From: Paraburkholderia fungorum
Lineage (GTDB): Bacteria; Pseudomonadota; Gammaproteobacteria; Burkholderiales; Burkholderiaceae
Direction: 5' to 3'
Assembly: GCF_900099835.1 (NCBI RefSeq)
Contig: NZ_FNKP01000003.1
Span: forward strand, 930,001 to 994,000
DNA: 64,000 bases
Shown here piece by piece: positions 1 to 64,000 of the stretch. Under the pieces are notes generated by a model. It was not told the DNA's origin. It did no database searches and was given only the letters and a program-made list of their open reading frames with translations. Within the stretch, counting starts at the first letter, position 1. Each line of letters opens with the position of its first letter. Both the position numbers and the translations under genes were made by a program.

Positions 1-468
1 CGCGTCGAACGGCTTCGCGTAGGTCTTCGTGCAGTACGCATTGACCGACGCAATGCCGAGCCGGTACAGGTCGCGCGGCACCAGCTTCAACTGGTAGCCG
101 AGTTCGGGCGCGCCTTGCCTGAACGGGCCCTGCATGTACCAGAGCGCGCCATGCGCGTACGGCGTGTCCATCTGACGGTCGATGAATTCGGGCACGCCCG
201 CTTCAATCGCGCCGGGGCCTTCGCTGTCGGCGGGAATCAGACGATCGACGGCCGCGTTGACGAACGACCATTCCTTCGCGTCGAAGAAGCGCGGCTTGTA
301 GTCGGCGCGAGGCGTGCTGGCGTTGTCCTGCCCATTCGGATTCGACGCGGACGCCGCAGGATTCGACGCGTTGTGCTGTGCGTCGCAACCCGCGAGCGTG
401 CCGGCCGGAACGAGCGCGATAGCCGAGCGCAGGAAGCCTCGGCGGGAGGTAAGGGGGAATTCAGGCAT
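1..468 (-). CDS. Gluconate 2-dehydrogenase subunit 3 family protein (partial)
   Basis: The gene is cut by the left edge; 156 N-terminal residues are present. The protein opens with a twin-arginine signal (SRRGFLRS) running into a short hydrophobic stretch and a cysteine (TLAGC), so it is exported by Tat and may be lipid-anchored. The region after residue 55 (FFDAKEWSFVNAAVDRLIP) is typical of gluconate_2-dh3 proteins, the small Tat-exported partner of periplasmic membrane-bound FAD dehydrogenases that also use a GMC flavoprotein and a multi-haem cytochrome c. Those partners would be expected beyond the left edge (inference). It is transcribed away from the second FAD-dehydrogenase operon, and the two share an intergenic region with two LacI-type palindromes. 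Confidence 0.85.
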   Translation of the reverse strand, partial: MPEFPLTSRRGFLRSAIALVPAGTLAGCDAQHNASNPAASASNPNGQDNASTPRADYKPRFFDAKEWSFVNAAVDRLIPADSEGPGAIEAGVPEFIDRQMDTPYAHGALWYMQGPFRQGAPELGYQLKLVPRDLYRLGIASVNAYCTKTYAKPFDA

Positions 469-540
469 GTTCTCGATTCACCATGTGTGGGACGCGCAAT
501 TGCGTCCACGACGACATTTTGCCGCGGGACGGATAATATT

Positions 541-554
541 TGGAACCGGTTCCA
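541..554. promoter_or_regulatory. LacI/GalR-type operator, copy 1
   Basis: TGGAACCGGTTCCA is a perfect palindrome centred on CCGG. This form (AACCGGTT core) is typical of LacI/GalR-family operators, including gluconate- and sugar-responsive repressors. It lies 73 bp upstream of the divergent subunit 3 gene. An identical copy lies 293 bp away. No LacI-family gene is in the window, so the repressor must be encoded elsewhere. Confidence 0.7.
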
Positions 555-567
555 TAAGCACGCGATT

Positions 568-592
568 ATTTCGCAAAATGTCGTTGCGAAAT
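568..592. promoter_or_regulatory. Perfect 9-bp inverted repeat
   Basis: ATTTCGCAA at 568-576 is repeated inverted as TTGCGAAAT at 584-592 with a 7-bp spacer. It sits 14 bp from operator copy 1. It could be a second regulator site. It is not followed by a T tract on either strand, so it does not look like a terminator. Confidence 0.4.
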
Positions 593-833
593 CTGGCGAA
601 ATGGGACCGGCGAGGGTGTTTTGCCGCGCCGCAGCCTTGTTCTGGCGGCGGTCACAGGGCCTGGACGAATGGATAGAACCCGCCGTGGCAGCGTGTTTTA
701 GGTGTTGCATATTTTCGACAACCAACGGCGGCGGCCGATTTATGGGCCTCACAGGCTGCGCGGATATGCCGAAAGCCGTTCCGATCGATTGTTGCGAATT
801 TTGCAACCAACCTTTCCGTAATTTATTTTTACA

Positions 834-847
834 TGGAACCGGTTCCA
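834..847. promoter_or_regulatory. LacI/GalR-type operator, copy 2
   Basis: This is an identical copy of TGGAACCGGTTCCA, 130 bp upstream of the dehydrogenase small-subunit gene. The centre-to-centre distance to copy 1 is 293 bp, close to a whole number of helical turns (about 28 at 10.5 bp per turn). That is compatible with repression by DNA looping. Confidence 0.7.
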
Positions 848-977
848 AGATAATATTCGGCCAAATTTCGCCAAAGGCGTCATCGAATACGACCGTGATT
901 TGCCCGTTTTCTCGACGAATGACTCACTCATCGTCGAGCGTGGCGGCACGCCCGTAGACCGTTCCAGCAAGCCTCGA

Positions 978-1604
978 ATGCTCAAAGAAAAAATCAGTCC
1001 GGACGGTGATCCGGGCACGCCGAATCTGTTGCGGCGTCATGCGTTGAAGACCCTCGCGGTAGCGACTCAACTTGCGTTTTTATCGCCGGTGGCCGCGCTT
1101 GCGCAGAGTTCGTCGCCAGCAGCGCCGCTTGCCTCGACCGCACCGTCACTGGACGCGCCGGGCTTCCTGCAACTGTCGAAAGCGCTGACCGGCCATGCGT
1201 CGATGAATACGACTTTCGGCACACGGCTCTTCGCGACGCTCAGCGCCAGTGACAACAGCTTTGCCACTCGTGCAGCAGCGCTCGCGCATCAGATGCGCGC
1301 AGGGCAGACCCCGCAGCAGTTGCTCGCGGCGGCCAACGCGGCTGGCTTGCACGATGTCGCGCTGGCCATCGTCGCGGGCTGGTACACCGGCACTGTCACG
1401 CGCGATCATCATTCGAAGCTGGTCGCTTACGCCGACTCGCTGATGTACGCAACCGTCGCCGATGGTCTGAGCCCGCCGACCTATTGCGCGGACGGTCCGC
1501 TCTGGTGGCAACGGCCGCCGCCCGCCGCCGGCGTGTCGACCCCCGCCGAAGCCGCTAGAGCGCGTCTCGCCGCGCCCGCGCCCATCACGAACAAACAGGC
1601 TTGA
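978..1604 (+). CDS. FAD-dependent sugar/polyol dehydrogenase small (gamma) subunit
   Basis: The 208-residue protein belongs to the FAD-SLDH small-subunit type. A twin-arginine-like leader (LLRRHALKT) is followed by a hydrophobic stretch ending in ALAQ, consistent with Tat export. The conserved C-terminal part (GWYTGTV, YADSLMYATVADGLSPPTYC, WWQRPP) matches the hitchhiker gamma subunit of Burkholderia FAD-glucose dehydrogenase and sorbitol dehydrogenases. In those enzymes this subunit carries the folded flavoprotein through the Tat system. ATG at 978 was chosen because it places the signal sequence at the N terminus. The stop overlaps the start region of the GMC subunit, so the genes are translationally linked. 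Confidence 0.88.
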   Translation: MLKEKISPDGDPGTPNLLRRHALKTLAVATQLAFLSPVAALAQSSSPAAPLASTAPSLDAPGFLQLSKALTGHASMNTTFGTRLFATLSASDNSFATRAAALAHQMRAGQTPQQLLAAANAAGLHDVALAIVAGWYTGTVTRDHHSKLVAYADSLMYATVADGLSPPTYCADGPLWWQRPPPAAGVSTPAEAARARLAAPAPITNKQA

Positions 1605-1606
1605 AC

Positions 1607-3259
1607 ATGGCATCGCCCACAATTTCATCTAGCGGCGATGTCGTCGCGGACGTCGTTATCGTCGGCTCCGGCGTGGTCGGCGCATTGATCGCCGATCAAC
1701 TGGCAGGACTTGGCCATTCGGTGGTGATTCTCGAAGCGGGCTTGCGGATCGACCGCGCCACTGCCGTCGAAAACTGGCGCAACATGCCGTTCCCGAATCG
1801 CGTCGGCTCGGATTTTCAGGGCTTGTATCCGCAAGCGAAGGCTGCGCCTGCGCCGCTGTACTTCCCGCCGAACGACTACGTTGCGCTGAGCGGTCCGAGC
1901 GCGGGCAGTTTCAAGCAGGGCTATCTGCGCACGGTCGGCGGCACGACCTGGCACTGGGCGGCGTCGTGCTGGCGGCATCTGCCAGTGGACTTCAAGATGC
2001 GATCGACGTATGGCGTGGGCCGCGACTGGCCGATCTCATACGACGATCTCGAACCCTACTATTGCCGCGCGGAAGACGCGCTCGGCGTCGCCGGTCCGAA
2101 CGATCCCGCGCGGCAATCGCCGTCCGAGCGCAGCCGTCCGTATCCGATGGACATGGTGCCGTGGGCTTACGGCGACATGCGTTTCGCCGAAGTCGTCAAT
2201 GCGCATGGCTATCGATCGATTCCGATTCCGCAGGGCCGCAGCACGCGTCCGTGGAACGGTCGTCCGACGTGCTGCGGCAATAACAATTGCCAGCCGATCT
2301 GCCCGATCGGCGCGATGTACAACGGCATTCACACGATTCAGAGCGCCGAGAAGAAGGGCGCGAAAGTGCTGGCAGAGTCGGTGGTTTACAAGATCGATAC
2401 CGACGACCAGAACAACATCACCGCCGTTCATTTCTACGACGCGAATCACCAGTCGCACACGGCGAAAGGGCGCACATTCGTGCTCGCGTGCAACGGTATC
2501 GAGACACCACGTTTGCTGCTGCTCGCGGCAAACGCACGTAATCCGAACGGTATCGCGAACAGTTCCGACCAGGTTGGCCGGAACATGATGGATCACTCCG
2601 GTTTTCACTGCACATTCCTTGCAAACGAACCGTTGTGGCTGGGTCGCGGACCGGCGCAAAGCAGTTGCATCGTCGGCCCGCGAGATGGCGCGTTCCGCTC
2701 GAAGTATTCGTCGAACAAGATGATTCTGAACAATATCTCGCGAGTCGCGCCTGCTACGGAACAGGCGTTGAAGCTCGGACTCGCCGGCAAGGAACTCGAC
2801 GATGAAATCCGGCGGCGCGCAATTTTCGGCGTCGATCTGTCGATCAGTCTCGAGCCGCTGCCTGATCCGAAGAACCGTCTTACGTTGAGCAAAACGCGGC
2901 GTGATCCGCATGGGCTCGCGTGCCCCGATATCTATTACGACGTCGGCGATTATGTTCGCGACGGCGCGACTGCCGCGCATGCGCAACTCGAACATATCGG
3001 GCAGTTGTTCGGCGCGGTCGAGTTCAAGATCACGACGAGCCTGAACGCGAATAACCACATCATGGGCGGCACGATCATGGGCGCGAGTGCGAAAGATTCG
3101 GTTGTCGACGGCGATTGCCGCGCGCACGATCACGCGAATCTGTGGTTGCCGGGTGGCGGCGCGATGGTGTCGGCGTCGGTGGTGAATACGACGTTGTCGA
3201 TGGCCGCGCTCGGTATCAAGGCCGCCGATTCGATCGAAAAAACTCTGCGGCGGGCCTGA
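1607..3259 (+). CDS. GMC-family FAD dehydrogenase catalytic (alpha) subunit with 3Fe-4S motif
   Basis: The 550-residue protein has an N-terminal Rossmann fold (VVIVGSGVVGALIADQL) with the FAD-binding GxGxxG, and a GMC C-terminal domain with the catalytic His/Asn pair (NNHIMGG and VNTTLS). Cysteines at about 222, 223, 228 and 232 (CCGNNNCQPIC) show the spacing of the 3Fe-4S cluster known in Burkholderia cepacia FAD-glucose dehydrogenase. The enzyme would oxidise a sugar or polyol in the periplasm and pass electrons through the cluster to the cytochrome subunit. There is no signal peptide, as expected for a Tat hitchhiker. ATG 1607 is preferred over TTG 1601. The gene order gamma-alpha-beta is the same as in characterised FAD-GDH operons. 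The exact substrate (glucose, sorbitol, gluconate or another sugar) is not decidable here. Confidence 0.88.
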   Translation: MASPTISSSGDVVADVVIVGSGVVGALIADQLAGLGHSVVILEAGLRIDRATAVENWRNMPFPNRVGSDFQGLYPQAKAAPAPLYFPPNDYVALSGPSAGSFKQGYLRTVGGTTWHWAASCWRHLPVDFKMRSTYGVGRDWPISYDDLEPYYCRAEDALGVAGPNDPARQSPSERSRPYPMDMVPWAYGDMRFAEVVNAHGYRSIPIPQGRSTRPWNGRPTCCGNNNCQPICPIGAMYNGIHTIQSAEKKGAKVLAESVVYKIDTDDQNNITAVHFYDANHQSHTAKGRTFVLACNGIETPRLLLLAANARNPNGIANSSDQVGRNMMDHSGFHCTFLANEPLWLGRGPAQSSCIVGPRDGAFRSKYSSNKMILNNISRVAPATEQALKLGLAGKELDDEIRRRAIFGVDLSISLEPLPDPKNRLTLSKTRRDPHGLACPDIYYDVGDYVRDGATAAHAQLEHIGQLFGAVEFKITTSLNANNHIMGGTIMGASAKDSVVDGDCRAHDHANLWLPGGGAMVSASVVNTTLSMAALGIKAADSIEKTLRRA

Positions 3260-3260
3260 G

Positions 3261-4799
3261 ATGATCGACCGATTCTTTAACGCGCGCCGCATGATGGATG
3301 CGGCCGCGAAGCGTAGCCGTGCCACGTTGGCGGCAATCGTTGCACTGGGTGTCGGCGGCGTTTTGAGCGTTGGAATTTCCGGCAGCGCGTTTGCTCAAAG
3401 CGTCGCGAACTCCGTAACACCTGCTGCCGCACCCGACACCGAAGCCGCGTTGATCCATCAAGGTCATCTGTTGGCCATCGCGTCCGACTGCATGGCATGC
3501 CACACGGTCGCGGACAAGGGCAAGGCGTTCGCGGGCGGCTACGGCATCGTGTCGCCGATGGGCACGATCTACTCGACCAACATCACGCCGTCAAAGAAGT
3601 CGGGCATCGGCAACTACACCGAGGCGCAGTTCGCTCGCGCGTTGCGCGAAGGCGTGCGCGCCGACGGCGCACATCTTTATCCGGCGATGCCGTACACGTC
3701 GTATGTCGGCATGACGGATAAGGATGTTCACGCGCTTTACACGTATTTCATGAAGGGCGTCGACCCCGTCGACGACGTGCCGCCGCAAACCGCGCTGCCG
3801 TTTCCGTTCAGCATTCGCCAGTCGATGATCGCGTGGAACCTGCTGTTTCTGAAGAATCAGCGCTTCACCGTCGATCCGAATAAAAGCGTCGAGTGGAATC
3901 GCGGCGCGTATCTGACGAACGTGCTCGCGCATTGCAGCGCGTGCCATACGCCGCGCAACTTCATGATGGCCGAGGATCTGGATCGCGGCTTCAGCGGCGC
4001 GCAACTCGGGCCATGGTATGCGCCGAATATCACGTCCGATCCGGTCAGCGGAATCGGCGCCTGGAGCGATGACGAACTGGTCGCGTATCTGAAAACCGGC
4101 CACGTGGACGGTAAGAACCAGGCGGCCGGCGGCATGGCCGAAGCAGTGCAGAACAGCTTGCAGTTTCTGTCGAACGACGATCTGAAATCGATCGCCGTCT
4201 ATCTTCGCAGCACTGCGCCGATTCGCACGCCGGGGGAAAGCAAGCCCGCATTCGCCTACGACGGACACGACAGCGAAGAAGCGTCGCTGCGGGGTATGTC
4301 GAGTGAAAACAGTATCGTGCCGCCGACTTCCGGCGCGGCGCTTTTTAGCGGCTATTGCGCAAGCTGCCATCGCGCGGATGGGTCGGGCAGCGGCGATCTG
4401 AGCTATCCGTCGTTGTTCCATAACACGGCGACGGGCGGCGCAAATCCATCGAATCTGATTGCGACGATTCTTCATGGCGTGGACCGCAAGGTAGGCGACA
4501 AGCATGTGCTGATGCCGAATTTCGGTGACGACTCCTACGTGCAGCCGCTGACCGACGAACAGATCGCGACAATTTCGAACTACGTGTTGCAGCGCTTCGG
4601 CAATCCGGCAACGACAGTGACTGCCGCCGATGTCGCCGTCGCGCGGCAAGGTGGGCAATTGCCGCTGCTCGCGTGGATTCAGCCGTATATCTTGCCGGCG
4701 GCTGGCGTCGGTGTACTTGCGTTGCTGTTTGCGGTGTTCGCGGTCTGGAAACGACGTGCGCAGCGTGCGAATTCCATTGCCGGACAGAACGCGGGCTAA
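3261..4799 (+). CDS. Membrane-anchored tri-haem cytochrome c (beta subunit)
   Basis: The 512-residue protein has an N-terminal signal sequence ending near AFAQ (residue 46) and three CxxCH haem c sites at about residues 77-81 (CMACH), 225-229 (CSACH) and 366-370 (CASCH). A C-terminal membrane helix (LPAAGVGVLALLFAVFAVWK) with a basic tail anchors it to the inner membrane. This layout is that of the electron-transfer subunit of membrane-bound alcohol, gluconate, sorbitol and FAD-glucose dehydrogenases, which passes electrons to ubiquinone or to a terminal oxidase. It starts one base after the flavoprotein stop codon, so co-translation is likely. Confidence 0.92.
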   Translation: MIDRFFNARRMMDAAAKRSRATLAAIVALGVGGVLSVGISGSAFAQSVANSVTPAAAPDTEAALIHQGHLLAIASDCMACHTVADKGKAFAGGYGIVSPMGTIYSTNITPSKKSGIGNYTEAQFARALREGVRADGAHLYPAMPYTSYVGMTDKDVHALYTYFMKGVDPVDDVPPQTALPFPFSIRQSMIAWNLLFLKNQRFTVDPNKSVEWNRGAYLTNVLAHCSACHTPRNFMMAEDLDRGFSGAQLGPWYAPNITSDPVSGIGAWSDDELVAYLKTGHVDGKNQAAGGMAEAVQNSLQFLSNDDLKSIAVYLRSTAPIRTPGESKPAFAYDGHDSEEASLRGMSSENSIVPPTSGAALFSGYCASCHRADGSGSGDLSYPSLFHNTATGGANPSNLIATILHGVDRKVGDKHVLMPNFGDDSYVQPLTDEQIATISNYVLQRFGNPATTVTAADVAVARQGGQLPLLAWIQPYILPAAGVGVLALLFAVFAVWKRRAQRANSIAGQNAG

Positions 4800-4854
4800 C
4801 CGTTTTGAGCGGATGCGCTGATGTGCGCATCGCTTGTGAAAGGAAAACACATTG

Positions 4855-5388
4855 ATGAGCAAGCTCGCTGTTTCGTTTCTGCTGACGGCTGTCGCATTCA
4901 GCGTGGTCGGTGTTGCGCAAGCGCAGCCTCCGCTTATCGCCACGGCTTCGGTGCCTGACAAATTGCCGTACGACATTCCGTACGGTCCTCCGCTGACGCT
5001 GGCGCAGGCCCGCAAGATTATCGATGCCGCCGAAGCTGAAGCTCGTCGACGTCATTGGCAATACGCGGTTGCGGTGGTCGATAGCTCGGGCAATCTTTTG
5101 TCGTGTGACAAGATGGACGATACGCAATTGTCCGCGCTGGCGATTGCCGAAGCCAAAGCGCGTGCGTCCGCGCAATTTCGTCGCGCGACCAAGGTGATGC
5201 AGGACACGGTGAGCAATGGCGCGACGGCTTTGCTCAGCATTCCGGGCATTCTCGCGGGCGAGGGCGGGATGCCGATTGTCGTCGAAGGCAAGCTCGTGGG
5301 AGCAGTGGGCGCGAGCGGCGGAGCGGGTGTTCAGGATTCTGTTATCGCCGAGGCGGGCGCGGCAGCGGTGTCGGCGGCCGCAAAATAA
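4855..5388 (+). CDS. Secreted GlcG/HbpS-family protein
   Basis: The 177-residue protein has a clean signal peptide ending at AQA (residues 1-22). The mature part begins LTLAQARKIIDAAEAEARRR and continues VAVVDSSGNLLSCDKMDDT, the hallmark of the GlcG/HbpS (haem-degrading-like) fold. It ends in the glycine-rich GAVGASGGAGVQDSVIAEAG. Family members bind haem, cobalamin or small diols and often sit beside dehydrogenase operons. It lies 55 bp after the cytochrome gene, on the same strand, with a Shine-Dalgarno-like AAAGGAAAA. A role in haem or cofactor handling for the dehydrogenase is an inference. Confidence 0.82.
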   Translation: MSKLAVSFLLTAVAFSVVGVAQAQPPLIATASVPDKLPYDIPYGPPLTLAQARKIIDAAEAEARRRHWQYAVAVVDSSGNLLSCDKMDDTQLSALAIAEAKARASAQFRRATKVMQDTVSNGATALLSIPGILAGEGGMPIVVEGKLVGAVGASGGAGVQDSVIAEAGAAAVSAAAK

Positions 5389-5419
5389 TTTCATCGAGAA
5401 CCGTTAGGGAGACACTGAA

Positions 5420-6610
5420 ATGCCATTTGTTTCTTTGAGGCTTAGCCTCTGTGCGCAAGCACTGGCTGCGCTGGCTACCGCCGCCACCGCGTGCACGTCG
5501 TATGGCGCGGACTGGATCGTATCGGGCAATGACGGAAAGTATCAGCGTGTCGAAGGGCGCGATACGTATCCCGACAATCCGAAGCCGGACACGCTGACTG
5601 TTCTCGATGCGAGTCATTTCCCGCCGCTGGTGAAGGCGCAAGTCGAGGTCGAGAACGGCATTCAGGGACCGCCGCAAGCCGTGGCAATTACGCCGGACGG
5701 CGGCCTCGCACTGATCGGCGCGCCGACGCGCTACGACCACGCGAACAACAAGCTGCTGATGGATTCGTTCGTCCAGGTCGTCGATCTGAATGTGCCGGTG
5801 CCTGTCGTGAGCCGGATCGATATTGGTAGTCATCCTCAGGGAATTGCGATTGACCGGGCGGGGCGGCTTGCGCTTGTTGCCTGCGTCGACGGTAGCGTGG
5901 TGGAGCTTCATATCGACGGTAATCGCGTGAGCGTTGCAGGACGTTTGCATATCGGACAGAAACGTCTTGCAGGTGTGAGTTTTACGCATGACGGGCGGCA
6001 CGCGCTGGTCGCTTTGCGCGACGAACAGGGTGTCGCCGTGCTCAACGTCGCCGACGGTCAGGTGAGCGACAGTGGTCTGCGTTTGTCGAGCGGCGTAGCG
6101 CCTTACACCATCGACGTGTCGAGCGACGGCAAGTGGGCCGTAGTCAGCGACGTGGGCCTCGCCGGATTGCCGTCGTACGCGGGCACGCTCGCGGGCGATG
6201 CCGATACCATCACGCTGATCGACGTATCGCACGAACCGTTCCGCGCGGTTCAGCACATGACGGTTCCGTCGCTGCCGGAAGGTGTCGCGATTTCGCCGGA
6301 CGGTAAGTGGATCGGTGTGCAGGCAATGGACGGCTCGAATCTCACGCCGGACAATCCGGGTCGGCGCACGCACGGCAAGCTGGTCCTGTTCGCGATTCGC
6401 GACGGGCAGGCAGTGAAGGTTTCCGAAGTGGAGGGCGGTGAGGCGTCGCAAGGAATCGTGTTTACCGCTGACAGCAAGTACCTGATCGTGCAATTCAACG
6501 TCGAGAAGCAACTCGCTTTCTTTGCCGTGGATGGCGGACATCTGCATGAGGTCGGCAAGAGAATGGCGTTGACCGGCGGCCCGTCGTCGATCCGTTCCGC
6601 ACCGCGCTGA
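5420..6610 (+). CDS. Secreted beta-propeller (YVTN/lactonase-like) protein
   Basis: The 396-residue protein carries an N-terminal export signal ending near SYGA. The rest is built of repeated blades with motifs such as VAITPDGGLALIG, IAIDRAGRLALVA, VSFTHDGRHALVA, IDVSSDGKWAVVS and VAISPDGKWIGVQ. That is the pattern of a seven-bladed YncE/6-phosphogluconolactonase-like propeller. A strong ribosome binding site (AGGGAGA) precedes the ATG. It is the last gene of the dehydrogenase operon, 31 bp after the HbpS-like gene. In this position a periplasmic lactonase that opens the aldonolactone product is attractive, but the catalytic activity is not shown by sequence. Confidence 0.75.
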   Translation: MPFVSLRLSLCAQALAALATAATACTSYGADWIVSGNDGKYQRVEGRDTYPDNPKPDTLTVLDASHFPPLVKAQVEVENGIQGPPQAVAITPDGGLALIGAPTRYDHANNKLLMDSFVQVVDLNVPVPVVSRIDIGSHPQGIAIDRAGRLALVACVDGSVVELHIDGNRVSVAGRLHIGQKRLAGVSFTHDGRHALVALRDEQGVAVLNVADGQVSDSGLRLSSGVAPYTIDVSSDGKWAVVSDVGLAGLPSYAGTLAGDADTITLIDVSHEPFRAVQHMTVPSLPEGVAISPDGKWIGVQAMDGSNLTPDNPGRRTHGKLVLFAIRDGQAVKVSEVEGGEASQGIVFTADSKYLIVQFNVEKQLAFFAVDGGHLHEVGKRMALTGGPSSIRSAPR

Positions 6611-6839
6611 TAGCCCGCTGGCGACCACCCGGAGAAGTCCGCCACGCGTCGGATTTTCTCTAAGGGTTGATGTGGCTGCGGTGTTTCATATTGATGTGCT
6701 AAAACTCTCCCTGGCAAGAAAAGATGTATCCGGCCGGGCTCCTGGAAGCGTATGCGAATTGGCATGCGTAGCGGGGTCCCGGAGACTTGTGGTGATGTCG
6801 GCGGTCATTCGTGTCGTCGACGGAATCAGGGAGGGTCTT

Positions 6840-7082
6840 ATGCAGATGCGCAAGCTCGCGAACGTGAGTGCGGCGGCTGGTGGTCTGGTGGAATTGCTGG
6901 ATCAGCTCGAGTTGGCGCTCGCGGATTCGTCGCCTCGAAAGCCAGTGTGCAAGGCGCTGTTCGACCTGAACCGCCGACTCGGCACTGACCTGACAGACAG
7001 GCCGCCAACACGGGCGAAGCGAAGGGCTTCGGCCCAACGCGGGCGGCGTGCCGTGGTCGAGTCTCTGCCGCTGTTTTCGTAG
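6840..7082 (+). CDS. Small hypothetical protein
   Basis: This is an 80-residue basic protein (MQMRKLANVS..., Arg-rich C-terminal third) that I do not recognise. The start at 6840 is preferred because GGGAGGG lies 5-6 bases before it. An in-frame ATG at 6795 would add 15 residues. The N-terminal half reads as an amphipathic helix (GGLVELLDQLELALADS). No partner gene is evident; it lies between the dehydrogenase operon and a convergent hydrolase gene. Confidence 0.45.
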   Translation: MQMRKLANVSAAAGGLVELLDQLELALADSSPRKPVCKALFDLNRRLGTDLTDRPPTRAKRRASAQRGRRAVVESLPLFS

Positions 7083-7122
7083 ACGTGGCGGCGCGAGCGC
7101 AATAGAACGGAAGCGGCTCCCG

Positions 7123-8064
7123 TCACGAAGGCTTGAGCGTTTTCATCGACACCAGCGGTGCGAGAAACTGCTCGAAGTGCGGTAACCAGATAGGCATGGA
7201 ATTCTCGACCGCGAACATTCCGTGGCCGTTCCTGCCGAACGGCGGTTCGACGATCAATTGCCCCTGGCCGCCTGCCGCCTGAAACGCGGCGAACCATGTC
7301 GCAACGACATCGGGTTCGAAGAACATATCGTTTTGAACGTAGTGCCAGAGTACGGGAACGTGTGTTGTCGACGCGAATTTCCCGATCGTGCCGGCCATCT
7401 CTTCCGGGCCGCAAGGCATGCCCGGATGCTTCGACGGATTCCCGCCGCGGCCGCCCGAGAAGTTCACCACCGCCACCAACCCCTTCGGCGCAAAGCTCGC
7501 CGCCGCCAGCGACGCGAATCCGCCCGCTGACTGTCCCACCAGCACGACATGATCCCGATCGACCTGAGGCAAGGTGTCGGCATAGGCGAGCGCCGCCAGC
7601 ACGTCCTGCGCGGCCTGCTTGCCCGCGGTCGTATAGTCGGGATGCTTGCATGAGCCACCGTCTTCGGCATAGGCGCCGCCGGTCGCGCCGAAGCCCCGGC
7701 GGATCGGCACGATGACCGCGAAGCCAAGCTGGACGAACGTGCGGATCTGCGGCAGTTCGCGATAGCGGCCGACCTTCGGCCGGTTCAGCGGATCGGGCGG
7801 GCTGCCGTGGCTCAACACGATCAGCGGAAACGGGCCGGGACCGTCAGGCATGTAGGTGGTCGCCACGATGTCGCGTTCGTGATCGCCGAATAAACCGTGC
7901 TCGGTCATCGGCACCTTGACGACCGTTTCGTGCAGATCGGTTGCGATGGGTGCGTTTTCGTCGGCAGCCAGCGCGGTGCCGGTGACCGACGCGATCAACG
8001 CGGCTGAAATCATGAATCCCGTCAAAAGAGGGAGCTTCCGCGTGCGGCGAATAGTCGGTCTCAT
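7123..8064 (-). CDS. Secreted alpha/beta hydrolase (dienelactone hydrolase-like)
   Basis: The protein has 313 residues with a signal peptide after a basic N terminus (cleavage near ALAA). The hydrolase core has an HG oxyanion segment (IVLSHGSPPD), a nucleophile elbow GQSAGG, and an acid/His region with HGMF near the end. It resembles periplasmic dienelactone-hydrolase-like esterases and peptidases. ATG 8064 was chosen because AAAGAG lies upstream and the signal peptide then starts correctly. It follows a secreted hypothetical gene by 63 bp on the same strand. The substrate is unknown. Confidence 0.75.
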   Translation of the reverse strand: MRPTIRRTRKLPLLTGFMISAALIASVTGTALAADENAPIATDLHETVVKVPMTEHGLFGDHERDIVATTYMPDGPGPFPLIVLSHGSPPDPLNRPKVGRYRELPQIRTFVQLGFAVIVPIRRGFGATGGAYAEDGGSCKHPDYTTAGKQAAQDVLAALAYADTLPQVDRDHVVLVGQSAGGFASLAAASFAPKGLVAVVNFSGGRGGNPSKHPGMPCGPEEMAGTIGKFASTTHVPVLWHYVQNDMFFEPDVVATWFAAFQAAGGQGQLIVEPPFGRNGHGMFAVENSMPIWLPHFEQFLAPLVSMKTLKPS

Positions 8065-8127
8065 AGGTGCTCTTTTAGTTGATTTCTGCGACGCTGCATT
8101 TTTTCTTACGCGATGGAAGCAATGCAA

Positions 8128-8559
8128 TCAGTGATAGATCGTCTTTGAAGATTGCAGTTTGGAAAACTCGCCATGCCTGAATCTGAACCAGCCTTGTGAA
8201 CCTTGCATCACGACTTCATCGTCTTGCCAGAAGACGCGTTTGATTGTCATGCGCTGGTTGGCATGTTGGACGGTGGGCGGGCGGCGCTGAAAGTCGTAGA
8301 GCACCGGGCCGGAATCGGTTTGCACGAGCATGCGGGAGATCGTGTCATGCTTGCTGTCGATATCGTCGAAATGCGTCAGCGTGTTTGACGTAAAGCGATC
8401 GAAAGATTGCTGATCGAGCGTGGCTTCGAAACCGCGATCGACGTGCGTAAATTGCAGCGTGCCGGAGCGCGTCGCGAGCGAGTTGGACGCGCTGCTTTGT
8501 GCGTGGGCGCAGCTTATGACGGAGAGAGCGGTGAGAGTGGCGAGGAACAGTCGTTTCAT
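8128..8559 (-). CDS. Secreted hypothetical protein
   Basis: The 143-residue protein has a good signal peptide (MKRLFLATLTALSVISCAHAQ). The mature part is rich in polar residues (FTHVDRGFEATLDQQSFDRF, GWFRFRHGEF), suggesting a small beta-rich periplasmic domain. I do not recognise a family. A TTG 12 bases upstream is an alternative start. It lies upstream of, and co-directional with, the alpha/beta hydrolase gene, so the two may form an operon. Confidence 0.6.
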   Translation of the reverse strand: MKRLFLATLTALSVISCAHAQSSASNSLATRSGTLQFTHVDRGFEATLDQQSFDRFTSNTLTHFDDIDSKHDTISRMLVQTDSGPVLYDFQRRPPTVQHANQRMTIKRVFWQDDEVVMQGSQGWFRFRHGEFSKLQSSKTIYH

Positions 8560-8800
8560 ATTGCTTTTCAATTTCCTGTCTGGTCACGGCTGGATGCATG
8601 ATTGCCGATTGTCCATTGCACTATCCTTCTCGTCAAACGACCGCTATGCACTTCGACAGATGTTATTGCACTCAAGTGACAGGAGAAGCCCGACGTGTCC
8701 GACGAATATATTTTCAATGTCTTTGGCCGGATCATTGCGGTCGTCAGAAATCGAGCGCCGGGATCACTAGCTCTCGTTGTCCATGTGTGGCGAGACGCTT

Positions 8801-9784
8801 CTATCGCAACATTCGTTTGAAAAAATCCACCACATTGACGTTGAACTGCTCGTGAAACGCCGCCCGGTCGAAACCCGGAAGACTAATGCAGATCTCCGGC
8901 CGAAGTCGCGAAAGACGTGCATCGCAGGGCGGCAGGAAATCGTAATGACCGGCGTTGGCAACCATGTGAAAGTCGGGCGCGCGGGGCAAGTGGTCACGTA
9001 CCGGCTCATCGTAGTCGGGGTGCGGCTGGTGACGATCATCGGCGGCACTCCAGAGTTGCACCGGCGCGTGAACGCCACTTAACCCTGTACGACCGAACGC
9101 AAACCCGAACGAAGGCGCGGCGATGACAAGCGCTCCAATACGCGGATCGTGGACCCAGGCGTCAGTAGGTACGTTCGCAATGGAATGCACATCGACGCCG
9201 AAATGCCGTAGCGCTTCGCACAGATCCTGATCCGCGTGAGTCTGGCAAAACGGACCGATTGTCGAGAGGTCCGGGATTGCGCCCGCAGCCACCAGCACGG
9301 TGAATCCGCCGTTGGAGAAGCCAAATGCGCCGACGCGAGTCGCATCCAGTTGCGCGTGTCCATGCCAATCGTCGAGCATGTAGTCGATCAGCCGGTGAAG
9401 CTGGGCGGGACGGCGCCAAAGTTGCAGGACGCGGCTCTGGTCATCGAAAGTGTCTCCCGCGTGACTGACCGCCGCCGCGACGAAGCCCGCATGCGCCAAC
9501 GCCAGCGCCGTGTCGTAGTGGCTGCCGTACCAGCCTGCGCCGCCGTGAGACATCACCACGAGTGGCAGTCTATTACCCGCCAGCGGAGCGCCGCGCGCCA
9601 CTGTCTGGGTGACATCGCCCAACGCGCTCGAAGTCGCCGGCGAATCGGTCGGATACCAGATGCCCACGATGAGTGGCGGCTCCGCGCCGTTCGATATCCT
9701 GACCTCCTCAAAGCCGACATCGGTGGCGAAGGCGGCGACCGGGGCCAGACCTAAAAGGAAAATGACAATGACCATCAACCTCAC
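8801..9784 (-). CDS. Secreted alpha/beta hydrolase (platelet-activating-factor acetylhydrolase-like)
   Basis: The protein has about 327 residues. GTG at 9784 is favoured because GGAGG lies five bases upstream and it yields a compact signal peptide (RLMVIVIFLLGLAPVAAFA). The core shows VVMSHGGAGWYG (oxyanion region), GFSNGG (nucleophile elbow) and GHYDFLPPC (catalytic His). These features fit the predicted dienelactone hydrolase/PAF-acetylhydrolase-like group. Two cysteines in PFCQTHADQDLC may form a disulphide in the periplasm. It stands alone, and its substrate is unknown. Confidence 0.72.
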   Translation of the reverse strand: MRLMVIVIFLLGLAPVAAFATDVGFEEVRISNGAEPPLIVGIWYPTDSPATSSALGDVTQTVARGAPLAGNRLPLVVMSHGGAGWYGSHYDTALALAHAGFVAAAVSHAGDTFDDQSRVLQLWRRPAQLHRLIDYMLDDWHGHAQLDATRVGAFGFSNGGFTVLVAAGAIPDLSTIGPFCQTHADQDLCEALRHFGVDVHSIANVPTDAWVHDPRIGALVIAAPSFGFAFGRTGLSGVHAPVQLWSAADDRHQPHPDYDEPVRDHLPRAPDFHMVANAGHYDFLPPCDARLSRLRPEICISLPGFDRAAFHEQFNVNVVDFFKRMLR

Positions 9785-9962
9785 CGTGGCCTCCGTTACT
9801 GTCGTCGCACAAACCGAACGGTACACGCATTCGCGTTAGCCCAGCGAATGGCGCAGTGCGGCAAATTAATCGACTGCAGAAAGACAGTAGGCCCGATTCG
9901 AAGGACAATAGTCGATGTCGATCGAATTACATCGTTGAATTGGAATTGGAGTGAATTGAGCC

Positions 9963-10256
9963 ATGAAGAACACGTCCAGAATCTGGCCCGCGCTTTCTGT
10001 GTTGATGCTCTCGCTCGCGGGCTGCTCGACCGGCGGCGTGTCACAGAACCAGCCGGTGTTGAGCGCCGCGCAATGCGCCGATCTGGGCGCGCTTAGACAC
10101 AACGCGCCTGTGACACCCGAGCGAAGCCGCAGCGAACTGGCGGCCCTGAGAAAAGCGGGCTACGACCCGGGGCTACGGTTCGATCCACATTACCCGGATG
10201 ATTTGCAGGCGGCGCAGCAACAGGTCGATCTCTGGTACGACGCGCAATGCAGGTGA
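9963..10256 (+). CDS. DUF4148-type lipoprotein
   Basis: The 97-residue protein has a lipoprotein signal (LSLAGC, lipobox cysteine near residue 21). The C-terminal part RSELAALRKAGYDPG...YPDDLQAAQQQV matches the short DUF4148 motif found in many small exported proteins of Burkholderiaceae. The function of the family is unknown. It stands alone. Confidence 0.72.
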   Translation: MKNTSRIWPALSVLMLSLAGCSTGGVSQNQPVLSAAQCADLGALRHNAPVTPERSRSELAALRKAGYDPGLRFDPHYPDDLQAAQQQVDLWYDAQCR

Positions 10257-10379
10257 GCGAGAACCCCCTCTCATAATCTGCGTACCGCCCGGACTTCAGC
10301 CAGTGTTCTGGAATTCGGTGCGGCGACCTCGCGCTTGACTGGGCCCCCGCTGAACAGATCGTTGCCACCCACAGCCACC

Positions 10380-10655
10380 ATGACCATTGAACTGACTAAA
10401 GAACTACGAGCCGACGCGATCGCCTCCATTCAGCGTTATTTCGAAAAAAATATGGAGGAGCCGATAGGCAATATCGGTGCGGGCGCGCTCCTTGGTTTCT
10501 TCCTCGAAGAAATTGGACCTACCATTTACAACAAAGCCGTGGCCGATGTGCAGGAGCGACTCCAGCAGCGTATCTCTGAACTCGATTTCGACGTGCACGA
10601 AGACGAGTTCCAGTACTGGAAGAAATATGAAGTCAAATCGAAGCCACGGAAATGA
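10380..10655 (+). CDS. DUF2164 family protein
   Basis: The 91-residue protein starts MTIELTKELRADAIASIQRY and contains GNIGAGALLGFFLEEIGPTIYNKAV, the diagnostic core of DUF2164. It then has an acidic tail (DEFQYWKKYE). It is a small cytosolic protein family of unknown function. An upstream in-frame ATG at 10335 would add a non-conserved proline-rich stretch and was rejected. Confidence 0.85.
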   Translation: MTIELTKELRADAIASIQRYFEKNMEEPIGNIGAGALLGFFLEEIGPTIYNKAVADVQERLQQRISELDFDVHEDEFQYWKKYEVKSKPRK

Positions 10656-10752
10656 GCGTGGCTTCGACTAGTGCGATTTTCGTCAATCGCCGTGCGTCGA
10701 TGTAGTCGCATCACAACGGCTCGGCGAGATACAGTGGATCATCGAAACCGAC

Positions 10753-11289
10753 TCACTGCGCTTTCCACGCCCGAGGAACGCGATGAAAATACCTGTCGAA
10801 ATAGATCAGACTATCGCCGTCGTTGCGTACGCGAATCTCGGTCGTCTCCACGAACATGACCGAATGCGATCCAACCTCCTTCGCTTCGACAATCGTCCCT
10901 TGCAGGCTCGCGAGTGCTCCGCGTAGTACTGGCACGCCATCTATACCTTCGTCCCACACCGGCAACTTGAAGCGCTCTTCCATCGACAAACCGGTCATGC
11001 CCGCAAAGTGACGTGCAACGCCTTCGAGACTGGCCGGAATGACGTTGATACACACGTTCCTGTTGCCGTTAAAAACGGCATGCATCGCACTGGACCGGTT
11101 CAGGCAAACGAGCAGCGTGGGCGGCGCATCCGTGACGGAGCAAACGGCACTCGCGGTGATTCCGCAGCGGCCGTGTGGACCCGCCGTGGTAATGACGTTG
11201 ACCGCTGCGCCGAGGTGCGCCATGGCCTGGCGGAATTGCTGGCGAACGGGATCGACTTCGGTACTGGCCACTCTTTGAGCATTGGACAT
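10753..11289 (-). CDS. iacG: Flavin reductase of the IAA monooxygenase (IacG)
   Basis: The 178-residue protein is an HpaC-type NAD(P)H:flavin oxidoreductase. The body QAMAHLGAAVNVITT, GITASAVCSVTDAPPTLLVCLN and the C-terminal SLIYFDRYFHRV are typical of the reductase partners of two-component flavin monooxygenases. In iac clusters IacG supplies reduced flavin to the IAA-hydroxylating IacA. An AGGGGA Shine-Dalgarno precedes the start. It is separated from the other minus-strand iac genes by a divergent response-regulator gene, so it has its own promoter region (11290-11542). Confidence 0.88.
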   Translation of the reverse strand: MSNAQRVASTEVDPVRQQFRQAMAHLGAAVNVITTAGPHGRCGITASAVCSVTDAPPTLLVCLNRSSAMHAVFNGNRNVCINVIPASLEGVARHFAGMTGLSMEERFKLPVWDEGIDGVPVLRGALASLQGTIVEAKEVGSHSVMFVETTEIRVRNDGDSLIYFDRYFHRVPRAWKAQ

Positions 11290-11542
11290 GTGGACGTCCC
11301 CTATTAGTTGTAGAAGGGTTATCGGATGGTGTCGGATTGAACGGAAGGCAATGCACGAACACGGTTATCGCTAGCGCCTGAAGTGATGTCGCGCGAATTG
11401 GCGAGGTAGTGAGAGTGCGTATTTGCGAGCGGGAATTGGCCGGTTATCATTGATCCATGACAAGAACTGGCTGTGCGGGCATGGAGTTGTTTTCGCTGCG
11501 CATATAGATCCGCCAACCCCCCGCAGTTCGCAACGAGACTGA

Positions 11543-12181
11543 ATGTCCATGAACGAAGTGTCTCCGCTGGTTTATATCGTCGACGACGACAACGGTATGC
11601 GTACGTCGCTTGCGTGGCTGCTCGAATCGGTCGGCATCCGTTCGCAGGGATTTGTCAGCGCGGCGGATTTCTTTGTCGCGTTCGATGCAAAAGTGCCGGC
11701 CTGTCTCGTGCTGGACGTCCGCATGCCGGAAACGAGCGGCTTCGACGTGCAGGAAGAATTGAACCGTCGCGGCGCGACGTTGCCGATCATTTTCGTTAGC
11801 GGGCATGGCGATATTCCAATGTCGGTGCGTGCGCTTCAGCAAGGCGCAATCGATTTCGTCGAGAAGCCGTACAACTCGCAGCAAATGCTCGAGCGCGTGC
11901 AACGTGCGATAAAACTCGCCACGCAGCGTCACGCGAAAGACGTGCGTCTGCGCGAATTGCGCGAGCGCGTGAACTCGCTCACCACCCGCGAGAAAGAAGT
12001 GCTGCGCGGGCTGATAGAAGGCAAACCCAGCAAGCGCATCGCGTCGGATATGTCGATCAGCGTGAAAACGGTGGACGTGCATCGTTCGAGCATCAAGGAA
12101 AAGCTGGGTGCGGTGTCGATAGCAACGCTCGTGCGCGACGTGCTCGAAGTGTGGAGTCCGCCGGGCGAGCAACGCGACTAG
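11543..12181 (+). CDS. FixJ/NarL-type response regulator of the iac cluster
   Basis: The 212-residue protein has an N-terminal receiver domain with the acidic pocket VDDDNG, phosphoacceptor Asp58 (LVLDVRMPE) and the conserved Lys in VEKPY. A C-terminal LuxR-type helix-turn-helix follows (LTTREKEVLRGLIEGKPSKRIASDMSIS, VKTVDVHRSSIKEKLG). It resembles FixJ. The only histidine kinase in the window lies 4.3 kb away within the same cluster, and a two-component system controlling iac genes is known in Paraburkholderia phytofirmans, so the pairing is well supported by context. It is transcribed against iacE, and the two stop codons share the bases CTAG. Confidence 0.88.
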   Translation: MSMNEVSPLVYIVDDDNGMRTSLAWLLESVGIRSQGFVSAADFFVAFDAKVPACLVLDVRMPETSGFDVQEELNRRGATLPIIFVSGHGDIPMSVRALQQGAIDFVEKPYNSQQMLERVQRAIKLATQRHAKDVRLRELRERVNSLTTREKEVLRGLIEGKPSKRIASDMSISVKTVDVHRSSIKEKLGAVSIATLVRDVLEVWSPPGEQRD

Positions 12182-12921
12182 CGCATGTAGAGGCCGCCGT
12201 TCACGTCCCAACACGCGCCGTTGGCGAAATAGGCCTCTGCCGATGCAAGCAATACGGCGACATCCGCAACATATGCAGCGGAGCCGAGCCTTCCTACTGG
12301 AATGCCCGCGATCACTGTGGCGAGTTTGTCAGCGGGAACGCTTTCGTGGACGATGGGCAAATCCAGTGGACCCGGCGAGATCGCGTTAACGGTCACGCCA
12401 TGCGCGGCGAGGTCGCGCGCGAAAACTTTGGTCAACGTGATTGCGCCGCCCTTCGCTGCCGCATAATGCGCGCCGGTCGCTGATCCGCCGTTTTGACCCG
12501 CTAGCGAAGCGATATTCACAATGCGTCCCGCGCCACGATCCGCGAAGTACTGGCCGAATACCTGGCAACCGAACAACACGCTACGCAGATTGATGTCGAT
12601 CACCTGATCGAACTGCTCTGCTGTGATCTCCATCACAGGCACGACTTTCGATGCGCCCGCGTTATTGACGAGCGCATCGATCGAACCCCAGCGTTCGATC
12701 AGCGCATCGCGTGCGGCCTCGAAATCGGCTTTCGATGAAACGTCAAGTCTGAGCGCGCACGCGCTCGATCCGTCTTCACTTAACTCTCGCGCGAGCGCTT
12801 GCGTCGGTTCGACCGCGATATCGGCCAATGCGACGTTGTAGCCCGCTGCGTGGAAGCGGCGCGCGACCACTGCACCCAGTCCACGCGCAGCACCGGTGAC
12901 GATTACTGTTCTGTTCGACAT
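12178..12921 (-). CDS. iacE: Short-chain dehydrogenase IacE
   Basis: The 247-residue classical SDR has the cofactor motif TGAARGLG near the N terminus, NNAG (VNNAGASK), and the catalytic Ser plus YxxxK (YAAAKGG). It resembles FabG-like reductases. In iac clusters IacE works just after IacA on the oxidised indole acetate, giving dioxindole-3-acetate. It is the last gene of a minus-strand run iacA-iacB-iacI-iacH-iacE and starts 66 bp after iacH. Assignment as IacE rests on cluster context as well as family. Confidence 0.85.
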   Translation of the reverse strand: MSNRTVIVTGAARGLGAVVARRFHAAGYNVALADIAVEPTQALARELSEDGSSACALRLDVSSKADFEAARDALIERWGSIDALVNNAGASKVVPVMEITAEQFDQVIDINLRSVLFGCQVFGQYFADRGAGRIVNIASLAGQNGGSATGAHYAAAKGGAITLTKVFARDLAAHGVTVNAISPGPLDLPIVHESVPADKLATVIAGIPVGRLGSAAYVADVAVLLASAEAYFANGACWDVNGGLYMR

Positions 12922-12987
12922 GTCGAAACTTTCCTTTGAGTACGCATTAAGCAGCGGAACACTTGTGTCATGGCGGATTCGCTGTTT

Positions 12988-14124
12988 TTAGCGAGTGAGA
13001 ATCGCCTCGATATGCGCCGCAACGGCACATACCATTTCGTCCGCCCCTTTGCGTCCGACGATCTGCAAACCCGCTTTTAACGGCGAGTTTTTCAGAGGGA
13101 CAGGAAGCGTGAGCGCGGGATGTCCGCTGAGGTTGAAAGGACGAATCAACGACGACATGCCGATGACCGATGTTCCCGCGCGTGCAGCTTCGACGGTAAT
13201 GGGCAGCGTGGGCATGGTCGGGAGCACGAGGATGTCGGCGTCTTCCAGCGCGCGATTGACTTCATCGGTAAAGCTACGTCGCACGCTTTCGGCTGCTTCC
13301 AGGTCAGCGGGCGTCGTGTTGGCAGCGGCGCGCAATCGGGATTCGATATCGGGTCCGAGCTTGCCGGTTTCCACTAAATGGCCGAATGCCTGCCAGGTTT
13401 CCGCGTTGATAACGGCGAGTCCAGCCGAAAATGCGGCGCTCATGAGTTCGAATTCGACACGGTGCGAAGCTAATTCCGCGCGTTGTAGGGCGGCTTCAAT
13501 CGCTTGCGTTATGTCGGTGTCTGCCTCCACGGTGACGATGCCTACACGTACACCGGTGGCATCGCGACGCGCATCGCCCGCATTGAATGATGGGTCGATC
13601 GCCGACATCAGGCGAATGATCGTGTCCATGTCACGCGCAAACGGTCCGACGCAATCGAGCGTCGTTACGCGGGGCGCGATACCGTTGCGCGAAACACGGC
13701 CGAACGTTGGTTTGAGTCCGATCACGCCACAACACGCAGCGGGTCCGCGAATCGAGCCGCCGGTGTCGGTGCCGAGAGCGGCATCCACGAGGTGTTGTCC
13801 CACTGCGGAAGCAGAGCCACTCGACGAACCGCCCGGAATGCGCGCCGGGTCCTGTGGATTCGGTGGCGTTCCATGCAGATCGTTAATGCCGGTCATGCCG
13901 AATGCCAACTCGTGCATGTTCGTTTTGCCCGTGACTCGCCATCCTGCATCGAGCAGACGCTGCACGACTTCGGAATGCGTGGAAGCAGGTGGTGCATCGG
14001 CCAATGCACGACTCGCGGCGGTCGTCGGATAGCCGGCAATGTCGATGCTGTCCTTGATCGCGACTGAGGGCGCATTCGCGTCGCCAGACGTTGCGAGGTG
14101 GAACTGTTTGAGAAATGCGCTCAT
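12988..14124 (-). CDS. iacH: Amidase-family protein IacH
   Basis: The 378-residue amidase-signature enzyme has the Ser-cisSer-Lys triad visible as Lys24 (VAIKDSID), Ser100 (PGGSSSGSA) and Ser124 (GTDTGGSIR), with the usual 24-residue spacing between the serines. IacH homologues are constant members of iac clusters, but their exact step is not settled. Hydrolysis of an amide or lactam intermediate is the family-based expectation. The start codon overlaps the iacI stop by four bases (ATGA), so the two are translationally coupled. The length is on the short side for amidases. Confidence 0.85.
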   Translation of the reverse strand: MSAFLKQFHLATSGDANAPSVAIKDSIDIAGYPTTAASRALADAPPASTHSEVVQRLLDAGWRVTGKTNMHELAFGMTGINDLHGTPPNPQDPARIPGGSSSGSASAVGQHLVDAALGTDTGGSIRGPAACCGVIGLKPTFGRVSRNGIAPRVTTLDCVGPFARDMDTIIRLMSAIDPSFNAGDARRDATGVRVGIVTVEADTDITQAIEAALQRAELASHRVEFELMSAAFSAGLAVINAETWQAFGHLVETGKLGPDIESRLRAAANTTPADLEAAESVRRSFTDEVNRALEDADILVLPTMPTLPITVEAARAGTSVIGMSSLIRPFNLSGHPALTLPVPLKNSPLKAGLQIVGRKGADEMVCAVAAHIEAILTR

Positions 14125-14660
14125 ACGGGAACTCCGTTACGCGGATTGACTTGCCACGGTGCATCGAAAAGACGTTCAGTGCGAAAGTGTTGAATCAGCC
14201 ACGTCAGTCCTCGATCGTGACGCGAGGGCACGAAGTCCACTTCAAGGCGCGCCGCGATCAACTCCGCTTGCCCATCGATATAGCCGGATGCCTGCAACAT
14301 GATCCAGCGTCCCCTGGCTTTATCGGCATCGTCAGCCACTTCGATATGTTCCGAGGTCAGGAAATGCACGTTGGTCGAAAAATGCGGCGTGGGCGGCAGA
14401 TATCGTTGCAGCATCGCGGCGATCTGCGCGCGTCCGTGCAGACATCCGAACTTGTTTGCGTATGGCGAGCCGATACCTTCCCACACGGCGTCTTCTGAAA
14501 AGAGCGCGGCGAGCGATTCGCCGTCTTGTGCCTGCGTGGGAACGTCGCACAACGCCATGTAACGCGCGATGGCTTTGCGCACCGAGTTCTGCGCTTCAAG
14601 TGCGATCAATCGCGCCTGCAACGCGCGCAATGCCGTCGTGTCGAATGTCGATTCGGTCAT
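14121..14660 (-). CDS. iacI: SnoaL/NTF2-like protein IacI
   Basis: The 179-residue protein has an N-terminal helical lead (ALQARLIALEAQNSVRKAIARY) followed by an NTF2-like fold (LAALFSEDAVWEGIG, HGRAQIAAMLQRYLP, HFSTNVHFLTS, GRWIMLQASGYIDG). This is the SnoaL-like type present as IacI in iac clusters. Members can be isomerases, cyclases or hydroxylase accessory proteins. It starts five bases after iacB and overlaps iacH by four bases, in one operon. The longer reading frame upstream of 14660 runs through iacB and is not used. Confidence 0.82.
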   Translation of the reverse strand: MTESTFDTTALRALQARLIALEAQNSVRKAIARYMALCDVPTQAQDGESLAALFSEDAVWEGIGSPYANKFGCLHGRAQIAAMLQRYLPPTPHFSTNVHFLTSEHIEVADDADKARGRWIMLQASGYIDGQAELIAARLEVDFVPSRHDRGLTWLIQHFRTERLFDAPWQVNPRNGVPV

Positions 14661-14665
14661 GAACG

Positions 14666-15061
14666 TCAGCCGTTGTTCGTTGCCGAAGTTGCTGCGGCAA
14701 CAGCAGGCGGAACAGCCAGCGCGCGGCCGACACGCGCCTCGATCTTGCCGTAGCGCCACAGGTTGTACTCGCCCACTTGCGTGGTTCGATACAGATTGCA
14801 GACGGCGACAGCCGTGTCGAAATCGGCGACATCGGCCATGATGTAGAACGTCCACGGCGCGCTGTCGGCCTGGCCGACCACCAGCCGGTCGTCGTCCATG
14901 ATGCCGAGGACGCGCACGTTTTCCATCGACTCGACGGCGCTCAGCATCTTGCCGTAGGCCTGCCACACCTCACCTATTTGCTCGCGCGGCAAGTCGAAGA
15001 AATTCTGCGTGACGCCGCAGCAGAAAAGTACACGCAAGGGCAGGTTTCGAGTGTCGGTCAT
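14666..15061 (-). CDS. iacB: IacB, small protein of IAA catabolism
   Basis: The 131-residue protein occupies the place of IacB, directly after iacA (38 bp) and before iacI. It has no recognisable catalytic motif. The pattern LRVLFCCGV, WQAYGKMLSAVESMENVRVLGIMDDDRLVVG, WTFYIMADVADFDTAVAVCN suggests a small alpha/beta ferredoxin-like fold. IacB has no firmly established reaction. The C terminus is Ala-rich and probably disordered. The assignment is by position and by resemblance to the small conserved protein of iac clusters. Confidence 0.75.
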   Translation of the reverse strand: MTDTRNLPLRVLFCCGVTQNFFDLPREQIGEVWQAYGKMLSAVESMENVRVLGIMDDDRLVVGQADSAPWTFYIMADVADFDTAVAVCNLYRTTQVGEYNLWRYGKIEARVGRALAVPPAVAAATSATNNG

Positions 15062-15099
15062 GGTGAGGTTTCCTTATGTTGAATGTCGAATAAAGCGTG

Positions 15100-16269
15100 T
15101 CAGAGATAGCCCGGAATCGGCGGCACGCCGACGAACACCGCACCCGCGCCGTCATAGTTGCCTTCGCCGAGAAACGCGTGTTGCGTGACGACCATCGAGT
15201 CGCGCATCAACCTTTGCAGCGGATGCGTGCGATAGATCGCCATCGTGCCGCCGAGCCGGTACGCGCGGTTCACCACGTCAGCGCCTTCGCGCGCAATCTG
15301 AGTAGCCGACAAACGCAACAGACTGACCTGGTCAGGCGTCACTTCGTTGCCTGCAAGAATCGATTGCCACACGCTATCCGTCGATTCGTAGAAGAACGCG
15401 CGCGCCGAGCGCAGTTGCGCTTCGGCTTTTGCAAGCTCGATCCGGTAGTAAGCGCGGTCTGCGAGTTGTGGCGCACCGGTCGTAGTCTTGCGGCCGCCCG
15501 CCATGTTGTTCGCGACATCGAGTGCGGCCCGTGCGAGACCCAGGTTCACGACCGCCAGCACTTGCGCCGCGTAGGCGATGGTCGGATAGCGATAGAGCGG
15601 CTCGTCGACGGTCGGTGCGCCACCACGCACGAAGGTCCAGTCTTGTGCGACGAACTGGTCGGTTACGCGTAAATCGTGGCTGCCGGTGCCCTGCATGCCG
15701 ACCACGTTCCAGTTCTCGACGATCTCCACCTGTTCCGCACGGAACACAGCCGTTTGCGGCTTGCCAGGTGCGCTGCCTGCGTTGCCCGTGCTGATCCCTA
15801 CGCCGAGCCAGTCCGCGCCCTTGCAACCGCTCGCAAACTTCCACAACCCGTTCACGCGATACCCGCCCGCGGCAGGTGTCGCGTTCTGAACCGGAAAGAG
15901 ACCGCCCGCGAACACCTGGTCCGGCCCGTTCGCGTAGATTGCGGCTTGCGTGGCGAGCGGCAGCGCGGCGAGATACACGTTCGCCGAGCCGAAGCTGGCA
16001 ACCCACGCGGCCGAACCGTCGGCCGCTGCAATGCGCTCGATCATCTGCAGGAATTCGTCAGGCGCGCGCGCGTCACCGCCAAAGCGCTTCGGTGTGGCCG
16101 CACGATAAATGCCCACACGTTTCAGCTTGTCGATTACATCGCGTGGTACGTGTGAGAGCCGTTCGAATTCTTCGCGTCGTTGAGCGATTTCCGCGATCAC
16201 GTCGTCTAGTGTGAGTTCATCCGTCTGATCGACGAGGTCTTCCTTCTTTACGGCAGCGGTGAGCGACAT
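15100..16269 (-). CDS. iacA: Indole-3-acetate monooxygenase IacA
   Basis: The 389-residue flavoprotein has the acyl-CoA dehydrogenase/HpaB-like group D monooxygenase fold. There is an N-terminal helical domain (EEFERLSHVPRDVIDKLKRVGIYRAATPKRFGG), a middle segment (AADGSAAWVASFGSANVYLA, GLWKFASGCKGADWLGVG) and a C-terminal four-helix domain (LYRYPTIAYAAQVLAVVNLGLARAALDVANNMAGG). IacA performs the first oxidation of IAA using reduced flavin from IacG. ATG 16269 gives the N terminus MSLTAAVKKED. It is the first gene of the A-B-I-H-E run and is divergent from the histidine-kinase gene. Confidence 0.9.
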   Translation of the reverse strand: MSLTAAVKKEDLVDQTDELTLDDVIAEIAQRREEFERLSHVPRDVIDKLKRVGIYRAATPKRFGGDARAPDEFLQMIERIAAADGSAAWVASFGSANVYLAALPLATQAAIYANGPDQVFAGGLFPVQNATPAAGGYRVNGLWKFASGCKGADWLGVGISTGNAGSAPGKPQTAVFRAEQVEIVENWNVVGMQGTGSHDLRVTDQFVAQDWTFVRGGAPTVDEPLYRYPTIAYAAQVLAVVNLGLARAALDVANNMAGGRKTTTGAPQLADRAYYRIELAKAEAQLRSARAFFYESTDSVWQSILAGNEVTPDQVSLLRLSATQIAREGADVVNRAYRLGGTMAIYRTHPLQRLMRDSMVVTQHAFLGEGNYDGAGAVFVGVPPIPGYL

Positions 16270-16391
16270 GAGCGTCTCCGAACCTTTTAGTAGTTGAGGA
16301 TAAAGTGGGGAAGGTGTGCAGGCCGCACACGGTGATGCCAGTCTAGGAACACAAAAAATCGCGAACAATTGGGAAGAGACCGTGCGGCATA

Positions 16392-16426
16392 CGGTGATTC
16401 ACCGGGTCCGCTAAAGAAATCTTTAG
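16392..16426. promoter_or_regulatory. Two inverted repeats between iacA and the kinase gene
   Basis: CGGTG-N3-CACCG (16392-16404) and CTAAAG-AAAT-CTTTAG (16411-16426) lie side by side in the divergent promoter region (16270-16511). Dyads of this size are usual for dimeric LuxR/FixJ-type regulators, so one of them may be the site for the cluster's response regulator. This is inference; no binding data can be read from sequence. Confidence 0.4.
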
Positions 16427-16511
16427 AGGTCGGCTGAGGGCGCCGGTGGTATGGTTGAAGCTCGCCAAAACTGTCGTTCGATTGCCGCTCTCCGCATTGG
16501 AAATGTGCTCC

Positions 16512-17990
16512 ATGGATTCGCTTGCCGAAGAAGATTTCCGCCTCCTGCTCGATGCACTGACCCAATGCGTGCTGTTGCACGATGCGCGGACGAAAGCCAT
16601 CGTCTGGGCCAATCGTGCAGCGTGTGTCGCGCTCGGTTTTTCGGTGGAAGAACTGCTGCCGCTGAAAGCGCATGACATGACACGCGATGACCTCAAGTAC
16701 CGGCGCGAGATCGCCGTCGACGCGATGGACCGTTCGGTTGCGAACGGGCCGCAGGCATACGAGTGGTGCTATCGCTCGCGAGCGGGTGTCGACATGCTGT
16801 CGGAAGCAATCGCCACTTATGTGCCGTTGCGCGAGCGTGCGGTGGTCATGGTGCAGTTCCGCGACATCAGCGCGGAAGAGGCGATGCGTCAGAAACTGCG
16901 CAGCTATGAGATGCGTCTGCGCGAATATATGCAGGATCTCGGCGAGGGCGTGGCGGTGATCACGCCCCGCGGAAAGGTTGCGTATCTCAGCGAATCGGGG
17001 CGGCGCGTGCTGGGAATCGCACCTGATGCGTTGCTCGAAAAGGCGGCGCTCGATTACTGCATGCCCGTTGATCGCGAACGACTGATAGCGCAATTGCGCG
17101 GCGCGACGAAGCGGCGGTCTACTGCGGCGCAGCGCTATCGCATCGTACGTCGCGATGGTGTTGAACGCTGGCTGCGCATTACGTGCCGGCGCGTCAATAT
17201 CGACGATGACTTGAACGGCGTGCTGCTGCACTTTCGCGACATCAGCGAAGAAGTGGCAACGGAAGAAGCGCGCCGTATCGAGGCGCGAATGCTCGAATAC
17301 GCGGGCCGATATAACGCAATGGGCGAAATGGCGACGGCGATCGCGCACGAATTGAGCCAACCGCTCGCGGCAGTACGCAATTTTGTCGAAGGCGCGATTC
17401 AGCGGTTGAGTCCACTCGACGCAACAGCGGACGCAATCTGGGGTTTGCGTGCCGCAGACCGGCAAGCGGAGCGCGCCGCGCACATTATCAAAAGCGTGCG
17501 TGAGTTTGTCGTGAAGCGCGAGCCGGTCGAGACGCAGGCAGACCTTCGCGATGTACTCGCGGAGGTCGCGTATTTCATCCAGCTTCGAGCGCGCGATGTG
17601 GGTGTCACCGTGATGATCGAGCAACACGATACGCCGCTGCCGATACGCTGCGAGCGCGTGCTGATCGGTCAGGTGATTCTCAATCTGGCCTTCAATGCCG
17701 TTGAAGCGTTGACGGATGCAAAGCAAGCTGCTGGCACTGTGACGCTCGCCACGTCCGCACACGACGGGGCGGCGGAGCTTCACGTCATCGACAATGGCCC
17801 CGGTGTACCTGCTGAAGCATTGGGCCGTCTGTTCGACGGCTTTTCGTCGTCTAAAGCGGGTGGGAACGGCATTGGGCTGTCGTTGTGCAAGAACATCGTC
17901 TCGCGTCATGACGGACGCATCTGGGCGCAGCGTTCGGCGTCGGGCGGACTCGATTGCCGCTTTGCGTTGCCATTGTTGCCGTGCGCGTAA
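16512..17990 (+). CDS. Cytosolic PAS-domain sensor histidine kinase of the iac cluster
   Basis: The protein has about 492 residues and no signal peptide or membrane helix, so it senses a cytosolic ligand. Two or three PAS modules occupy about residues 1-265; each ends in a PAC-like FRDIS motif (VQFRDISAEEA, LHFRDISEEVA). The H-box follows with the phospho-histidine at about His279 (MATAIAHELSQPLAAVRNFVEGA). The ATPase domain has an N box (VILNLAFNAVEAL), DNGPGVP and GGNGIGLSLCKNIV. The architecture is FixL-like and matches the FixJ-like regulator gene at 11.5 kb. ATG 16503 is an alternative start. Known iac two-component systems respond to IAA, which is the likely ligand here. Confidence 0.87.
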   Translation: MDSLAEEDFRLLLDALTQCVLLHDARTKAIVWANRAACVALGFSVEELLPLKAHDMTRDDLKYRREIAVDAMDRSVANGPQAYEWCYRSRAGVDMLSEAIATYVPLRERAVVMVQFRDISAEEAMRQKLRSYEMRLREYMQDLGEGVAVITPRGKVAYLSESGRRVLGIAPDALLEKAALDYCMPVDRERLIAQLRGATKRRSTAAQRYRIVRRDGVERWLRITCRRVNIDDDLNGVLLHFRDISEEVATEEARRIEARMLEYAGRYNAMGEMATAIAHELSQPLAAVRNFVEGAIQRLSPLDATADAIWGLRAADRQAERAAHIIKSVREFVVKREPVETQADLRDVLAEVAYFIQLRARDVGVTVMIEQHDTPLPIRCERVLIGQVILNLAFNAVEALTDAKQAAGTVTLATSAHDGAAELHVIDNGPGVPAEALGRLFDGFSSSKAGGNGIGLSLCKNIVSRHDGRIWAQRSASGGLDCRFALPLLPCA

Positions 17991-18009
17991 AAGCATGGCG
18001 AGCCTGGAT

Positions 18010-18384
18010 CTAGCGGCCTAATGCGCGCGCGGTTTGGCCGCCAATGCCGAAGTCCGTGTTCGGAATGTCCTTGATCATCACGCGAGTGGATTGCAGCGGT
18101 GCATCGAGCAAAGCGGCGGTTGTCTCCGATAACTGCGCAATGAGCGCCTGCTTTTGCACATCGGTTCGCCCCGCAATCAGAATCGCAACGATCACAGGCA
18201 AAGCGGCGACGGTAGCTTTGCCACCGAGGCCGATATTCGCAGCGGGCAATTCGGAGAGCAGCACGCGAACGGACTCTGCGGGCGCACTGATTGCATCGAC
18301 GGTGGCTTGCGTAAGTGCGTCGATTAAAGATGCTTTACGTTCGTCCGCGTGACCTTGTGGCAGATAGACTTCGAGTGTCGGCAT
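18010..18384 (-). CDS. Tandem double tautomerase (4-oxalocrotonate tautomerase superfamily)
   Basis: The 124-residue protein is two 4-OT-like units in one chain. The first begins with the catalytic-type Pro after the initiator Met (MPTLEVYLPQGHADERKASL) and the second begins at about residue 63 (PVIVAILIAGRTDVQKQAL). Each repeats the (V/T)RV...(E/D)(L/I)P...(I)GLGG/GIGG pattern. Only the first Pro can be a free N terminus. A tautomerase-superfamily gene is reported to act on dioxindole-3-acetate in P. phytofirmans IAA degradation, which fits this position. It lies 68 bp after iacD and ends opposite the kinase gene. Confidence 0.8.
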   Translation of the reverse strand: MPTLEVYLPQGHADERKASLIDALTQATVDAISAPAESVRVLLSELPAANIGLGGKATVAALPVIVAILIAGRTDVQKQALIAQLSETTAALLDAPLQSTRVMIKDIPNTDFGIGGQTARALGR

Positions 18385-18452
18385 GGCGATGGCGTCTCAA
18401 CCTGAAGAAGAGTGCGCGCCGACGCAAACATGCATCGACGCGCGATTGAAAA

Positions 18453-18953
18453 TCAGAGCAGGAAGCCGATGGCGCTGAGCGCGTCGGTGGAATCGATCAG
18501 GCGGATAACCTTTTCGACGAGTCGCGGCTCGCCACTCGCCATGCTGATCTTATGCGTGAGATTGGCGGCGAAAATGGTCGACACCCCGCGCTTGTATGCG
18601 ATTACCACTTGCGATGAGTTCACTTCGATCACATCGGCGCTGTCGCTCGACAGCGTGAAGCGCGATACCGTACGCACTGTACGAGCCGCGTCGGATGCGG
18701 ATGCCGAGTAACCGGAGGTCATTCGCTGCACGCGTTTCTCACGCATGTCCTGATCGTCATAGGCGTAGTTCAGCGTGGCCGCGTAGTCGGTTGCGTCTGG
18801 ATCGATCGGCACCACGTAGTGGCCTTTCGAATCCCACAATTCCAGCCATGCGTGATAGTCGCGGTGATCGAGCAATTCGGCTTCGCGCCAGATGAATTCG
18901 ATGGCGCGCGAGAAAGTCTGCTGGGTAAAGAGTGCGTTGCGGTCATCCATCAT
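18453..18953 (-). CDS. iacD: Rieske oxygenase small (beta) subunit IacD
   Basis: The 166-residue ring-hydroxylating dioxygenase beta subunit has a cystatin/NTF2-like fold: FSRAIEFIWREAELLDHRDYHAWLELW, GHYVVPIDPD, and a final beta-sheet region. ATG 18953 overlaps the iacC stop by four bases (ATGA), which makes it the preferred start; an in-frame ATG at 18977 lies inside iacC. The beta subunit is structural and binds the IacC catalytic subunit in an alpha3beta3 oxygenase. Confidence 0.88.
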   Translation of the reverse strand: MMDDRNALFTQQTFSRAIEFIWREAELLDHRDYHAWLELWDSKGHYVVPIDPDATDYAATLNYAYDDQDMREKRVQRMTSGYSASASDAARTVRTVSRFTLSSDSADVIEVNSSQVVIAYKRGVSTIFAANLTHKISMASGEPRLVEKVIRLIDSTDALSAIGFLL

Positions 18954-20233
18954 GCTTGCTCCATCATTACGCGCCATTGCTTGTAGGCTTCGCGCATGCC
19001 GGTTTCATCGGTGGCGTGGGCGGTTTTTTCTCCGTTCGCAGACGTGGTTTCGCGGTTCAGCCCGCGATTGACGAGGATCGGTACATCCGGCCCTGCGTGC
19101 GAGCCGCGCTGTACGCGCTCCCATGCTTCGGCGTCGTCGGGACTGCCGAAACCGAATGGGCCCTGGAAATGTTCGTGAATACGCAGGCGCACGCGATTCG
19201 CTTCGTCGGGGCCGCCATCCATTGCAAGGGCGACGTGGCGAATCTCGGTCTCTTCGGCCGAAATCGGGCGCAGTACGCGAAAAAATGCCATCGACAGCGC
19301 GAGGTTCGGAAAGAGGTTGAGATTGAAGCCGACGCCCATCAGCGAACGCACTATGCGGCGAACTTCTTCTGGCGAGTGCTTTTCTGCGAGTTGCGCCGCG
19401 AGTTCGCCGAAGCGTTCGGGCAAAGGCGCGCCGTCGTCCTGATCGAGATCGACGATTTCAGGCACCAGCACCGCGAGACTGTGACCGTTGCCCAGCGAGC
19501 GGCAAAATGCCTGGTCGCTTGTCATGAAGCTGGTGATTGCAGCAGCGGTTTCGTCGTCGATCGACTTCATCCACGACTTGTGTACGACCGGAAAATGGTA
19601 GAGGTCGGTCGTATTCTCAAGCTGGATTTTCCAGTTGCCCTTGAACTTGAATTTGTGTTCGCCGTTCCCCTTGATCGGATAACCCGCGCCCTGTTTCATG
19701 AACAGATCGATCCACGGCTTCGCCCCGCCGAGAAAGTCTTCCAGCGGTTCGATCGTTTCGTTGAAGCTCGCGAAGATCAAGCCTTGATAGATGCCCACAC
19801 GCAGCTTCTTCAACGGCAAGTCGCCCTTTTCGCAGACGCCTTCGTAGCCGTCGCCATAGGGCAGCGCGCGCAACGTGCCGTCGAGCGCGTAGGACCAGCT
19901 ATGGTAGGGGCAGGTAAAGCCTTTGGCATTGCCTTTGTGCTCTTCGCAGACGGTCGCGCCGCGATGACGGCAGCGGTTCTGCAACACGTGTACCGCACCG
20001 CTCTTGTCGCGAACCACGATGACGGGCTGCCGGCCGATCGTCGTTGTGACGAAATCGCCTGGTTTCGGCAATTCGCTTTCGTGCGCGACCCAGATCCACG
20101 TCTTGTAGAAGATGCGCTCAAGTTCTGCTTCGAACAGATCGGCATCGTAATAGAGGGAAGGCGCAATGCGATCGCTTTCGGCGCGTTTCGCTAACGCGCT
20201 TGTGTCGATGGTTTGATAGGTCGGCGTGCTCAT
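18950..20233 (-). CDS. iacC: Rieske oxygenase large (alpha) subunit IacC
   Basis: The 427-residue protein has a Rieske [2Fe-2S] centre with Cys88/His90 (CRHRG) and Cys108/His111 (CPYH). The mononuclear iron site has the usual D-x2-H-x4-H arrangement (DLYHFPVVH). IacCD with the reductase IacF carries out the late dioxygenation that leads to catechol in IAA catabolism. It is the first gene of the iacC-iacD-tautomerase run and is divergent from a LysR gene, with a 178-bp intergenic region holding candidate operator sites. Confidence 0.92.
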   Translation of the reverse strand: MSTPTYQTIDTSALAKRAESDRIAPSLYYDADLFEAELERIFYKTWIWVAHESELPKPGDFVTTTIGRQPVIVVRDKSGAVHVLQNRCRHRGATVCEEHKGNAKGFTCPYHSWSYALDGTLRALPYGDGYEGVCEKGDLPLKKLRVGIYQGLIFASFNETIEPLEDFLGGAKPWIDLFMKQGAGYPIKGNGEHKFKFKGNWKIQLENTTDLYHFPVVHKSWMKSIDDETAAAITSFMTSDQAFCRSLGNGHSLAVLVPEIVDLDQDDGAPLPERFGELAAQLAEKHSPEEVRRIVRSLMGVGFNLNLFPNLALSMAFFRVLRPISAEETEIRHVALAMDGGPDEANRVRLRIHEHFQGPFGFGSPDDAEAWERVQRGSHAGPDVPILVNRGLNRETTSANGEKTAHATDETGMREAYKQWRVMMEQA

Positions 20234-20256
20234 CGTATTCGCTGTGGGAAGAGTGG

Positions 20257-20278
20257 GTTAGTTGATTGAGCGACTAAC
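20257..20278. promoter_or_regulatory. Inverted repeat upstream of iacC
   Basis: GTTAGT (20257-20262) and ACTAAC (20273-20278) form a perfect dyad with a 10-bp spacer, 24 bp before the iacC start. The position overlaps the expected promoter or leader, so it may be an operator. Confidence 0.4.
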
Positions 20279-20356
20279 AACGAGGATGGCGGAGCATTCA
20301 TGCAAATCAGCACATCCTCTCGTTGACATCAGTCTCTCTTTCCGAAGATCATGCGT

Positions 20357-20371
20357 CAAATCGATTAAAAA
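20357..20371. promoter_or_regulatory. Shared promoter motif, LysR/iacC copy
   Basis: CAAATCGATTAAAAA lies in the divergent region 41 bp before the LysR start codon. A copy differing at one base (CAAATAGATTAAAAA) lies upstream of iacF at 22371. Two near-identical 15-mers in two intergenic regions of the same cluster suggest a common regulator site, most simply for the LysR protein. Confidence 0.45.
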
Positions 20372-20411
20372 GCGGTCGGGGAATAAGTCCGATCTATATC
20401 TTGAGGTTCCC

Positions 20412-21335
20412 ATGACATCCATCGACCACGTCGATCTCAATCTGTTGCGCGTGTTTCATGCAATCGTCGAGGAGCGCAGCCTGACGAAAGCGGGGGACCG
20501 CCTCGCGTTGTCGCAACCCGCGGTCAGCTATTCGCTGGGGCGCTTGCGTACGCTATTCGACGATCCGTTGTTCGTGCGCACACGTGCGGGTATGCAGCCC
20601 ACGCCGGTGGCGCTGGAGCTTGCTGAAATCGTCGGACGTGCGCTCGACACCGTGCGCCAGGCGCTGCGTTACGCGGAGCGTTTCGATCCGGCGACGAGTA
20701 CCCGAACGTTTCGTCTTTCGCTTTCAGATGCAGGGGAAATGGCGTATTTGCCGGCTATTTGCGCGGCATTGCACGACGTCGCGCCGCGCGTGAAATTGCT
20801 GGTCGAACCGTTGCCAGTTGAAGAAATCGAAGAGGCGCTTCGTTCGAGCCGACTCGACTTCGCGATCGGCAATCTGCCTTCGCTACTGCCGCGCACGCGG
20901 CATGCGTTGCTGTTCGAAGAAGCCTACGTGTGCATGACACGCAAGCGCAAAGGGCTACCGGCAGGGAGTACCTTGAAGCTCGAGCAGTTTCTCGAAGCGT
21001 CACATGTGCAGGTGCGTTCACTCGAACACAGCCATCATGAACTCGACGATGCGTTGCGCGCGCAAAGAGTCGGACGCAATATATCGCTGGCGTTGCCGCA
21101 CTTTGTAGCGGTGCCGGGTGTGCTCGCCGTCACCGATCTCATCGCGACACTGCCGGAAAGGCTCGCGCATATCCTCAATCGTGGCGACGCGTTTCGAATC
21201 TATACATTGCCTGTGCAACTGCCGAAGGCGGCCGTCACGATGCACTGGCACGAGCATTTTCACGAAGATGAAGGCATTGCATGGATGCGCGGTTTGATGA
21301 CCGACATCCTTGCGAACTTCCAGAAAAAGATCTGA
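20412..21335 (+). CDS. LysR-type regulator of the iac cluster
   Basis: The 307-residue protein has an N-terminal winged helix (LNLLRVFHAIVEERSLTKAG, LALSQPAVSYSLGRLRTLF, LFVRTRAGMQPT) and a NodD/LinR-like effector domain. ATG 20412 is preceded by GAGG at a good distance. It lies between the divergent iacC operon and the convergent iacF gene. A LysR regulator responding to dioxindole-3-acetate is known for iac genes of P. phytofirmans, so control of iacCD/iacF is likely. The stop codon is three bases from the iacF stop on the other strand. Confidence 0.9.
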   Translation: MTSIDHVDLNLLRVFHAIVEERSLTKAGDRLALSQPAVSYSLGRLRTLFDDPLFVRTRAGMQPTPVALELAEIVGRALDTVRQALRYAERFDPATSTRTFRLSLSDAGEMAYLPAICAALHDVAPRVKLLVEPLPVEEIEEALRSSRLDFAIGNLPSLLPRTRHALLFEEAYVCMTRKRKGLPAGSTLKLEQFLEASHVQVRSLEHSHHELDDALRAQRVGRNISLALPHFVAVPGVLAVTDLIATLPERLAHILNRGDAFRIYTLPVQLPKAAVTMHWHEHFHEDEGIAWMRGLMTDILANFQKKI

Positions 21336-21338
21336 GCC

Positions 21339-22307
21339 TTAAAGGTCGAGTACCAATACGGGAGAGCGCGAGCGTGAAATGCAACAGCAGATCACGCTAT
21401 TGCTCGCGCGCTCCGCTTTGCTCAGACAATGGTCCCGATGCTCGGGCTCGCCGCTCACCACGTCGACCATGCAGGTGCCGCAGACACCCTCGCCGCACGA
21501 GGTATCCACTTCGATGCCTATCGATGCGAGTGCTTCCACGATGGAGGTTTTTTCATTTACTCGCACGGTTTGTCCTGAGCTTGCAAGACGTACATCGAAG
21601 CTGTCGAGCGATGCTTCGCCGGGGGTTGGAGGTTCAGCTTTGAAGCGTTCGAGGTGGATCGAACCGGCGGGCAAGCGCGTTTGTGCAGTCTCGACGACCC
21701 GATCCATGAACGGCGCCGGGCCGCAGGTATAGACGTGCGCATTTGGTCCGGTATCGCGCACGCACGCATCGAGTTCGGCAACAAGATTTTCGCGCTCTAC
21801 GCCGAAATGTAGCTTCACATGCTTATCGAAGGGCGCGCGTGTGAGCAGCGTCATGAACGCAGCATGCGTTTCGCTGCGCGCAAAATAGTGCAGCGTAAAA
21901 CGAGCATTCCGCTCGACAAGGCGATACGCCATCGAAAGCAACGGCGTAATGCCGATACCCGCGCCGATCAGAATGTGTTCGTCCGCGTTTTCTTCGAGCC
22001 GGAAGAGATTGCGCGGTGCGCCTACTGACAATTCAGTGCCGACCGTCACTTCTTCATGCAGCGAGCGCGAACCGCCGCGCGATTGATCTTCCTTTTTTAC
22101 GGCGAATAAATGGGAATCGACGCAGGCGGGGTCGCCGCAAAGCGAGTATTGACGCGTGATACCGGACGGACTCGTGACGTCGATATGCGCGCCCGCGTCG
22201 TAGCCGTCGAAGGGAAGGCCGTCGACGCGCGAGATGCTGAACGACCGCACGCCGTGCGCTTCCTCGCGCAGCGCGTCTACCCGGACTTTCAGGGTGGGAG
22301 CTTGCAT
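21339..22307 (-). CDS. iacF: Rieske oxygenase reductase IacF
   Basis: The 322-residue phthalate-dioxygenase-reductase type protein has an N-terminal FMN domain (RQYSLCGDP), an NAD domain (LIGAGIGITPLLSMAY, VYTCGPAPFMD) and a C-terminal plant-type [2Fe-2S] ferredoxin (CGEGVCGTC...HC). It passes electrons from NADH to IacCD. ATG 22307 was chosen because the conserved FMN domain starts shortly after it. It is monocistronic and has its own upstream region with the motif shared with the LysR/iacC promoter. Confidence 0.9.
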   Translation of the reverse strand: MQAPTLKVRVDALREEAHGVRSFSISRVDGLPFDGYDAGAHIDVTSPSGITRQYSLCGDPACVDSHLFAVKKEDQSRGGSRSLHEEVTVGTELSVGAPRNLFRLEENADEHILIGAGIGITPLLSMAYRLVERNARFTLHYFARSETHAAFMTLLTRAPFDKHVKLHFGVERENLVAELDACVRDTGPNAHVYTCGPAPFMDRVVETAQTRLPAGSIHLERFKAEPPTPGEASLDSFDVRLASSGQTVRVNEKTSIVEALASIGIEVDTSCGEGVCGTCMVDVVSGEPEHRDHCLSKAERASNSVICCCISRSRSPVLVLDL

Positions 22308-22718
22308 GATGCCTTCCGTTGCATTGATAGGGGACGATGCGCTGAGGTTAGCGACATGCTTTCTATAAGCCAAATAGATTAAAAATTGGTGTGGATATCA
22401 ATGGGGATTATTTGTTCGAGTGGTTTGTGTGGCGTTTGGTATCGGCCTAAGGTCTCATTGACCTGCCAGAACTCCGGAGATCATATTGTGTTGAGAGAGT
22501 TCGCCTGCCGGCAGATCCTGCATTGCGGAAAAGAAAGAGTCTGGAACTCCCGGCGGAGGTGGTCTGAACACCGACGGGCCATCAAGCCGACGACCGAAGG
22601 ATGCCGTGAGGCAGGGATAGAGGTGCGCGTCTCCGGCTAGCCCCGTCTGGCTGTCGGCTGGCGAACCGCGAATGTCGTGGGTGTCCGCTGCAATATGAAT
22701 CGTAGGGAGAATGCCGGC
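22308..22718. other. Intergenic region between iacF and the DUF2254 gene
   Basis: This 411-bp gap has divergent genes on both sides, so it should contain two promoters. The part near iacF is AT-rich and carries the shared 15-mer. The remainder is GC-rich with no reading frame I would support. Confidence 0.6.
22371..22385. promoter_or_regulatory. Shared promoter motif, iacF copy
   Basis: CAAATAGATTAAAAA lies 64 bp upstream of the iacF start. It is the partner of the copy at 20357 (14 of 15 bases identical, same orientation). It overlaps a CTAT-N7-ATAG dyad (22363-22377), which has the T-N11-A form recognised by many LysR proteins. Confidence 0.45.
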
Positions 22719-24032
22719 ATGGACTGGAACCGTTGGTACAGTTTGAAGAGCTACTTAAGGTCTTCGCTGTGGACTGTGCCGGTCATTGCAGTCGTGATCT
22801 ATGCCGTTGTGAAGCCTGTGACTGAAGTGGTGGGAAGGTGGATGATCAGCCAGGGAACCCTTGATCCGAAAACCGGATTTCTTGGGTTGTCCATGACCGG
22901 GGCGCGGTCGCTGCTCGGTGATATCGTTTCTGCCGACATGGCGTTTCTGGTATTTACGTTCGGTTCACTGCTCGTCGCAATCCAGGTCGCCGGCGGCCAG
23001 TACACTCCGCGAATCATCGCGACGACACTGCTGCGCGATAACACCATCCGTAGCATCTCGGGACTATTCGTCTTCACACTGCTGTTCGCCGACAGAACGC
23101 AGAGCTGGATGGGTGAGAGCGAGGTACATCAGCTTCAGGTGTTTATTACGGCGCTATTCGGATTTGCGTCCGTCGTCGCTTTCCTGTTCCTCATTGACTA
23201 CGCCGCGAAATTCCTGCGGCCCGTCAGCCTGGTGGCTCGCGTTGGAGAGCAAGGCATCACGGCCATCGAGCATGTTTACCCCGCCCCGGCTACGGGCGTA
23301 GCAACCTCGACGGAACATGACAAAGAGCGAGGCGCACCTGATCGCATTGTTCTCCAGCGGGGCAAATCCCGCATCGTTCTGGCCGTGAATCTGGAAAGGC
23401 TCGTGGCCCGAGCGCAGCGTGCTGACGTAGTTATCGAATTCGTGCCGCAGGTCGGTGATTTTGTCGCGGTGGACGAGCCCTTGTTTTACCTGTACGGGAA
23501 CTCCGGCGCAATCGACGAGATCAGGCTGCGCACGCTAGTCGCTTTTGGAACGGAACGCACGATGGAGCAGGATCCCATGTTCGCGTTTCGCATTCTGGTG
23601 GATATTGCACTGAAAGCGCTATCGGCAGCGATCAACGATCCCACCACTGCAGTGCTTGCAATCGACCAGTTGCACCGGCTATTGCGCATGGTGGGCAAAC
23701 GGTCTTTGCACACCGAAGAAATAATGGATGGGGCGGGACGGGTGCGCGTGATCTTACGGACGCCGAATTGGGAAGACTTCGTGCACATAAGTTTCCGCGA
23801 GATACGACAGTGCGGCGCGGGCAGCATCCAGATCGCGCGGCGTATGCGCGCAGCGATCGAGAACCTCATCCAGAGCCTGCCGGAGCATCGCCACGACGCA
23901 TTGCGTGCCGAGTTGGCGCTGCTCGATCGTGCGATTACCTCGAAGCATCCGTTCCCGGAGGACCTGGCGTTGGCCCGCATTCCCGACTCCCAAGGGCTGG
24001 GAGGTTCCGCGGTCTCGACGGCAAACAACTAG
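22719..24032 (+). CDS. DUF2254 family membrane protein
   Basis: The protein has about 437 residues. Four membrane segments occupy the N-terminal half (VPVIAVVIYAVVKPV, MAFLVFTFGSLLVAIQVAG, ISGLFVFTLLFA, FASVVAFLFLIDYAA), including the QVAGGQYTPR motif of DUF2254. A soluble C-terminal region follows with FAFRILVDIALKALSAAINDPTTAV. The start at 22719 has GGGAG upstream. The biochemical role of the family is unknown. Seventeen bases separate it from a carbonic anhydrase gene, so the two are co-transcribed, which suggests an ion- or bicarbonate-linked role (inference). Confidence 0.83.
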   Translation: MDWNRWYSLKSYLRSSLWTVPVIAVVIYAVVKPVTEVVGRWMISQGTLDPKTGFLGLSMTGARSLLGDIVSADMAFLVFTFGSLLVAIQVAGGQYTPRIIATTLLRDNTIRSISGLFVFTLLFADRTQSWMGESEVHQLQVFITALFGFASVVAFLFLIDYAAKFLRPVSLVARVGEQGITAIEHVYPAPATGVATSTEHDKERGAPDRIVLQRGKSRIVLAVNLERLVARAQRADVVIEFVPQVGDFVAVDEPLFYLYGNSGAIDEIRLRTLVAFGTERTMEQDPMFAFRILVDIALKALSAAINDPTTAVLAIDQLHRLLRMVGKRSLHTEEIMDGAGRVRVILRTPNWEDFVHISFREIRQCGAGSIQIARRMRAAIENLIQSLPEHRHDALRAELALLDRAITSKHPFPEDLALARIPDSQGLGGSAVSTANN

Positions 24033-24049
24033 CTTTCTGGGAGCAAGCC

Positions 24050-24727
24050 ATGCGCAAACTCATTATGGGCATCGTCGAATTCCGCGAGAAAATGCTGCCG
24101 CAATACGCGAAACAGTTCAGCAAACTGGCACTCTCGCAAGCGCCTGACGCGCTCTTCATCACGTGCGCGGACAGCCGGGTTGTCCCTGATCTGCTTGCCT
24201 CGACCCATCCGGGCGATCTGTTCACGATGCGTAACGTCGGCAACCTGATTCCGCCGGCGACTGCGGAGGGGGTTTCTACCGGAGACTTCTCTGAGGCAAG
24301 CGCGATCGAGTACGCATTGCTGGTGTTGAAAGTCGCGAATATTGTTGTATGCGGGCATTCCGAGTGTGGTGCGATGAAAGCCGTCTCTACACGCAAAGCC
24401 AAGCTGAAAACGCCGAACCTGGATAGATGGCTGTCGCACGCCAGCAACGCAGCATTTCGCCTCGAACAGGAAGGTCCACTCGATGGCAGGTTGAAACCGC
24501 ACGATCAATTGTCGCAACTCAACGTACTTGTGCAACTCGAGCATCTCATGACCTATCCCATTGTGCGTCGGCAGGTCACCGCCGGGGCGCTGGTATTGAG
24601 TGGCTGGTGGTTCGACATCGCAACTGGCGACATGTATGCCTACCTGCGCGCGAGTCGCTCATTCGAAATCATCGACCGCGCGATGGCGGATGGGATCATT
24701 GCGCGGCTTGCCGCGCGGGCGCGGTGA
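24050..24727 (+). CDS. Beta-class carbonic anhydrase
   Basis: The 225-residue enzyme interconverts CO2 and bicarbonate with a zinc ion held by Cys39, His103 and Cys106. The signature CADSR (Cys39, Asp41, Arg43) and HSEC (103-106) are intact, as is the Asp-Arg dyad. RNVGNLIPP is the conserved loop. It starts 17 bp after the DUF2254 gene with GGGAG as ribosome binding site and ends 62 bp before an outer-membrane-protein gene. No export signal is seen, so it is cytosolic. Confidence 0.93.
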   Translation: MRKLIMGIVEFREKMLPQYAKQFSKLALSQAPDALFITCADSRVVPDLLASTHPGDLFTMRNVGNLIPPATAEGVSTGDFSEASAIEYALLVLKVANIVVCGHSECGAMKAVSTRKAKLKTPNLDRWLSHASNAAFRLEQEGPLDGRLKPHDQLSQLNVLVQLEHLMTYPIVRRQVTAGALVLSGWWFDIATGDMYAYLRASRSFEIIDRAMADGIIARLAARAR

Positions 24728-24789
24728 AGGTGACCGAAGCTCCGGTACATAAAACGCATTCTCGGGTTGAGGATGCACAAGATGCCATC

Positions 24790-25776
24790 ATGCCTGCGCT
24801 CCGCGTACGCTGGGCCCGCCGCGCATCCTGGGTGTGTGCCGCTCTGGCGTTCGCCGCGCTGCCTTGCCTGTCGAATGCGCAGACCGAGCCGGTCCCATTG
24901 ACCAGCAATACTGTGGTCGGCGGCAACGTGAAGCAGCATGCCAACGCCGTGCTCGCGATCATGACCTACACGACAGTCCCCGACGTTACGACCAGTAACC
25001 TGTCGGTCAATAGTGGCACCACCGGCAATCCCGGTTTCGGTCAGTCGCAGTTTGGCGGGGGCTTCACTATCAGTCGATCCTTCCCGCTGTACCTGGAGGG
25101 CACGCTCGCCTACAGCCGTTACGATCCGATCTTTGTCGCTACGGACGGCGCCCAGCAGCGCGAGGTCCCGACAAAATGGAACACGTTCAGCGGCACGGTG
25201 GGCGTCGGCTGGGATTTCCGGATCACGGATGAACTGGTATTCCGTCCGATCCTGAACGGTACGATTGGACGGGTCTCGAGCGATCTGAAGGTGGGACAGA
25301 CACTCTTCAATCACGTCACCGATAGCAACCTGCAGTTCCTGGAGAATGGCTCACTGGACGCGTACGGATACGGTGGCTCACTAATGCTCGACTACGAGCA
25401 CTACCGCGAAAACTACGAAATCGATGCCGAATTGCGGGCCACCGATATCTATCTGCGCAGCTTCGGCGGTTCATCGGAGGCAGTTCAGGGATCGGCGATG
25501 GCACAGCAAGTGAGCCTGTGGACACGCTGGAGAGCGCCTACCGGCTGGCACGCGCTGGACCGGCCAGTCCGCTATGTGCTGGAAGCCGCGTATTCACACT
25601 ATTTTGGCGACAGTGCTGGCGTGCTGGGGTTTAACGACCTGATGTCGTTGGGAGTCGGACTTGAACTCGATAGCAGCAAGTACCCCATTATCATCACGCG
25701 TACGCGCGCGATGGTTCGATACGTGTTCGGGCATAACGTGCATGGCGTGTCATTTGGCTTTGCGATGAGTTTCTAG
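24790..25776 (+). CDS. Outer-membrane beta-barrel protein
   Basis: The protein has about 328 residues with an N-terminal signal sequence (ARRASWVCAALAFAALPCLSNAQ). The rest is a chain of alternating-residue beta strands (FTISRSFPLYLEGTLAYSRY, GTVGVGWDFRITDELVFRPI, YGYGGSLMLDYEHYRENYEID) ending in ...GVSFGFAMSF, the terminal Phe signature used by the BAM complex. It resembles autotransporter-type or OmpA-like barrels with no passenger. A GTG at 24724, overlapping the carbonic anhydrase stop, is an alternative start. It is the last gene of the DUF2254-carbonic anhydrase unit. Confidence 0.7.
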   Translation: MPALRVRWARRASWVCAALAFAALPCLSNAQTEPVPLTSNTVVGGNVKQHANAVLAIMTYTTVPDVTTSNLSVNSGTTGNPGFGQSQFGGGFTISRSFPLYLEGTLAYSRYDPIFVATDGAQQREVPTKWNTFSGTVGVGWDFRITDELVFRPILNGTIGRVSSDLKVGQTLFNHVTDSNLQFLENGSLDAYGYGGSLMLDYEHYRENYEIDAELRATDIYLRSFGGSSEAVQGSAMAQQVSLWTRWRAPTGWHALDRPVRYVLEAAYSHYFGDSAGVLGFNDLMSLGVGLELDSSKYPIIITRTRAMVRYVFGHNVHGVSFGFAMSF

Positions 25777-26391
25777 CTCTTTCGCACAGTCAGTGTTCAT
25801 AGGCCGGTTTTCGGGTACCACATCGTAGCGCCTGGCCGTTACTTCGCAAGGCGGGGAATACTCCAAAAGCCTTAACGTGTTGCCCCGACCACCGAATACG
25901 TATCGGCCTACAGACTGAGCAAGCGGCGACGCCTTTTGAGACTTGTTCGACGCCAGCCTGTGTCCGAAGGTTCGCAAGCGCTTGGCAGCGCATGCGAGAA
26001 AACCTCAGGACAACTTGTCAGGCAAGGTGCCGGACGAATGGCCGTTCCGCTCTCGCGACCAGTCATAGTTTCTAAAGCGAGTCGAACGGCAGTCGCGGGT
26101 CGATGATGGGCCGCCGCGCCGGGCAACGTTCAGCCATCAGCGGCCGCTCAGCATTCGGCATGAATCGACATTCAGACATCCGCTTTGAGTTCTCAATCGG
26201 ACGTCGCATGATATTAGCGGCTGGAAAGTTGATGTGCGAGCGAGGGCGGCTCATGCGATACGAGACTTGCGGTGCCAGTGTTGGAACTCAAAATATAAGT
26301 TTCCGAGACCTTGTATGTCACCAGATCGCCGATTAGCGCTGAAATACCGCCATACCAACCCGGCCTCATAAAATGCAAAAGGGGTTAGATG
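25777..26391. other. Gene-poor interval with no supportable gene
   Basis: The 615 bp between the barrel protein and the siderophore exporter (convergent genes) contain several short overlapping frames on both strands. None has a ribosome binding site, a recognisable domain or clear codon bias. It could be the remains of a decayed gene or mobile element, but I cannot identify it. Confidence 0.5.
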
Positions 26392-28110
26392 TTATTCGCC
26401 GACATCAGCCCACCTGCCGCCACGCCCGGCGCGATCTGCATAAGAGTGCAATGGCGCTTCAGGCAGCTGCGCAATTCTCCCGTTTTCGAGGCGAATTAGC
26501 CTGTCCGCCATATCAAAGTAGCGGTCATCGTGAGACACAACAATTAGCGTCTTGCCTTGCCTTTTCAACTCCGGCAGGAACTCGGTATAAAACACGCGCC
26601 GGAAGGTCGGGTCCTGATCGGCGGCCCATTCATCGAACATCATGACAGGCCGTTGTTCCAGCATCGCGTGAATAAGCGCAAGACGCTTGCGCTGCCCAGT
26701 CGACAGATCGACGGTCGAGAACGCCTTATCCTTGATCTGAACCTTGTGAGCAATCTCGAACTGTTCGAGGTACGTCGAGGCGCGCGCCAGCAAGGCCGGG
26801 TCTTGCACGACCAGATCATCGAACAGGTAATAGTCGGAAAACACGGCTGAGAAAAGCTGCCGGTAGTCATCCATCGCGTCGGCCTGCACCGGCTCACCGT
26901 TCAGAAGCAACTGACCCTGTTCGGGCGCATACAGGCCCAGAAGCAGCTTGATTAGCGTAGTCTTGCCGCTGCCGTTCTCGCCGATCACAAACAGCGTCTC
27001 GCCTTTTTGGATTTGCAGATCCAGCGGCCCCAGTTGAAAAAGGGGTTGTCCCTCGGCTTGCGGAAAGGCCCACGTCGCGCCGTCCAGTTCGATTGTCCGG
27101 ATCTCGGGCAGTGGTTTGGCCGCGGTGCTTTCCAGCAGACGTGTCTCGCGGTTGGTGAACTGCGCACTCAATTCGGCGACGCGCTGAAAGGAGATTTTCG
27201 CCTGACTCAACAGCGGCAGACTGCCTGCGAGGACTTCGACCGGCCCGCGCACGTACAACAGCACGATCACGAAGCCGCTGACCACGCTGGCCGGCGACCC
27301 GAGTCGCTGCTGACACAAAAGGATTAGTCCGATGACGATAAAAAACAGCGTCGCGCTTGTGGAGTTGGCGCCATAAAACAGACGCATTGCGCGAATCTTC
27401 AGATCGGCGACCCGGTCGGCGGCGCCAGAAAGACGCGCGCCATACACGCTCAGGCGGCGCTCGCGGTTAAGTCGCAGTTCCTTCGCACCTTCCGTGATCG
27501 CCTGGTATTGCTTCTGGAGTTCATCCTGTGCGGTGCGCACGCCCTTGTAGTGCTGCTGCCATTTCGTGATTGCGTACTGGTTGATCAGCGTGCCCGCAAT
27601 AATCGCCGCCGCCGCGAGAGTGGATAGCACGGGCGACAGCGCGATCATGTAGACGACACAGCCGAGCGTGACCGCGAAAGCGACGGCATAGCTGGGAAAA
27701 CTGAACGTCACTGCGCTGACTGTTTCGACATCGCTGTTGAGCGTGGAGAGCAGCCGGTGGATACGGTAGCGCTCGATCGCGGCGATGGGCGCGCAGACGA
27801 TCCGCGCCGAGATGTCCTTGCGCAGCGCGGCGATGATCTTCTGTCCGATCATGCTGTTCACGATGCCGGCGGTAGCATTGCACGACAGCGTGACGACGCA
27901 CAGGCCCGCGTACGTCGCGATCATTTTGGGGCTGATGACGCCTGGCGCGTGCAGGCCGTCATTGACGACAGCCAGCAGCCATGCGGTGCAGAGTCCGCCG
28001 ACCACGCCGAGCGTGGTCGCCAGCAGCATGATGGGCCAGAACGGACGCAGCAGCCGGAATGTCTCGCTTGCAAAGCTGGGGGACGGCATTGAAGCCTGAT
28101 CTTCTCTCAT
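26392..28110 (-). CDS. Cyclic-peptide/siderophore export ABC transporter (PvdE/OrbE-like)
   Basis: The 572-residue half transporter has an N-terminal membrane domain with six helices (about residues 25-290) and a C-terminal ATPase. The ATPase has Walker A GENGSGKTT, signature LSTGQRKR, Walker B MMFDEWAADQ and the H-loop VVSHDD. The LSTGQ signature and the DEWAADQDP block are characteristic of the SyrD/PvdE family that moves siderophore precursors or cyclic lipopeptides across the inner membrane. It starts at 28110 with AGGA upstream and is the last gene of the siderophore transport run. No peptide synthetase gene lies in the window. Confidence 0.88.
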   Translation of the reverse strand: MREDQASMPSPSFASETFRLLRPFWPIMLLATTLGVVGGLCTAWLLAVVNDGLHAPGVISPKMIATYAGLCVVTLSCNATAGIVNSMIGQKIIAALRKDISARIVCAPIAAIERYRIHRLLSTLNSDVETVSAVTFSFPSYAVAFAVTLGCVVYMIALSPVLSTLAAAAIIAGTLINQYAITKWQQHYKGVRTAQDELQKQYQAITEGAKELRLNRERRLSVYGARLSGAADRVADLKIRAMRLFYGANSTSATLFFIVIGLILLCQQRLGSPASVVSGFVIVLLYVRGPVEVLAGSLPLLSQAKISFQRVAELSAQFTNRETRLLESTAAKPLPEIRTIELDGATWAFPQAEGQPLFQLGPLDLQIQKGETLFVIGENGSGKTTLIKLLLGLYAPEQGQLLLNGEPVQADAMDDYRQLFSAVFSDYYLFDDLVVQDPALLARASTYLEQFEIAHKVQIKDKAFSTVDLSTGQRKRLALIHAMLEQRPVMMFDEWAADQDPTFRRVFYTEFLPELKRQGKTLIVVSHDDRYFDMADRLIRLENGRIAQLPEAPLHSYADRAGRGGRWADVGE

Positions 28111-28169
28111 CGAGATTCCTGACGATTTTTTTGTGATTGGTATGAAGTGTCGACGCGGCCCCGGCGGTC

Positions 28170-29006
28170 TTAGCGGACGAAACTCAATGGCTCGCCGGTG
28201 TCCGGGTGCGGCATCACGCCCATCGTGACGCCATAAATGGTGTGCAACTGCCCGGCCGTGACGATTTGCTGAGGCGTGCCTTGTGCAATCAGCCGCCCGT
28301 TGCGCAGGGCGACGAGTTCGTCACAGTAGCGCGCGGCCATGTTGATATCGTGCAGCACCACGATCACGCCGAGCCCGCGTTCCGTCGCGAGTGTCCTGAT
28401 GAGGGACAGCACGTCGACCTGATGCGCCACGTCCAGCGCCGAGGTCGGCTCGTCCAGCAGCAGGCACTCGGCATCCTGAGCGATCAGCATCGCGAGCCAG
28501 ACGCGCTGCCGCTCGCCGCCGGACAGCGTGTCCACCTGCTGATCGGCGAAACGGCAGACATCGGTGGCGTGCATCGCGTCGTCCACTTTGTTCCAGTCTG
28601 TCACGCTAAACCGGCCTAACGGCCCACGCCACGGATACCGGCCAAACGCGACCAGCTCGCGAACCAGCATCCCGCCTGCGGGAGGCGGTGTTTGCGGAAG
28701 ATACGCGAGCCTACGTGCGAGCTCACGGATGGACCAGTTTTCCAGCGGGCGTCCACAGAAATGGATCGCGCCGTGCGTGGGACGCAGTTGCCGGGCCAGC
28801 ATCCGGACCAGCGTGGACTTGCCCGATCCGTTGTGTCCAATCAGTCCCGTCACGCGCCGCGCATACAACGACAACGAAAGCCTCTCGACCAGCGGACGCC
28901 CTTGTATTGAGAACCCGACATTATCGAGCGCGAATACGGCGTGGTCCGTGGGCAAGCGGCGCTCAACGTCGGCGTCGAGCGGAAGATCATAGGCAGCGGA
29001 GATCAT
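28170..29006 (-). CDS. Iron-siderophore ABC importer ATPase (FhuC-like)
   Basis: The 278-residue ATPase has Walker A GHNGSGKST, Q-loop LPQTPPP, signature LSGGERQR, Walker B CLLLDEPTSALD and the H-loop VLHDINMA. The length and motifs match FhuC/OrbC. ATG 29006 overlaps the permease stop by four bases; an in-frame ATG at 29018 has no ribosome binding site. It powers uptake of ferric hydroxamate-type siderophore together with the adjoining fused permease and binding protein. Confidence 0.92.
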   Translation of the reverse strand: MISAAYDLPLDADVERRLPTDHAVFALDNVGFSIQGRPLVERLSLSLYARRVTGLIGHNGSGKSTLVRMLARQLRPTHGAIHFCGRPLENWSIRELARRLAYLPQTPPPAGGMLVRELVAFGRYPWRGPLGRFSVTDWNKVDDAMHATDVCRFADQQVDTLSGGERQRVWLAMLIAQDAECLLLDEPTSALDVAHQVDVLSLIRTLATERGLGVIVVLHDINMAARYCDELVALRNGRLIAQGTPQQIVTAGQLHTIYGVTMGVMPHPDTGEPLSFVR

Positions 29007-31012
29007 TTCTGCTTCCATAAGAGGATCAGGAAATAGGGACCGCCGACAAACATGGCCAGCAGTCCCGCCGGCACCTGGTTCGGAAACAGCAGGTTCCGGC
29101 CCAGCCAGTCGGCGAGAACCAGTAATGCGGAGCCGAGCAGCGCCGCGCCCCATGCCTGGGTCGCGCTGTGTCTGAAACCGGCCATCCTTGCCATGTGTGG
29201 CGCCATCAGGCCGATAAACGAAATGGGGCCGACGATCACCGTGGCCGCGCCGGTCGTGACTGCACATAGCGCGAGCATCCATGCCCGGTAGCGGCGGACA
29301 TCGACGCCAACGGAAAGCGCCGCCGGCTCGCCCACCATCAGTATGTCCATGGGCCGCGCGATAAACGGAATCGACGCAGCGACAAACAGAAGCAGGGCCA
29401 GCGCAAGCAACGCGGCCTGCGCCTGCACGGGATAGGTCGAGCCGGACATCCATGCAGTGAGAAACAAGGTACGGGGATCGCCGCTTGCCATCAGCACGGA
29501 CACGATGCCGCCGAGCACGGTCGTTGTCATCACGCCGGTCAGCAGCAGCCGTTCGGGCGACAGCGCGCGACGCCAGGCCACCGCGAACACGGCGGCAGTC
29601 GCCAGCGCTGCGCCGCAACTGGCGGCGGCAATCTGCATTCCTTGAGCGGAGCCTGGCATGACGAACATCAGCACGATCATGCCGAGCGACGCGCCGGACG
29701 ACACACCGATGATCTCCGGGCTCGCCATCGGATTGCCAGTCATGCGCTGCATCAGCACGCCTGCGAGACCCAGCAGGCCGCCCGCCGCTGCTGCCCCACC
29801 GATCCGCGGACCGCGCAAAGGAAACATGAAGCGGACGTGTGACCAGGTGTCCCAGCCCCAGCCGCTCACGCTGCGATTGAACGACGCAGCCGTCACGATC
29901 AGCGCGATCAGCGTGCCGACGCCCGCGATGGCCCAGATTCCGCCGTGCCGCCGCACGATGCGCGACGACGGCATTGGGCCGGCCGACGACGGCGCGGTTT
30001 CACGCAGGCTACGCATCATGACAAGCAGCAGCGGCGCGCCGATGAGAGCCGTCACCGAGCCAGTCGGAAGTTCATTGCCGGGCGTGCTCCACATTTGCAC
30101 GCAGCCATCGGCCAGCCAGAGCAGCGCGGCCGAGACGAGGGACGCCCAGACCAGTCGCTGCCGCAATCTCCTCGCGCCGCTGAGCCGCGCAAGCCACGGT
30201 CCGGTCAGGCCGACGAAGCCGATCATCCCGACCGAACTCACGACAGCGCCAGCCAGCGCAGACGCTACTACCAGCGCCGCCACGCGAATCAGGCGGGGCG
30301 ATAGTCCGATGCTGCGCGCGCTTTCGTCTCCCAGTTCCAGTACGGCGAGAGGACGGCTGATCAAAGCCACGACGAGGACGCCCACCATCCACTCCTTGAG
30401 GAGATGGGCGGCTGTCGTCCAGCCGCTCTGGTACAGACTGCCGCTTTGCCAGAGGAAAACGGACACGAGGTCTTCGCCGAAGAACAGCATCAGCACGGAA
30501 GTGGCTGCGCCCGCCGTCAGCGTGACCAGCAATCCGCCCAGGATGACGCCGATCGACGAGAACGCGTGCCGCCACGCAATCGACATCACGATACCGAGAC
30601 CCGTCAGTGCACCGATCAGCGCCACCCCTTCCTGTCCATGGACGAGCAGCGCGGGAAACCACAGCGAGACGATGACGAGCGACAGGCTAGCCCCTGCCGA
30701 TACGCCCAGCGTCGTCGGGTCGGCGAGCGGATTGCGCAGCACGTGCTGAAGGATCGCGCCGGCCAGCCCGAGCATGCCGCCGCCGATCAGGCAGACGACG
30801 CAGCGCGGGAGGAACGAATACTGCGCTGTCAGCACGCGCAGGTCGTCTGCCTCTTTAAACGCGAACAGCGTGGCCCACTGCGCGACAGGTACGTTACGCG
30901 CAAGATCGGCGGCTGCGACCCACGCGGCGAGCGTCATCAGAATCAGGACGACATAAGCGGGTCGTAGCAAGCGCGCAGCAGCGTATCGGCTTCCAGTCAT
31001 AGCGCTCATCAT
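29003..31012 (-). CDS. Double-length iron-siderophore ABC permease (FhuB-like)
   Basis: The 669-residue protein is two FecCD-type permeases fused in one chain. Each half carries the conserved pattern NPLADPTTLGVSAGASLSLV / NPMASPEIIGVSSGASLGMI and the ATPase-contact region GxxxFVGLxGPWLAR / GPISFIGLMAPHMAR. Single-chain double permeases are the FhuB arrangement used for hydroxamate siderophores. It is overlapped by four bases at both ends, so binding protein, permease and ATPase are translationally coupled. Confidence 0.92.
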   Translation of the reverse strand: MMSAMTGSRYAAARLLRPAYVVLILMTLAAWVAAADLARNVPVAQWATLFAFKEADDLRVLTAQYSFLPRCVVCLIGGGMLGLAGAILQHVLRNPLADPTTLGVSAGASLSLVIVSLWFPALLVHGQEGVALIGALTGLGIVMSIAWRHAFSSIGVILGGLLVTLTAGAATSVLMLFFGEDLVSVFLWQSGSLYQSGWTTAAHLLKEWMVGVLVVALISRPLAVLELGDESARSIGLSPRLIRVAALVVASALAGAVVSSVGMIGFVGLTGPWLARLSGARRLRQRLVWASLVSAALLWLADGCVQMWSTPGNELPTGSVTALIGAPLLLVMMRSLRETAPSSAGPMPSSRIVRRHGGIWAIAGVGTLIALIVTAASFNRSVSGWGWDTWSHVRFMFPLRGPRIGGAAAAGGLLGLAGVLMQRMTGNPMASPEIIGVSSGASLGMIVLMFVMPGSAQGMQIAAASCGAALATAAVFAVAWRRALSPERLLLTGVMTTTVLGGIVSVLMASGDPRTLFLTAWMSGSTYPVQAQAALLALALLLFVAASIPFIARPMDILMVGEPAALSVGVDVRRYRAWMLALCAVTTGAATVIVGPISFIGLMAPHMARMAGFRHSATQAWGAALLGSALLVLADWLGRNLLFPNQVPAGLLAMFVGGPYFLILLWKQK

Positions 31013-31944
31013 GCGTGCCCCCGTGCGAGCATCGCAGCCTGAAAGTGCTCGGCGAACTGGACCGCTGTCGGCAATGCGCCCATCGGGTCGAAAAGCGCGA
31101 TCGGATAGACGCGGCGCTCGCGCACCATCGGTAGGCGGGTCCAGATTGGGCTTTGTGACAGTTGCGCCATAGCGGCCTGAGTCTGTTCGCCGTAGTCGAT
31201 AAACAGCAGGTCGGCCTCGGGCACGGTCGCCAGACGATCAAGTCCGATCTGCGCGCAACCGTAGGCGTTCGTGTGCCCCGTCCACGCATTCTCGAAGCCG
31301 ATCCGCTGCAACACGTCACTGGACACGCTGTTACGCGCATACAGCAGAATGCTTCGTCCCGACGGATCGAGTTGTGCGATCAGCACGGGTCGCTTCGCGT
31401 CGCCACGCATCCGGTCGCGGATAGTTTCGAGGCGCTTGTCTGTCCATTGCCGGTACTTCCGCGCGGCGTCGATTCGTCCGATACGCTGCGCCACGCGAAA
31501 CATCTCTGCGCTGGCGTGTTCGACAAAATCCGCACGGCCGCTGCCGGTGTAAATCTCCATCACCAACACTGGCGCGACCTGTTCGAGTACGCCCTTAAGA
31601 CTCGCGCTCATTGCTTCGATAACGATCAGCTCGGGCCGAAGCTCGCGGAGTATCTCCAGATTGGGCTCGAAAGGGTAGCCCACATCCATCACGCCAGGCG
31701 GTAGCGCCGGCGTTCCACCGATAGCGGCATAAATTCCCTGCGAGCCGACCGCTACCGGCGAGACGCCGAGCGACAGCAACGTCTCGGTGCCGATCCGGTC
31801 GGGCGTCGCGACACGAATGCCCGCAGCGGCCGGCCGTGCCGGCGGCATAGCCCAGACGCCAGGTGATGCCGCCGACAGCATCAGCGCGCGCAATACATCG
31901 CGCCTCGTCAATTTCAGGACTCCCATTTCATTGATGCACTTCAT
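31009..31944 (-). CDS. Tat-exported siderophore-binding protein (FhuD-like)
   Basis: The 311-residue periplasmic binding protein of the FecB/FhuD type has a twin-arginine signal (LTRRDVLRALMLSAASPGVWAM). The body has RIGTETLLSLGVSPVAVG, FEPNLEILRELRPELIVIE and LDRLATVPEADLLFIDYG, the usual two-lobe helical-backbone features. It delivers the ferric siderophore to the fused permease. FhuD and OrbB-type proteins also use Tat-like signals. ATG 31926 is an alternative start. It is separated from the TonB receptor gene by 133 bp containing a strong hairpin. Confidence 0.88.
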   Translation of the reverse strand: MKCINEMGVLKLTRRDVLRALMLSAASPGVWAMPPARPAAAGIRVATPDRIGTETLLSLGVSPVAVGSQGIYAAIGGTPALPPGVMDVGYPFEPNLEILRELRPELIVIEAMSASLKGVLEQVAPVLVMEIYTGSGRADFVEHASAEMFRVAQRIGRIDAARKYRQWTDKRLETIRDRMRGDAKRPVLIAQLDPSGRSILLYARNSVSSDVLQRIGFENAWTGHTNAYGCAQIGLDRLATVPEADLLFIDYGEQTQAAMAQLSQSPIWTRLPMVRERRVYPIALFDPMGALPTAVQFAEHFQAAMLARGHA

Positions 31945-31991
31945 CTACGATTCGATGTCCACTCACGCCATGCAGTCAATCAAGCAGAAAA

Positions 31992-32020
31992 GCCCTGCCT
32001 GGTTGCGCATCAGGCAGGGC
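31992..32020 (-). terminator. Rho-independent terminator/attenuator after the TonB receptor gene
   Basis: GCCCTGCCTG and CAGGCAGGGC form a perfect 10-bp stem with a 9-nt loop. Read on the minus strand it is followed by TTTTCTGCTT. It lies 58 bp past the receptor stop codon and before the binding-protein gene, so it would stop or reduce read-through into the ABC importer genes. Confidence 0.75.
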
Positions 32021-32077
32021 AAAGCGATACGACGGGTTCAGCCAGTACATCCACGCTGCCCTGGACTCAAGCTTGCA

Positions 32078-34333
32078 TCACAGGGCGGCCCGCAAAGTAA
32101 ACAACACCTGGCGGCGATCGCCGTAGAAAAGACTCCCGGTACTCGCGATGGATTCGTAATAGCGGCGGTCGAAAAGATTCGTCACGTTGATCGCCGCGGA
32201 CAGGTTCTTGTTGATCTGATAGCCAAGCCGCAGATCCACCGTTGCGTGTCCGCCCTGGGCAACCGTTCCCGTACCGTCCGTCGCGCTAATGCCACTCGAC
32301 ACCATCGTCCCGCCGCCTACCGAGAACTTGTTGAACTCGCCCGGCAGACGATAGTTGGTCCACAGCTTCAGCAGATGCTTTGGTGAAATGGCCGAGAAAC
32401 CGATGTAGTCGGGGTTGGAGCTGGAGTCCATGTAATAGGTATCCGTATAGGTGTACCCCGCGAATACCGACCAGTTCGGCGTGACATAGCCGGTTGCCGT
32501 CATTTCGACGCCACGGCTGCGCGCCTTGCCCGTTGCGATATAGAAACCTTGATCCGGGTAACGCGGATCAGCCATGCCGCGGTTTCTCTCCGTCAACTGG
32601 AACAGGGCCAGCGAAGTGTTCAGGCGACCGTGCATATAGTCACCCTTCACGCCGACTTCATATTGTTCGCCTTCGATCGGCTTGATAATGTTTCCCGATG
32701 CATCCGTTTCCGTTTGCGGGACGAAGATCGACGTGTAGCTCGCGTAGACCGAGTGGTGATCGTCGATGTCGTAGATCAGCCCCGCGTAAGGCGTGATCTT
32801 GCCCGTAATGCTGCTATGCGTGACGGTATCGCCAAACGGATTCTCCGATGCGTTGGGCGTGTAGGTTTCGTTCCACCACGTTCCGCGCAGACCGAGCACC
32901 AGCGTCAACGGATCGAGCAGGCTGATGCGCGCGTTGCCATAGAGACCATACTGATTCGTCACCGTGGTGCGTCCATAGACAGGACCATCGAATGCCGGCT
33001 CGGCGGAGAGATCCGAATAGAGGCTGCCGGTGAACTCGCAGAAATTCCCCGAGCTGCCGAGCAGCGCGTTGTCGCTGTCGCCACAATAGTAATTGGTCTG
33101 CTTCAGGCTCTCTCTTTCATAACTGGCGCCGACCGTCAAATGGTGCTCGCGTCCGAACAGCGTGAACGGCCCGTTCGCCATCAGGTTGATCGACTCCTGT
33201 TGATCGTCGAACCTGAACTTGTCCGAACTGAACGTCACCTGGTTGTCCGGACTGACAGTGGTGAGCAAGGTCTCGTTGATCAGCGAGTAGCGGTTCTCGA
33301 GATAGTTGAAGTCGAGATTCGCTTTCCAGCCGCCGCCGAGCTTTTGCTCGACGCCGGCGAATGCCGTGACGATATCCGACGAGGCGTGATTCCATGGCGC
33401 ACCGAAATAGGCAGAACGGGACACTGGCACGGGCGAGTAGTTGTCATAGACCGGATCGCCGTTCCAGGACGCTTTCTTGTCGGTCCGGTCGTAACTCGCG
33501 CCGACCCGAACCGTCGTGTCGCGCGTGAGGTCCGCTTCGAGCGTGCCGTACACCGATTTGTTGCGCTGCCAGGTCGAGTCCTGCAACAGGTCCTGATAAT
33601 TTTCGCTGGCCACGACCCGGCCGCGCAAGGTTCCCGCTGCATTGATGGGACCGCCAATATCGACATCCGCACCCAGATGGCTACTGGTACCGCCATAGAG
33701 TTCCGCGTTGGCGCTGAACGTCGACGGCGCGCGCTTGCGCACCAGGTTGATCGAGCCGCCGGGACTGCCGAAACCGTTCAGCAGGCCATCCGGACCGGTC
33801 AGCACCTCGACGCGGTCATACATCACGAGGCTGGGGGCAATCGATGCCAGGTTCTGCGTGGTCGGCACGCCATCCAGCAGCCAGGTGTCGATCGGGAATC
33901 CGCGAGCGTAATAGTTCGACCGGTCGGAGTCGCCATGAAAGACGGTGACGCCGGGCGCATAGGTCATCGCGTCGTCGAGCGTGCGCATGCTTTGCTGCTG
34001 GATCTGCTCCTGGGGAATCACCGTGACTGACTGCGGGATTTCGCGCTGACTCAACGGGATTTTCGAACCGACCGTGGTCGCCGGATTGACCGCCTGCGCG
34101 AGCTTGTCCTGATCCGCGCTCACTTTGATGGCCGGCAGGGTAGGGGCGGCCGAAGCCTGAGCCGATGTTGCCGCCGCTGGCTGTGCCGCCTGCGAGGCTG
34201 GCGTGGTCGACGTATCACCCGATTGCGCGTGAGCTGCTGCCGTGAACGCGATGCCTGCCGCGAGCGCGCTCGCCGTCAGCCCATACCGCCTGCCCTTATT
34301 GCCCCGCGATTGCCCAACTTTCCTGTTTTTCAT
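32078..34333 (-). CDS. TonB-dependent siderophore receptor
   Basis: The 751-residue outer-membrane receptor has a signal peptide ending AHAQ near residue 37, then an Ala/Thr/Gln-rich spacer and a TonB-box-like LPAIKVSA. A plug domain follows (IPLSQREIPQSVTVIPQEQIQQQSM, LDDAMTYAPGVTV, YYARGFPIDTWLLDG) and then the 22-strand barrel. The plug signature is that of FhuA/FpvA-type hydroxamate siderophore receptors. The C terminus (RQVLFTLRAAL) lacks the usual terminal aromatic residue. It is the first gene of the iron-transport run and is divergent from an AraC regulator; the intergenic region holds a Fur-like site. Confidence 0.92.
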   Translation of the reverse strand: MKNRKVGQSRGNKGRRYGLTASALAAGIAFTAAAHAQSGDTSTTPASQAAQPAAATSAQASAAPTLPAIKVSADQDKLAQAVNPATTVGSKIPLSQREIPQSVTVIPQEQIQQQSMRTLDDAMTYAPGVTVFHGDSDRSNYYARGFPIDTWLLDGVPTTQNLASIAPSLVMYDRVEVLTGPDGLLNGFGSPGGSINLVRKRAPSTFSANAELYGGTSSHLGADVDIGGPINAAGTLRGRVVASENYQDLLQDSTWQRNKSVYGTLEADLTRDTTVRVGASYDRTDKKASWNGDPVYDNYSPVPVSRSAYFGAPWNHASSDIVTAFAGVEQKLGGGWKANLDFNYLENRYSLINETLLTTVSPDNQVTFSSDKFRFDDQQESINLMANGPFTLFGREHHLTVGASYERESLKQTNYYCGDSDNALLGSSGNFCEFTGSLYSDLSAEPAFDGPVYGRTTVTNQYGLYGNARISLLDPLTLVLGLRGTWWNETYTPNASENPFGDTVTHSSITGKITPYAGLIYDIDDHHSVYASYTSIFVPQTETDASGNIIKPIEGEQYEVGVKGDYMHGRLNTSLALFQLTERNRGMADPRYPDQGFYIATGKARSRGVEMTATGYVTPNWSVFAGYTYTDTYYMDSSSNPDYIGFSAISPKHLLKLWTNYRLPGEFNKFSVGGGTMVSSGISATDGTGTVAQGGHATVDLRLGYQINKNLSAAINVTNLFDRRYYESIASTGSLFYGDRRQVLFTLRAAL

Positions 34334-34361
34334 TCCCCGTCCTACAGATTTTCAATATCAA

Positions 34362-34377
34362 AATGAGTCGGCTCATT
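34362..34377. promoter_or_regulatory. Palindrome upstream of the TonB receptor gene
   Basis: AATGAGTCGGCTCATT (AATGAG-N4-CTCATT) lies 29 bp before the receptor start. The AATGAG half-site also occurs in the Fur-like box 180 bp away, so it may be a second iron- or regulator-responsive site near the receptor promoter. Confidence 0.45.
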
Positions 34378-34537
34378 GCGACGACCCTCCACTGAAACGA
34401 GCTTTGTTTGTAGGAACAATCTTGTTTTTATCGATGGGCTCAGCCCCGACGCCCCGCTACCTCGCATGACGACGGAGAAGGCCTCAAGCCGCCTTCGTAC
34501 GCTATGCCGACTTGACACCATGATTGGCGCACAGATA

Positions 34538-34556
34538 TGTAATGAGAACCATTAAC
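34538..34556. promoter_or_regulatory. Fur-box-like sequence
   Basis: TGTAATGAGAACCATTAAC matches 14 of 19 positions of the GATAATGATAATCATTATC consensus and has the AATG-N5-CATT dyad. It lies between the divergent TonB receptor and AraC genes and probably gives iron-dependent repression of one or both. Confidence 0.65.
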
Positions 34557-34703
34557 TATTGAGGCGACCATGGCGCCTTGGCGACCGTACGAGAGGATAG
34601 CGGCTCGCGGTCCCGATAGGTTGAAATGAAGTAGTGAGTTTTCGAAGCATTTATTCCATTTTGAGCTACCATAGCGAATTTTGTCGGCCAAGCGGAATAA
34701 ACC

Positions 34704-35489
34704 GTGAAAGAGTTCCTTGTAAGGCAGTATCCAAGAAGCCGGGAGCGCATCTCGCGGCCCGTATTTGCTGCGGTTTCCCGCTATGAACATAAGGACGTTT
34801 CGGTCTGGCATCAGCATTCCTACGGCCAGTTGGCGTTTTCGATTCGCGGTGTCGTGCGGATGCTGACGCCGACACGCACGTGGACGTTGCCGCCGTCGCG
34901 TGCGATCTGGCTTCCGTCCTATGTCGACCACGAATTGCACGCAGTGGGAAAGTCCGAGCTTTGCAATGTATATATCGAACCTGAGTTGTTCCCATGGTCC
35001 TGGACAAAGCCGACCATCATTGCAATTACCCCGCTATTGCGCGAGTTGGCAATTCTGGTGAGTGAGGGCGGGGGAGAGTACAGTCCGGACAGTCGCGCGG
35101 CTCGTGCTGCATCGTTACTACTTGAAATCCTCGCTGAGCAGCCTGCGCTGCCCGAAAGCGGAATTCCGCTCCCCCGCGACGAGCGTCTGCTGGAAATCTG
35201 CGCGCACTTGCTGAACGATCCAGCCAGCAATCAATCGCTCGATGTGTGGGGCGAGAAATTCGGCGCCACCGGGCGCACGCTAGCGAACCGTTTTCGCGAG
35301 GAAACTGGGCTGACGTATGGTCTGTGGCAGCGGCAGTTGAGGGTCGCGGAGGCCATCACCCGGCTTGCGAACGGGCAGACTGTCGCGAAAGTGGCAACCG
35401 ACCTTGGCTACAGTACATCCAGCGCTTTTATCGCCATGTTCCGGCAAGCGACTGGGGACTCTCCTCAGCATTATCTTGTGCCTAAGTAA
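34704..35489 (+). CDS. AraC-family transcriptional regulator
   Basis: The 261-residue protein has an N-terminal cupin-like sensing domain (VWHQHSYGQLAFSIRGVVRM, AIWLPSYVDHELHAVG). The C-terminal AraC DNA-binding domain has two helix-turn-helices (LDVWGEKFGATGRTLANRFREETGL and VAKVATDLGYSTSSAFIAMFRQATGDSPQHY). It is divergent from the siderophore receptor gene and is the likely local regulator of the iron-transport genes, although NimR-like AraC proteins with this architecture often regulate an adjacent exporter. Confidence 0.85.
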   Translation: MKEFLVRQYPRSRERISRPVFAAVSRYEHKDVSVWHQHSYGQLAFSIRGVVRMLTPTRTWTLPPSRAIWLPSYVDHELHAVGKSELCNVYIEPELFPWSWTKPTIIAITPLLRELAILVSEGGGEYSPDSRAARAASLLLEILAEQPALPESGIPLPRDERLLEICAHLLNDPASNQSLDVWGEKFGATGRTLANRFREETGLTYGLWQRQLRVAEAITRLANGQTVAKVATDLGYSTSSAFIAMFRQATGDSPQHYLVPK

Positions 35490-35829
35490 GTCGAGCTGCT
35501 CGCGATGAAGGCATCGATTTGTCACTGACTTGTGGCGGTGGATTGATAGCCGGGTTTAGTTACCACTCCACCGGATACGAATAAAAATTTGTGTTTTTTA
35601 GGGTGCATAAAACGGCGCGCGAAAAAGATCGGTGGATAGCGACCGCGCTGCGGCAACTGTAGTGGGCAAACATGTCCGCAGACGTACCCCTGCGAGTGAC
35701 CGTTATAGTCAAGTTGCTAACATCAAGCGTTATTGTGTTGAATGACAATTGTTGCTCGATGACGGTCCGCCGCGTTGGGCAAGTGTCGTTCAAGAGCGGC
35801 CGCTTGCAGCACTTTGGGGTACTGGCCGT
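35490..35829. other. Intergenic region between AraC and LysR genes
   Basis: The 340 bp lie between convergent genes. The first part is AT-rich (35575-35625). No gene or clear terminator hairpin is seen. Confidence 0.5.
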
Positions 35830-36735
35830 TTAAAGCTCGGCACCGGACTGATCGGTGGAGGAAGCTCGCCAGCTTTCCAGAACAGTTTCTCGCAGTGCTG
35901 CAGCGGCCGGGCAGGCGTTGGCCGCACCTTGTATCCAGGACAACCAGCTTTTTCCCATCCAATGTGGCCAGATTGCCAATTCGCCGGCTAGCGCTCCGGC
36001 CGTCGCCTCGGTGCGACGAAGAATGCCGGCACCGATCCCGCTGCTGATCATGCTGCGCAACACGCCGTCGCTGTCTGCCACGTATCGCGCGTCGGGTACG
36101 TGGCCCGTATCCCGAAACAGATCGAGCGCGGCGGAGTGGAGCGCGCACTCGGGCACGCTCACGATCCATGGCAGGCGAGCGATATCCGCCAGGCTTAGGT
36201 CATAGACTTGCGACGCGAAACTTGGTGGCAAAGCGACGACAAGATCGATTTCGCTCAACCGGTCAACCGACAGAGTGGGCGCACAAATGTCGGCCAGTGT
36301 GAAACCGCCGTCCAGCTCACCGCCGCGGACGCGTTCCACTACCTCGCCCGACACGGCCTGGTGAAGCGTCACCCGAATGTTCGGATGACGCAATCCAAGC
36401 GCGAGCAGCGCGTCACCGACTCGCAACGGTACCGAGTCGCTCAAAGTCCCCACCCTGAGTTCGGCCGACAATTGCCCTCGTTCTTCGGCAGCGACACGTT
36501 TCACGCGGCTGGCTGCCTGGAGAGTTTGCTCGGCTTCGGCGAGCAGTTTGCGCCCGGTCGCCGTGACGAACATTCCTTTGGGCGTTCGCTCAAACAACTG
36601 GACGCCTAGCTCCTCTTCAAGAGCTTTGATCTGCGCGCTTGCCGCGGGAACGCTTAGATAGAGTCGTTCGGCCGCCCTGGTGAGGCTGCCTTCTTGCGAG
36701 ACGGCGACGAACGCCTTGAGTTGATATAGCTCCAT
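35830..36735 (-). CDS. LysR-type transcriptional regulator
   Basis: The 301-residue protein has a winged helix at the N terminus (ELYQLKAFVAVSQEGSLTRAAERLYLSVPAASAQIKALEEELGVQLFER) and a LysR effector domain. ATG 36735 gives the canonical MELYQLKAF start; a GTG 15 bases upstream is possible. It is divergent from a DMT-family exporter gene with 131 bp between starts, so it most likely controls that exporter. Confidence 0.88.
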   Translation of the reverse strand: MELYQLKAFVAVSQEGSLTRAAERLYLSVPAASAQIKALEEELGVQLFERTPKGMFVTATGRKLLAEAEQTLQAASRVKRVAAEERGQLSAELRVGTLSDSVPLRVGDALLALGLRHPNIRVTLHQAVSGEVVERVRGGELDGGFTLADICAPTLSVDRLSEIDLVVALPPSFASQVYDLSLADIARLPWIVSVPECALHSAALDLFRDTGHVPDARYVADSDGVLRSMISSGIGAGILRRTEATAGALAGELAIWPHWMGKSWLSWIQGAANACPAAAALRETVLESWRASSTDQSGAEL

Positions 36736-36866
36736 GACGTGATTTTGCACCAGGCTTGCGCTGTTGCTTTATTGAAAATGCGAAACCGGGTTTCCAAACA
36801 AGTGAATGGACTGTGCATCAACCCCGTCATCACAATTTCTCGTATCTCAACCACGAGGAAGCAAAC

Positions 36867-37877
36867 GTGAAGTCAAGCGCAGAAGTCACGACACATATGA
36901 TGGCGAAAGCTGGTTTCGGGAAAGGCGTGATTTTGTGCCTTCTCGCCACGGTGTCATGGGGCAGCCTGTTCCCCGTCATGACAGAAGCTCTGCGCATTCT
37001 CGACCCTTTCACTTTCACGACTCTGCGATTCGGCATTGCCGCTGTGTTTTTTGCCGCCCTCCTGTGGCGACGCGAGGGCAGGCAGGCCTTTTCCATAGAG
37101 GGGCGCGGTCTGCTCACGTGGCTCATGGGTACGCTCGGATTCGCCGGCTTCGGTTTGCTGGTGTTCATCGGGCAACGCATGGCTGGAGTTGAAGGGGCGC
37201 TGATTGCATCCGTGATGATGGCGACCCAGCCGATGCTGAGTTTGCTCGCGAACTGGGCAATCCGGCGCATTCCGCCCCGGCCGCTCTCGTTCTGTTTCAT
37301 TCTGCTGTCGTTGACGGGTGTGTTGCTGGTCGTGACAAAGGGTGCCATCAATGACGCGGCGAAGTCCGCGGAGCATCTTGGCGCAGCGTCGATCATCGTC
37401 GCAGGCGCGCTGTGCTGGGTGATATACACGATTGGTAGTACGTTCTTCAATGGCTGGTCGCCGTATCGCTATACGACGCTCACGACGCTTTTTGGCGTGC
37501 TCAGCCTGCTAGCCATTAACGTCGTCCTCTTCGCTGCTGGGAGCGTTGCTCCTCCAGATGTTTCGCAGTTGGAAAGAGTGTCGCCTTACCTCCTGTACAC
37601 CGCCTGTGTTCCGGGCGTTATCGGCGTGTTGTGCTGGAATTTGGGTGTGAGAATCGTGACGCCCGTTAATGGCGTTCTCTTCATGGACGTGATACCGGCA
37701 ACGGCCTTCGCTATTTCAGCATGTGAGGGCGTAGTGCCGGTGAGCGCGCAAATCGTCGGCGTCGCTTGTACGGCGTCGGCAATCGTCCTGAACAATTTCT
37801 ATCTGCGCTCAGATATACGCCGAAAATCGCGGCTACACACCACACAGTTGCAGGTCGAACGAATGCGCAAGGATTGA
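36867..37877 (+). CDS. DMT/EamA-family exporter
   Basis: The 336-residue inner-membrane protein has about ten helices in two EamA repeats (GVILCLLATVSWGSLFPVMTEAL ... LGAASIIVAGALCWVIYTIGSTF). GTG 36867 is taken as start because GAGGA lies 6 bases upstream; an ATG-started frame from 36756 would add a non-membrane leader overlapping the promoter. Family members export amino acids, purines or metabolites. The divergent LysR gene is its likely regulator. The substrate is unknown. Confidence 0.82.
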   Translation: MKSSAEVTTHMMAKAGFGKGVILCLLATVSWGSLFPVMTEALRILDPFTFTTLRFGIAAVFFAALLWRREGRQAFSIEGRGLLTWLMGTLGFAGFGLLVFIGQRMAGVEGALIASVMMATQPMLSLLANWAIRRIPPRPLSFCFILLSLTGVLLVVTKGAINDAAKSAEHLGAASIIVAGALCWVIYTIGSTFFNGWSPYRYTTLTTLFGVLSLLAINVVLFAAGSVAPPDVSQLERVSPYLLYTACVPGVIGVLCWNLGVRIVTPVNGVLFMDVIPATAFAISACEGVVPVSAQIVGVACTASAIVLNNFYLRSDIRRKSRLHTTQLQVERMRKD

Positions 37878-38087
37878 CCAAAAGCGGTCGGTCGTGCGGC
37901 AATGGCTTATATACGCTGCGGGTCGAGATTTGCCCATCGCATATGGCGCTAGCCAGCCACGAGCGCTCGTCCGAAACTGGCAACCAAATCGTCGACATTT
38001 CGCGGAAGCCACGTGGCCCCAGTCTCGAAGCCCCAAGGTGACATAACATCGACACCCTTCAGAACGTTGCAAAGAGTGAGAGCGACC

Positions 38088-38393
38088 ATGCGCCTGCAGA
38101 ACCAGCCAGCCTACATCATCAGAATGCGCGCCAAGCCCGGAAGCGGGGACAAGCTGTTCGAACTTGCTACCGCCGGCATGGCTAAGTCAGGTGCATCCAA
38201 TCGCTTTATCATTCTGCGTGAGGATGACGACCCTGATGTGCTTTGGAACATCGAGGTATTCACATCTGAAGAGGCAAAGGATTACTATGAGAATAGCCCG
38301 CTAGCTGACGAACTCCGGGACGAGATTCTGGAACTTCTGGCTGAGCCGCCGACGCGTATCGCGGCCCACCCTTATTCGGCTGCACCGGAATGA
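38088..38393 (+). CDS. Antibiotic-biosynthesis-monooxygenase (ABM) domain protein
   Basis: The 101-residue protein has the small ferredoxin-like ABM fold: YIIRMRAKPGSGDKLFELA, NRFIILREDDDPDVLWNIEVFTSEEAKDYYENSPLADELRDEI. Such proteins act as dimeric monooxygenases on quinones or haem, or as accessory proteins. It follows the exporter gene by 210 bp on the same strand and may be co-expressed with it. Confidence 0.78.
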   Translation: MRLQNQPAYIIRMRAKPGSGDKLFELATAGMAKSGASNRFIILREDDDPDVLWNIEVFTSEEAKDYYENSPLADELRDEILELLAEPPTRIAAHPYSAAPE

Positions 38394-38625
38394 AACGCCG
38401 TTGCGTGTGACCAAACGGCGGCGATCCCGACGGACTCTGAGCCGCACGTAAGTTGATGGGTGGCGAAACGCTTGACGAGTCAGTATGGGACCGTGCCCGC
38501 GGCCATCACCGGTCATTCGACGACCTTCCCACGATCGCCGACGATCCGTAAAAATGCACCAGCGTAGCCCAATGCTGCCGCCCCGGCCGTAGACGGCAAC
38601 GGGGACTGCGCTGTCATCCCACCGC

Positions 38626-39057
38626 TCACGCGCCCGCGGATGCTTCCAGCTCCGCAAGACGCTGGCGCAACAAGCGATCCTCTTTGAAACGGGCGGTTTC
38701 ATCGCGAATCACTGCGACGATACCGTTGAGTTCATTTTGCGGCGAATGCAGCAATGCAACTGTAAAGGCGATCGACATTGACCGTCCGTCCTTATGCACG
38801 GCGGGGACACGCAGAACATCATTGCCGTAACGGGTTTCGCCCGTTGCCATGGTCTTGTGATAGCCGTCCCAGTGTCGGCCGCGCAAGCGTTCCGGAATGA
38901 TCAGGTCCAGTGAATTGCCGAACGCCTCGCTTTGCGTAAAGCCGAACATCCGTTCGGCTGCGGGGTTCCAGAAGGTGATGCTGCCGCCGGCATCGGAGAT
39001 GATGATCGCGTCGCCGATTGCGTTGGCAAGTTGCTGGAAGTCGATGGGAGTTTGCAC
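38626..39057 (-). CDS. Stand-alone PAS-domain protein
   Basis: The 143-residue protein is a single PAS module with PAC extension: IGDAIIISDAGGSITFWNPAAERMFGFTQSEAFGNSLDLIIPERLRGRHWDGY ... IVAVIRDETARFKEDRLLRQRLAELEA. The last part reads as a signalling coiled coil with no output domain. It lies 102 bp downstream of frc on the same strand, as the last gene of the oxalate-degradation run, so it may be a sensor or regulator of that pathway (inference). Confidence 0.82.
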   Translation of the reverse strand: MQTPIDFQQLANAIGDAIIISDAGGSITFWNPAAERMFGFTQSEAFGNSLDLIIPERLRGRHWDGYHKTMATGETRYGNDVLRVPAVHKDGRSMSIAFTVALLHSPQNELNGIVAVIRDETARFKEDRLLRQRLAELEASAGA

Positions 39058-39159
39058 GGCGCTCCTCCAGGGAAAAATGCGGATTTGGACAAAATGCGGC
39101 GCCGTCGGAGGCGCCTCATCTTCACGTCAGAGCCAGATTCACCGGTCTGCGTGGCGCCG

Positions 39160-40410
39160 TCAAACCGCTTTGACTTCGCGCAGATTGAAGATCTCCTGGT
39201 TGCTGTAACCAAGGCCCGCCAGCACTTCGTCGGTATGCTCCCCGAGCAGAGGAGATGCCGTGACCTCCGGCTTCATGTCCGAGAATTTGATCGGGCTGCC
39301 GACGGTCAGATACGAGCCGCGTTTCTTGTGCGGTACTTCGACGATCGTACCGCTCGCCCGCAATGAAGGATCGTTGGCCAGTTCCTTCATCGTCAGCACT
39401 GGCGCACATGGAATGTCGAATTTGCGCAAGATGTCGACCGCTTCGAATTTGGTCTTGTCGGCGAGCCACGCTTCGATGGTTTTGAAGATCTCAAAGATAT
39501 GCGGTTGACGCGCCTCAGCGGTTTTATAGGCCGGGTCATCGATCCACTCTGTCTTGCCGAGCGCTTTGCAGATCGGCTCCCATGCATGGCCCTGGATCGT
39601 GAAATAGATGTAGGCATTCGAATCCGTTTCCCAGCCCTTGCATTTGAGCACCCAGCCCGGCTGCCCACCGCCGCCCGCATTACCGCCGCGCGGCACTACA
39701 TCGCCGAACTCACCGTGCGGATATTGCGGATATTCTTCGAGATATCCCACTCGCTCCAGTCGCTGCTGATCGCGGAGCTTCACACGGCACAGGTTCAGCA
39801 CGCTGTCCTGCATCGATACAGCGACCTTCTGGCCCTTGCCTGTTTTGTCGCGCCCGAGCAGTGCAGTCAGAATGCCGATCGCGAGATGCATGCCTGTGTT
39901 GCTGTCGCCAAGCGCCGCGGCGCTGATTGTCGGCGGACCGTCCCAGAAGCCGGTGGTGGAGGCCGCTCCCCCTGCGCATTGCGCAACGTTTTCGTAGACC
40001 TTGAGGTCGTCGTAGTGGTGACCGTCGCTGAAACCCTTCACCGAGGCGACGATCATCTTGGGGTTGAGTTCGTTCAGACGCTCCCACGAAAAACCCATCC
40101 GGTCCAACGCACCCGGTCCGAAATTCTCGACCAGAACATCGGATTCGCGGATCAGTTTTTCGAGCACTTCCTTGCCTTCTGGCTTCTTCGTGTCGAGTGT
40201 CAGCGACTTCTTGTTGCTGTTGAGCATCGTGAAGTACAGCGCGTCGGCATCCGGGATGTCGCGCAATTGGCTGCGCGTGACGTCGCCCGACCCTGGCCTT
40301 TCGACCTTGATCACGTCAGCACCGAACCAGGCGAGCAACTGGGTGCACGCGGGACCGGCCTGAACATGAGTGAAGTCGATGATCTTGATGCCTTCGAGAG
40401 GTTTGGTCAT
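39160..40410 (-). CDS. frc: Formyl-CoA:oxalate CoA-transferase
   Basis: The 416-residue class III CoA-transferase moves CoA from formyl-CoA to oxalate, giving oxalyl-CoA and formate. The catalytic Asp169 (ALGDSNTG) is at exactly the residue number known for the Oxalobacter formigenes enzyme, and the glycine-rich loop (GGGGQPG) that covers the active site is present. The N terminus [20 protein letters not shown] is typical. It lies 25 bp downstream of oxc in the same operon. Confidence 0.96.
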
Positions 40411-40435
40411 GTTGGTATCTCCTTGGTTAATACAA

Positions 40436-42178
40436 TTACTTTTTCATTGCCGCGCTTTGCGGATTCAGATTCGTCAGGCGGCCGCTTTCGGTGCCGGCCG
40501 CTTCGTCGATTACTGCATTGATCAAGCTAGGTTTGCCCGATGCGATTGCCTCGACGAGTGCCTTCGTCAGTTCTTCCGGCGTGCTCGCGTGGTAGCCGAT
40601 GCCGCCGAATGCCTCGATCATCCTGTCGTAGCGCGCACCCTTCACGAACACAGTAGGCGCAACGTCCTTACCGCCCGTCGGGTTCACGTCGGTGCCGCGA
40701 TAAACACCGTTGTTATTGAATACGATCGTGCAAACCGGCAACTCGTAACGACAGATCGTTTCGAGTTCCATGCCGCTGAATCCGAAAGCGCTGTCGCCTT
40801 CGATCGCGACCACCGGCTTGCCTGTCGTTACCGCCGCGCCGATGGCGAAGCCCATCCCGATACCCATGATTCCCCACGTGCCGGAATCAAAGCGCTTGCG
40901 CGGCTCGGCCATGTCGATAATGCTGCGCGCGTAGTCGAGCGTATTGGCGCCTTCGTTGACGACGTTGATGTCCGGGCGGGTCTTCAGCACGTCGCGAATC
41001 GCACGCAAAGCACTGTGGAAATTCATCGGAGATGGGTTCTTGTCGAGCATCGCGGCCATCTTCGTGAGATTCCGGCTCTTGCGCTCGGCGATCGCACCGG
41101 TCCATTCGCCCGCCGGCCTGGGGAAGTTCTCATCGAGGCCGGCGCGAAGCGCCGCCACGCACGAGCCGATGTCACCGATTACCGGCGCCGCAATCGCGAC
41201 ATTGCTGTCGATTTCAGTCGGAGAGATATCGACCTGCACGAACTTTTTTGGCGCCGTGCCCCACGTGTTGCCCTTGCCATGCGACAGCAGCCAGTTCAGA
41301 CGCGCGCCAATCAGAACGACAACGTCGGCTTCCTGCAGCACAAACGAACGCGCTGCCGATGCGGATTGCTCGTGCGTGTCGGGCAACAAGCCCTTGGCCA
41401 TCGACATCGGCAGATACGGAATGCCGCTTTGCTCGACGAAGGCGCGGATTTCCGCGTCAGCCTGGGCATACGCGGCCCCCTTGCCTAGCAGAATCAGCGG
41501 ACGTTTTGCGCTTTTCAGCACGTCAAGCGCACGCTTGACCGATTCCGGCGCGGGCAATTGACGCGGCGCGGCGTCGACCACTTTCACCAGCGACTGCTGC
41601 GCCTTGACGGTGTCCAGCGTTTGCGCGAGCAGCCTGGCCGGCAGGTCCAGATAGACGCCACCCGGCCGGCCAGAGACCGCTGCACGGATCGCACGTGCCA
41701 CGCCGATGCCGATGTCCTCCGCATGGAGCACGCGGTACGCTGCCTTGGCGTAAGGCCTGGCGGCGTTCAATTGATCCATTTCTTCGTAATCTCCCTGCTG
41801 CAGATCGACGATTTCGCGTTCGCTCGACCCGCTGATCAGGATCATCGGGAAACAGTTCGTGGTCGCGTTGGCGAGGGCTGTCAAGCCGTTGAGAAAGCCC
41901 GGTGCCGACACGGTCAGACAGATGCCCGGCTTCTGCGTGATGTAGCCGGAAATCGCCGCCGCGTTGCCTGCGTGCTGTTCATGACGGAAGCCGATGAAAC
42001 GCATCCCCTCCGCTTGTGCAAGCCGCGCGAGGTCGGTGATGGGAATGCCCACCAGTCCGAAGATGGTATTGATGTCGTTCAGTTTCAGCGCGTCGATGAC
42101 GAGATGGAATCCATCGGTCGTTTCACTCGCCTGTTGTTGTGACGTAGTGCCTGTTGTGAGCTGGTCGGCTTCTGCCAT
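40436..42178 (-). CDS. oxc: Oxalyl-CoA decarboxylase
   Basis: The 580-residue thiamine-diphosphate enzyme decarboxylates oxalyl-CoA to formyl-CoA and CO2. It shows the three-domain arrangement: an N-terminal PYR domain ([36 protein letters not shown], with the catalytic-type Glu), a central domain and a C-terminal PP domain ([37 protein letters not shown]). Length and motifs match Oxc. With frc it forms a cycle that regenerates oxalyl-CoA. It follows the antiporter gene by 64 bp. Confidence 0.96.
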
Positions 42179-42242
42179 GACATCTCTCCTGGGTAGCGGG
42201 GCGTGATGAGTTGGATCGTGAGCGACGGGCTCACGGGGGCAT

Positions 42243-43574
42243 TCATTCAGACGAGCCGCCGGACGACGGTTGCAACCGTGCCTCGGTGATGGCTACGCCG
42301 GCTGACGCGCCTGAGTTTTCGATCCAGCGCTTTCTCATAGGGGCGAGAATGAATTTCGCGGAGACGGCGGCCGCGATCGATATCACGGCCGCTGAGATAA
42401 ACACGGTGTTCCAGCCACCGTTCGCAGACAGCACCGATGCAACCGGCACCAGCATCGCGGCAGTCCCTTTCGCGGTGTAGAGCGTCCCCGCATTCGCTGC
42501 GGCGTATTTGCTGCCGAACGTGTCCGCACAGGTCGCCGGGAAGATCGAGAAGATTTCGCCCCAACAAAGGAAGATGGCGGCGGCGAAGAACATGAACGCG
42601 TACGGGTTATGGCCGAACTGCATCAGTCCGAGCAGCGCGACGCCTTCGCCGAGAAAGATCATGAACATGGTGTTTTCACGGCCAATGCGGTCCGATAGAA
42701 AGCCGCACAGAGGGCGAGTGAAACCGTTGCACAGATTGTCGATGGACAGCGTCATCGTGAGGAGCGGCAGCGTGATGCCCAGCAGGTTGACCGGCATTCT
42801 GGCGAAGCCGTATTCCTTCGCGATCGGTCCTAGCTGAGCGGTTGCAATGATGCCGCCGGCCGCGACGAATACGAACATCAGATAGAGCACCCAGAACAGC
42901 GGCGAACGGATCATCTCGCGGGACGTGTAGTCGACCTTGCTTGCAACAATACGTTTAGGCGCGACCGCGTAGGCAGGCGGTTTAGGCCGTACCAGCAAGG
43001 TGGCGAGCAGCAGGATGCAGACGCCCTGGAAAATGCCGAAGAACATGAACGTGTACTCGTAGCCCGAACGCTGGATCATGTTGGCGATGGGAATCACCGT
43101 TACCGCCGCGCCGGCGCCGAAGCCCGCCGCCGTCAACCCTGCTGCGAGACCGCGTTTGTCCGGGAACCATTTGAGTGCCATCCCGACGCAGGTGCCGTAC
43201 ACACATCCCGCGCCGATACCGGCAATGACTGCCGCGATGTAGAGTTCAGTAAGACTGCCTGCATGAGCGTTAATCATCCAGCCGACAGCCGCGCAGAGCG
43301 CACCGCCGATCACCACCGGGCGCGGTCCGAACTTGTCGACGAGCCAGCCTTCTACGGGAACGAGCCAGGTTTCGGTGACGACGAAGGTGGTGAATGCGGT
43401 CTGAATCGCCGCTTGTCCCCAGTGATGAGCGTTGTCTATTGGAACGACGAATAACGTCCACGCGTATTGCAGGTTCGCGACCAGTCCCATGCACACCACG
43501 CCGATCGCGAGTTGTATCCACCGTTGATGCCAGAACGCTGGCCGGCCAGTCTCCGCCACATTGGAATGTCCCAT
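42243..43574 (-). CDS. MFS oxalate:formate antiporter (OxlT-like)
   Basis: The 443-residue 12-helix MFS protein starts [12 protein letters not shown] with AGGAGACGGAGAC as ribosome binding site. Segments [58 protein letters not shown] are characteristic of the OxlT/OFA family, which exchanges external oxalate for internal formate and so helps drive proton-motive force. It is the first gene of the operon antiporter-oxc-frc-PAS. The link to oxalate rests on the family and on the next two genes. Confidence 0.9.
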
Positions 43575-44090
43575 GTCTCCGTCTCCTGTACTTTCCGTCG
43601 CGCTCGAACGGCGCGTTGGACTTACGTGATCGAATCGCTTCGTCGCTGGTTTGTCTGCGAGCAAGGAAGCGCCAATGGTCGGCCAGAGAAAAGCGCACTA
43701 ACGAAAGCTCTTACTCGTCGAACGAACAACAGTGGGGCTGAAATCTATTGGACGTTCGGCGGGTGTGAGGGGATGCTGCGCGAGAACGACGATAAGTGAA
43801 AGTTAAAATATTTTATGGTTTGCATTAGGTATCCGTAATACCAGAGTCCGCCGCTTCCGACGGCGAGCCTCTGCGCCCGTGTTTTCTGATCGCTGGACGT
43901 AGTCGGACTTCTCCTGATGCTCAATTGCTGGGTAGCGCGCCGCGAAAACGAGGGTTTTTCGCATTGAAATTGCGAGGCGGAAGATTACAGGTATAAGTAA
44001 AGATCTATAATTTTTCCAAAAAACTTTAATTATTGTTTATCTAATCTCCCTTCTATTCTTGGTCGTGCCATTTGCCGGAAGGAGACGACG
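43575..44090. other. AT-rich divergent promoter region
   Basis: This 516-bp gap separates the oxalate operon from a small hypothetical gene transcribed the other way. Two stretches are notably AT-rich (43800-43850 and 43985-44060), unlike the GC-rich flanks. No gene is called here; promoters for both sides are expected. Confidence 0.6.
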
Positions 44091-44480
44091 ATGAACACCT
44101 CTCAATTTCATACGCGCGACAGCGCTCATGATGCTGAAGTCGAGGCGCAACTTTGTGCCTACAACGCCGCTTTTGAAGAACTCGGCCTGCGCTTCCGTTG
44201 GGATGAGCGCACGCTGACGTCGCTGGCAACGATTCACGACGAACATGAGCAGATCGCCGCGTACGTCCAGGCGCATCATGCGCACTTACTGAAGGCGTAT
44301 AGCACTGAGTTTTTGAGTGTGGCGATCCTCGACAGGAAAAAAGCCCGCTATCCGTCTCGCTTTCAGGGGCGCGTCGACAGTGCGACGCATCCAGCCAACG
44401 TGATGCCTTTACCGCAAGTGAACCGCCGGTACGGGCGTGCATCGGATGAATTGGAGTTGCCAGCGCTGGTTGGCGTGTAG
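44091..44480 (+). CDS. Hypothetical protein
   Basis: The 129-residue soluble protein is preceded by a strong ribosome binding site (GGAAGGAG). It is rich in helix-forming residues (DAEVEAQLCAYNAAFEELGLRFRWDERTLTSLATIHDEHEQIAAYVQAHHAHLLKAY) and ends in a low-complexity tail. I do not recognise a domain. Codon use is like that of its neighbours and the start is convincing. It stands alone. Confidence 0.7.
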   Translation: MNTSQFHTRDSAHDAEVEAQLCAYNAAFEELGLRFRWDERTLTSLATIHDEHEQIAAYVQAHHAHLLKAYSTEFLSVAILDRKKARYPSRFQGRVDSATHPANVMPLPQVNRRYGRASDELELPALVGV

Positions 44481-45042
44481 ATTGCGCGTCGCTGCGGCTT
44501 ACATGGGGATTGGCATGGCCGCTATGGGCTTTTTGCAAGCGCCGCGAAGCGGATCATGAAAGCGATATCGACAGTGATACTGCTGGCCCTCGAATCGAAG
44601 GCTCTCACGCGCAGGTAATTGCCCGGCGAAGCACTAATGGGCTTCGCGGATGAACTGCTGTGGAGGGGAAGTGCTTCCTGAGTTGGCCGCGGTTTGAACG
44701 GCCGTTGTTGAAAAACTGGAAGGGCCGTTCAGGGGGCGACTCCGGTCTGACGCGAGTCGATTGTCTGCCGAGCAACTATGTAATCGGCATTGGACTGTCA
44801 CCGGCCGATACCTGACGATCGACTGGGCAAACGCTCACGCTACTGACCGACCGCTTGACTACGCCAACCCGCCCTTTGCCTGTCCGCGCAGGTTGGGACT
44901 CAGTTTTCGCGGATCGGCAGTGAAATCACACAGATCATCGAGTGTGAAGGAGCCTGTCACAAGTCATACCGGAATGGCCACTTGCCTTCCTCACCAACGC
45001 GCATTAATGGAAACTGCCAATTTTGCTCAACAGGAGGCCCGC
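44481..45042. other. Intergenic interval, no gene called
   Basis: This 562-bp interval precedes the OsmC-like gene. The downstream frame is open back to 44761 but lacks any conserved sequence there, and the strong ribosome binding site at 45030-45037 marks a later start. Nothing else is recognised. Confidence 0.55.
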
Positions 45043-45432
45043 ATGGTCACGGCAACGCGACTCGGCGAACCTTATTGCGTTCAGGTGAGTAACGGGCACG
45101 ATCTTGTGCTCTCGGATACGCGGAAGGAAGGTAAAGGTGGACACGCGGGCATGCGACCACATGAACTATTGGAAAGCGCGCTTGCGGCGTGCATCTGCAT
45201 GTCAATCGACATGGCTGTCGAACGGGCGGGCGTCGCACTTCCCGCCGTCACAGTGCAAGTGATCATTGACCGGCAAGACCGCCAAACCGCATTTGATGTG
45301 TCGTTGTACTTCGCGACAGTACCGTCTTCGGAACAGGAGGCATTGGTTAGCGAGGCAGTGCGAACGTCGCCCGTTGCGTGCACGCTTGGCAAGCCGATTA
45401 CGATTCGGTCGGCCGAGATCATCACGACTTGA
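45043..45432 (+). CDS. OsmC-family protein
   Basis: The 129-residue protein has the OsmC/Ohr fold. The motif MRPHELLESALAACICMSIDMAVERAG contains the peroxidatic cysteine region (Cys50/Cys52), and SPVACTLGKPITI contains the second cysteine (Cys113). Family members reduce organic hydroperoxides, though many OsmC-like proteins are uncharacterised. ATG 45043 follows AGGAGG at optimal distance; an in-frame ATG at 45007 has none. It stands alone. Confidence 0.8.
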   Translation: MVTATRLGEPYCVQVSNGHDLVLSDTRKEGKGGHAGMRPHELLESALAACICMSIDMAVERAGVALPAVTVQVIIDRQDRQTAFDVSLYFATVPSSEQEALVSEAVRTSPVACTLGKPITIRSAEIITT

Positions 45433-45472
45433 CCGGGTATTTGCCGTGGACGAACAGATCGTCGAAACATAG

Positions 45473-45738
45473 TCGACAGCCGCGAGCCGCTTCGCGGCTG
45501 AACGGCGAAACCAGCCCCTGCCGGCTGACCTGTACGCGCTATTGCAGCGTTACTTCACCCCGGGAGGCAAAACCGCAGACATCGGTTGCTGCGCCGGCCG
45601 CAACGTCGCATGGCTCAATGACCATGGCTTTCGCGCTGTTGGTTACGACGCCTCCGAGGAAATGCCAGCCCAAGCTGCAACAGACTTTCCGTCGCTGGTT
45701 TTCAGGCGCGCTGCGCTTCCCGCGCTGGATCCTGTTGC
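45473..45738 (+). pseudogene. Class I SAM-dependent methyltransferase remnant
   Basis: An open stretch (TAG at 45470) reads LPADLYALLQRYFTPGGK, ADIGCCAGRNVAWLNDHGF, AVGYDASEEM and FRRAALPALDPVAKGPY. These are the motif I to motif III region of a class I SAM methyltransferase. The usual DIGCGxGR appears as DIGCCAGR, so one Gly of the SAM loop is replaced. There is no start codon at a sensible place and the homology ends abruptly after KGPY, so both ends are lost. It is best read as a decayed gene fragment. Confidence 0.6.
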
Positions 45739-45918
45739 CAAAGGCCCATATATCTTTGGCGCTGACGTCATCATCCAGTCTATGAAGCATCTGCAATCAA
45801 ATCAGGCCTTCAGTAGCGATGAATCTGCAAATCGGAAATGCGTATCCCACCTTTCTCCGCAAACCCTGGCTTTGAATAACTCAGTCAGAGTAGTCGCGAT
45901 ATCGCAGGAATAAAGTGA

Positions 45919-46221
45919 CTACCTGGACTCGTCAACGAAAACAGACTGAACCTGCGCCGCAGGCCCGGAAGGATCCCCGGAAGTCACCGTTGCCGTCACT
46001 CTCACCCTAAGGTTCTGAAGCTTCGCAGCGTCGTTCCGGCTAATGCCTTTGAGCGTCCAAACGCCTCTCGTATCGTCGTAAACGACCGCGTAGACGAAAG
46101 GTTCGTTGCCGCGCAAAACGAGCCGGCCATGAAGCTCAATCGTATCGCCCGGATGGACGCTTCCCGCGAGAACAGTGCAGGCAGATAGCAACGCGGTGAT
46201 GAAAGCAGTTTTCTTCAGCAC
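45919..46221 (-). CDS. Small secreted hypothetical protein
   Basis: The 100-residue protein has a signal peptide (MLKKTAFITALLSACTVLAG). The mature part reads PGDTIELHGRLVLRGNEPFVYAVVYDDTRGVWTLKGIS and ends VRVTATVTSGDPSGPAAQVQSVFVDES, which suggests a small five-strand OB-like domain. No family is named with confidence. It stands alone. Confidence 0.62.
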   Translation of the reverse strand: MLKKTAFITALLSACTVLAGSVHPGDTIELHGRLVLRGNEPFVYAVVYDDTRGVWTLKGISRNDAAKLQNLRVRVTATVTSGDPSGPAAQVQSVFVDESR

Positions 46222-46294
46222 GATGGTTCGGATAAATTTCTGACGGTATGGCCCAATAGATTAACGGGCCATTACTTTAATAGTGCATGAATAA

Positions 46295-46318
46295 AGCCGC
46301 CTCGGCGACGAGGCGGCT
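46295..46318 (-). terminator. Rho-independent terminator of the metallopeptidase gene
   Basis: AGCCGCCTCG and CGAGGCGGCT form a perfect 10-bp stem with a GCGA loop, starting 23 bp past the stop codon of the M30-type peptidase gene. Read on the minus strand it is followed by TTATTC. Confidence 0.7.
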
Positions 46319-46340
46319 CAAGGTCGAAGCTTCAATAGAC

Positions 46341-48098
46341 TTACTGAACGACAACCGTCAGCGTCGTCCCTGGAGGCACTGCTACCGTCTCCTGATACGT
46401 GCCCAGCACGTGATAGCGGAAAAGCGGCAAGCTGGAGAGACCCAGCAACACACTCGGCGACGTCGCCGGAAAGTATTGCGCAACAAGCGAGGGGTCGACG
46501 GCGGGCAGCGTGAAGCCACTGTCGGTCCGAGCCGGGAACGAATACTCGGCAATGTTCGCGCCGAGCGGAATTCTCGAACCCGCAGCCGCTGCAAAGTGAC
46601 GAAACTCCTGTTGAACACTCGATCCCGAGCGGTACTGACTGATCGCGTCGTTGAGCATCGTCAGCGAGTCCGTCGAGCTTTTATCGTTCAGCAGTGCCTT
46701 GTAGAAACTCAGGCCCAGTTGCCGATTCAGGAAGCCGCCGAACGAGCCATTGGTCGAATAGCTGTCGCATCCTATGTCCATCGCGTCCCACGTGGTCAGC
46801 CCGCACAGATTGCTACCGTGGTTGTTATAGGTCTGATATTCCGGGAAGCGGTTGTCGCGCACCGAGTTGTATGTCGGGTCGAGTTTGAAGCTTGCCCAGT
46901 CTTCCATCATCATGGCGGTCATTTCTTCGAGCCACGTTGCGTACATGTACGGTTGGCCCATCAGCATGCCGCGGCGGTAAAAGTTCTGCATATGCAGACT
47001 CTCGTGCGCCATGGTCGTCTGCATAGCCTGAACGCCGGCGGCCCCGCCAAGATATAGCGTTTCCGAGTCCAGATAGAGCGACAGGTCCTCGTTACTGGTC
47101 GACGTAACACCAGTGCCCAGGTTCGTGAAGTTATTGAGCGAGTAGTAATAACCGACCAGGCCGTAGGGTTGTCCGTCGGGTGTCAGGTTCACCAGCACGA
47201 GGTCGATAGGCTGGCCCGTCGAAGGAATCGTGCCGGTTTGCTGGTTCGCGCCCCAGAACGGACCGCCGATGCTCGTGTCGACGTCGTAGACACCATTTGC
47301 ACCCGCGTATTTCTGCATCAACTGCGCGACGATTTGCGGCGTCACCTTCGAGGTCGTGTATTCGCTGGTTTCGACCCAGATGTTGACCGTCGTACCGTCG
47401 GCCGTCTGCGACTGTGCCTCGAGCGTCGTTGCGCGGGTGGTGCCGTCGGCCAGCCAGAACGGCCGTGTGGTCGTGCCCACGACCACGTCTTGTGAGGGCG
47501 CAGCGCTGACCATGTTGCGTTGTACGGCGAGGCCGGACTGGCGGGTAGTGAGGCTTGTCCAGCCGTTCTGGTTGAACGCCTGAATCGCCTTCATCTGCGT
47601 CGATCCCGCTGTGCTGGCTGCGCTCTGCTGCGCGTTGGCCACCAGGCTCGTGTTGGGGCCGCCAGGCATGTTCTCGGTCACGGAAACCGGCTGTATGACC
47701 TGCGGAATCGCTCCTTCGTTGGTGAAAACGAGGGACACGTTCTTGCCCGTCACATTCTTGAGCGCAACGGTCACGCTGTCAGTCTGCGTGGTCGTATTGG
47801 AAGCCTGCCAGATGCCGACGCCGCTGCCCGAATAGCTCTGGTCGTCTGTCGCGCCACAGCTCGTGCAGGCCGCATGCAGCACACCATCTGTCGACGGCGT
47901 CGTCGCGACCGTAACGGGGGTGGTGGGCGTGTTTGTGCTCGTCGTGGTGCTGGCGGGGGTGTTCGTCGAAGGTGTCGATGTTTTATTGGTATTCGATGTG
48001 TCGCCACTACTGCCGCCGCCACCGCAAGCTGCGAGCGCCACTGCGAGCGCGATTGTCGTGGTGACTGCAAATACCGCATTAAAACGCTGGTTACGCAT
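46341..48098 (-). CDS. M30-type (hyicolysin-like) zinc metallopeptidase lipoprotein
   Basis: The 585-residue protein has a lipoprotein signal with lipobox LAAC (Cys25), then a Gly run and a 45-residue Thr/Ser/Asn/Pro-rich linker. The catalytic region shows HESLH (HExxH zinc motif, in TTMAHESLHMQNFYRRG) followed by WLEEMTAMMMED, where a Glu could be the third ligand, as in the M30 family. It ends in a beta-rich domain (SPSVLLGLSSLPLFRYHVLG). It is probably an outer-membrane-attached secreted protease. A perfect terminator hairpin follows the gene. It stands alone. Confidence 0.82.
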   Translation of the reverse strand: MRNQRFNAVFAVTTTIALAVALAACGGGGSSGDTSNTNKTSTPSTNTPASTTTSTNTPTTPVTVATTPSTDGVLHAACTSCGATDDQSYSGSGVGIWQASNTTTQTDSVTVALKNVTGKNVSLVFTNEGAIPQVIQPVSVTENMPGGPNTSLVANAQQSAASTAGSTQMKAIQAFNQNGWTSLTTRQSGLAVQRNMVSAAPSQDVVVGTTTRPFWLADGTTRATTLEAQSQTADGTTVNIWVETSEYTTSKVTPQIVAQLMQKYAGANGVYDVDTSIGGPFWGANQQTGTIPSTGQPIDLVLVNLTPDGQPYGLVGYYYSLNNFTNLGTGVTSTSNEDLSLYLDSETLYLGGAAGVQAMQTTMAHESLHMQNFYRRGMLMGQPYMYATWLEEMTAMMMEDWASFKLDPTYNSVRDNRFPEYQTYNNHGSNLCGLTTWDAMDIGCDSYSTNGSFGGFLNRQLGLSFYKALLNDKSSTDSLTMLNDAISQYRSGSSVQQEFRHFAAAAGSRIPLGANIAEYSFPARTDSGFTLPAVDPSLVAQYFPATSPSVLLGLSSLPLFRYHVLGTYQETVAVPPGTTLTVVVQ

Positions 48099-48949
48099 AC
48101 TTTTCCCGGTAATCGGTTCTTTGCCGATTTGTGAGTGTCTCTGCCGTCTTCAGGAAATCCTCGCTTTGCCGCCCTGGCAATGTGAACAACGGATCCCGAA
48201 GAGTGGTCTATTGGAATGTCCTGAATCTTTGTCAGGTTATCCCCGGATGCACGTGAGCTTTATTGTCAGCTTTCCGTGTTCTGCTTTATTAGTCTGAGTT
48301 TTAAGTCGTGTCGAATGTCCTTTGCGAAGGTGAAGCTGCCGCGCTGAGAGACTGCAGGAAGTTCTCTTTTCTAATTGCTGTTGAGACGAACAGTTCTGCG
48401 GGCGCGGCACGCTTTTAACGATGTCTGGTGTCAGGTGCAGGCAATGCGCGCGCGTGCGGCGGAGCGCATTTTCAGCAAACCCTTAACAATTATTACGGAC
48501 GAGTGGCGACAATCTTTAGGGCAACATGGTTGCCTGCGTTAGCGCGAGTCAGTGCTGGAAGGCGGGAATGGGTCTGAATAGGGCAAGCCACGGGCTCTGC
48601 GCCGGAGCGAATGCCATGAAATCTTCTGCGTAGTTTTTTTAGAGCCCACACTCGATTAGCGTGGAAAAGATGCGAAATGGATATAAAGCGTTGGCGAGTA
48701 TTGATGGATTAATTGGCTAGCAGCTCTGTATAGGCTCGACAGCGCTGTGAGAAATGGTGGTTGTTATTGATTGATGTTCACCTCCGAATCTTCGGTGAGG
48801 CGAGTGGGGACTGTGGGGCATCGAGAGAGGCAGTGGTCGACCACGAACGTCCGTTCAGCGATCGACCTGGTGCGCGAATCTTCGGCGAGCCAGGTCCCCG
48901 GGATGAGCCGGGAATTGGTTCGGGAGGTCAGTGTCAGAAGCGCCGGCAG
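48099..48949. other. Long intergenic interval, no gene called
   Basis: This 851-bp stretch precedes the metallopeptidase gene on the minus strand. It is more AT-rich than average (48350-48760 especially), and short frames near 48761-49159 overlap the next gene in antisense. No ribosome binding site, RNA gene or conserved protein is recognised. It may hold the promoter of the peptidase gene. Confidence 0.5.
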
Positions 48950-50182
48950 TCAAGAATGGCCGGGAAGTTTTCCGTATCTCCCGGTCAATCCAACGAAGGT
49001 TTCTTCGTCAGGAAATGCCTTGACCTCGTAACGGATCGGGAGATGCTCCGTCGGGTTTGCAATATCTGCGAATTGCTGCCTGAATTCGTTTCTTGGGACG
49101 AATGCGGTCTGATTCGTGGATGGCCGGTAGAGAGCAATAAAATCGGTGTCTGGCAATAACGAATGTACTCCCTCCGACCAGACGCAGATACTGCGCTGTT
49201 CGCCGTCTGCGCGTTGCAGGATCGTGTGCTCTGCCACGAACACGTCGTGACCTTTCTGCTTGTGAGCATCATTGAGCGTTGCCTGCTGATCTTGATAGTC
49301 AACGGTCAGTTCGCGTAGTCGTAATCGATGCAATTTTTCCGCAAGCGATTCAGGAACGAATCGTTCCCATGCCGCCCCGGACCACCTCAGCATCAGCGGC
49401 GGAAGTGAACGCGTCTGCGCAAGTGCCTGTTCGGCGACATCAACGAGTGTTTGCAAGCCCGCATCATTCCGGTCACCGGTTAGAAGCAGAACGGTCCGGT
49501 TCGGTGCCATGACAACGGGCGCCCCCATGATGGGTTGCCGATACAGCAAATCCGTCAGCAGCAGCCGCGATGCGTCGTAGAAGTCGCCGAACTGGGACAG
49601 GAACACGCCATTCTGCATCGCAAGCCATGGCTTCGACGATTCCGCACGGAGGTTGTCGACGGCAATATCAAACGCGTCGTCGAACGTAATGCCCCATTGT
49701 TCAAAGGTCGCTTTGCTTAATCGCATGACATTGAATTCGCCATCATAGGCGATTCCTATCTCGATGTTTTCACACAACGCCCGGTATGCCATTTCAACTT
49801 TCGGCCCATTGCCGAAGCCTTGAAGCTTGATGACACCTCTTTCCGTGGTACTCCGGATCACGGGCCTCAACTTTGTCTTCGCGTCAGCGAAGTTGGGCGG
49901 AACGAACTGTTGCATCATTCCAGCGACCTGACGCCGCATGCAATCCGGACGGCCCTCTGGCCCGGCGTTCACGTAGTCCTGGTGCATGTTCACGAGATTG
50001 ATGATGCCGGACGCGGCACCGGCCGCCAGCCCTGTCTCAACGAGGCGTCCTCGTTCCTGTTCGTATGTCCAGGTGCGTGTATCGCCGGCGTCGCGCAATG
50101 CCGACATGAACCATTCGGCATATTCAGGCTGGGAGGGAGGCTGCGGTGGGGAAGATTTGCGAAACCGGTCGAGAAAGCCCAT
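48950..50182 (-). CDS. DUF1444 (YtpQ-like) family protein
   Basis: The 410-residue cytosolic protein resembles the DUF1444/YtpQ pattern in its middle: KLRPVIRSTTERGV, IAYDGEFNVMRLSKATFEQWGITFDDAFDIAVDNLRAESSKP, FGDFYDASRLLLTDLLYRQP, PNRTVLLLTGDRNDAGLQTLVDVAEQAL. It has an extra N-terminal segment (MGFLDRFRKSSPPQPPSQPEYAEWF) and a C-terminal domain of about 110 residues beyond the usual length. The function is unknown. The assignment is by resemblance of motifs only. It stands alone. Confidence 0.62.
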   Translation of the reverse strand: MGFLDRFRKSSPPQPPSQPEYAEWFMSALRDAGDTRTWTYEQERGRLVETGLAAGAASGIINLVNMHQDYVNAGPEGRPDCMRRQVAGMMQQFVPPNFADAKTKLRPVIRSTTERGVIKLQGFGNGPKVEMAYRALCENIEIGIAYDGEFNVMRLSKATFEQWGITFDDAFDIAVDNLRAESSKPWLAMQNGVFLSQFGDFYDASRLLLTDLLYRQPIMGAPVVMAPNRTVLLLTGDRNDAGLQTLVDVAEQALAQTRSLPPLMLRWSGAAWERFVPESLAEKLHRLRLRELTVDYQDQQATLNDAHKQKGHDVFVAEHTILQRADGEQRSICVWSEGVHSLLPDTDFIALYRPSTNQTAFVPRNEFRQQFADIANPTEHLPIRYEVKAFPDEETFVGLTGRYGKLPGHS

Positions 50183-50347
50183 GGTCGGATTAGTGTTGTT
50201 CTGGAGTGGAATAGTCGATAACCATGGGTGACATGGTTTATCCCAACAGTGAACGGCACTTTTCGAGAATTCTGAAGGTTTGCGATGGGCGCGGCGCAGA
50301 ACGTTCGTTGGCCGGTTTCAACTTCAGAAGACGCCTTGACTCCCTCT

Positions 50348-51304
50348 CTATTCCCCGGCAACCGCAAGCCTGTCCTCACAGGCCTCGACATCCACGAGGC
50401 CCGGAATCGAAGGTTGCGCGCCATGACGCTGAACGCACAGGCTCGCAGCAATCTGCGCGTGCTTCACCGCATCGACGAGCGCATGACGCGTGGCAAGTTT
50501 CGTCGCGAGCGCACCGACAAACGTGTCGCCTGCCGCGGTCGTATCGACTGCGTGCACTTCGAGCGCCGGATAATGCGTGCCGGGCGTGCCGTCGCCGAGA
50601 ACGTGCACGCCTTGGCCGCCGAGCGTCACGATGACGTTGCGCGCGCCTTTCTGATGCAGTTTCATCGCCGCAGTCGCCACTCCTTCCGCAGAGTCCGTAG
50701 GACATTCTGCGAGGATCGATGCTTCGAACTGGTTCGGCACCAGATAGTCGATCAGCGCATACCAATGTTCTGGCAAGGGCTGCGTGGCCGGCCCGGGATT
50801 CAGCACGGTCAGCCTGGCATGACGGCGTGCCATCACGAGCGCCGCGTACACGGTTTCCGGCGGTGTTTCCAACTGGCAAACGAGGACGTCGCATTGCCGG
50901 AAGCGCTCTTCATTCGCGTGAATGCTCGCGGGCGACAGCACGCCGTTGCTGCCCAACACGACGACGATGCTGTTCTCGCCCGCCGCCGAAACAGTGATCA
51001 ACGCCAGGCCGGTCGGCTGGTCTTCCGAAACTTCGATGCCCGCGCAATCGATACCATCCGCCGCGAGTCCGTCGAGCCGCTGCTTGCCATACGCGTCATT
51101 GCCGACGAAGGCGATCATCGAGACCGTGGCCCCCATGCGCGCGGCCGCCACCGCCTGATTCGCGCCTTTGCCACCGGCGACCGTTTCGAGGCTGCCGGAC
51201 AATACCGTCTCGCCGGCTAACGGCAAACGCTGCGTGCGCGCGACGAGGTCGGTATTGATACTGCCGACGACCAGCACGCGTCCCGCTTCACCTGATACAG
51301 CCAT
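50348..51304 (-). CDS. rbsK: Ribokinase (PfkB family)
   Basis: The 318-residue sugar kinase has the N-terminal PfkB signature (VVGSINTDLVARTQRLPLAGETV, GGKGANQAVAAARMGA) and the C-terminal signature VDTTAAGDTFVGAL with the catalytic Asp. This set is that of ribokinase, which phosphorylates ribose at O5. There is no ribose ABC transporter or rbsD beside it. It lies 54 bp after a TauD-type dioxygenase gene on the same strand, an unusual partner. Confidence 0.85.
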   Translation of the reverse strand: MAVSGEAGRVLVVGSINTDLVARTQRLPLAGETVLSGSLETVAGGKGANQAVAAARMGATVSMIAFVGNDAYGKQRLDGLAADGIDCAGIEVSEDQPTGLALITVSAAGENSIVVVLGSNGVLSPASIHANEERFRQCDVLVCQLETPPETVYAALVMARRHARLTVLNPGPATQPLPEHWYALIDYLVPNQFEASILAECPTDSAEGVATAAMKLHQKGARNVIVTLGGQGVHVLGDGTPGTHYPALEVHAVDTTAAGDTFVGALATKLATRHALVDAVKHAQIAASLCVQRHGAQPSIPGLVDVEACEDRLAVAGE

Positions 51305-51358
51305 GTTCCATTCCCCGATAGCGCACAGCGCAACCGATGCGCGCCGTGCGCCTTAGTT

Positions 51359-52432
51359 TTACAGACGCGGTACCGCCGCGACGCCGATCCTGAAGTTGCC
51401 GCGCGTATCGTCGCTTTCCTGATCGCGCGCCTCGTAGCGCTGCTGCACCACCCCGTTCTTGCCGAAGCCGGGAATCAGCGAGCGCGGGGAACTGCGGCGC
51501 AGCCACAGGCGCAACAGATGCCGGCGACGTTGCGGCTCCGGGAAGTCGGTGAAACGTGTACGCGAATGCAGCGCCGCGTAGTTCGACAGCCATTGAATAT
51601 CGCCGGGGCGGAAATCCATCGCGAGCGACATGCCGGGCTCGTAGGTGATGGTCTCGAACAACTCCAGCACTTCCTTCTGCTCGGGCGTGAGGCGCGGCAC
51701 TTCCGGGTAGTCCTGCGCGGTCAGGATATACAGCGAGCCTGCGTACATGCTGAAGGTGCCGTCGACAAAACTCACGATCGGCGAAACGTACGTGTTTTCC
51801 GGCGCATTGTGATCCTGGCGACGCCAGTCCCAATGAAACGGCTCCAGCAGCAGAGGCGCGAGGTCGGGGCGTCGTTTCAGAATTTCGTTGTAGATTTCCG
51901 CGCCTGAGACGATGCACGACGCGCCGCCTTCGAGTGCCGGACGCAGGCACATCAGCGCGACGACGTCCGAGCTGTCCGAGTGAAACGGCAGAAGATCGCG
52001 AATTTTGGCGGACAGTGCATCGGGGTCGTCGAGCATCTTGTCGGAGGTCGCGTAGACGTGATCGAGCAGATCGCCGAGTTCGTTCTGACGGATCGGATCG
52101 CCCATGTGCAGGCCGAGAATGTAGTAAATCGCCGCCGACAGCGCATCGGAATACAGATGCGTACGCAGCCCGCGCGCGAGTACGAAACCGCAGCCTTCGT
52201 CAATGTCCTTGCACCATTCGTCGACAGCGGCGGCGCAGGCGGAGAGCGGATAATCCGACGCCTTGACGAAGCGCAGATCAGGGTCGTCTTCGACAAAGCG
52301 CCGTCCGAGCGCTTCCAGTTCGCCGATCTGATCTTCGTTCAGATAGTAGATCCAGTTCTGCCTGTCGAGGAGTGTGTCGCCGCGCCACGCAGCGGCGCTG
52401 GTGACGGGGGACAGCGCTACAGAGGTCGTCAT
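51359..52432 (-). CDS. TauD/TfdA-family Fe(II)/2-oxoglutarate dioxygenase
   Basis: The 357-residue non-haem iron oxygenase has iron ligands visible as His151 and Asp153 (PFHSDSSD) and His289 (NYAALHSRTRF), followed by the Arg-rich stretch that binds 2-oxoglutarate (RRRHLLRLWLRR). Members hydroxylate taurine, sulphonates, gamma-butyrobetaine-like compounds or herbicides. The substrate is not predictable here. It lies just upstream of the ribokinase gene. The ferroxidase-type fold is complete and the length normal. Confidence 0.87.
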   Translation of the reverse strand: MTTSVALSPVTSAAAWRGDTLLDRQNWIYYLNEDQIGELEALGRRFVEDDPDLRFVKASDYPLSACAAAVDEWCKDIDEGCGFVLARGLRTHLYSDALSAAIYYILGLHMGDPIRQNELGDLLDHVYATSDKMLDDPDALSAKIRDLLPFHSDSSDVVALMCLRPALEGGASCIVSGAEIYNEILKRRPDLAPLLLEPFHWDWRRQDHNAPENTYVSPIVSFVDGTFSMYAGSLYILTAQDYPEVPRLTPEQKEVLELFETITYEPGMSLAMDFRPGDIQWLSNYAALHSRTRFTDFPEPQRRRHLLRLWLRRSSPRSLIPGFGKNGVVQQRYEARDQESDDTRGNFRIGVAAVPRL

Positions 52433-52539
52433 GATGGTGTTGGGGATTAGTCGTTAAGAAGCGTGATCGTCGATCACAAACGTATCATGGCCAAATTTGC
52501 GTGGGCTTTCTTGTCCGCACGCGTACAGCCGCTTGATGT

Positions 52540-53745
52540 TCAACCCTCGTAAGACGCAGCAGGCAGCCGCCGAGGCGTGCGCATCGTGCTCGCCAGCCAG
52601 CAGACAATACCGCTCGCGACGGCCAGCGCCAGGCCGTCGGCCATGCGCAACGCGCTGTCGAATACGAACGGCGGCGCGCAGCCGGAAATCAGCGCGAAGA
52701 TGAACATCTGCACGAAGTTTTGCAGCGACGCGGCCATGCCGCGCGTCGTCGGCAGATGGGCCTGGGTGATCGACGACATTGCGGGCATCGCGAGCGCCAT
52801 ACCGAAGGCGTAGAGCGCGAGCGGCATGATCGCCCACGGCAGCGCGGCCACGTGCGTCGCGTTGTAGGCGAGGTTCAGCACGGCCGCGAGCGCGGTCGCG
52901 CCGAGGCCCGCGCGTACCGTCACGCGATTGCCGTAGCGGTCGGCGAAACGCGCGCTGAGCGCCGAACCGGCGATCACGCCGGCAATCAGCGGCACGAATA
53001 GCCAGCCGAATGCCGTGTCCGGCTGATGCAGGATGTGCATCACGAAGTTGGCCGCGCACGAGATGTACAGCGCGAAGCCGCCGAATGCGCAGCCGTTCGC
53101 CAGCACGCCGAATACGAAACGCCGGTGGCGAAGCGCGTCGCCGTAATTACGCATGATCGTGGGCAGACGGAATGGATGCCGCGCCGAAAGCGGCAGGCTC
53201 TCCGGTAGCCAGCGCCGGCAGACCACGAGCAACGTCAACGAGAACACCGCGAGCAGGCCGAAGATCGCACGCCAGCCGAACAGTGCATTCAGCTGGCCGC
53301 CGAGTATCGGCGCGACGGCGGGCGCGAGCGCAAACACCATCATGATGTTCGCGAGCGTGCGCTGCACGGCCGCGCCGCTCATCGTGTCGCGCACGATGGC
53401 CTGGCCGATCACCATGCCCGCGCCCGCCGACAGCCCCTGCAGCCCCCGGAACGCGAGCAGCGCGGAGAAGGTGGGCGCGAAAGTGGCGCCTACCGATGCG
53501 GCCGTGAACATCGTCAACGCGGCGATCATCACGCGGCGCCGGCCGAACGAATCGGACAGCATGCCGTAGAACAGCGTCATGACCGCATAGCAGAACAGAT
53601 AAACGCTCAGTGTCATCTGCGCCATCTCCGCGCTGATCGCGAATTGCCGTCCCACTGCGGACAGCGCGGGCAAATAGCTGTCGGTTGCGAACGGGCCTAG
53701 CATCGAAAGAGCGGCGAGCAGCAGCGTGAGCCGGCGGGACTTCAT
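52540..53745 (-). CDS. Bcr/CflA-type MFS drug exporter
   Basis: The 401-residue 12-helix MFS transporter opens MKSRRLTLLLAALSMLGPFATDSYLPALSAVGRQF and contains the Bcr/CflA motifs GMLSDSFGRRRVMI, RGLQGLSAGAGMVIGQAIVRD and the PESLP end of the first half. It would export drugs or metabolites with proton antiport. It starts 20 bp after an SDR gene on the same strand, so both belong to one transcript. Confidence 0.88.
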   Translation of the reverse strand: MKSRRLTLLLAALSMLGPFATDSYLPALSAVGRQFAISAEMAQMTLSVYLFCYAVMTLFYGMLSDSFGRRRVMIAALTMFTAASVGATFAPTFSALLAFRGLQGLSAGAGMVIGQAIVRDTMSGAAVQRTLANIMMVFALAPAVAPILGGQLNALFGWRAIFGLLAVFSLTLLVVCRRWLPESLPLSARHPFRLPTIMRNYGDALRHRRFVFGVLANGCAFGGFALYISCAANFVMHILHQPDTAFGWLFVPLIAGVIAGSALSARFADRYGNRVTVRAGLGATALAAVLNLAYNATHVAALPWAIMPLALYAFGMALAMPAMSSITQAHLPTTRGMAASLQNFVQMFIFALISGCAPPFVFDSALRMADGLALAVASGIVCWLASTMRTPRRLPAASYEG

Positions 53746-53765
53746 CGGAAGATCGGGCACGGTGG

Positions 53766-54491
53766 TCAGACGGTCTGGTTCGTCGCCGCGAGCATGATTT
53801 CGCGGATGCAAACGTTTTGCGGCATTTCATACGCGAAACGGATCGCTTCGGCGACTTCGTCCGGCTCCAGAATCACGCCGCCGATCGATTCCTTCCATTC
53901 CTGGAAGCCCTGCTTGATCGAGTCGTTGGTGGTGATCGTCTGCAGTTCGGTGTTGCAGGCGCCGGGCGCGATCAGCACCACGCGCACGTTGTGCGGCGAC
54001 ACTTCCTCGCGCAGATTCTCCGATAGCGCATGCACCGCGTGCTTCGTGCCGACATAAGCGACATGCTGCGGATACGTCTTGCGGCCCGAGGTCGAACTGA
54101 CATTGACGATCGTGCCGCGCCGCCGCGCGACCATGCCTCCAAGCACCGCATGCACGCCGTTGAGCACGCCCTTCACGTTGACATCGAGCATCCGTTCCCA
54201 TTCTTCCGGCGGCTGCTGAGTCATGTCGCCGAGCAGCATCACACCGGCGTTGTTGATGATCGCATCGGCGGGGCCGAACTTCGCTTCGGCCTCGCTGACA
54301 GCGGCGACCAGCGCCGCGCGATCGGTCACGTCGACCTGACGGCACAGCGTGTCGGGCAGTTCCAGCGATTCGAGCCGGCCGAGCCGGCGCGCGAGCAGAA
54401 GCAGCGGATAACCCCGTTGCGAGAACAGCCGCGCGGTAGCTTCACCAATGCCCGAACTGGCGCCCGTAATGATGACAAGACCTTTCGACAT
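53766..54491 (-). CDS. Short-chain dehydrogenase/reductase (YdfG-like)
   Basis: The 241-residue SDR has TGASSGIGEAT (cofactor), NNAGVML (110 region), and catalytic Ser plus YVGTKHAV. The C-terminal pattern EPDEVAEAIRFAYEMPQNVCIREIMLAAT is that of the YdfG/serine-3-dehydrogenase-like group. A strong AGAGGAAAG ribosome binding site precedes the ATG. It is the first gene of a two-gene unit with the MFS exporter. Confidence 0.88.
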   Translation of the reverse strand: MSKGLVIITGASSGIGEATARLFSQRGYPLLLLARRLGRLESLELPDTLCRQVDVTDRAALVAAVSEAEAKFGPADAIINNAGVMLLGDMTQQPPEEWERMLDVNVKGVLNGVHAVLGGMVARRRGTIVNVSSTSGRKTYPQHVAYVGTKHAVHALSENLREEVSPHNVRVVLIAPGACNTELQTITTNDSIKQGFQEWKESIGGVILEPDEVAEAIRFAYEMPQNVCIREIMLAATNQTV

Positions 54492-54602
54492 CTTCTTTCC
54501 TCTTTCAGGTAGGTAAGCCTCGACGGCAGCGTTGCGAGCTTAAGCGCGCAACGCCCGCGGTGCTTGTCTGGAAGCGCGCGAAAGCTTGTTGACGGGCGCA
54601 TC

Positions 54603-54634
54603 TTTTTGACGCGGGGACACGAAGTTTTTTGACG
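54603..54634 (+). promoter_or_regulatory. Direct repeat upstream of the porin gene
   Basis: TTTTTGACG occurs at 54603-54611 and again at 54626-54634, 23 bp apart (about two helical turns), each followed by a G run. The TTGACG in each is like a -35 hexamer. It lies 150-180 bp before the porin start and may be part of its promoter or an activator site. Confidence 0.35.
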
Positions 54635-54784
54635 GGGTATTAATCAATTCCCCACGCGCATTTGGTCAAGAATTGCCGATATTGCCTGGATAGCGTTGAA
54701 CGTACCGAATTTCGCTGCCTGTCGCGCGCAGGGGCGGCCATTCGTATCGAAGAAATCACGTTCCCTCTATTCAGGACCACGCTA

Positions 54785-55900
54785 ATGAAAAAGTATCTGA
54801 CGGGCTTTGCCATGCTGATTGCAGTGAGTAGCGCGCATGCGCAAAGCTCGGTCACGCTATATGGCCTTATCGACGCCGGCTTCACGTACATCAACAATCA
54901 GGGCGGCGGGAAGCTCTACGAGTTTCAGGACGGCGCGAATTTCGGCAACCGCTTCGGCTTCAAGGGCAGCGAAGATCTCGGCGGTGGACTGAAGGCCGTT
55001 TTCCAGCTTGAAAACGGTTTCTCGCTCGGAACCGGTCAGTTGCGAAACAACGGCGCGCTGTTCGGCCGCCAGGCTTTTGTCGCTCTGCAAAGCAACTACG
55101 GCACGCTGACGATGGGCAATCAGTATGACTTCATCGCGGACTACATCACGCCGTTCAACCTCAACGGTTATGCCAGCGTGTACGCGGGCCACATGGGCGA
55201 CATCGACCGGATCTCCGCCGTCGAACTGCCGAACTCGGTCAAGTATCAGAGCCCGACGTTCGGCGGTCTGAGCTTCGGCGGCATGTGGAGCTTCGGCAAT
55301 GTGGCGGGCAACTTCAGACAGGACAGCGCATACAGTCTCGGCCTGAGCTACAAGAACGGCGGCTTCAATACGGCGGCGATTTACGAGCGCATTCACGACG
55401 TCGAAATCTACCCGTACGCGCAATTCGGCGTGTTCAATTTCCTCGGACAGACAGTCGCGACGCACAACGCCGACGGCAGCGTCAACGATCTGTTCTATTC
55501 GTCGCCGTTTCTCGTCGACACGCAGTCCGAGTTCGGCATCGGCGCGAGCTATACGCGCGGCAAGCTGACGCTGGCGGCCAACTTCACGTCGACGCACCTC
55601 GAAGCGTCGACCGGCAGCGACACCATGAACGTCTACGAAGCCGGCGCGATGTATTTCGTCGCGCCCGACATCGCGGTGCTCGGCGGCTACCAGTACACGA
55701 CGTGGGATCACACGCACTGGCATCAGCCGACGCTCGGCGCGCAGTACTACCTGTCGAAGCGGACCAGCTTCTACGTGAACGTGTCGTATCTGCACGCGCA
55801 GCCGGGCGTCAATGCGAACCAGGGCGCGGGCTTCTACTCGCTGCCGTCGAGTACGAACACGCAGCTCACGTCCCGCATCGCGATCATTCACCAGTTCTAG
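54785..55900 (+). CDS. Gram-negative porin (Burkholderia OmpC-like)
   Basis: The 371-residue protein has a signal peptide ending SAHAQ and the mature start SSVTLYGLIDAGFTYINNQ, the hallmark of Burkholderiales trimeric porins. There are 16-strand features such as FGFKGSEDLGGGLKAVFQLENGFSLGTGQ and LFGRQAFVALQSNYGTLTMGNQYD, and the C terminus is ...SRIAIIHQF with a terminal Phe. It is the first gene on the plus strand of the uptake/Rieske cluster, 141 bp before the binding-protein gene, and may provide outer-membrane entry for the same substrate. Confidence 0.95.
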   Translation: MKKYLTGFAMLIAVSSAHAQSSVTLYGLIDAGFTYINNQGGGKLYEFQDGANFGNRFGFKGSEDLGGGLKAVFQLENGFSLGTGQLRNNGALFGRQAFVALQSNYGTLTMGNQYDFIADYITPFNLNGYASVYAGHMGDIDRISAVELPNSVKYQSPTFGGLSFGGMWSFGNVAGNFRQDSAYSLGLSYKNGGFNTAAIYERIHDVEIYPYAQFGVFNFLGQTVATHNADGSVNDLFYSSPFLVDTQSEFGIGASYTRGKLTLAANFTSTHLEASTGSDTMNVYEAGAMYFVAPDIAVLGGYQYTTWDHTHWHQPTLGAQYYLSKRTSFYVNVSYLHAQPGVNANQGAGFYSLPSSTNTQLTSRIAIIHQF

Positions 55901-56041
55901 CCCGTTTCGCGCGCGCCGGAGGCAGGAAAGCGTGCGCGCGCGGACAAGACAGTGCGGTTTTGTCCTTTTAATCTGAAGCCATGTCGTGCCGGTTTTACCT
56001 CATGGCCGCAACGAGGCGCTTCGCGCAAAGAACTTATCCCC

Positions 56042-57598
56042 ATGACTACTCGCAGAAACTTCATTCAGATGCTGGGCGGCACGCTCGCGGGCCTGACGGG
56101 CCCCGCAGCGGGCGCGCTCGGCGCGTTGGGTGCGCTCGGCGTGAGCACGAGTGCCGACGCCGCCAACGGCCCGCTGACGATCGCCTTTCCGACCGACGTG
56201 CCTTCGTGGGACCCGCTCGTGCGCGTCGCACCGAATCCGATTTCGATCTACCGCAGTGTGTTCGACGCCGCGCTCGACATCGACGCGAAAGGCAAGCTTG
56301 GCGCGGGTGTGGTCACCGCGTGGCGCTGGAAAGACACGGCGGGCAAGGTGCTGGAACTGGACTTCCGCAATGACGTGCTATTTCACAACGGCGACAAGCT
56401 CACTTCCGACGATTTCAAATTCACGCTGTTCGACCGGCTCCAGGCCGATAAATCGCTGCAGGTCGGCGGCATCTGGTGGGCGCTCGAAGGCATCGAAACG
56501 CCGTCGCCCACGCGCGCCGTCATGCATTTCAAGGCGCCGATGATTACCGCGCCCGCATTCCTCGGCTATATGGGCAGCTACATTCTGCCGCGCAAGTACT
56601 TCGAGCAGGTCGGCGCGCAGGGCTTCATCGCCAAGCCCGTCGGCTCCGGGCCGTACAAGCTGGTCGCCTACGAGCGCGATTCGCGGATGACCCTGGCCGC
56701 GTTCGACAAACACTGGCGCGGCACCCCGAAAATCCGCGACGTGGTGTTTCAGGTCGTGAAGGACCCGACCGCGCGCGTGGCGGCGGTGCAGGCATCGCAG
56801 GCGGACGTCTCCGGCATGTTGCCGCTGCGTGAGGCAATGCGCCTTGCGCAAGGCGGCACGCACGAAAGCAGGATCACGCCGACCATCGATTCGTATCTGA
56901 TCCATATGGTGAACGGCGGCCCGACGCAGGACAAAAATGTGCGTCTGGCGATGCATCACGCGATCGACAAGCAGGCGCTTGCGCGTGCGTTCTTCAACAA
57001 CGTGCCCGCGCCGATGGCCACCCCGGCCGCGCCCGGCACACCGGCCTTCGACCCCGACTTCAAATTTGCGTTCGACCCCGCGCAGGCGAAGGCGCTGCTC
57101 GCCAAAAGCGGCTATTCGACCGACAAGCCCGTGCGCGTCAAATTCCTCGCGACCAACGGCGTCTATCCGAGCGACTACGACATGGCGCGCGCGATCCAGC
57201 AGATGTGGAAAAAGGTGGGCATCGAGGCCGAACTGAGCCCGATCGAAACGGCGCAGTTCTTCTCGCAGGCGGTGGCCGGCACGCTGCCCGGACCGACCTT
57301 GTGGATGTGGCAGAACGGCAGCGGCGACCCGGAACTGTCGGCGGGTTCGTATCTTAATCCGAAGACGGGCTTTTCGGTCTGGCGCAGCGCCGACGTGTCG
57401 CCGCGACTCGATCCGCTGCTCGCCGAACTGGATGAAACGAAGCGCATCGCGGGCTACAAGGACTTTCATCGCTGGGCGGTCGGCGAGGGCTATGCGCTGC
57501 CGCTGATGCAAGGCATCGCCACCGCGTCGTACAGGAAAGGCGTGCAGTACACGCCGTTTTTGAGCGGCTGGATGCTGCCCGATTACTGGAGCGCGTGA
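56042..57598 (+). CDS. Family-5 ABC solute-binding protein, Tat-exported
   Basis: The 518-residue protein has a twin-arginine signal (TRRNFIQMLGGTLAGLTG). The mature body is of the peptide/opine/nickel-binding type (SBP_bac_5): AFPTDVPSWDPLVRVAPNPISIYRSVFDAALDID, LDFRNDVLFHNGDKLTSDDFKFTLFDRL, GSGPYKLVAY, VRLAMHHAIDKQALAR. It delivers a dipeptide-like or amphiphilic substrate to the downstream DppBC-type permeases. ATG 56042 was chosen because it places the Tat motif at the N terminus. Only 39 bp separate it from the Rieske oxygenase gene, so uptake and oxidation are linked in one operon. Confidence 0.9.
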   Translation: MTTRRNFIQMLGGTLAGLTGPAAGALGALGALGVSTSADAANGPLTIAFPTDVPSWDPLVRVAPNPISIYRSVFDAALDIDAKGKLGAGVVTAWRWKDTAGKVLELDFRNDVLFHNGDKLTSDDFKFTLFDRLQADKSLQVGGIWWALEGIETPSPTRAVMHFKAPMITAPAFLGYMGSYILPRKYFEQVGAQGFIAKPVGSGPYKLVAYERDSRMTLAAFDKHWRGTPKIRDVVFQVVKDPTARVAAVQASQADVSGMLPLREAMRLAQGGTHESRITPTIDSYLIHMVNGGPTQDKNVRLAMHHAIDKQALARAFFNNVPAPMATPAAPGTPAFDPDFKFAFDPAQAKALLAKSGYSTDKPVRVKFLATNGVYPSDYDMARAIQQMWKKVGIEAELSPIETAQFFSQAVAGTLPGPTLWMWQNGSGDPELSAGSYLNPKTGFSVWRSADVSPRLDPLLAELDETKRIAGYKDFHRWAVGEGYALPLMQGIATASYRKGVQYTPFLSGWMLPDYWSA

Positions 57599-57637
57599 TA
57601 ACGCCGCGCAACGAGTGAGACAACCAGAGAACCTGCA

Positions 57638-58885
57638 ATGATCAATAAACCCCTTCATCCGAAGTTCGACGCTGAATTCTTTGCCGCACTGGACCGGTCC
57701 GCGGCGCATGTCAGCCAGGCCGAGACGCTGCCGCCCGCGTGCTACACGGATGCCGATTTCTTCGAGTTCGAAAAGGAAGCGCTGTTCAACCACGAATGGC
57801 TGTGCGTGGGCCGCGAAGACTGGATCCGCAATCCGGGCGACTATTTCACGACGTCGATCGTCGGCGAGCCGCTCGTCATCACGCGCAATGCAAAGCGCGA
57901 AATCAAGGCGATGTCGTCGGTCTGCCAGCATCGCGCGATGGTGGTTGCCGAAGGCTTCGGCAATGCACGCGCGCTGCTGTGTCCGTATCACCATTGGGCC
58001 TACTCGCTCGACGGCGAACTGATCGCCGCGCCCGCGATGGAGGAAACCGAGGGCTTCGACAAGAAAGATTTTTGTCTGCCGACGATGCAGGTCGAATGCT
58101 GGCAGGGTTTCATCTTCATCAATTTCGATCACGCCGCCGCGCCGCTCGGCCCGCGTCTCACGGCACTCGATGCTGTGCTCGAAAACTTCGACCTGAAAAG
58201 CGCCGAAGGTCCGCGCCCGGAGCAGCCGTTCCATTTTCAGTGGAACTGGAAGGTGATGTTCGAGAACAACAACGACGGGTATCACGCGAACCGGCTGCAT
58301 CATGGCCCGTTGCACGATTTCGTGCCGAGTTCGCTGGCGCGCTTCCCGACGGAATTGCCCGAGAACACAGCCGGTTATTACCGGACCAACGGCACGCTGC
58401 ACGCCGACGCGGCATTCAATCCGACCCAGCGGGCTTTGTTCCCGGTCTTCCCGAAACTGACCGACGAAGAACGCAACCGCATGCTGTTCGCGAATCTGCC
58501 GCCGACGCTATCGCTGGTCGTATCCGTCGACAGCGTGATTTTCATGATCCTGCGCGCGGATTCGGCGGGCACGCATTATCTCGATCAGGGCGTGCTGTAC
58601 GCCCCCGGCGCGATGAAAGACCCGCTGTTCGAGAAGCGCGTCGAGATGAGCATGAGCGCGGTGTCGGACATCATCGCGCAGGATCTGCATGTGGACGAAA
58701 TGGTGCAGGTCGGTCTGCAGTCGCGCTATGCAGTACGCGGACGATATTCGTGGCAGGAGCGCGCACAGCAGGAACTGAATGCGTGGCTCGTGCCGCGCTA
58801 CCAGACGACCTATCAACGCATGAGCGAGACGGCCGCGAGCGCGAAGGGCAGGCTGGCCGCCATCGATGTCGTCGTCGCAGATTGA
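57638..58885 (+). CDS. Rieske-type oxygenase catalytic subunit
   Basis: The 415-residue protein has a Rieske [2Fe-2S] centre with Cys96/His98 (CQHRA) and Cys115/His118 (CPYHHW). The mononuclear iron site is D-x2-H-x4-H with Asp213, His216 and His221 (NNNDGYHANRLHH). The architecture is that of the GbcA/aromatic-ring-hydroxylating group. No small subunit gene is present, so it is probably a homotrimer. Its place inside an ABC-importer operon and the reductase gene seven kilobases downstream suggest that it oxidises the imported compound by hydroxylation or N-/O-dealkylation. The substrate is not predictable. Confidence 0.9.
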   Translation: MINKPLHPKFDAEFFAALDRSAAHVSQAETLPPACYTDADFFEFEKEALFNHEWLCVGREDWIRNPGDYFTTSIVGEPLVITRNAKREIKAMSSVCQHRAMVVAEGFGNARALLCPYHHWAYSLDGELIAAPAMEETEGFDKKDFCLPTMQVECWQGFIFINFDHAAAPLGPRLTALDAVLENFDLKSAEGPRPEQPFHFQWNWKVMFENNNDGYHANRLHHGPLHDFVPSSLARFPTELPENTAGYYRTNGTLHADAAFNPTQRALFPVFPKLTDEERNRMLFANLPPTLSLVVSVDSVIFMILRADSAGTHYLDQGVLYAPGAMKDPLFEKRVEMSMSAVSDIIAQDLHVDEMVQVGLQSRYAVRGRYSWQERAQQELNAWLVPRYQTTYQRMSETAASAKGRLAAIDVVVAD

Positions 58886-58898
58886 CGAAGGCACGCTC

Positions 58899-59963
58899 AT
58901 GAGCACGTCCATCGAAGTGGGAGCGGCTTCGCGCGGAATGGCTTCAGGCGCGGGGCGGCGCGTCATGAAGTTCGTACTGCGCGGTGCCCGGCGTGTCGCC
59001 ATTCTGATCGCGGTGTCGGTCGTGATCTTCGGTGCGCTGCGCCTGTTGCACTCGGACCCGGCGGCGCTGCTGCTGCCGCCGAACGCGAGTGTCGCGCAGA
59101 TCGCCGAAGTGCGGCACGGACTCGGGCTCGATCAGCCGATTGCCGTGCAGTATTTGCGCTGGCTCGCGAACATGCTGCACGGCGATTTTGGTCATTCGTT
59201 GCAGAACGGCCAGCCGGTCTGCGGCTTGATCGCGGCTGCGCTGCCGACCACGCTGCAACTGCTGGCGGGCGGTCTGCTGCTCGGCGTGATCGCAGGCGTG
59301 GCGAGCGCCGTCTACGCGTTCAGCCGGCGCGACACGCTGGCCGAACGACTCTGCGAGATGCTCAACGGGATCGCGATGGCCGTGCCCGATTTTCTGTGGG
59401 GCATTCTGCTCGTGCTGCTGTTCGGCATTGCACTTCGATGGCTGCCGTTTCTCGGTCCGATCGACAACACCTACACGGTCGCGCGGCACACCGGCTTCCT
59501 GCTGGTCGACACACTGATCGACGGACAAATCGCCGCCTTCGGCAATGCACTGCTGCACCTCGTGCTGCCCTGCGTCGCGCTCGGCATGGGCATCGCGCCG
59601 CCGCTGATGCGCATTCTCCGTTCGAGCCTGCTCGATACCTATGCCGAGGAATACATCCACGCGGCGCGGCTGCGCGGCCTCACCGAAGCGCAGATTCTGC
59701 GGCGGCACGGCTGGCGCAACGCCGCGCTGCCGACGCTGAATATTCTCGCGATGCAGGTGAGTCTGCTGATCGGCGGCACGTTGCTGGTCGAGAAGGTCTT
59801 CGGCATGCCGGGTATCGGCACGCTGATGATCAACGCGATTGGTGCCCGCGACCTGCCGGTAATCGAAGCGCTCGCGCTGATTTACGCCGTCGTTGTCCAG
59901 TTTTCGAATGCGGCTGTCGATGCGCTCGAAGTGTTGCTCAACCCGCGTCTGAGGCGAGTATGA
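58899..59963 (+). CDS. DppB-type ABC permease
   Basis: The 354-residue permease has an N-terminal membrane helix (RVAILIAVSVVIFGALRLLHSDPA), a periplasmic segment and the BPD_transp_1 domain with the cytosolic EAA-like loop AARLRGLTEAQILRRHGWRNAALP. It starts 13 bp after the Rieske gene with a GAAGG ribosome binding site and overlaps the next gene by four bases. It pairs with the DppC-type permease to form the membrane channel of a family-5 importer. Confidence 0.92.
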   Translation: MSTSIEVGAASRGMASGAGRRVMKFVLRGARRVAILIAVSVVIFGALRLLHSDPAALLLPPNASVAQIAEVRHGLGLDQPIAVQYLRWLANMLHGDFGHSLQNGQPVCGLIAAALPTTLQLLAGGLLLGVIAGVASAVYAFSRRDTLAERLCEMLNGIAMAVPDFLWGILLVLLFGIALRWLPFLGPIDNTYTVARHTGFLLVDTLIDGQIAAFGNALLHLVLPCVALGMGIAPPLMRILRSSLLDTYAEEYIHAARLRGLTEAQILRRHGWRNAALPTLNILAMQVSLLIGGTLLVEKVFGMPGIGTLMINAIGARDLPVIEALALIYAVVVQFSNAAVDALEVLLNPRLRRV

Positions 59964-60874
59964 ATACACCGCTTGTTTCCACCGCGACGACCCGGCCCCC
60001 ATCGCCCGTTCACGCCGCGCTGTGGCGGATTGCACGCGAGCCGCGTGTGCTGTTCGGCGCGGGCGTACTGCTGCTGCTCGTGATCGTCGCGCTCTGCGCA
60101 CCCGCTATCGCGCCGTACCGGCCCGACGATCAGGATCTGCTTTCCACCTTGCTGCCGCCCGCGTGGGCGCCCGGCGGCACCGCGCAGCACTGGTTCGGCA
60201 CCGATTCGCTTGGCCGGGACGTGCTGAGCCTCGCGATCTACGGCGCGCGCATTGCCGTGCTGGTCGGATTCATCGCGCCGCTCGGCACAGCGTTGATCGG
60301 CGGCGTGTTGGCAGTGCTCGCCGGCTGGTTCGGCGGCAAGGTGGACTGGCTGGTGCTGCGCGTGGTCGAAGTGTGGATGTCGTTTCCCGCCGTCGTGCTG
60401 GCGCTCGTGCTGGTCGTCGCGATGTCGCCGAGTATCGCCAACGTGATCGTCGCGCTCGTCTTCGTCGACTGGACGCGTTTTTGCCGCGTGCTGCGTGCCG
60501 AGGTCATTGTGATCCGGCGGCGCGATTATGTGGCGGCGGCGCGCATTGCAGGCGCCGGTCCGCTGGCGACGATCCTGCGCGACGTGTTGCCAGCGCTGAT
60601 GCCCACGCTCATCACGCTGATGAGTCTCGAAGTCGGCATTGCGATTGTCGCCGAGTGCAGTCTGTCGTTCGTCGGTCTGTCCGCCGATGCGAGCCAGCCG
60701 AGCTGGGGAACCATGGTGTCCGACGGCCTCGCCAACGTATTCACGTCGCCGTGGGGGCTGATTCTGCCGATCGCCTGTCTGGTTCTCTCCGTTCTGGCCA
60801 CGACCTTCCTCGGCGAAGGCCTGCGCCGCACGACGGATTCACGACTTCTCGAACGTTCGGAGCGGCGCGCATGA
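59960..60874 (+). CDS. DppC-type ABC permease
   Basis: The 304-residue permease begins with the OppC_N segment (REPRVLFGAGVLLLLVIVALCAPAIAPYRPDDQD), then HWFGTDSLGRDVLSLAIYGARIAVLVGF, and an EAA loop AARIAGAGPLATILRDVLPALMP. It overlaps both neighbours by four bases, so the operon is translationally coupled. It is the partner of the DppB-like protein. Confidence 0.92.
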   Translation: MNTPLVSTATTRPPSPVHAALWRIAREPRVLFGAGVLLLLVIVALCAPAIAPYRPDDQDLLSTLLPPAWAPGGTAQHWFGTDSLGRDVLSLAIYGARIAVLVGFIAPLGTALIGGVLAVLAGWFGGKVDWLVLRVVEVWMSFPAVVLALVLVVAMSPSIANVIVALVFVDWTRFCRVLRAEVIVIRRRDYVAAARIAGAGPLATILRDVLPALMPTLITLMSLEVGIAIVAECSLSFVGLSADASQPSWGTMVSDGLANVFTSPWGLILPIACLVLSVLATTFLGEGLRRTTDSRLLERSERRA

Positions 60875-62721
60875 TGGGCATGTTCAAAACTCCGGCGCCA
60901 GCCGTGGCGCTCGCGGCCACCGCGCACGGAACCGGCGACGAGCTGCTCACGCTCGCGGCGCTCAACGTCGAGCGCGATGGCGTGGCGTTGCTGCGCGATA
61001 TCGCGTTGTCGGTGCGGCGCGGCCGCACGCTCGGACTCGTCGGCGAGTCAGGGGCGGGCAAGAGCATGCTCGGCAGGGTGCTCGCGCGCAGCCTGCCGCG
61101 CGGCTTCGAACTACGCGCCGACGAACTGCGATTTGCCGGCATCGATCTGTTGAGTGCGAGCGCGACGCAGCAACGCGCGTTGCTCGGCAAGCGCATCGCC
61201 TACATTCCGCAGGAGCCGATGAGCGCGCTCGATCCGACTCTGCCGGTCGGCAAGCAGTTCGCCCTTCATCTCGCGCGGCTGGGCGTGGCGGCGCACGAGC
61301 GCAAACAGCGCAGCATCGAAGCGTTAGCGGAAGTGCTGTTGCCCGATCCGGCGAACCTGCTGGCGCGTTATCCGTTCGAACTGTCGGGCGGCATGTGCCA
61401 GCGCGTTTGCATCGCGATGGCGTTCGCGAGCAATCCGGATCTGGTGATCTCCGACGAAGCGACCACCGCGCTCGATGTCACCACGCAACGCCATGTCGTC
61501 GAGCTGATGCGTGAGATGCAGGTGCGGCGCGGCACCAGCGTGATTTTCGTCACGCACGACATCGGTCTCGCGCTGCACGCGTGCGACGACATCGCCGTGC
61601 TTTATGCGGGCGATCTGGTCGAGTCCGGTCCGGCCCGCGAGCTGGTGAATTCGCCGCGTCATCCCTATACGCGCGCGCTGTTGCGCGCCAATCCGGTGCT
61701 GAAGGGCGAGCGCGTGCGTGTCGAACCGCTGAACGGCCACATGCCGGGCTTCGAGGAACTGGGCACCTTGCACGGCTGCCGGTTCGCCGCGCGCTGCGCC
61801 GACGTCACGCCCGCCTGCGGCAGCGCGCCCATTGCAATTCGTACGAGCGAAGGGCGCGCGGTGCGGTGCCTGCGGGTGGACGCGTTGCCGGAAGCGCCTG
61901 CTCGGGTGCCGCTCGCGGCTCGCAATGCGATGGCGGCGACGCCGTTTCTCGAATTGCGCGGCGTCGGCAAGCGTTATGACAAGTCGTCGGTGCGCGCGTT
62001 GCAGCCGCTCGATCTGACGATTGCGCCGGGAGAGTTCGTCGGCATAGTCGGAGAGAGCGGCAGTGGCAAGAGCACGCTCGGGCGACTGGTGATGGGGCTC
62101 GAAACGCCCAGCGAAGGGCGGATTCTGCTCGACGGCCAGCAACTCGATGCCAGCCGCGCGATGTGGCACAAGCGTATCGACGCGATCCAGATGATCTTTC
62201 AGGACGCGCGCGCCGCGCTGAATCCACGGCGGCGACTCGCCAGCATCGTCACGCAGCCCATGGAAAGCCGTTCGCATCTGCTGGTGGACCGCGCACGCCG
62301 CGCGCTCGATCTGCTCGACGAAGTCGGTCTCGCGCCCGCCTATGCGGCACGCTTTCCGTCCCAGTTGTCGGGCGGACAGCGGCAGCGCGTGAATATCGCA
62401 CGCGCGTTGTGCGACGTGCCGCGTCTGCTCGTCGCCGATGAAATCGTCTCCGGTCTCGACGTGTCGATGCAGGCTCAGATCATGGAACTGCTGCTCGCGT
62501 TGCGCGAGTCCCACAAGATCGCGCTGATGCTGATCTCGCACGATCTCGCCGTGGTCCGCTATCTGTGTTCGAGAGTCATCGTGATGCAGCGCGGCGTGGT
62601 CGTCGAGGCGGGCGCGACCGAAGCGGTGCTGGCGAATCCGCAACATCCGTATACGCAAAGCCTGATCGACGCGGCGCCGCATGTCGCGCAACCCGATTCC
62701 CTTACCGCATTGAACGCATAA
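60871..62721 (+). CDS. Fused double ATPase of a family-5 ABC importer (DppD-DppF)
   Basis: The 616-residue protein holds two ATPase units in one chain. Unit 1 (about residues 25-290) has Walker A GESGAGKSM and a signature that reads LSGGMCQR, Walker B LVISDEATTALD, and a C-terminal oligopeptide segment (PYTRALL, CRFAARCADVTPACG). Unit 2 (about 350-600) has GESGSGKST, LSGGQRQR and LLVADEIVSGLD. This corresponds to DppD fused to DppF. ATG 60871 overlaps the permease stop; the frame is open further upstream but that part is inside the permease gene. Confidence 0.92.
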   Translation: MMGMFKTPAPAVALAATAHGTGDELLTLAALNVERDGVALLRDIALSVRRGRTLGLVGESGAGKSMLGRVLARSLPRGFELRADELRFAGIDLLSASATQQRALLGKRIAYIPQEPMSALDPTLPVGKQFALHLARLGVAAHERKQRSIEALAEVLLPDPANLLARYPFELSGGMCQRVCIAMAFASNPDLVISDEATTALDVTTQRHVVELMREMQVRRGTSVIFVTHDIGLALHACDDIAVLYAGDLVESGPARELVNSPRHPYTRALLRANPVLKGERVRVEPLNGHMPGFEELGTLHGCRFAARCADVTPACGSAPIAIRTSEGRAVRCLRVDALPEAPARVPLAARNAMAATPFLELRGVGKRYDKSSVRALQPLDLTIAPGEFVGIVGESGSGKSTLGRLVMGLETPSEGRILLDGQQLDASRAMWHKRIDAIQMIFQDARAALNPRRRLASIVTQPMESRSHLLVDRARRALDLLDEVGLAPAYAARFPSQLSGGQRQRVNIARALCDVPRLLVADEIVSGLDVSMQAQIMELLLALRESHKIALMLISHDLAVVRYLCSRVIVMQRGVVVEAGATEAVLANPQHPYTQSLIDAAPHVAQPDSLTALNA

Positions 62722-62725
62722 GCAC

Positions 62726-63544
62726 ATGTCCACCAATCACACACGTATGCCGGTGATGTTCTTCGGCCACGGCAGTCCCATGAATGCGCTCGAAGACAAT
62801 CGCGCGACCCGCGCGTGGGCGTCGATGGGCGCGGCGGCGGGCACACCGCGCGCGATCCTGATGATCTCCGCGCATTGGCTCACGCGCGGCACGGCCGTCA
62901 CCGCGATGAGCCAGCCGCGCACCATCCACGACTTCGGTGCTTTCCCGCCGGCGCTATTTGCGCAGCAATATCCGGCGCCGGGAGACCCCGCGCTGGCGAG
63001 CCGCGTCGCCGAACTGCTCGCGCCGCTGCCGGTCACGCTCGACGACCGATGGGGCTTCGATCACGGGACGTGGTCGGTCCTCGGCAAGGCCTTTCCCGAT
63101 GCGCGTATTCCGGTCGTGCAGGTCGGCATGAATCGCAGTTGCGACGCCCGTTGCCACTACGAGTTGGGCCGCGCGCTCAGACCGCTGCGCGACGAAGGCG
63201 TGTTGATCGCGGCGAGCGGCAACATCGTGCACAACCTGCCCGCGATGGACTGGAGCAAGCCCGATTCGGGCTACGCGTGGGCGCAGACGTTTCACGACCG
63301 GATCGCGAATGCCATTGCCGGGAACCGGCCCGATGAAGTCATCGACTACGAAAAGGCGGGCGCGATCGCGCTCCATTCGGTGCCGACGCCCGATCACTAC
63401 TGGCCGGTGCTGTACGCGCTCGGCGCGCGTCACGATGACGACGACGTGAGCTTCGAAAGCAACTTCCTCGAGTATGGCTCGCTGAGCATGCTGAGCTTTA
63501 TTCTCGGCAAGCGCAGCGGCTCGGGTTTGCAGGAGGCCGCGTGA
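62726..63544 (+). CDS. LigB/DODA-type extradiol dioxygenase (YgiD-like)
   Basis: The 272-residue protein is of the class III extradiol ring-cleavage family in the YgiD/4,5-DOPA-dioxygenase branch. Likely metal ligands are His15 (FFGHGSP), His50 (ISAHW), His169 (GNIVHNL) and His224 (TPDHYWP); DHGTW is the family loop. Plant and bacterial members open a catechol ring of DOPA-like or related compounds, which could be the step after the Rieske oxygenation. It starts 5 bp after the double ATPase and overlaps the next gene by four bases. Confidence 0.88.
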   Translation: MSTNHTRMPVMFFGHGSPMNALEDNRATRAWASMGAAAGTPRAILMISAHWLTRGTAVTAMSQPRTIHDFGAFPPALFAQQYPAPGDPALASRVAELLAPLPVTLDDRWGFDHGTWSVLGKAFPDARIPVVQVGMNRSCDARCHYELGRALRPLRDEGVLIAASGNIVHNLPAMDWSKPDSGYAWAQTFHDRIANAIAGNRPDEVIDYEKAGAIALHSVPTPDHYWPVLYALGARHDDDDVSFESNFLEYGSLSMLSFILGKRSGSGLQEAA

Positions 63545-64000
63545 GCCACTACGAAGCGCCGCTGAAACTGCGGGTGGTCGAGCGCCGGGAGGTGGCGGCG
63601 AACATCGTCGCGTTCGATCTGGAAGCCGCCGACTACTTGCCGTTGCCCGCGTTCGACGCGGGCGCGCACATCGAGATCGATTGCGACGGTGTGGCGCGTC
63701 AGTATTCGCTGTGCAGCGATCCCGCCGACCCGATGCGCTACCGGATCGCCGTGCAACTCGAAACGCAGGGGCGCGGCGGCTCGCGCTTCATGTGCGAACG
63801 CGTACAGGTTGGCGATGCGCTCGACGCAGCGGGACCGCGCAATCATTTTCCGATGAACGTTTCGCAGACGTCGGCGTTGCTGGTGTCCGGCGGAATCGGC
63901 ATCACACCGATGCTCGCGATGGCGTCGACGCTGTACGCGGCCGGCACGCCGTTCGACATGCATGACTTTGCGTCGGCAGCCGAGCGCCAGGCGTTCGTCG
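63541..64000 (+). CDS. PDR/VanB-type oxidoreductase (partial, Rieske reductase)
   Basis: The first 153 residues are present; the gene runs off the right edge. GTG 63541 has AGGAGG five bases upstream and overlaps the preceding stop. The FMN-binding RQYSLCSDPAD and NAD-domain start GGIGITPMLAMAST place it in the phthalate-dioxygenase-reductase family, like IacF. It is the probable electron donor for the Rieske oxygenase of the same operon. A [2Fe-2S] ferredoxin domain is expected at its missing C terminus. Confidence 0.9.
   Translation, partial: MSHYEAPLKLRVVERREVAANIVAFDLEAADYLPLPAFDAGAHIEIDCDGVARQYSLCSDPADPMRYRIAVQLETQGRGGSRFMCERVQVGDALDAAGPRNHFPMNVSQTSALLVSGGIGITPMLAMASTLYAAGTPFDMHDFASAAERQAFV

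Follow-up and report, generated by a model that had tools for sequence, protein, structure and literature searches.

Genes at the locus

We analyzed a 64,000-nucleotide stretch of Paraburkholderia fungorum DNA (the window), at the right end of which genes for a porin, a family-5 ABC importer, a Rieske oxygenase and an extradiol-type dioxygenase form a plus-strand operon. The features of the operon and its minus-strand neighbors, together with those just past the window edge, are as follows:

50348..51304, minus strand: ribokinase (RbsK), 349.9 bits against the curated cut-off of 299.65
51359..52432, minus strand: TauD3, a TauD/TfdA-type 2-oxoglutarate dioxygenase with an H.D...H motif
52540..53742, minus strand: Bcr/CflA-family MFS transporter (TIGR00710, 224.3 bits against a cut-off of 200.9)
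53766..54491, minus strand: SDR oxidoreductase, divergent from the operon
54785..55900, plus strand: outer-membrane porin (Porin_4; PF13609, 171.5 bits)
56042..57598, plus strand: Tat-exported family-5 (SBP_bac_5) substrate-binding protein, SBP (PF00496, 217 bits)
57638..58885, plus strand: Rieske oxygenase alpha subunit (PF00355 and PF00848)
58866..59963, plus strand: ABC permease, DppB/OppB type (PF00528 and PF19300)
59960..60874, plus strand: ABC permease, DppC/OppC type (PF00528 and PF12911)
60871..62721, plus strand: fused double ABC ATPase with oligo_HPY domains (PF00005 twice, PF08352)
62726..63544, plus strand: YgiD/DODA-type extradiol dioxygenase, LigB family (NF007914, 320.2 bits against a cut-off of 233)
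63541..64000, plus strand: PDR/VanB-type reductase with Fer2, FAD and NAD domains; the full gene (L007:3541-4509) ends at 64509
64543..65622 (L007:4543-5622), outside the window, same run: FmdA/AmdA-type amidase, 33 bp after the reductase
65619..66539 (L007:5619-6539), outside the window: LysR regulator, overlapping the FmdA gene by 4 bp

All genes named in a preliminary description of this DNA were found with the domains given there, from the porin to the PDR-type reductase, and import, ring oxidation (Rieske oxygenase and PDR reductase) and extradiol-type cleavage (LigB) do occur in one gene run, with the Rieske gene between the binding protein and the permeases. The claimed tight packing, with gaps of 5-40 bp or short overlaps, holds from the SBP gene onward (39 bp between SBP and Rieske, an overlap of 20 bp between Rieske and permease, then -4, -4, +4 and -4 bp downstream of the first permease), whereas 141 bp separate the porin from the SBP. 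The start placed at 53766 was incorrect, as this is the SDR gene on the opposite strand, outside the operon. It should be noted that the 20-bp overlap shrinks to a short gap if the permease starts at a later ATG. The window edge at 64000 truncates the reductase gene; reading past it, as the preliminary description had proposed, revealed the FmdA and LysR genes, followed by an AraC regulator gene.

A near-identical gene order was found in five Burkholderiaceae loci (L011-L015), with a TauD gene inserted between porin and SBP in L014 and no LysR match at L015. The SDR lies beside the cluster at 79-92% identity in L011-L014, and L012 has a protein of similar length to the MFS transporter in the same place, between TauD3 and SDR. 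Because the order recurs in these loci, while the window's own genome has just 6 LigB-family matches in 8.58 Mb, chance is not a sufficient explanation. The operon is real, and is part of a widespread, apparently undescribed bacterial gene set: as the preliminary description had suspected, literature searches, mostly of listings and including part of PMC12934955, returned no described pathway with such a gene order.

Protein families of the operon

The Rieske alpha subunit has intact CxH..CxxH and N..D.YH....H motifs; the reductase has an intact plant-type ferredoxin motif and scores 200.6 bits against phthalate dioxygenase reductase (2pia). The SBP carries the twin-arginine motif TRRNFI at its N-terminus and reaches the cut-off of none of the listed NCBIfam models. 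For the Rieske protein, the closest curated model is GbcA (126 bits, with a cut-off of 670) and the nearest PDB chain is CntA; a one-subunit Rieske oxygenase and a reductase with FAD and [2Fe-2S] are common to this operon, GbcAB and CntAB, whereas the window proteins are far under the family cut-offs and the gene content differs. TauD3 falls in one family with a TauD-domain protein of L055 (PF02668), its nearest PDB entries are 7n7v and FrbJ (5eqn), and its sole NCBIfam match is trimethyllysine dioxygenase (19.6 bits, with a cut-off of 268.3). These nearest matches could point to demethylation of a quaternary amine of the betaine or carnitine type, with the Rieske protein as a GbcA/CntA relative and TauD3 as a butyrobetaine-hydroxylase relative. 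We consider this highly improbable: the scores are far under the cut-offs, betaine catabolism offers no evident function for LigB or FmdA, and all 28 aligned Rieske relatives have the aspartate of an N-N-D-G-Y-H motif, whereas the bridging residue of CntA is a glutamate.

The LigB protein aligns with YgiD (2pw6) over 258 residues (286 bits) and exceeds the cut-off of NF007914, the YgiD equivalog model for 4,5-DOPA-extradiol-dioxygenase, which designates a sequence family and not a tested substrate. Compared to E. coli YgiD, the distinction is that the gene lies here within an oxygenase-importer operon. FmdA passes the Pfam FmdA_AmdA cut-off (123.1 versus 27 bits) and is below that of formamidase NF045496 (79.5 versus 500 bits); thus, its assignment is at the family level only.

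Conservation among relatives

We compared 83 loci (the window's own and L009-L090), covering about 10 kb on each side of the Rieske gene. As the search of genome_contigs gave the best 80 of 353 confirmed Rieske relatives, the counts describe the closer relatives; the window's own stretch ended at the window edge, and its FmdA and PDR genes are excluded from the totals. LigB is present in 73/83 loci (64 at at least 45% identity and 9 at 29-39%), FmdA in 64, TauD1/2 in 57, a RutA-like LLM in 48, SDR in 47, VOC in 41, an isochorismatase-type hydrolase in 40, an ArgE/DapE-like (M20-like) hydrolase in 36 (all recovered by the Kozakia query alone), ribokinase in 26, PDR in 24, TauD3 homologues in 20, the family-5 SBP in 15 and HydA (CapA-like) in 10. 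The core is kept by Caulobacter, Phenylobacterium, Novosphingobium, acetic acid bacteria, Variovorax, Paraburkholderia and marine gammaproteobacteria. LLM and HydA are mutually exclusive (48 loci with LLM, 10 with HydA, none with both and 25 with neither), which would have a chance of about 8 in 100,000 if the loci were independent, although they are in fact related.

The co-conservation of LigB and importer, on which the preliminary description had staked its reading, was seen from one side: most loci with the importer also carry LigB (12/15 of those with the SBP, 11 of them at at least 45% identity), whereas the SBP is absent within the stretch covered in 68/83 loci, many of which carry TonB receptors or MFS transporters. 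Among these loci, the family-5 importer is restricted to Burkholderiales, Pseudomonas and Oceanospirillaceae, and the importer-bearing loci nest inside the Rieske tree (midpoint-rooted, with no outgroup); it thus seems that the transport module was exchanged while the catalytic core was conserved.

Where the RutA-like flavin oxygenase is absent, some relatives carry an ATP-dependent lactamase-like (CapAB/hydantoinase-like) pair; relatives also add hydrolases of the amide and ureido types, along with 2-oxoglutarate dioxygenases and ribokinase. An allophanate hydrolase family occurs in 4 loci (annotated in L085) and a PhoD phosphatase family in 5 (annotated in L083); Thalassolituus (L130) and Variovorax (L019) each have a Tsx-family channel in the LLM operon; a cupin adjoins an HpcH aldolase in L069, and both families occur together in 8 loci. 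In Kozakia, the flavin reductase is closest to RutF and the isochorismatase-type protein to biuret hydrolase, both under the cut-off. A taurine or sulfonate role for the TauD genes was considered and rejected: TauD2 aligns with taurine dioxygenase (224 bits), and the residues at what we take to be the taurine-amine contacts are not kept (hand count). Homarine catabolism was also dropped, as the literature search returned only glycine betaine in Vibrio.

The preliminary description had proposed a catecholic amine, a DOPA- or betalain-like compound or an amino-acid conjugate as the substrate, to be imported and ring-cleaved. The LigB score above the DOPA-dioxygenase cut-off would fit, as would an importer of family 5, known for carrying peptides. 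The wider conserved neighborhood, however, is marked by enzymes for N-heterocycles and amides (FmdA, a RutA-like oxygenase or CapAB/hydantoinase-like pair, biuret-hydrolase-like and allophanate hydrolases) plus ribose salvage; such a substrate leaves FmdA and the RutA-like/CapAB-like enzymes, ureido hydrolases and ribokinase of relatives with no evident role, and amine oxidase and aminotransferase families were not seen among the annotated conserved neighbors. We regard this substrate as improbable, and the earlier interpretation as a whole is partly supported.

The ribokinase gene is near the Rieske gene in 25 loci other than the window's own. Eighteen genomes were drawn from these, picked because the cluster has RbsK, and in 18/18 the cluster copy was the genome's best TIGR02152 match; the curated ribokinase cut-off was passed by 6/18 copies. 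In the window, RbsK is 54 bp from the TauD3 gene on the same strand; since it is only 33-44% identical to the cluster RbsKs of relatives, and thus not especially close to them, its membership of the cluster is uncertain. The gene is found in 0/14 of the other SBP-bearing loci.

RutA is the best-scoring family for the cluster LLM of relatives, at 252.6 and 256.2 bits, about half of the TIGR03612 cut-off of 498.3 bits. Relatives share with the Rut system the RutA-like LLM, a flavin reductase and an isochorismatase-type hydrolase in one neighborhood; to our knowledge, Rieske, LigB and FmdA are not components of rut. Aligned with RutA, the L019 LLM retains Thr105 and Asn134 and has Ser at the Trp139 position (numbering placed by hand). 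Thr105 and Asn134 are dioxygen-pocket residues, according to PMC10005588.

A candidate pathway for a nitrogen-rich heteroaromatic

The N-heterocycle and amide enzymes of relatives, together with ribokinase, fit catabolism of a ribose-bearing N-heteroaromatic. We tentatively propose, as somewhat short of an even chance, that the operon encodes an importer-equipped variant of a pathway conserved among Proteobacteria, acting on a nitrogen-rich heteroaromatic that bears ribose or ribityl, with flavins (riboflavin or its breakdown products) as the best single candidate. What we observed is gene content and order, domain identity, co-conservation and the ribokinase link of relatives; all reactions, the direction in which they run and the compound itself are our inference. 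The porin and the Tat-exported SBP with its ABC importer would take up the substrate; TauD3 may oxidatively remove an N-linked side chain, with ribose passing to ribokinase; the Rieske oxygenase and PDR reductase would hydroxylate the ring at N-bearing carbons, freeing a vicinal diol; the YgiD-type LigB would open the diol ring; and FmdA may hydrolyze a leftover small amide (oxamide/oxamate or formamide). In other lineages, a RutA-like oxygenase or CapAB-like lactamase with ureido hydrolases would open a uracil-like ring first.

Flavins are preferred because the published lumichrome pathway includes steps of the Rieske, extradiol and aldolase kinds, and because no enzymes were ever identified for the Pseudomonas RF route. 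According to PMC12746152, lumichrome degradation in Nocardioides simplex relies on hydrolases that act on the pyrimidine ring and a Rieske dioxygenase that acts on a quinoxaline dione, and it also involves an extradiol dioxygenase, a cupin hydratase and a retro-aldolase; an older (1958) Pseudomonas RF route produced urea and oxamide, its enzymes not being reconstituted. Common to both systems are a Rieske followed by an extradiol dioxygenase and hydrolases on a uracil-type ring, and HydAB-type relatives share a cupin, which is the class of LumY, and an HpcH/HpaI-type aldolase, which is probably that of LumX; this likeness is by class and size only. The lum system differs in that its Rieske enzyme, LumC/LumD, is of the alpha-beta type and has a ferredoxin and a reductase as separate proteins, LumE has a mass of 46 kDa, the host is actinobacterial and an FmdA-type enzyme is not mentioned in the main text of PMC12746152, as far as consulted. 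It also has a P450, a thiamin-dependent decarboxylase and a xanthine oxidase; no genes of these types, nor of the RcaE type, were found among the annotated conserved families, which cover a subset of ORFs.

Several observations count against the proposed reading. Ribokinase is lacking in the other SBP loci, and no FMN riboswitch was found at the gathering score near the clusters in 18 sources. The best LLM match in the strain's own genome (42%) is outside the cluster LLM group and elsewhere in the genome; its Rut-like operon (C3:34672, L110), considered as the missing module, was rejected, as its LLM is just 39-48% identical to cluster LLMs, versus 49-67% for the Variovorax L019 LLM, and is thus not an orthologue. 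The VOC and ArgE/DapE-like proteins of the cluster gave no match in the strain's own genome (searches without a positive control), and the best matches there to TauD1 and HydA were 37% each. Among 14 importer-type genomes searched, an LLM of at least 50% was found in one (74%, Thalassolituus) and one of 47% in another; in the other 12, some of them draft or metagenome-assembled, the best match was 25-37% or absent. With the uracil-ring half not found in its own genome, we cannot trace a direct path from riboflavin in this strain, and with RutA-like, M20-like and VOC proteins not found, the flavin reading is weakest there.

A serious possibility, short of probable, is that the same conserved pathway acts on a different N-heteroaromatic or nucleoside-like substrate, such as a pyridine nucleoside, a benzimidazole riboside (alpha-ribazole), a hydroxypyridone or a modified nucleoside, with FmdA acting on a ring-derived formamide and LigB on a dihydroxy-heterocycle or catechol. 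This would account for FmdA as a formamidase, the ribokinase, the Tsx-type channel and the ureido and amide hydrolases with no need of a uracil-ring module in the strain; by our reasoning, however, a flavin explains the combination of a RutA-like oxygenase or lactamase with ribokinase and with Rieske, extradiol and aldolase enzymes more economically than any single one of the substrates considered.

Returning to flavins, a fuller version, which we regard as rather unlikely, is that the gene set is the missing Gram-negative route for vitamin B2, an oxidative one akin in logic to the route of Pseudomonas RF, a strain now lost. A RutA-like oxygenase or ATP-dependent lactamase would open the uracil ring, a 2-oxoglutarate dioxygenase would remove ribose and so supply ribokinase, the one-subunit Rieske would split the quinoxaline dione into catechol and oxamide, LigB would open the catechol and FmdA would cleave oxamide; in this version, the window operon represents the lower half, has an importer of its own and lives on products of flavin breakdown.

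That the catalytic core is kept in many Proteobacteria points to a common environmental compound, the degradation genes for which are seemingly unassigned. If this compound is a flavin, these would be the genes for a pathway outlined in 1958, they would add a vitamin sink in soil, root and sea communities, and a YgiD/DODA-type enzyme would gain a suggested physiological role.

Operon anatomy in Paraburkholderia fungorum

The preliminary description had proposed an uptake-plus-oxidation operon, and its anatomy was borne out by the gene order and by domain identities checked against Pfam and NCBIfam. The plus-strand order is porin, Tat-signal family-5 binding protein, Rieske alpha subunit, two permeases, fused double ATPase, YgiD-type LigB, PDR reductase, FmdA/AmdA amidase and LysR. 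Reading the contig beyond position 64000 completed the reductase and revealed the last two genes:

from 54785, plus strand: porin, first gene of the operon
to 64509, plus strand: end of the PDR reductase, beyond the window edge
64543-65622, plus strand: FmdA/AmdA amidase, outside the window
65619-66539, plus strand: LysR gene, last of the operon, outside the window

The opposite strand carries an SDR, an MFS transporter, TauD3 (a TauD-type dioxygenase) and a ribokinase that scores above its curated cut-off. Among loci around Rieske relatives, the SDR adjoining the cluster is conserved in L011-L014, and TauD3 is present in L012, L013 and L015. The own-contig stretch reaching past the window edge also encodes, on the minus strand (L007:7725-8345), a 206 aa protein closest to NpdG, the NADPH-dependent F420 reductase (74.2 bits versus a cut-off of 149.8); its relatives occur in 8 of the 83 cluster loci listed.

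Distribution and conserved neighbourhood

A protein search with the window's Rieske sequence as query yielded 2186 relatives among 8000 scored candidates, and scanning one genome per species with a profile confirmed 353 places that encode it, of which the best 80 were listed. The Rieske gene is an accessory trait within genus and family, because it is found in 4 of 144 genomes of the genus (E <= 1e-100) and 4 of 299 of the sampled family. Two relatives are plasmid-borne, in Kozakia (L009:1538-22260; typed mobilizable) and in Novosphingobium (L010; typed conjugative).

ORFs of the loci were grouped de novo into families, whose presence was then scored by tblastn in 83 loci, with our own included and none dropped; as the best 80 of 353 places were listed, the counts describe the closer relatives. 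Our own stretch stopped at the window edge, and its FmdA and PDR genes are additional to the counts. Among the 83 loci listed, LigB is present in 73 (at least 45% identity in 64 of those), FmdA in 64, TauD1/2 in 57, the RutA-like flavin oxygenase (LLM) in 48, VOC in 41, the isochorismatase type in 40, the ArgE/DapE-like type in 36, ribokinase in 26, PDR in 24, TauD3 in 20 and the family-5 binding protein in 15. With full flanks, LigB occurs in 55 of 62 loci, and tblastn did not find it in L016, L017, L019, L036, L042, L070 and L085. FmdA is well conserved, its main copy sharing 67% identity or more with whichever of two queries is closer in 64/64 loci; a second, divergent copy (35-40% identical to the query) adjoins it in L010, L024, L048, L050, L053, L055-L057, L059, L060, L066, L078, L080, L083 and L088-L090, and thus two different amides may be hydrolysed.

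Across the same 83 loci listed, 48 carry LLM and 10 a CapA/hydantoinase-A-like gene (HydA), none carries both, and 25 carry neither; this mutual exclusion suggests two ways of opening one lactam. In L026, L028, L029, L031, L045, L049, L062, L067, L069 and L074, a caprolactamase/hydantoinase-like A and B pair (HydAB) replaces LLM; an IclR regulator accompanies the pair, as does an HpcH aldolase in most of these loci.

The porin and family-5 ABC importer are confined, among the loci listed, to Burkholderiales, Pseudomonas and Oceanospirillaceae. On the midpoint-rooted Rieske tree, the 15 importer-only rows need 3 label changes versus 14.1 in shuffles, and they sit inside a part that also contains LLM-bearing rows. 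In principle, the importer and the LLM module need not exclude each other, since two genomes combine them: in a second Thalassolituus locus (L130:5140-16664), flavin reductase, ArgE/DapE-like hydrolase, isochorismatase-type, LLM and MFS genes and a Tsx-family channel are linked to an additional family-5 importer, and in Variovorax (L019) the importer is found together with the LLM operon and with a Tsx homologue (53%). An LLM near the cluster type was found in 2 of 14 importer-type genomes searched (Thalassolituus, 74%; Pseudomonas bohemica, 47%); in the other 12, the top-scoring match was 25-37% identical or absent.

Substrate and probable chemistry

The earlier suggestion of a catecholic amine or amino-acid conjugate found no support; the clues point to ribose, nitrogen, a carbocycle or diol ring, and nucleoside-like entry. 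For ribose, the cluster ribokinase is the genome-wide best ribokinase match in 18/18 genomes searched, drawn from the 25 non-own loci with this gene. For nitrogen, relatives carry the RutA-like oxygenase, a TRZ/ATZ-type amidohydrolase and caprolactamase-like pairs, the allophanate hydrolase family occurs in 4 of the loci listed, several loci have the additional FmdA copy, and Kozakia encodes a flavin reductase closest to RutF and another protein closest to biuret hydrolase. A carbocycle or diol ring is indicated by the Rieske protein with the extradiol-type LigB; an HpcH/HpaI-type aldolase accompanies a cupin in 8 HydAB-type loci among those listed. Nucleoside-like entry is indicated by the Tsx-family channel (34 versus 27.2 bits) and by the PhoD phosphatase family in 5 of the loci listed.

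Flavins combine a ribityl chain, a uracil-type ring and a benzene ring, with phosphate in FMN and FAD. A flavin is a candidate because it contains every part to which these clues point. It should be noted that searches of the window's genome for LLM, TauD1, VOC, the ArgE/DapE-like gene and HydA gave no close counterpart; therefore, the operon in this strain would cover only the lower part of a flavin route or act on a different substrate. Across 18 sources, no FMN riboswitch was found. Owing to these gaps and the riboswitch result, we regard flavin as a tentative assignment, somewhat short of an even chance, and another N-heteroaromatic as about equally probable. A separate Rut-like operon lies elsewhere in the genome (L110, own-genome stretch C3:25001-44000; about 8573-15219, minus strand), with a nitroreductase, a Rid protein, a RutA-like LLM 39-48% identical to the cluster LLMs, an ABC ATPase and permease, an SsuA-like binding protein, a flavin reductase and an AraC-like regulator.

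One source (PMC12746152) assigns lumichrome degradation in Nocardioides simplex to a P450, pyrimidine-ring hydrolases, a thiamin-dependent decarboxylase, xanthine oxidase, a Rieske dioxygenase, an extradiol dioxygenase, a pyrone hydrolase, a cupin hydratase and an aldolase. According to the same source, a Pseudomonas RF route loses the C-ring first and ribose next, proceeds to quinoxaline and pyrone and yields urea and oxamide, its enzymes were not reconstituted, and pathway variants are possible (PMC12746152). The only characterised pathways from riboflavin to lumichrome are, in the relevant passage of PMC12934955, those of Microbacterium and Devosia riboflavina.

Full-text literature searches turned up no published account of this cluster. 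The preliminary description had likewise recognised no described pathway with this gene order. The gene set is real, conserved and catabolic, and apparently undescribed; its chemistry would most likely be ring oxidation, followed by extradiol cleavage and amide hydrolysis.
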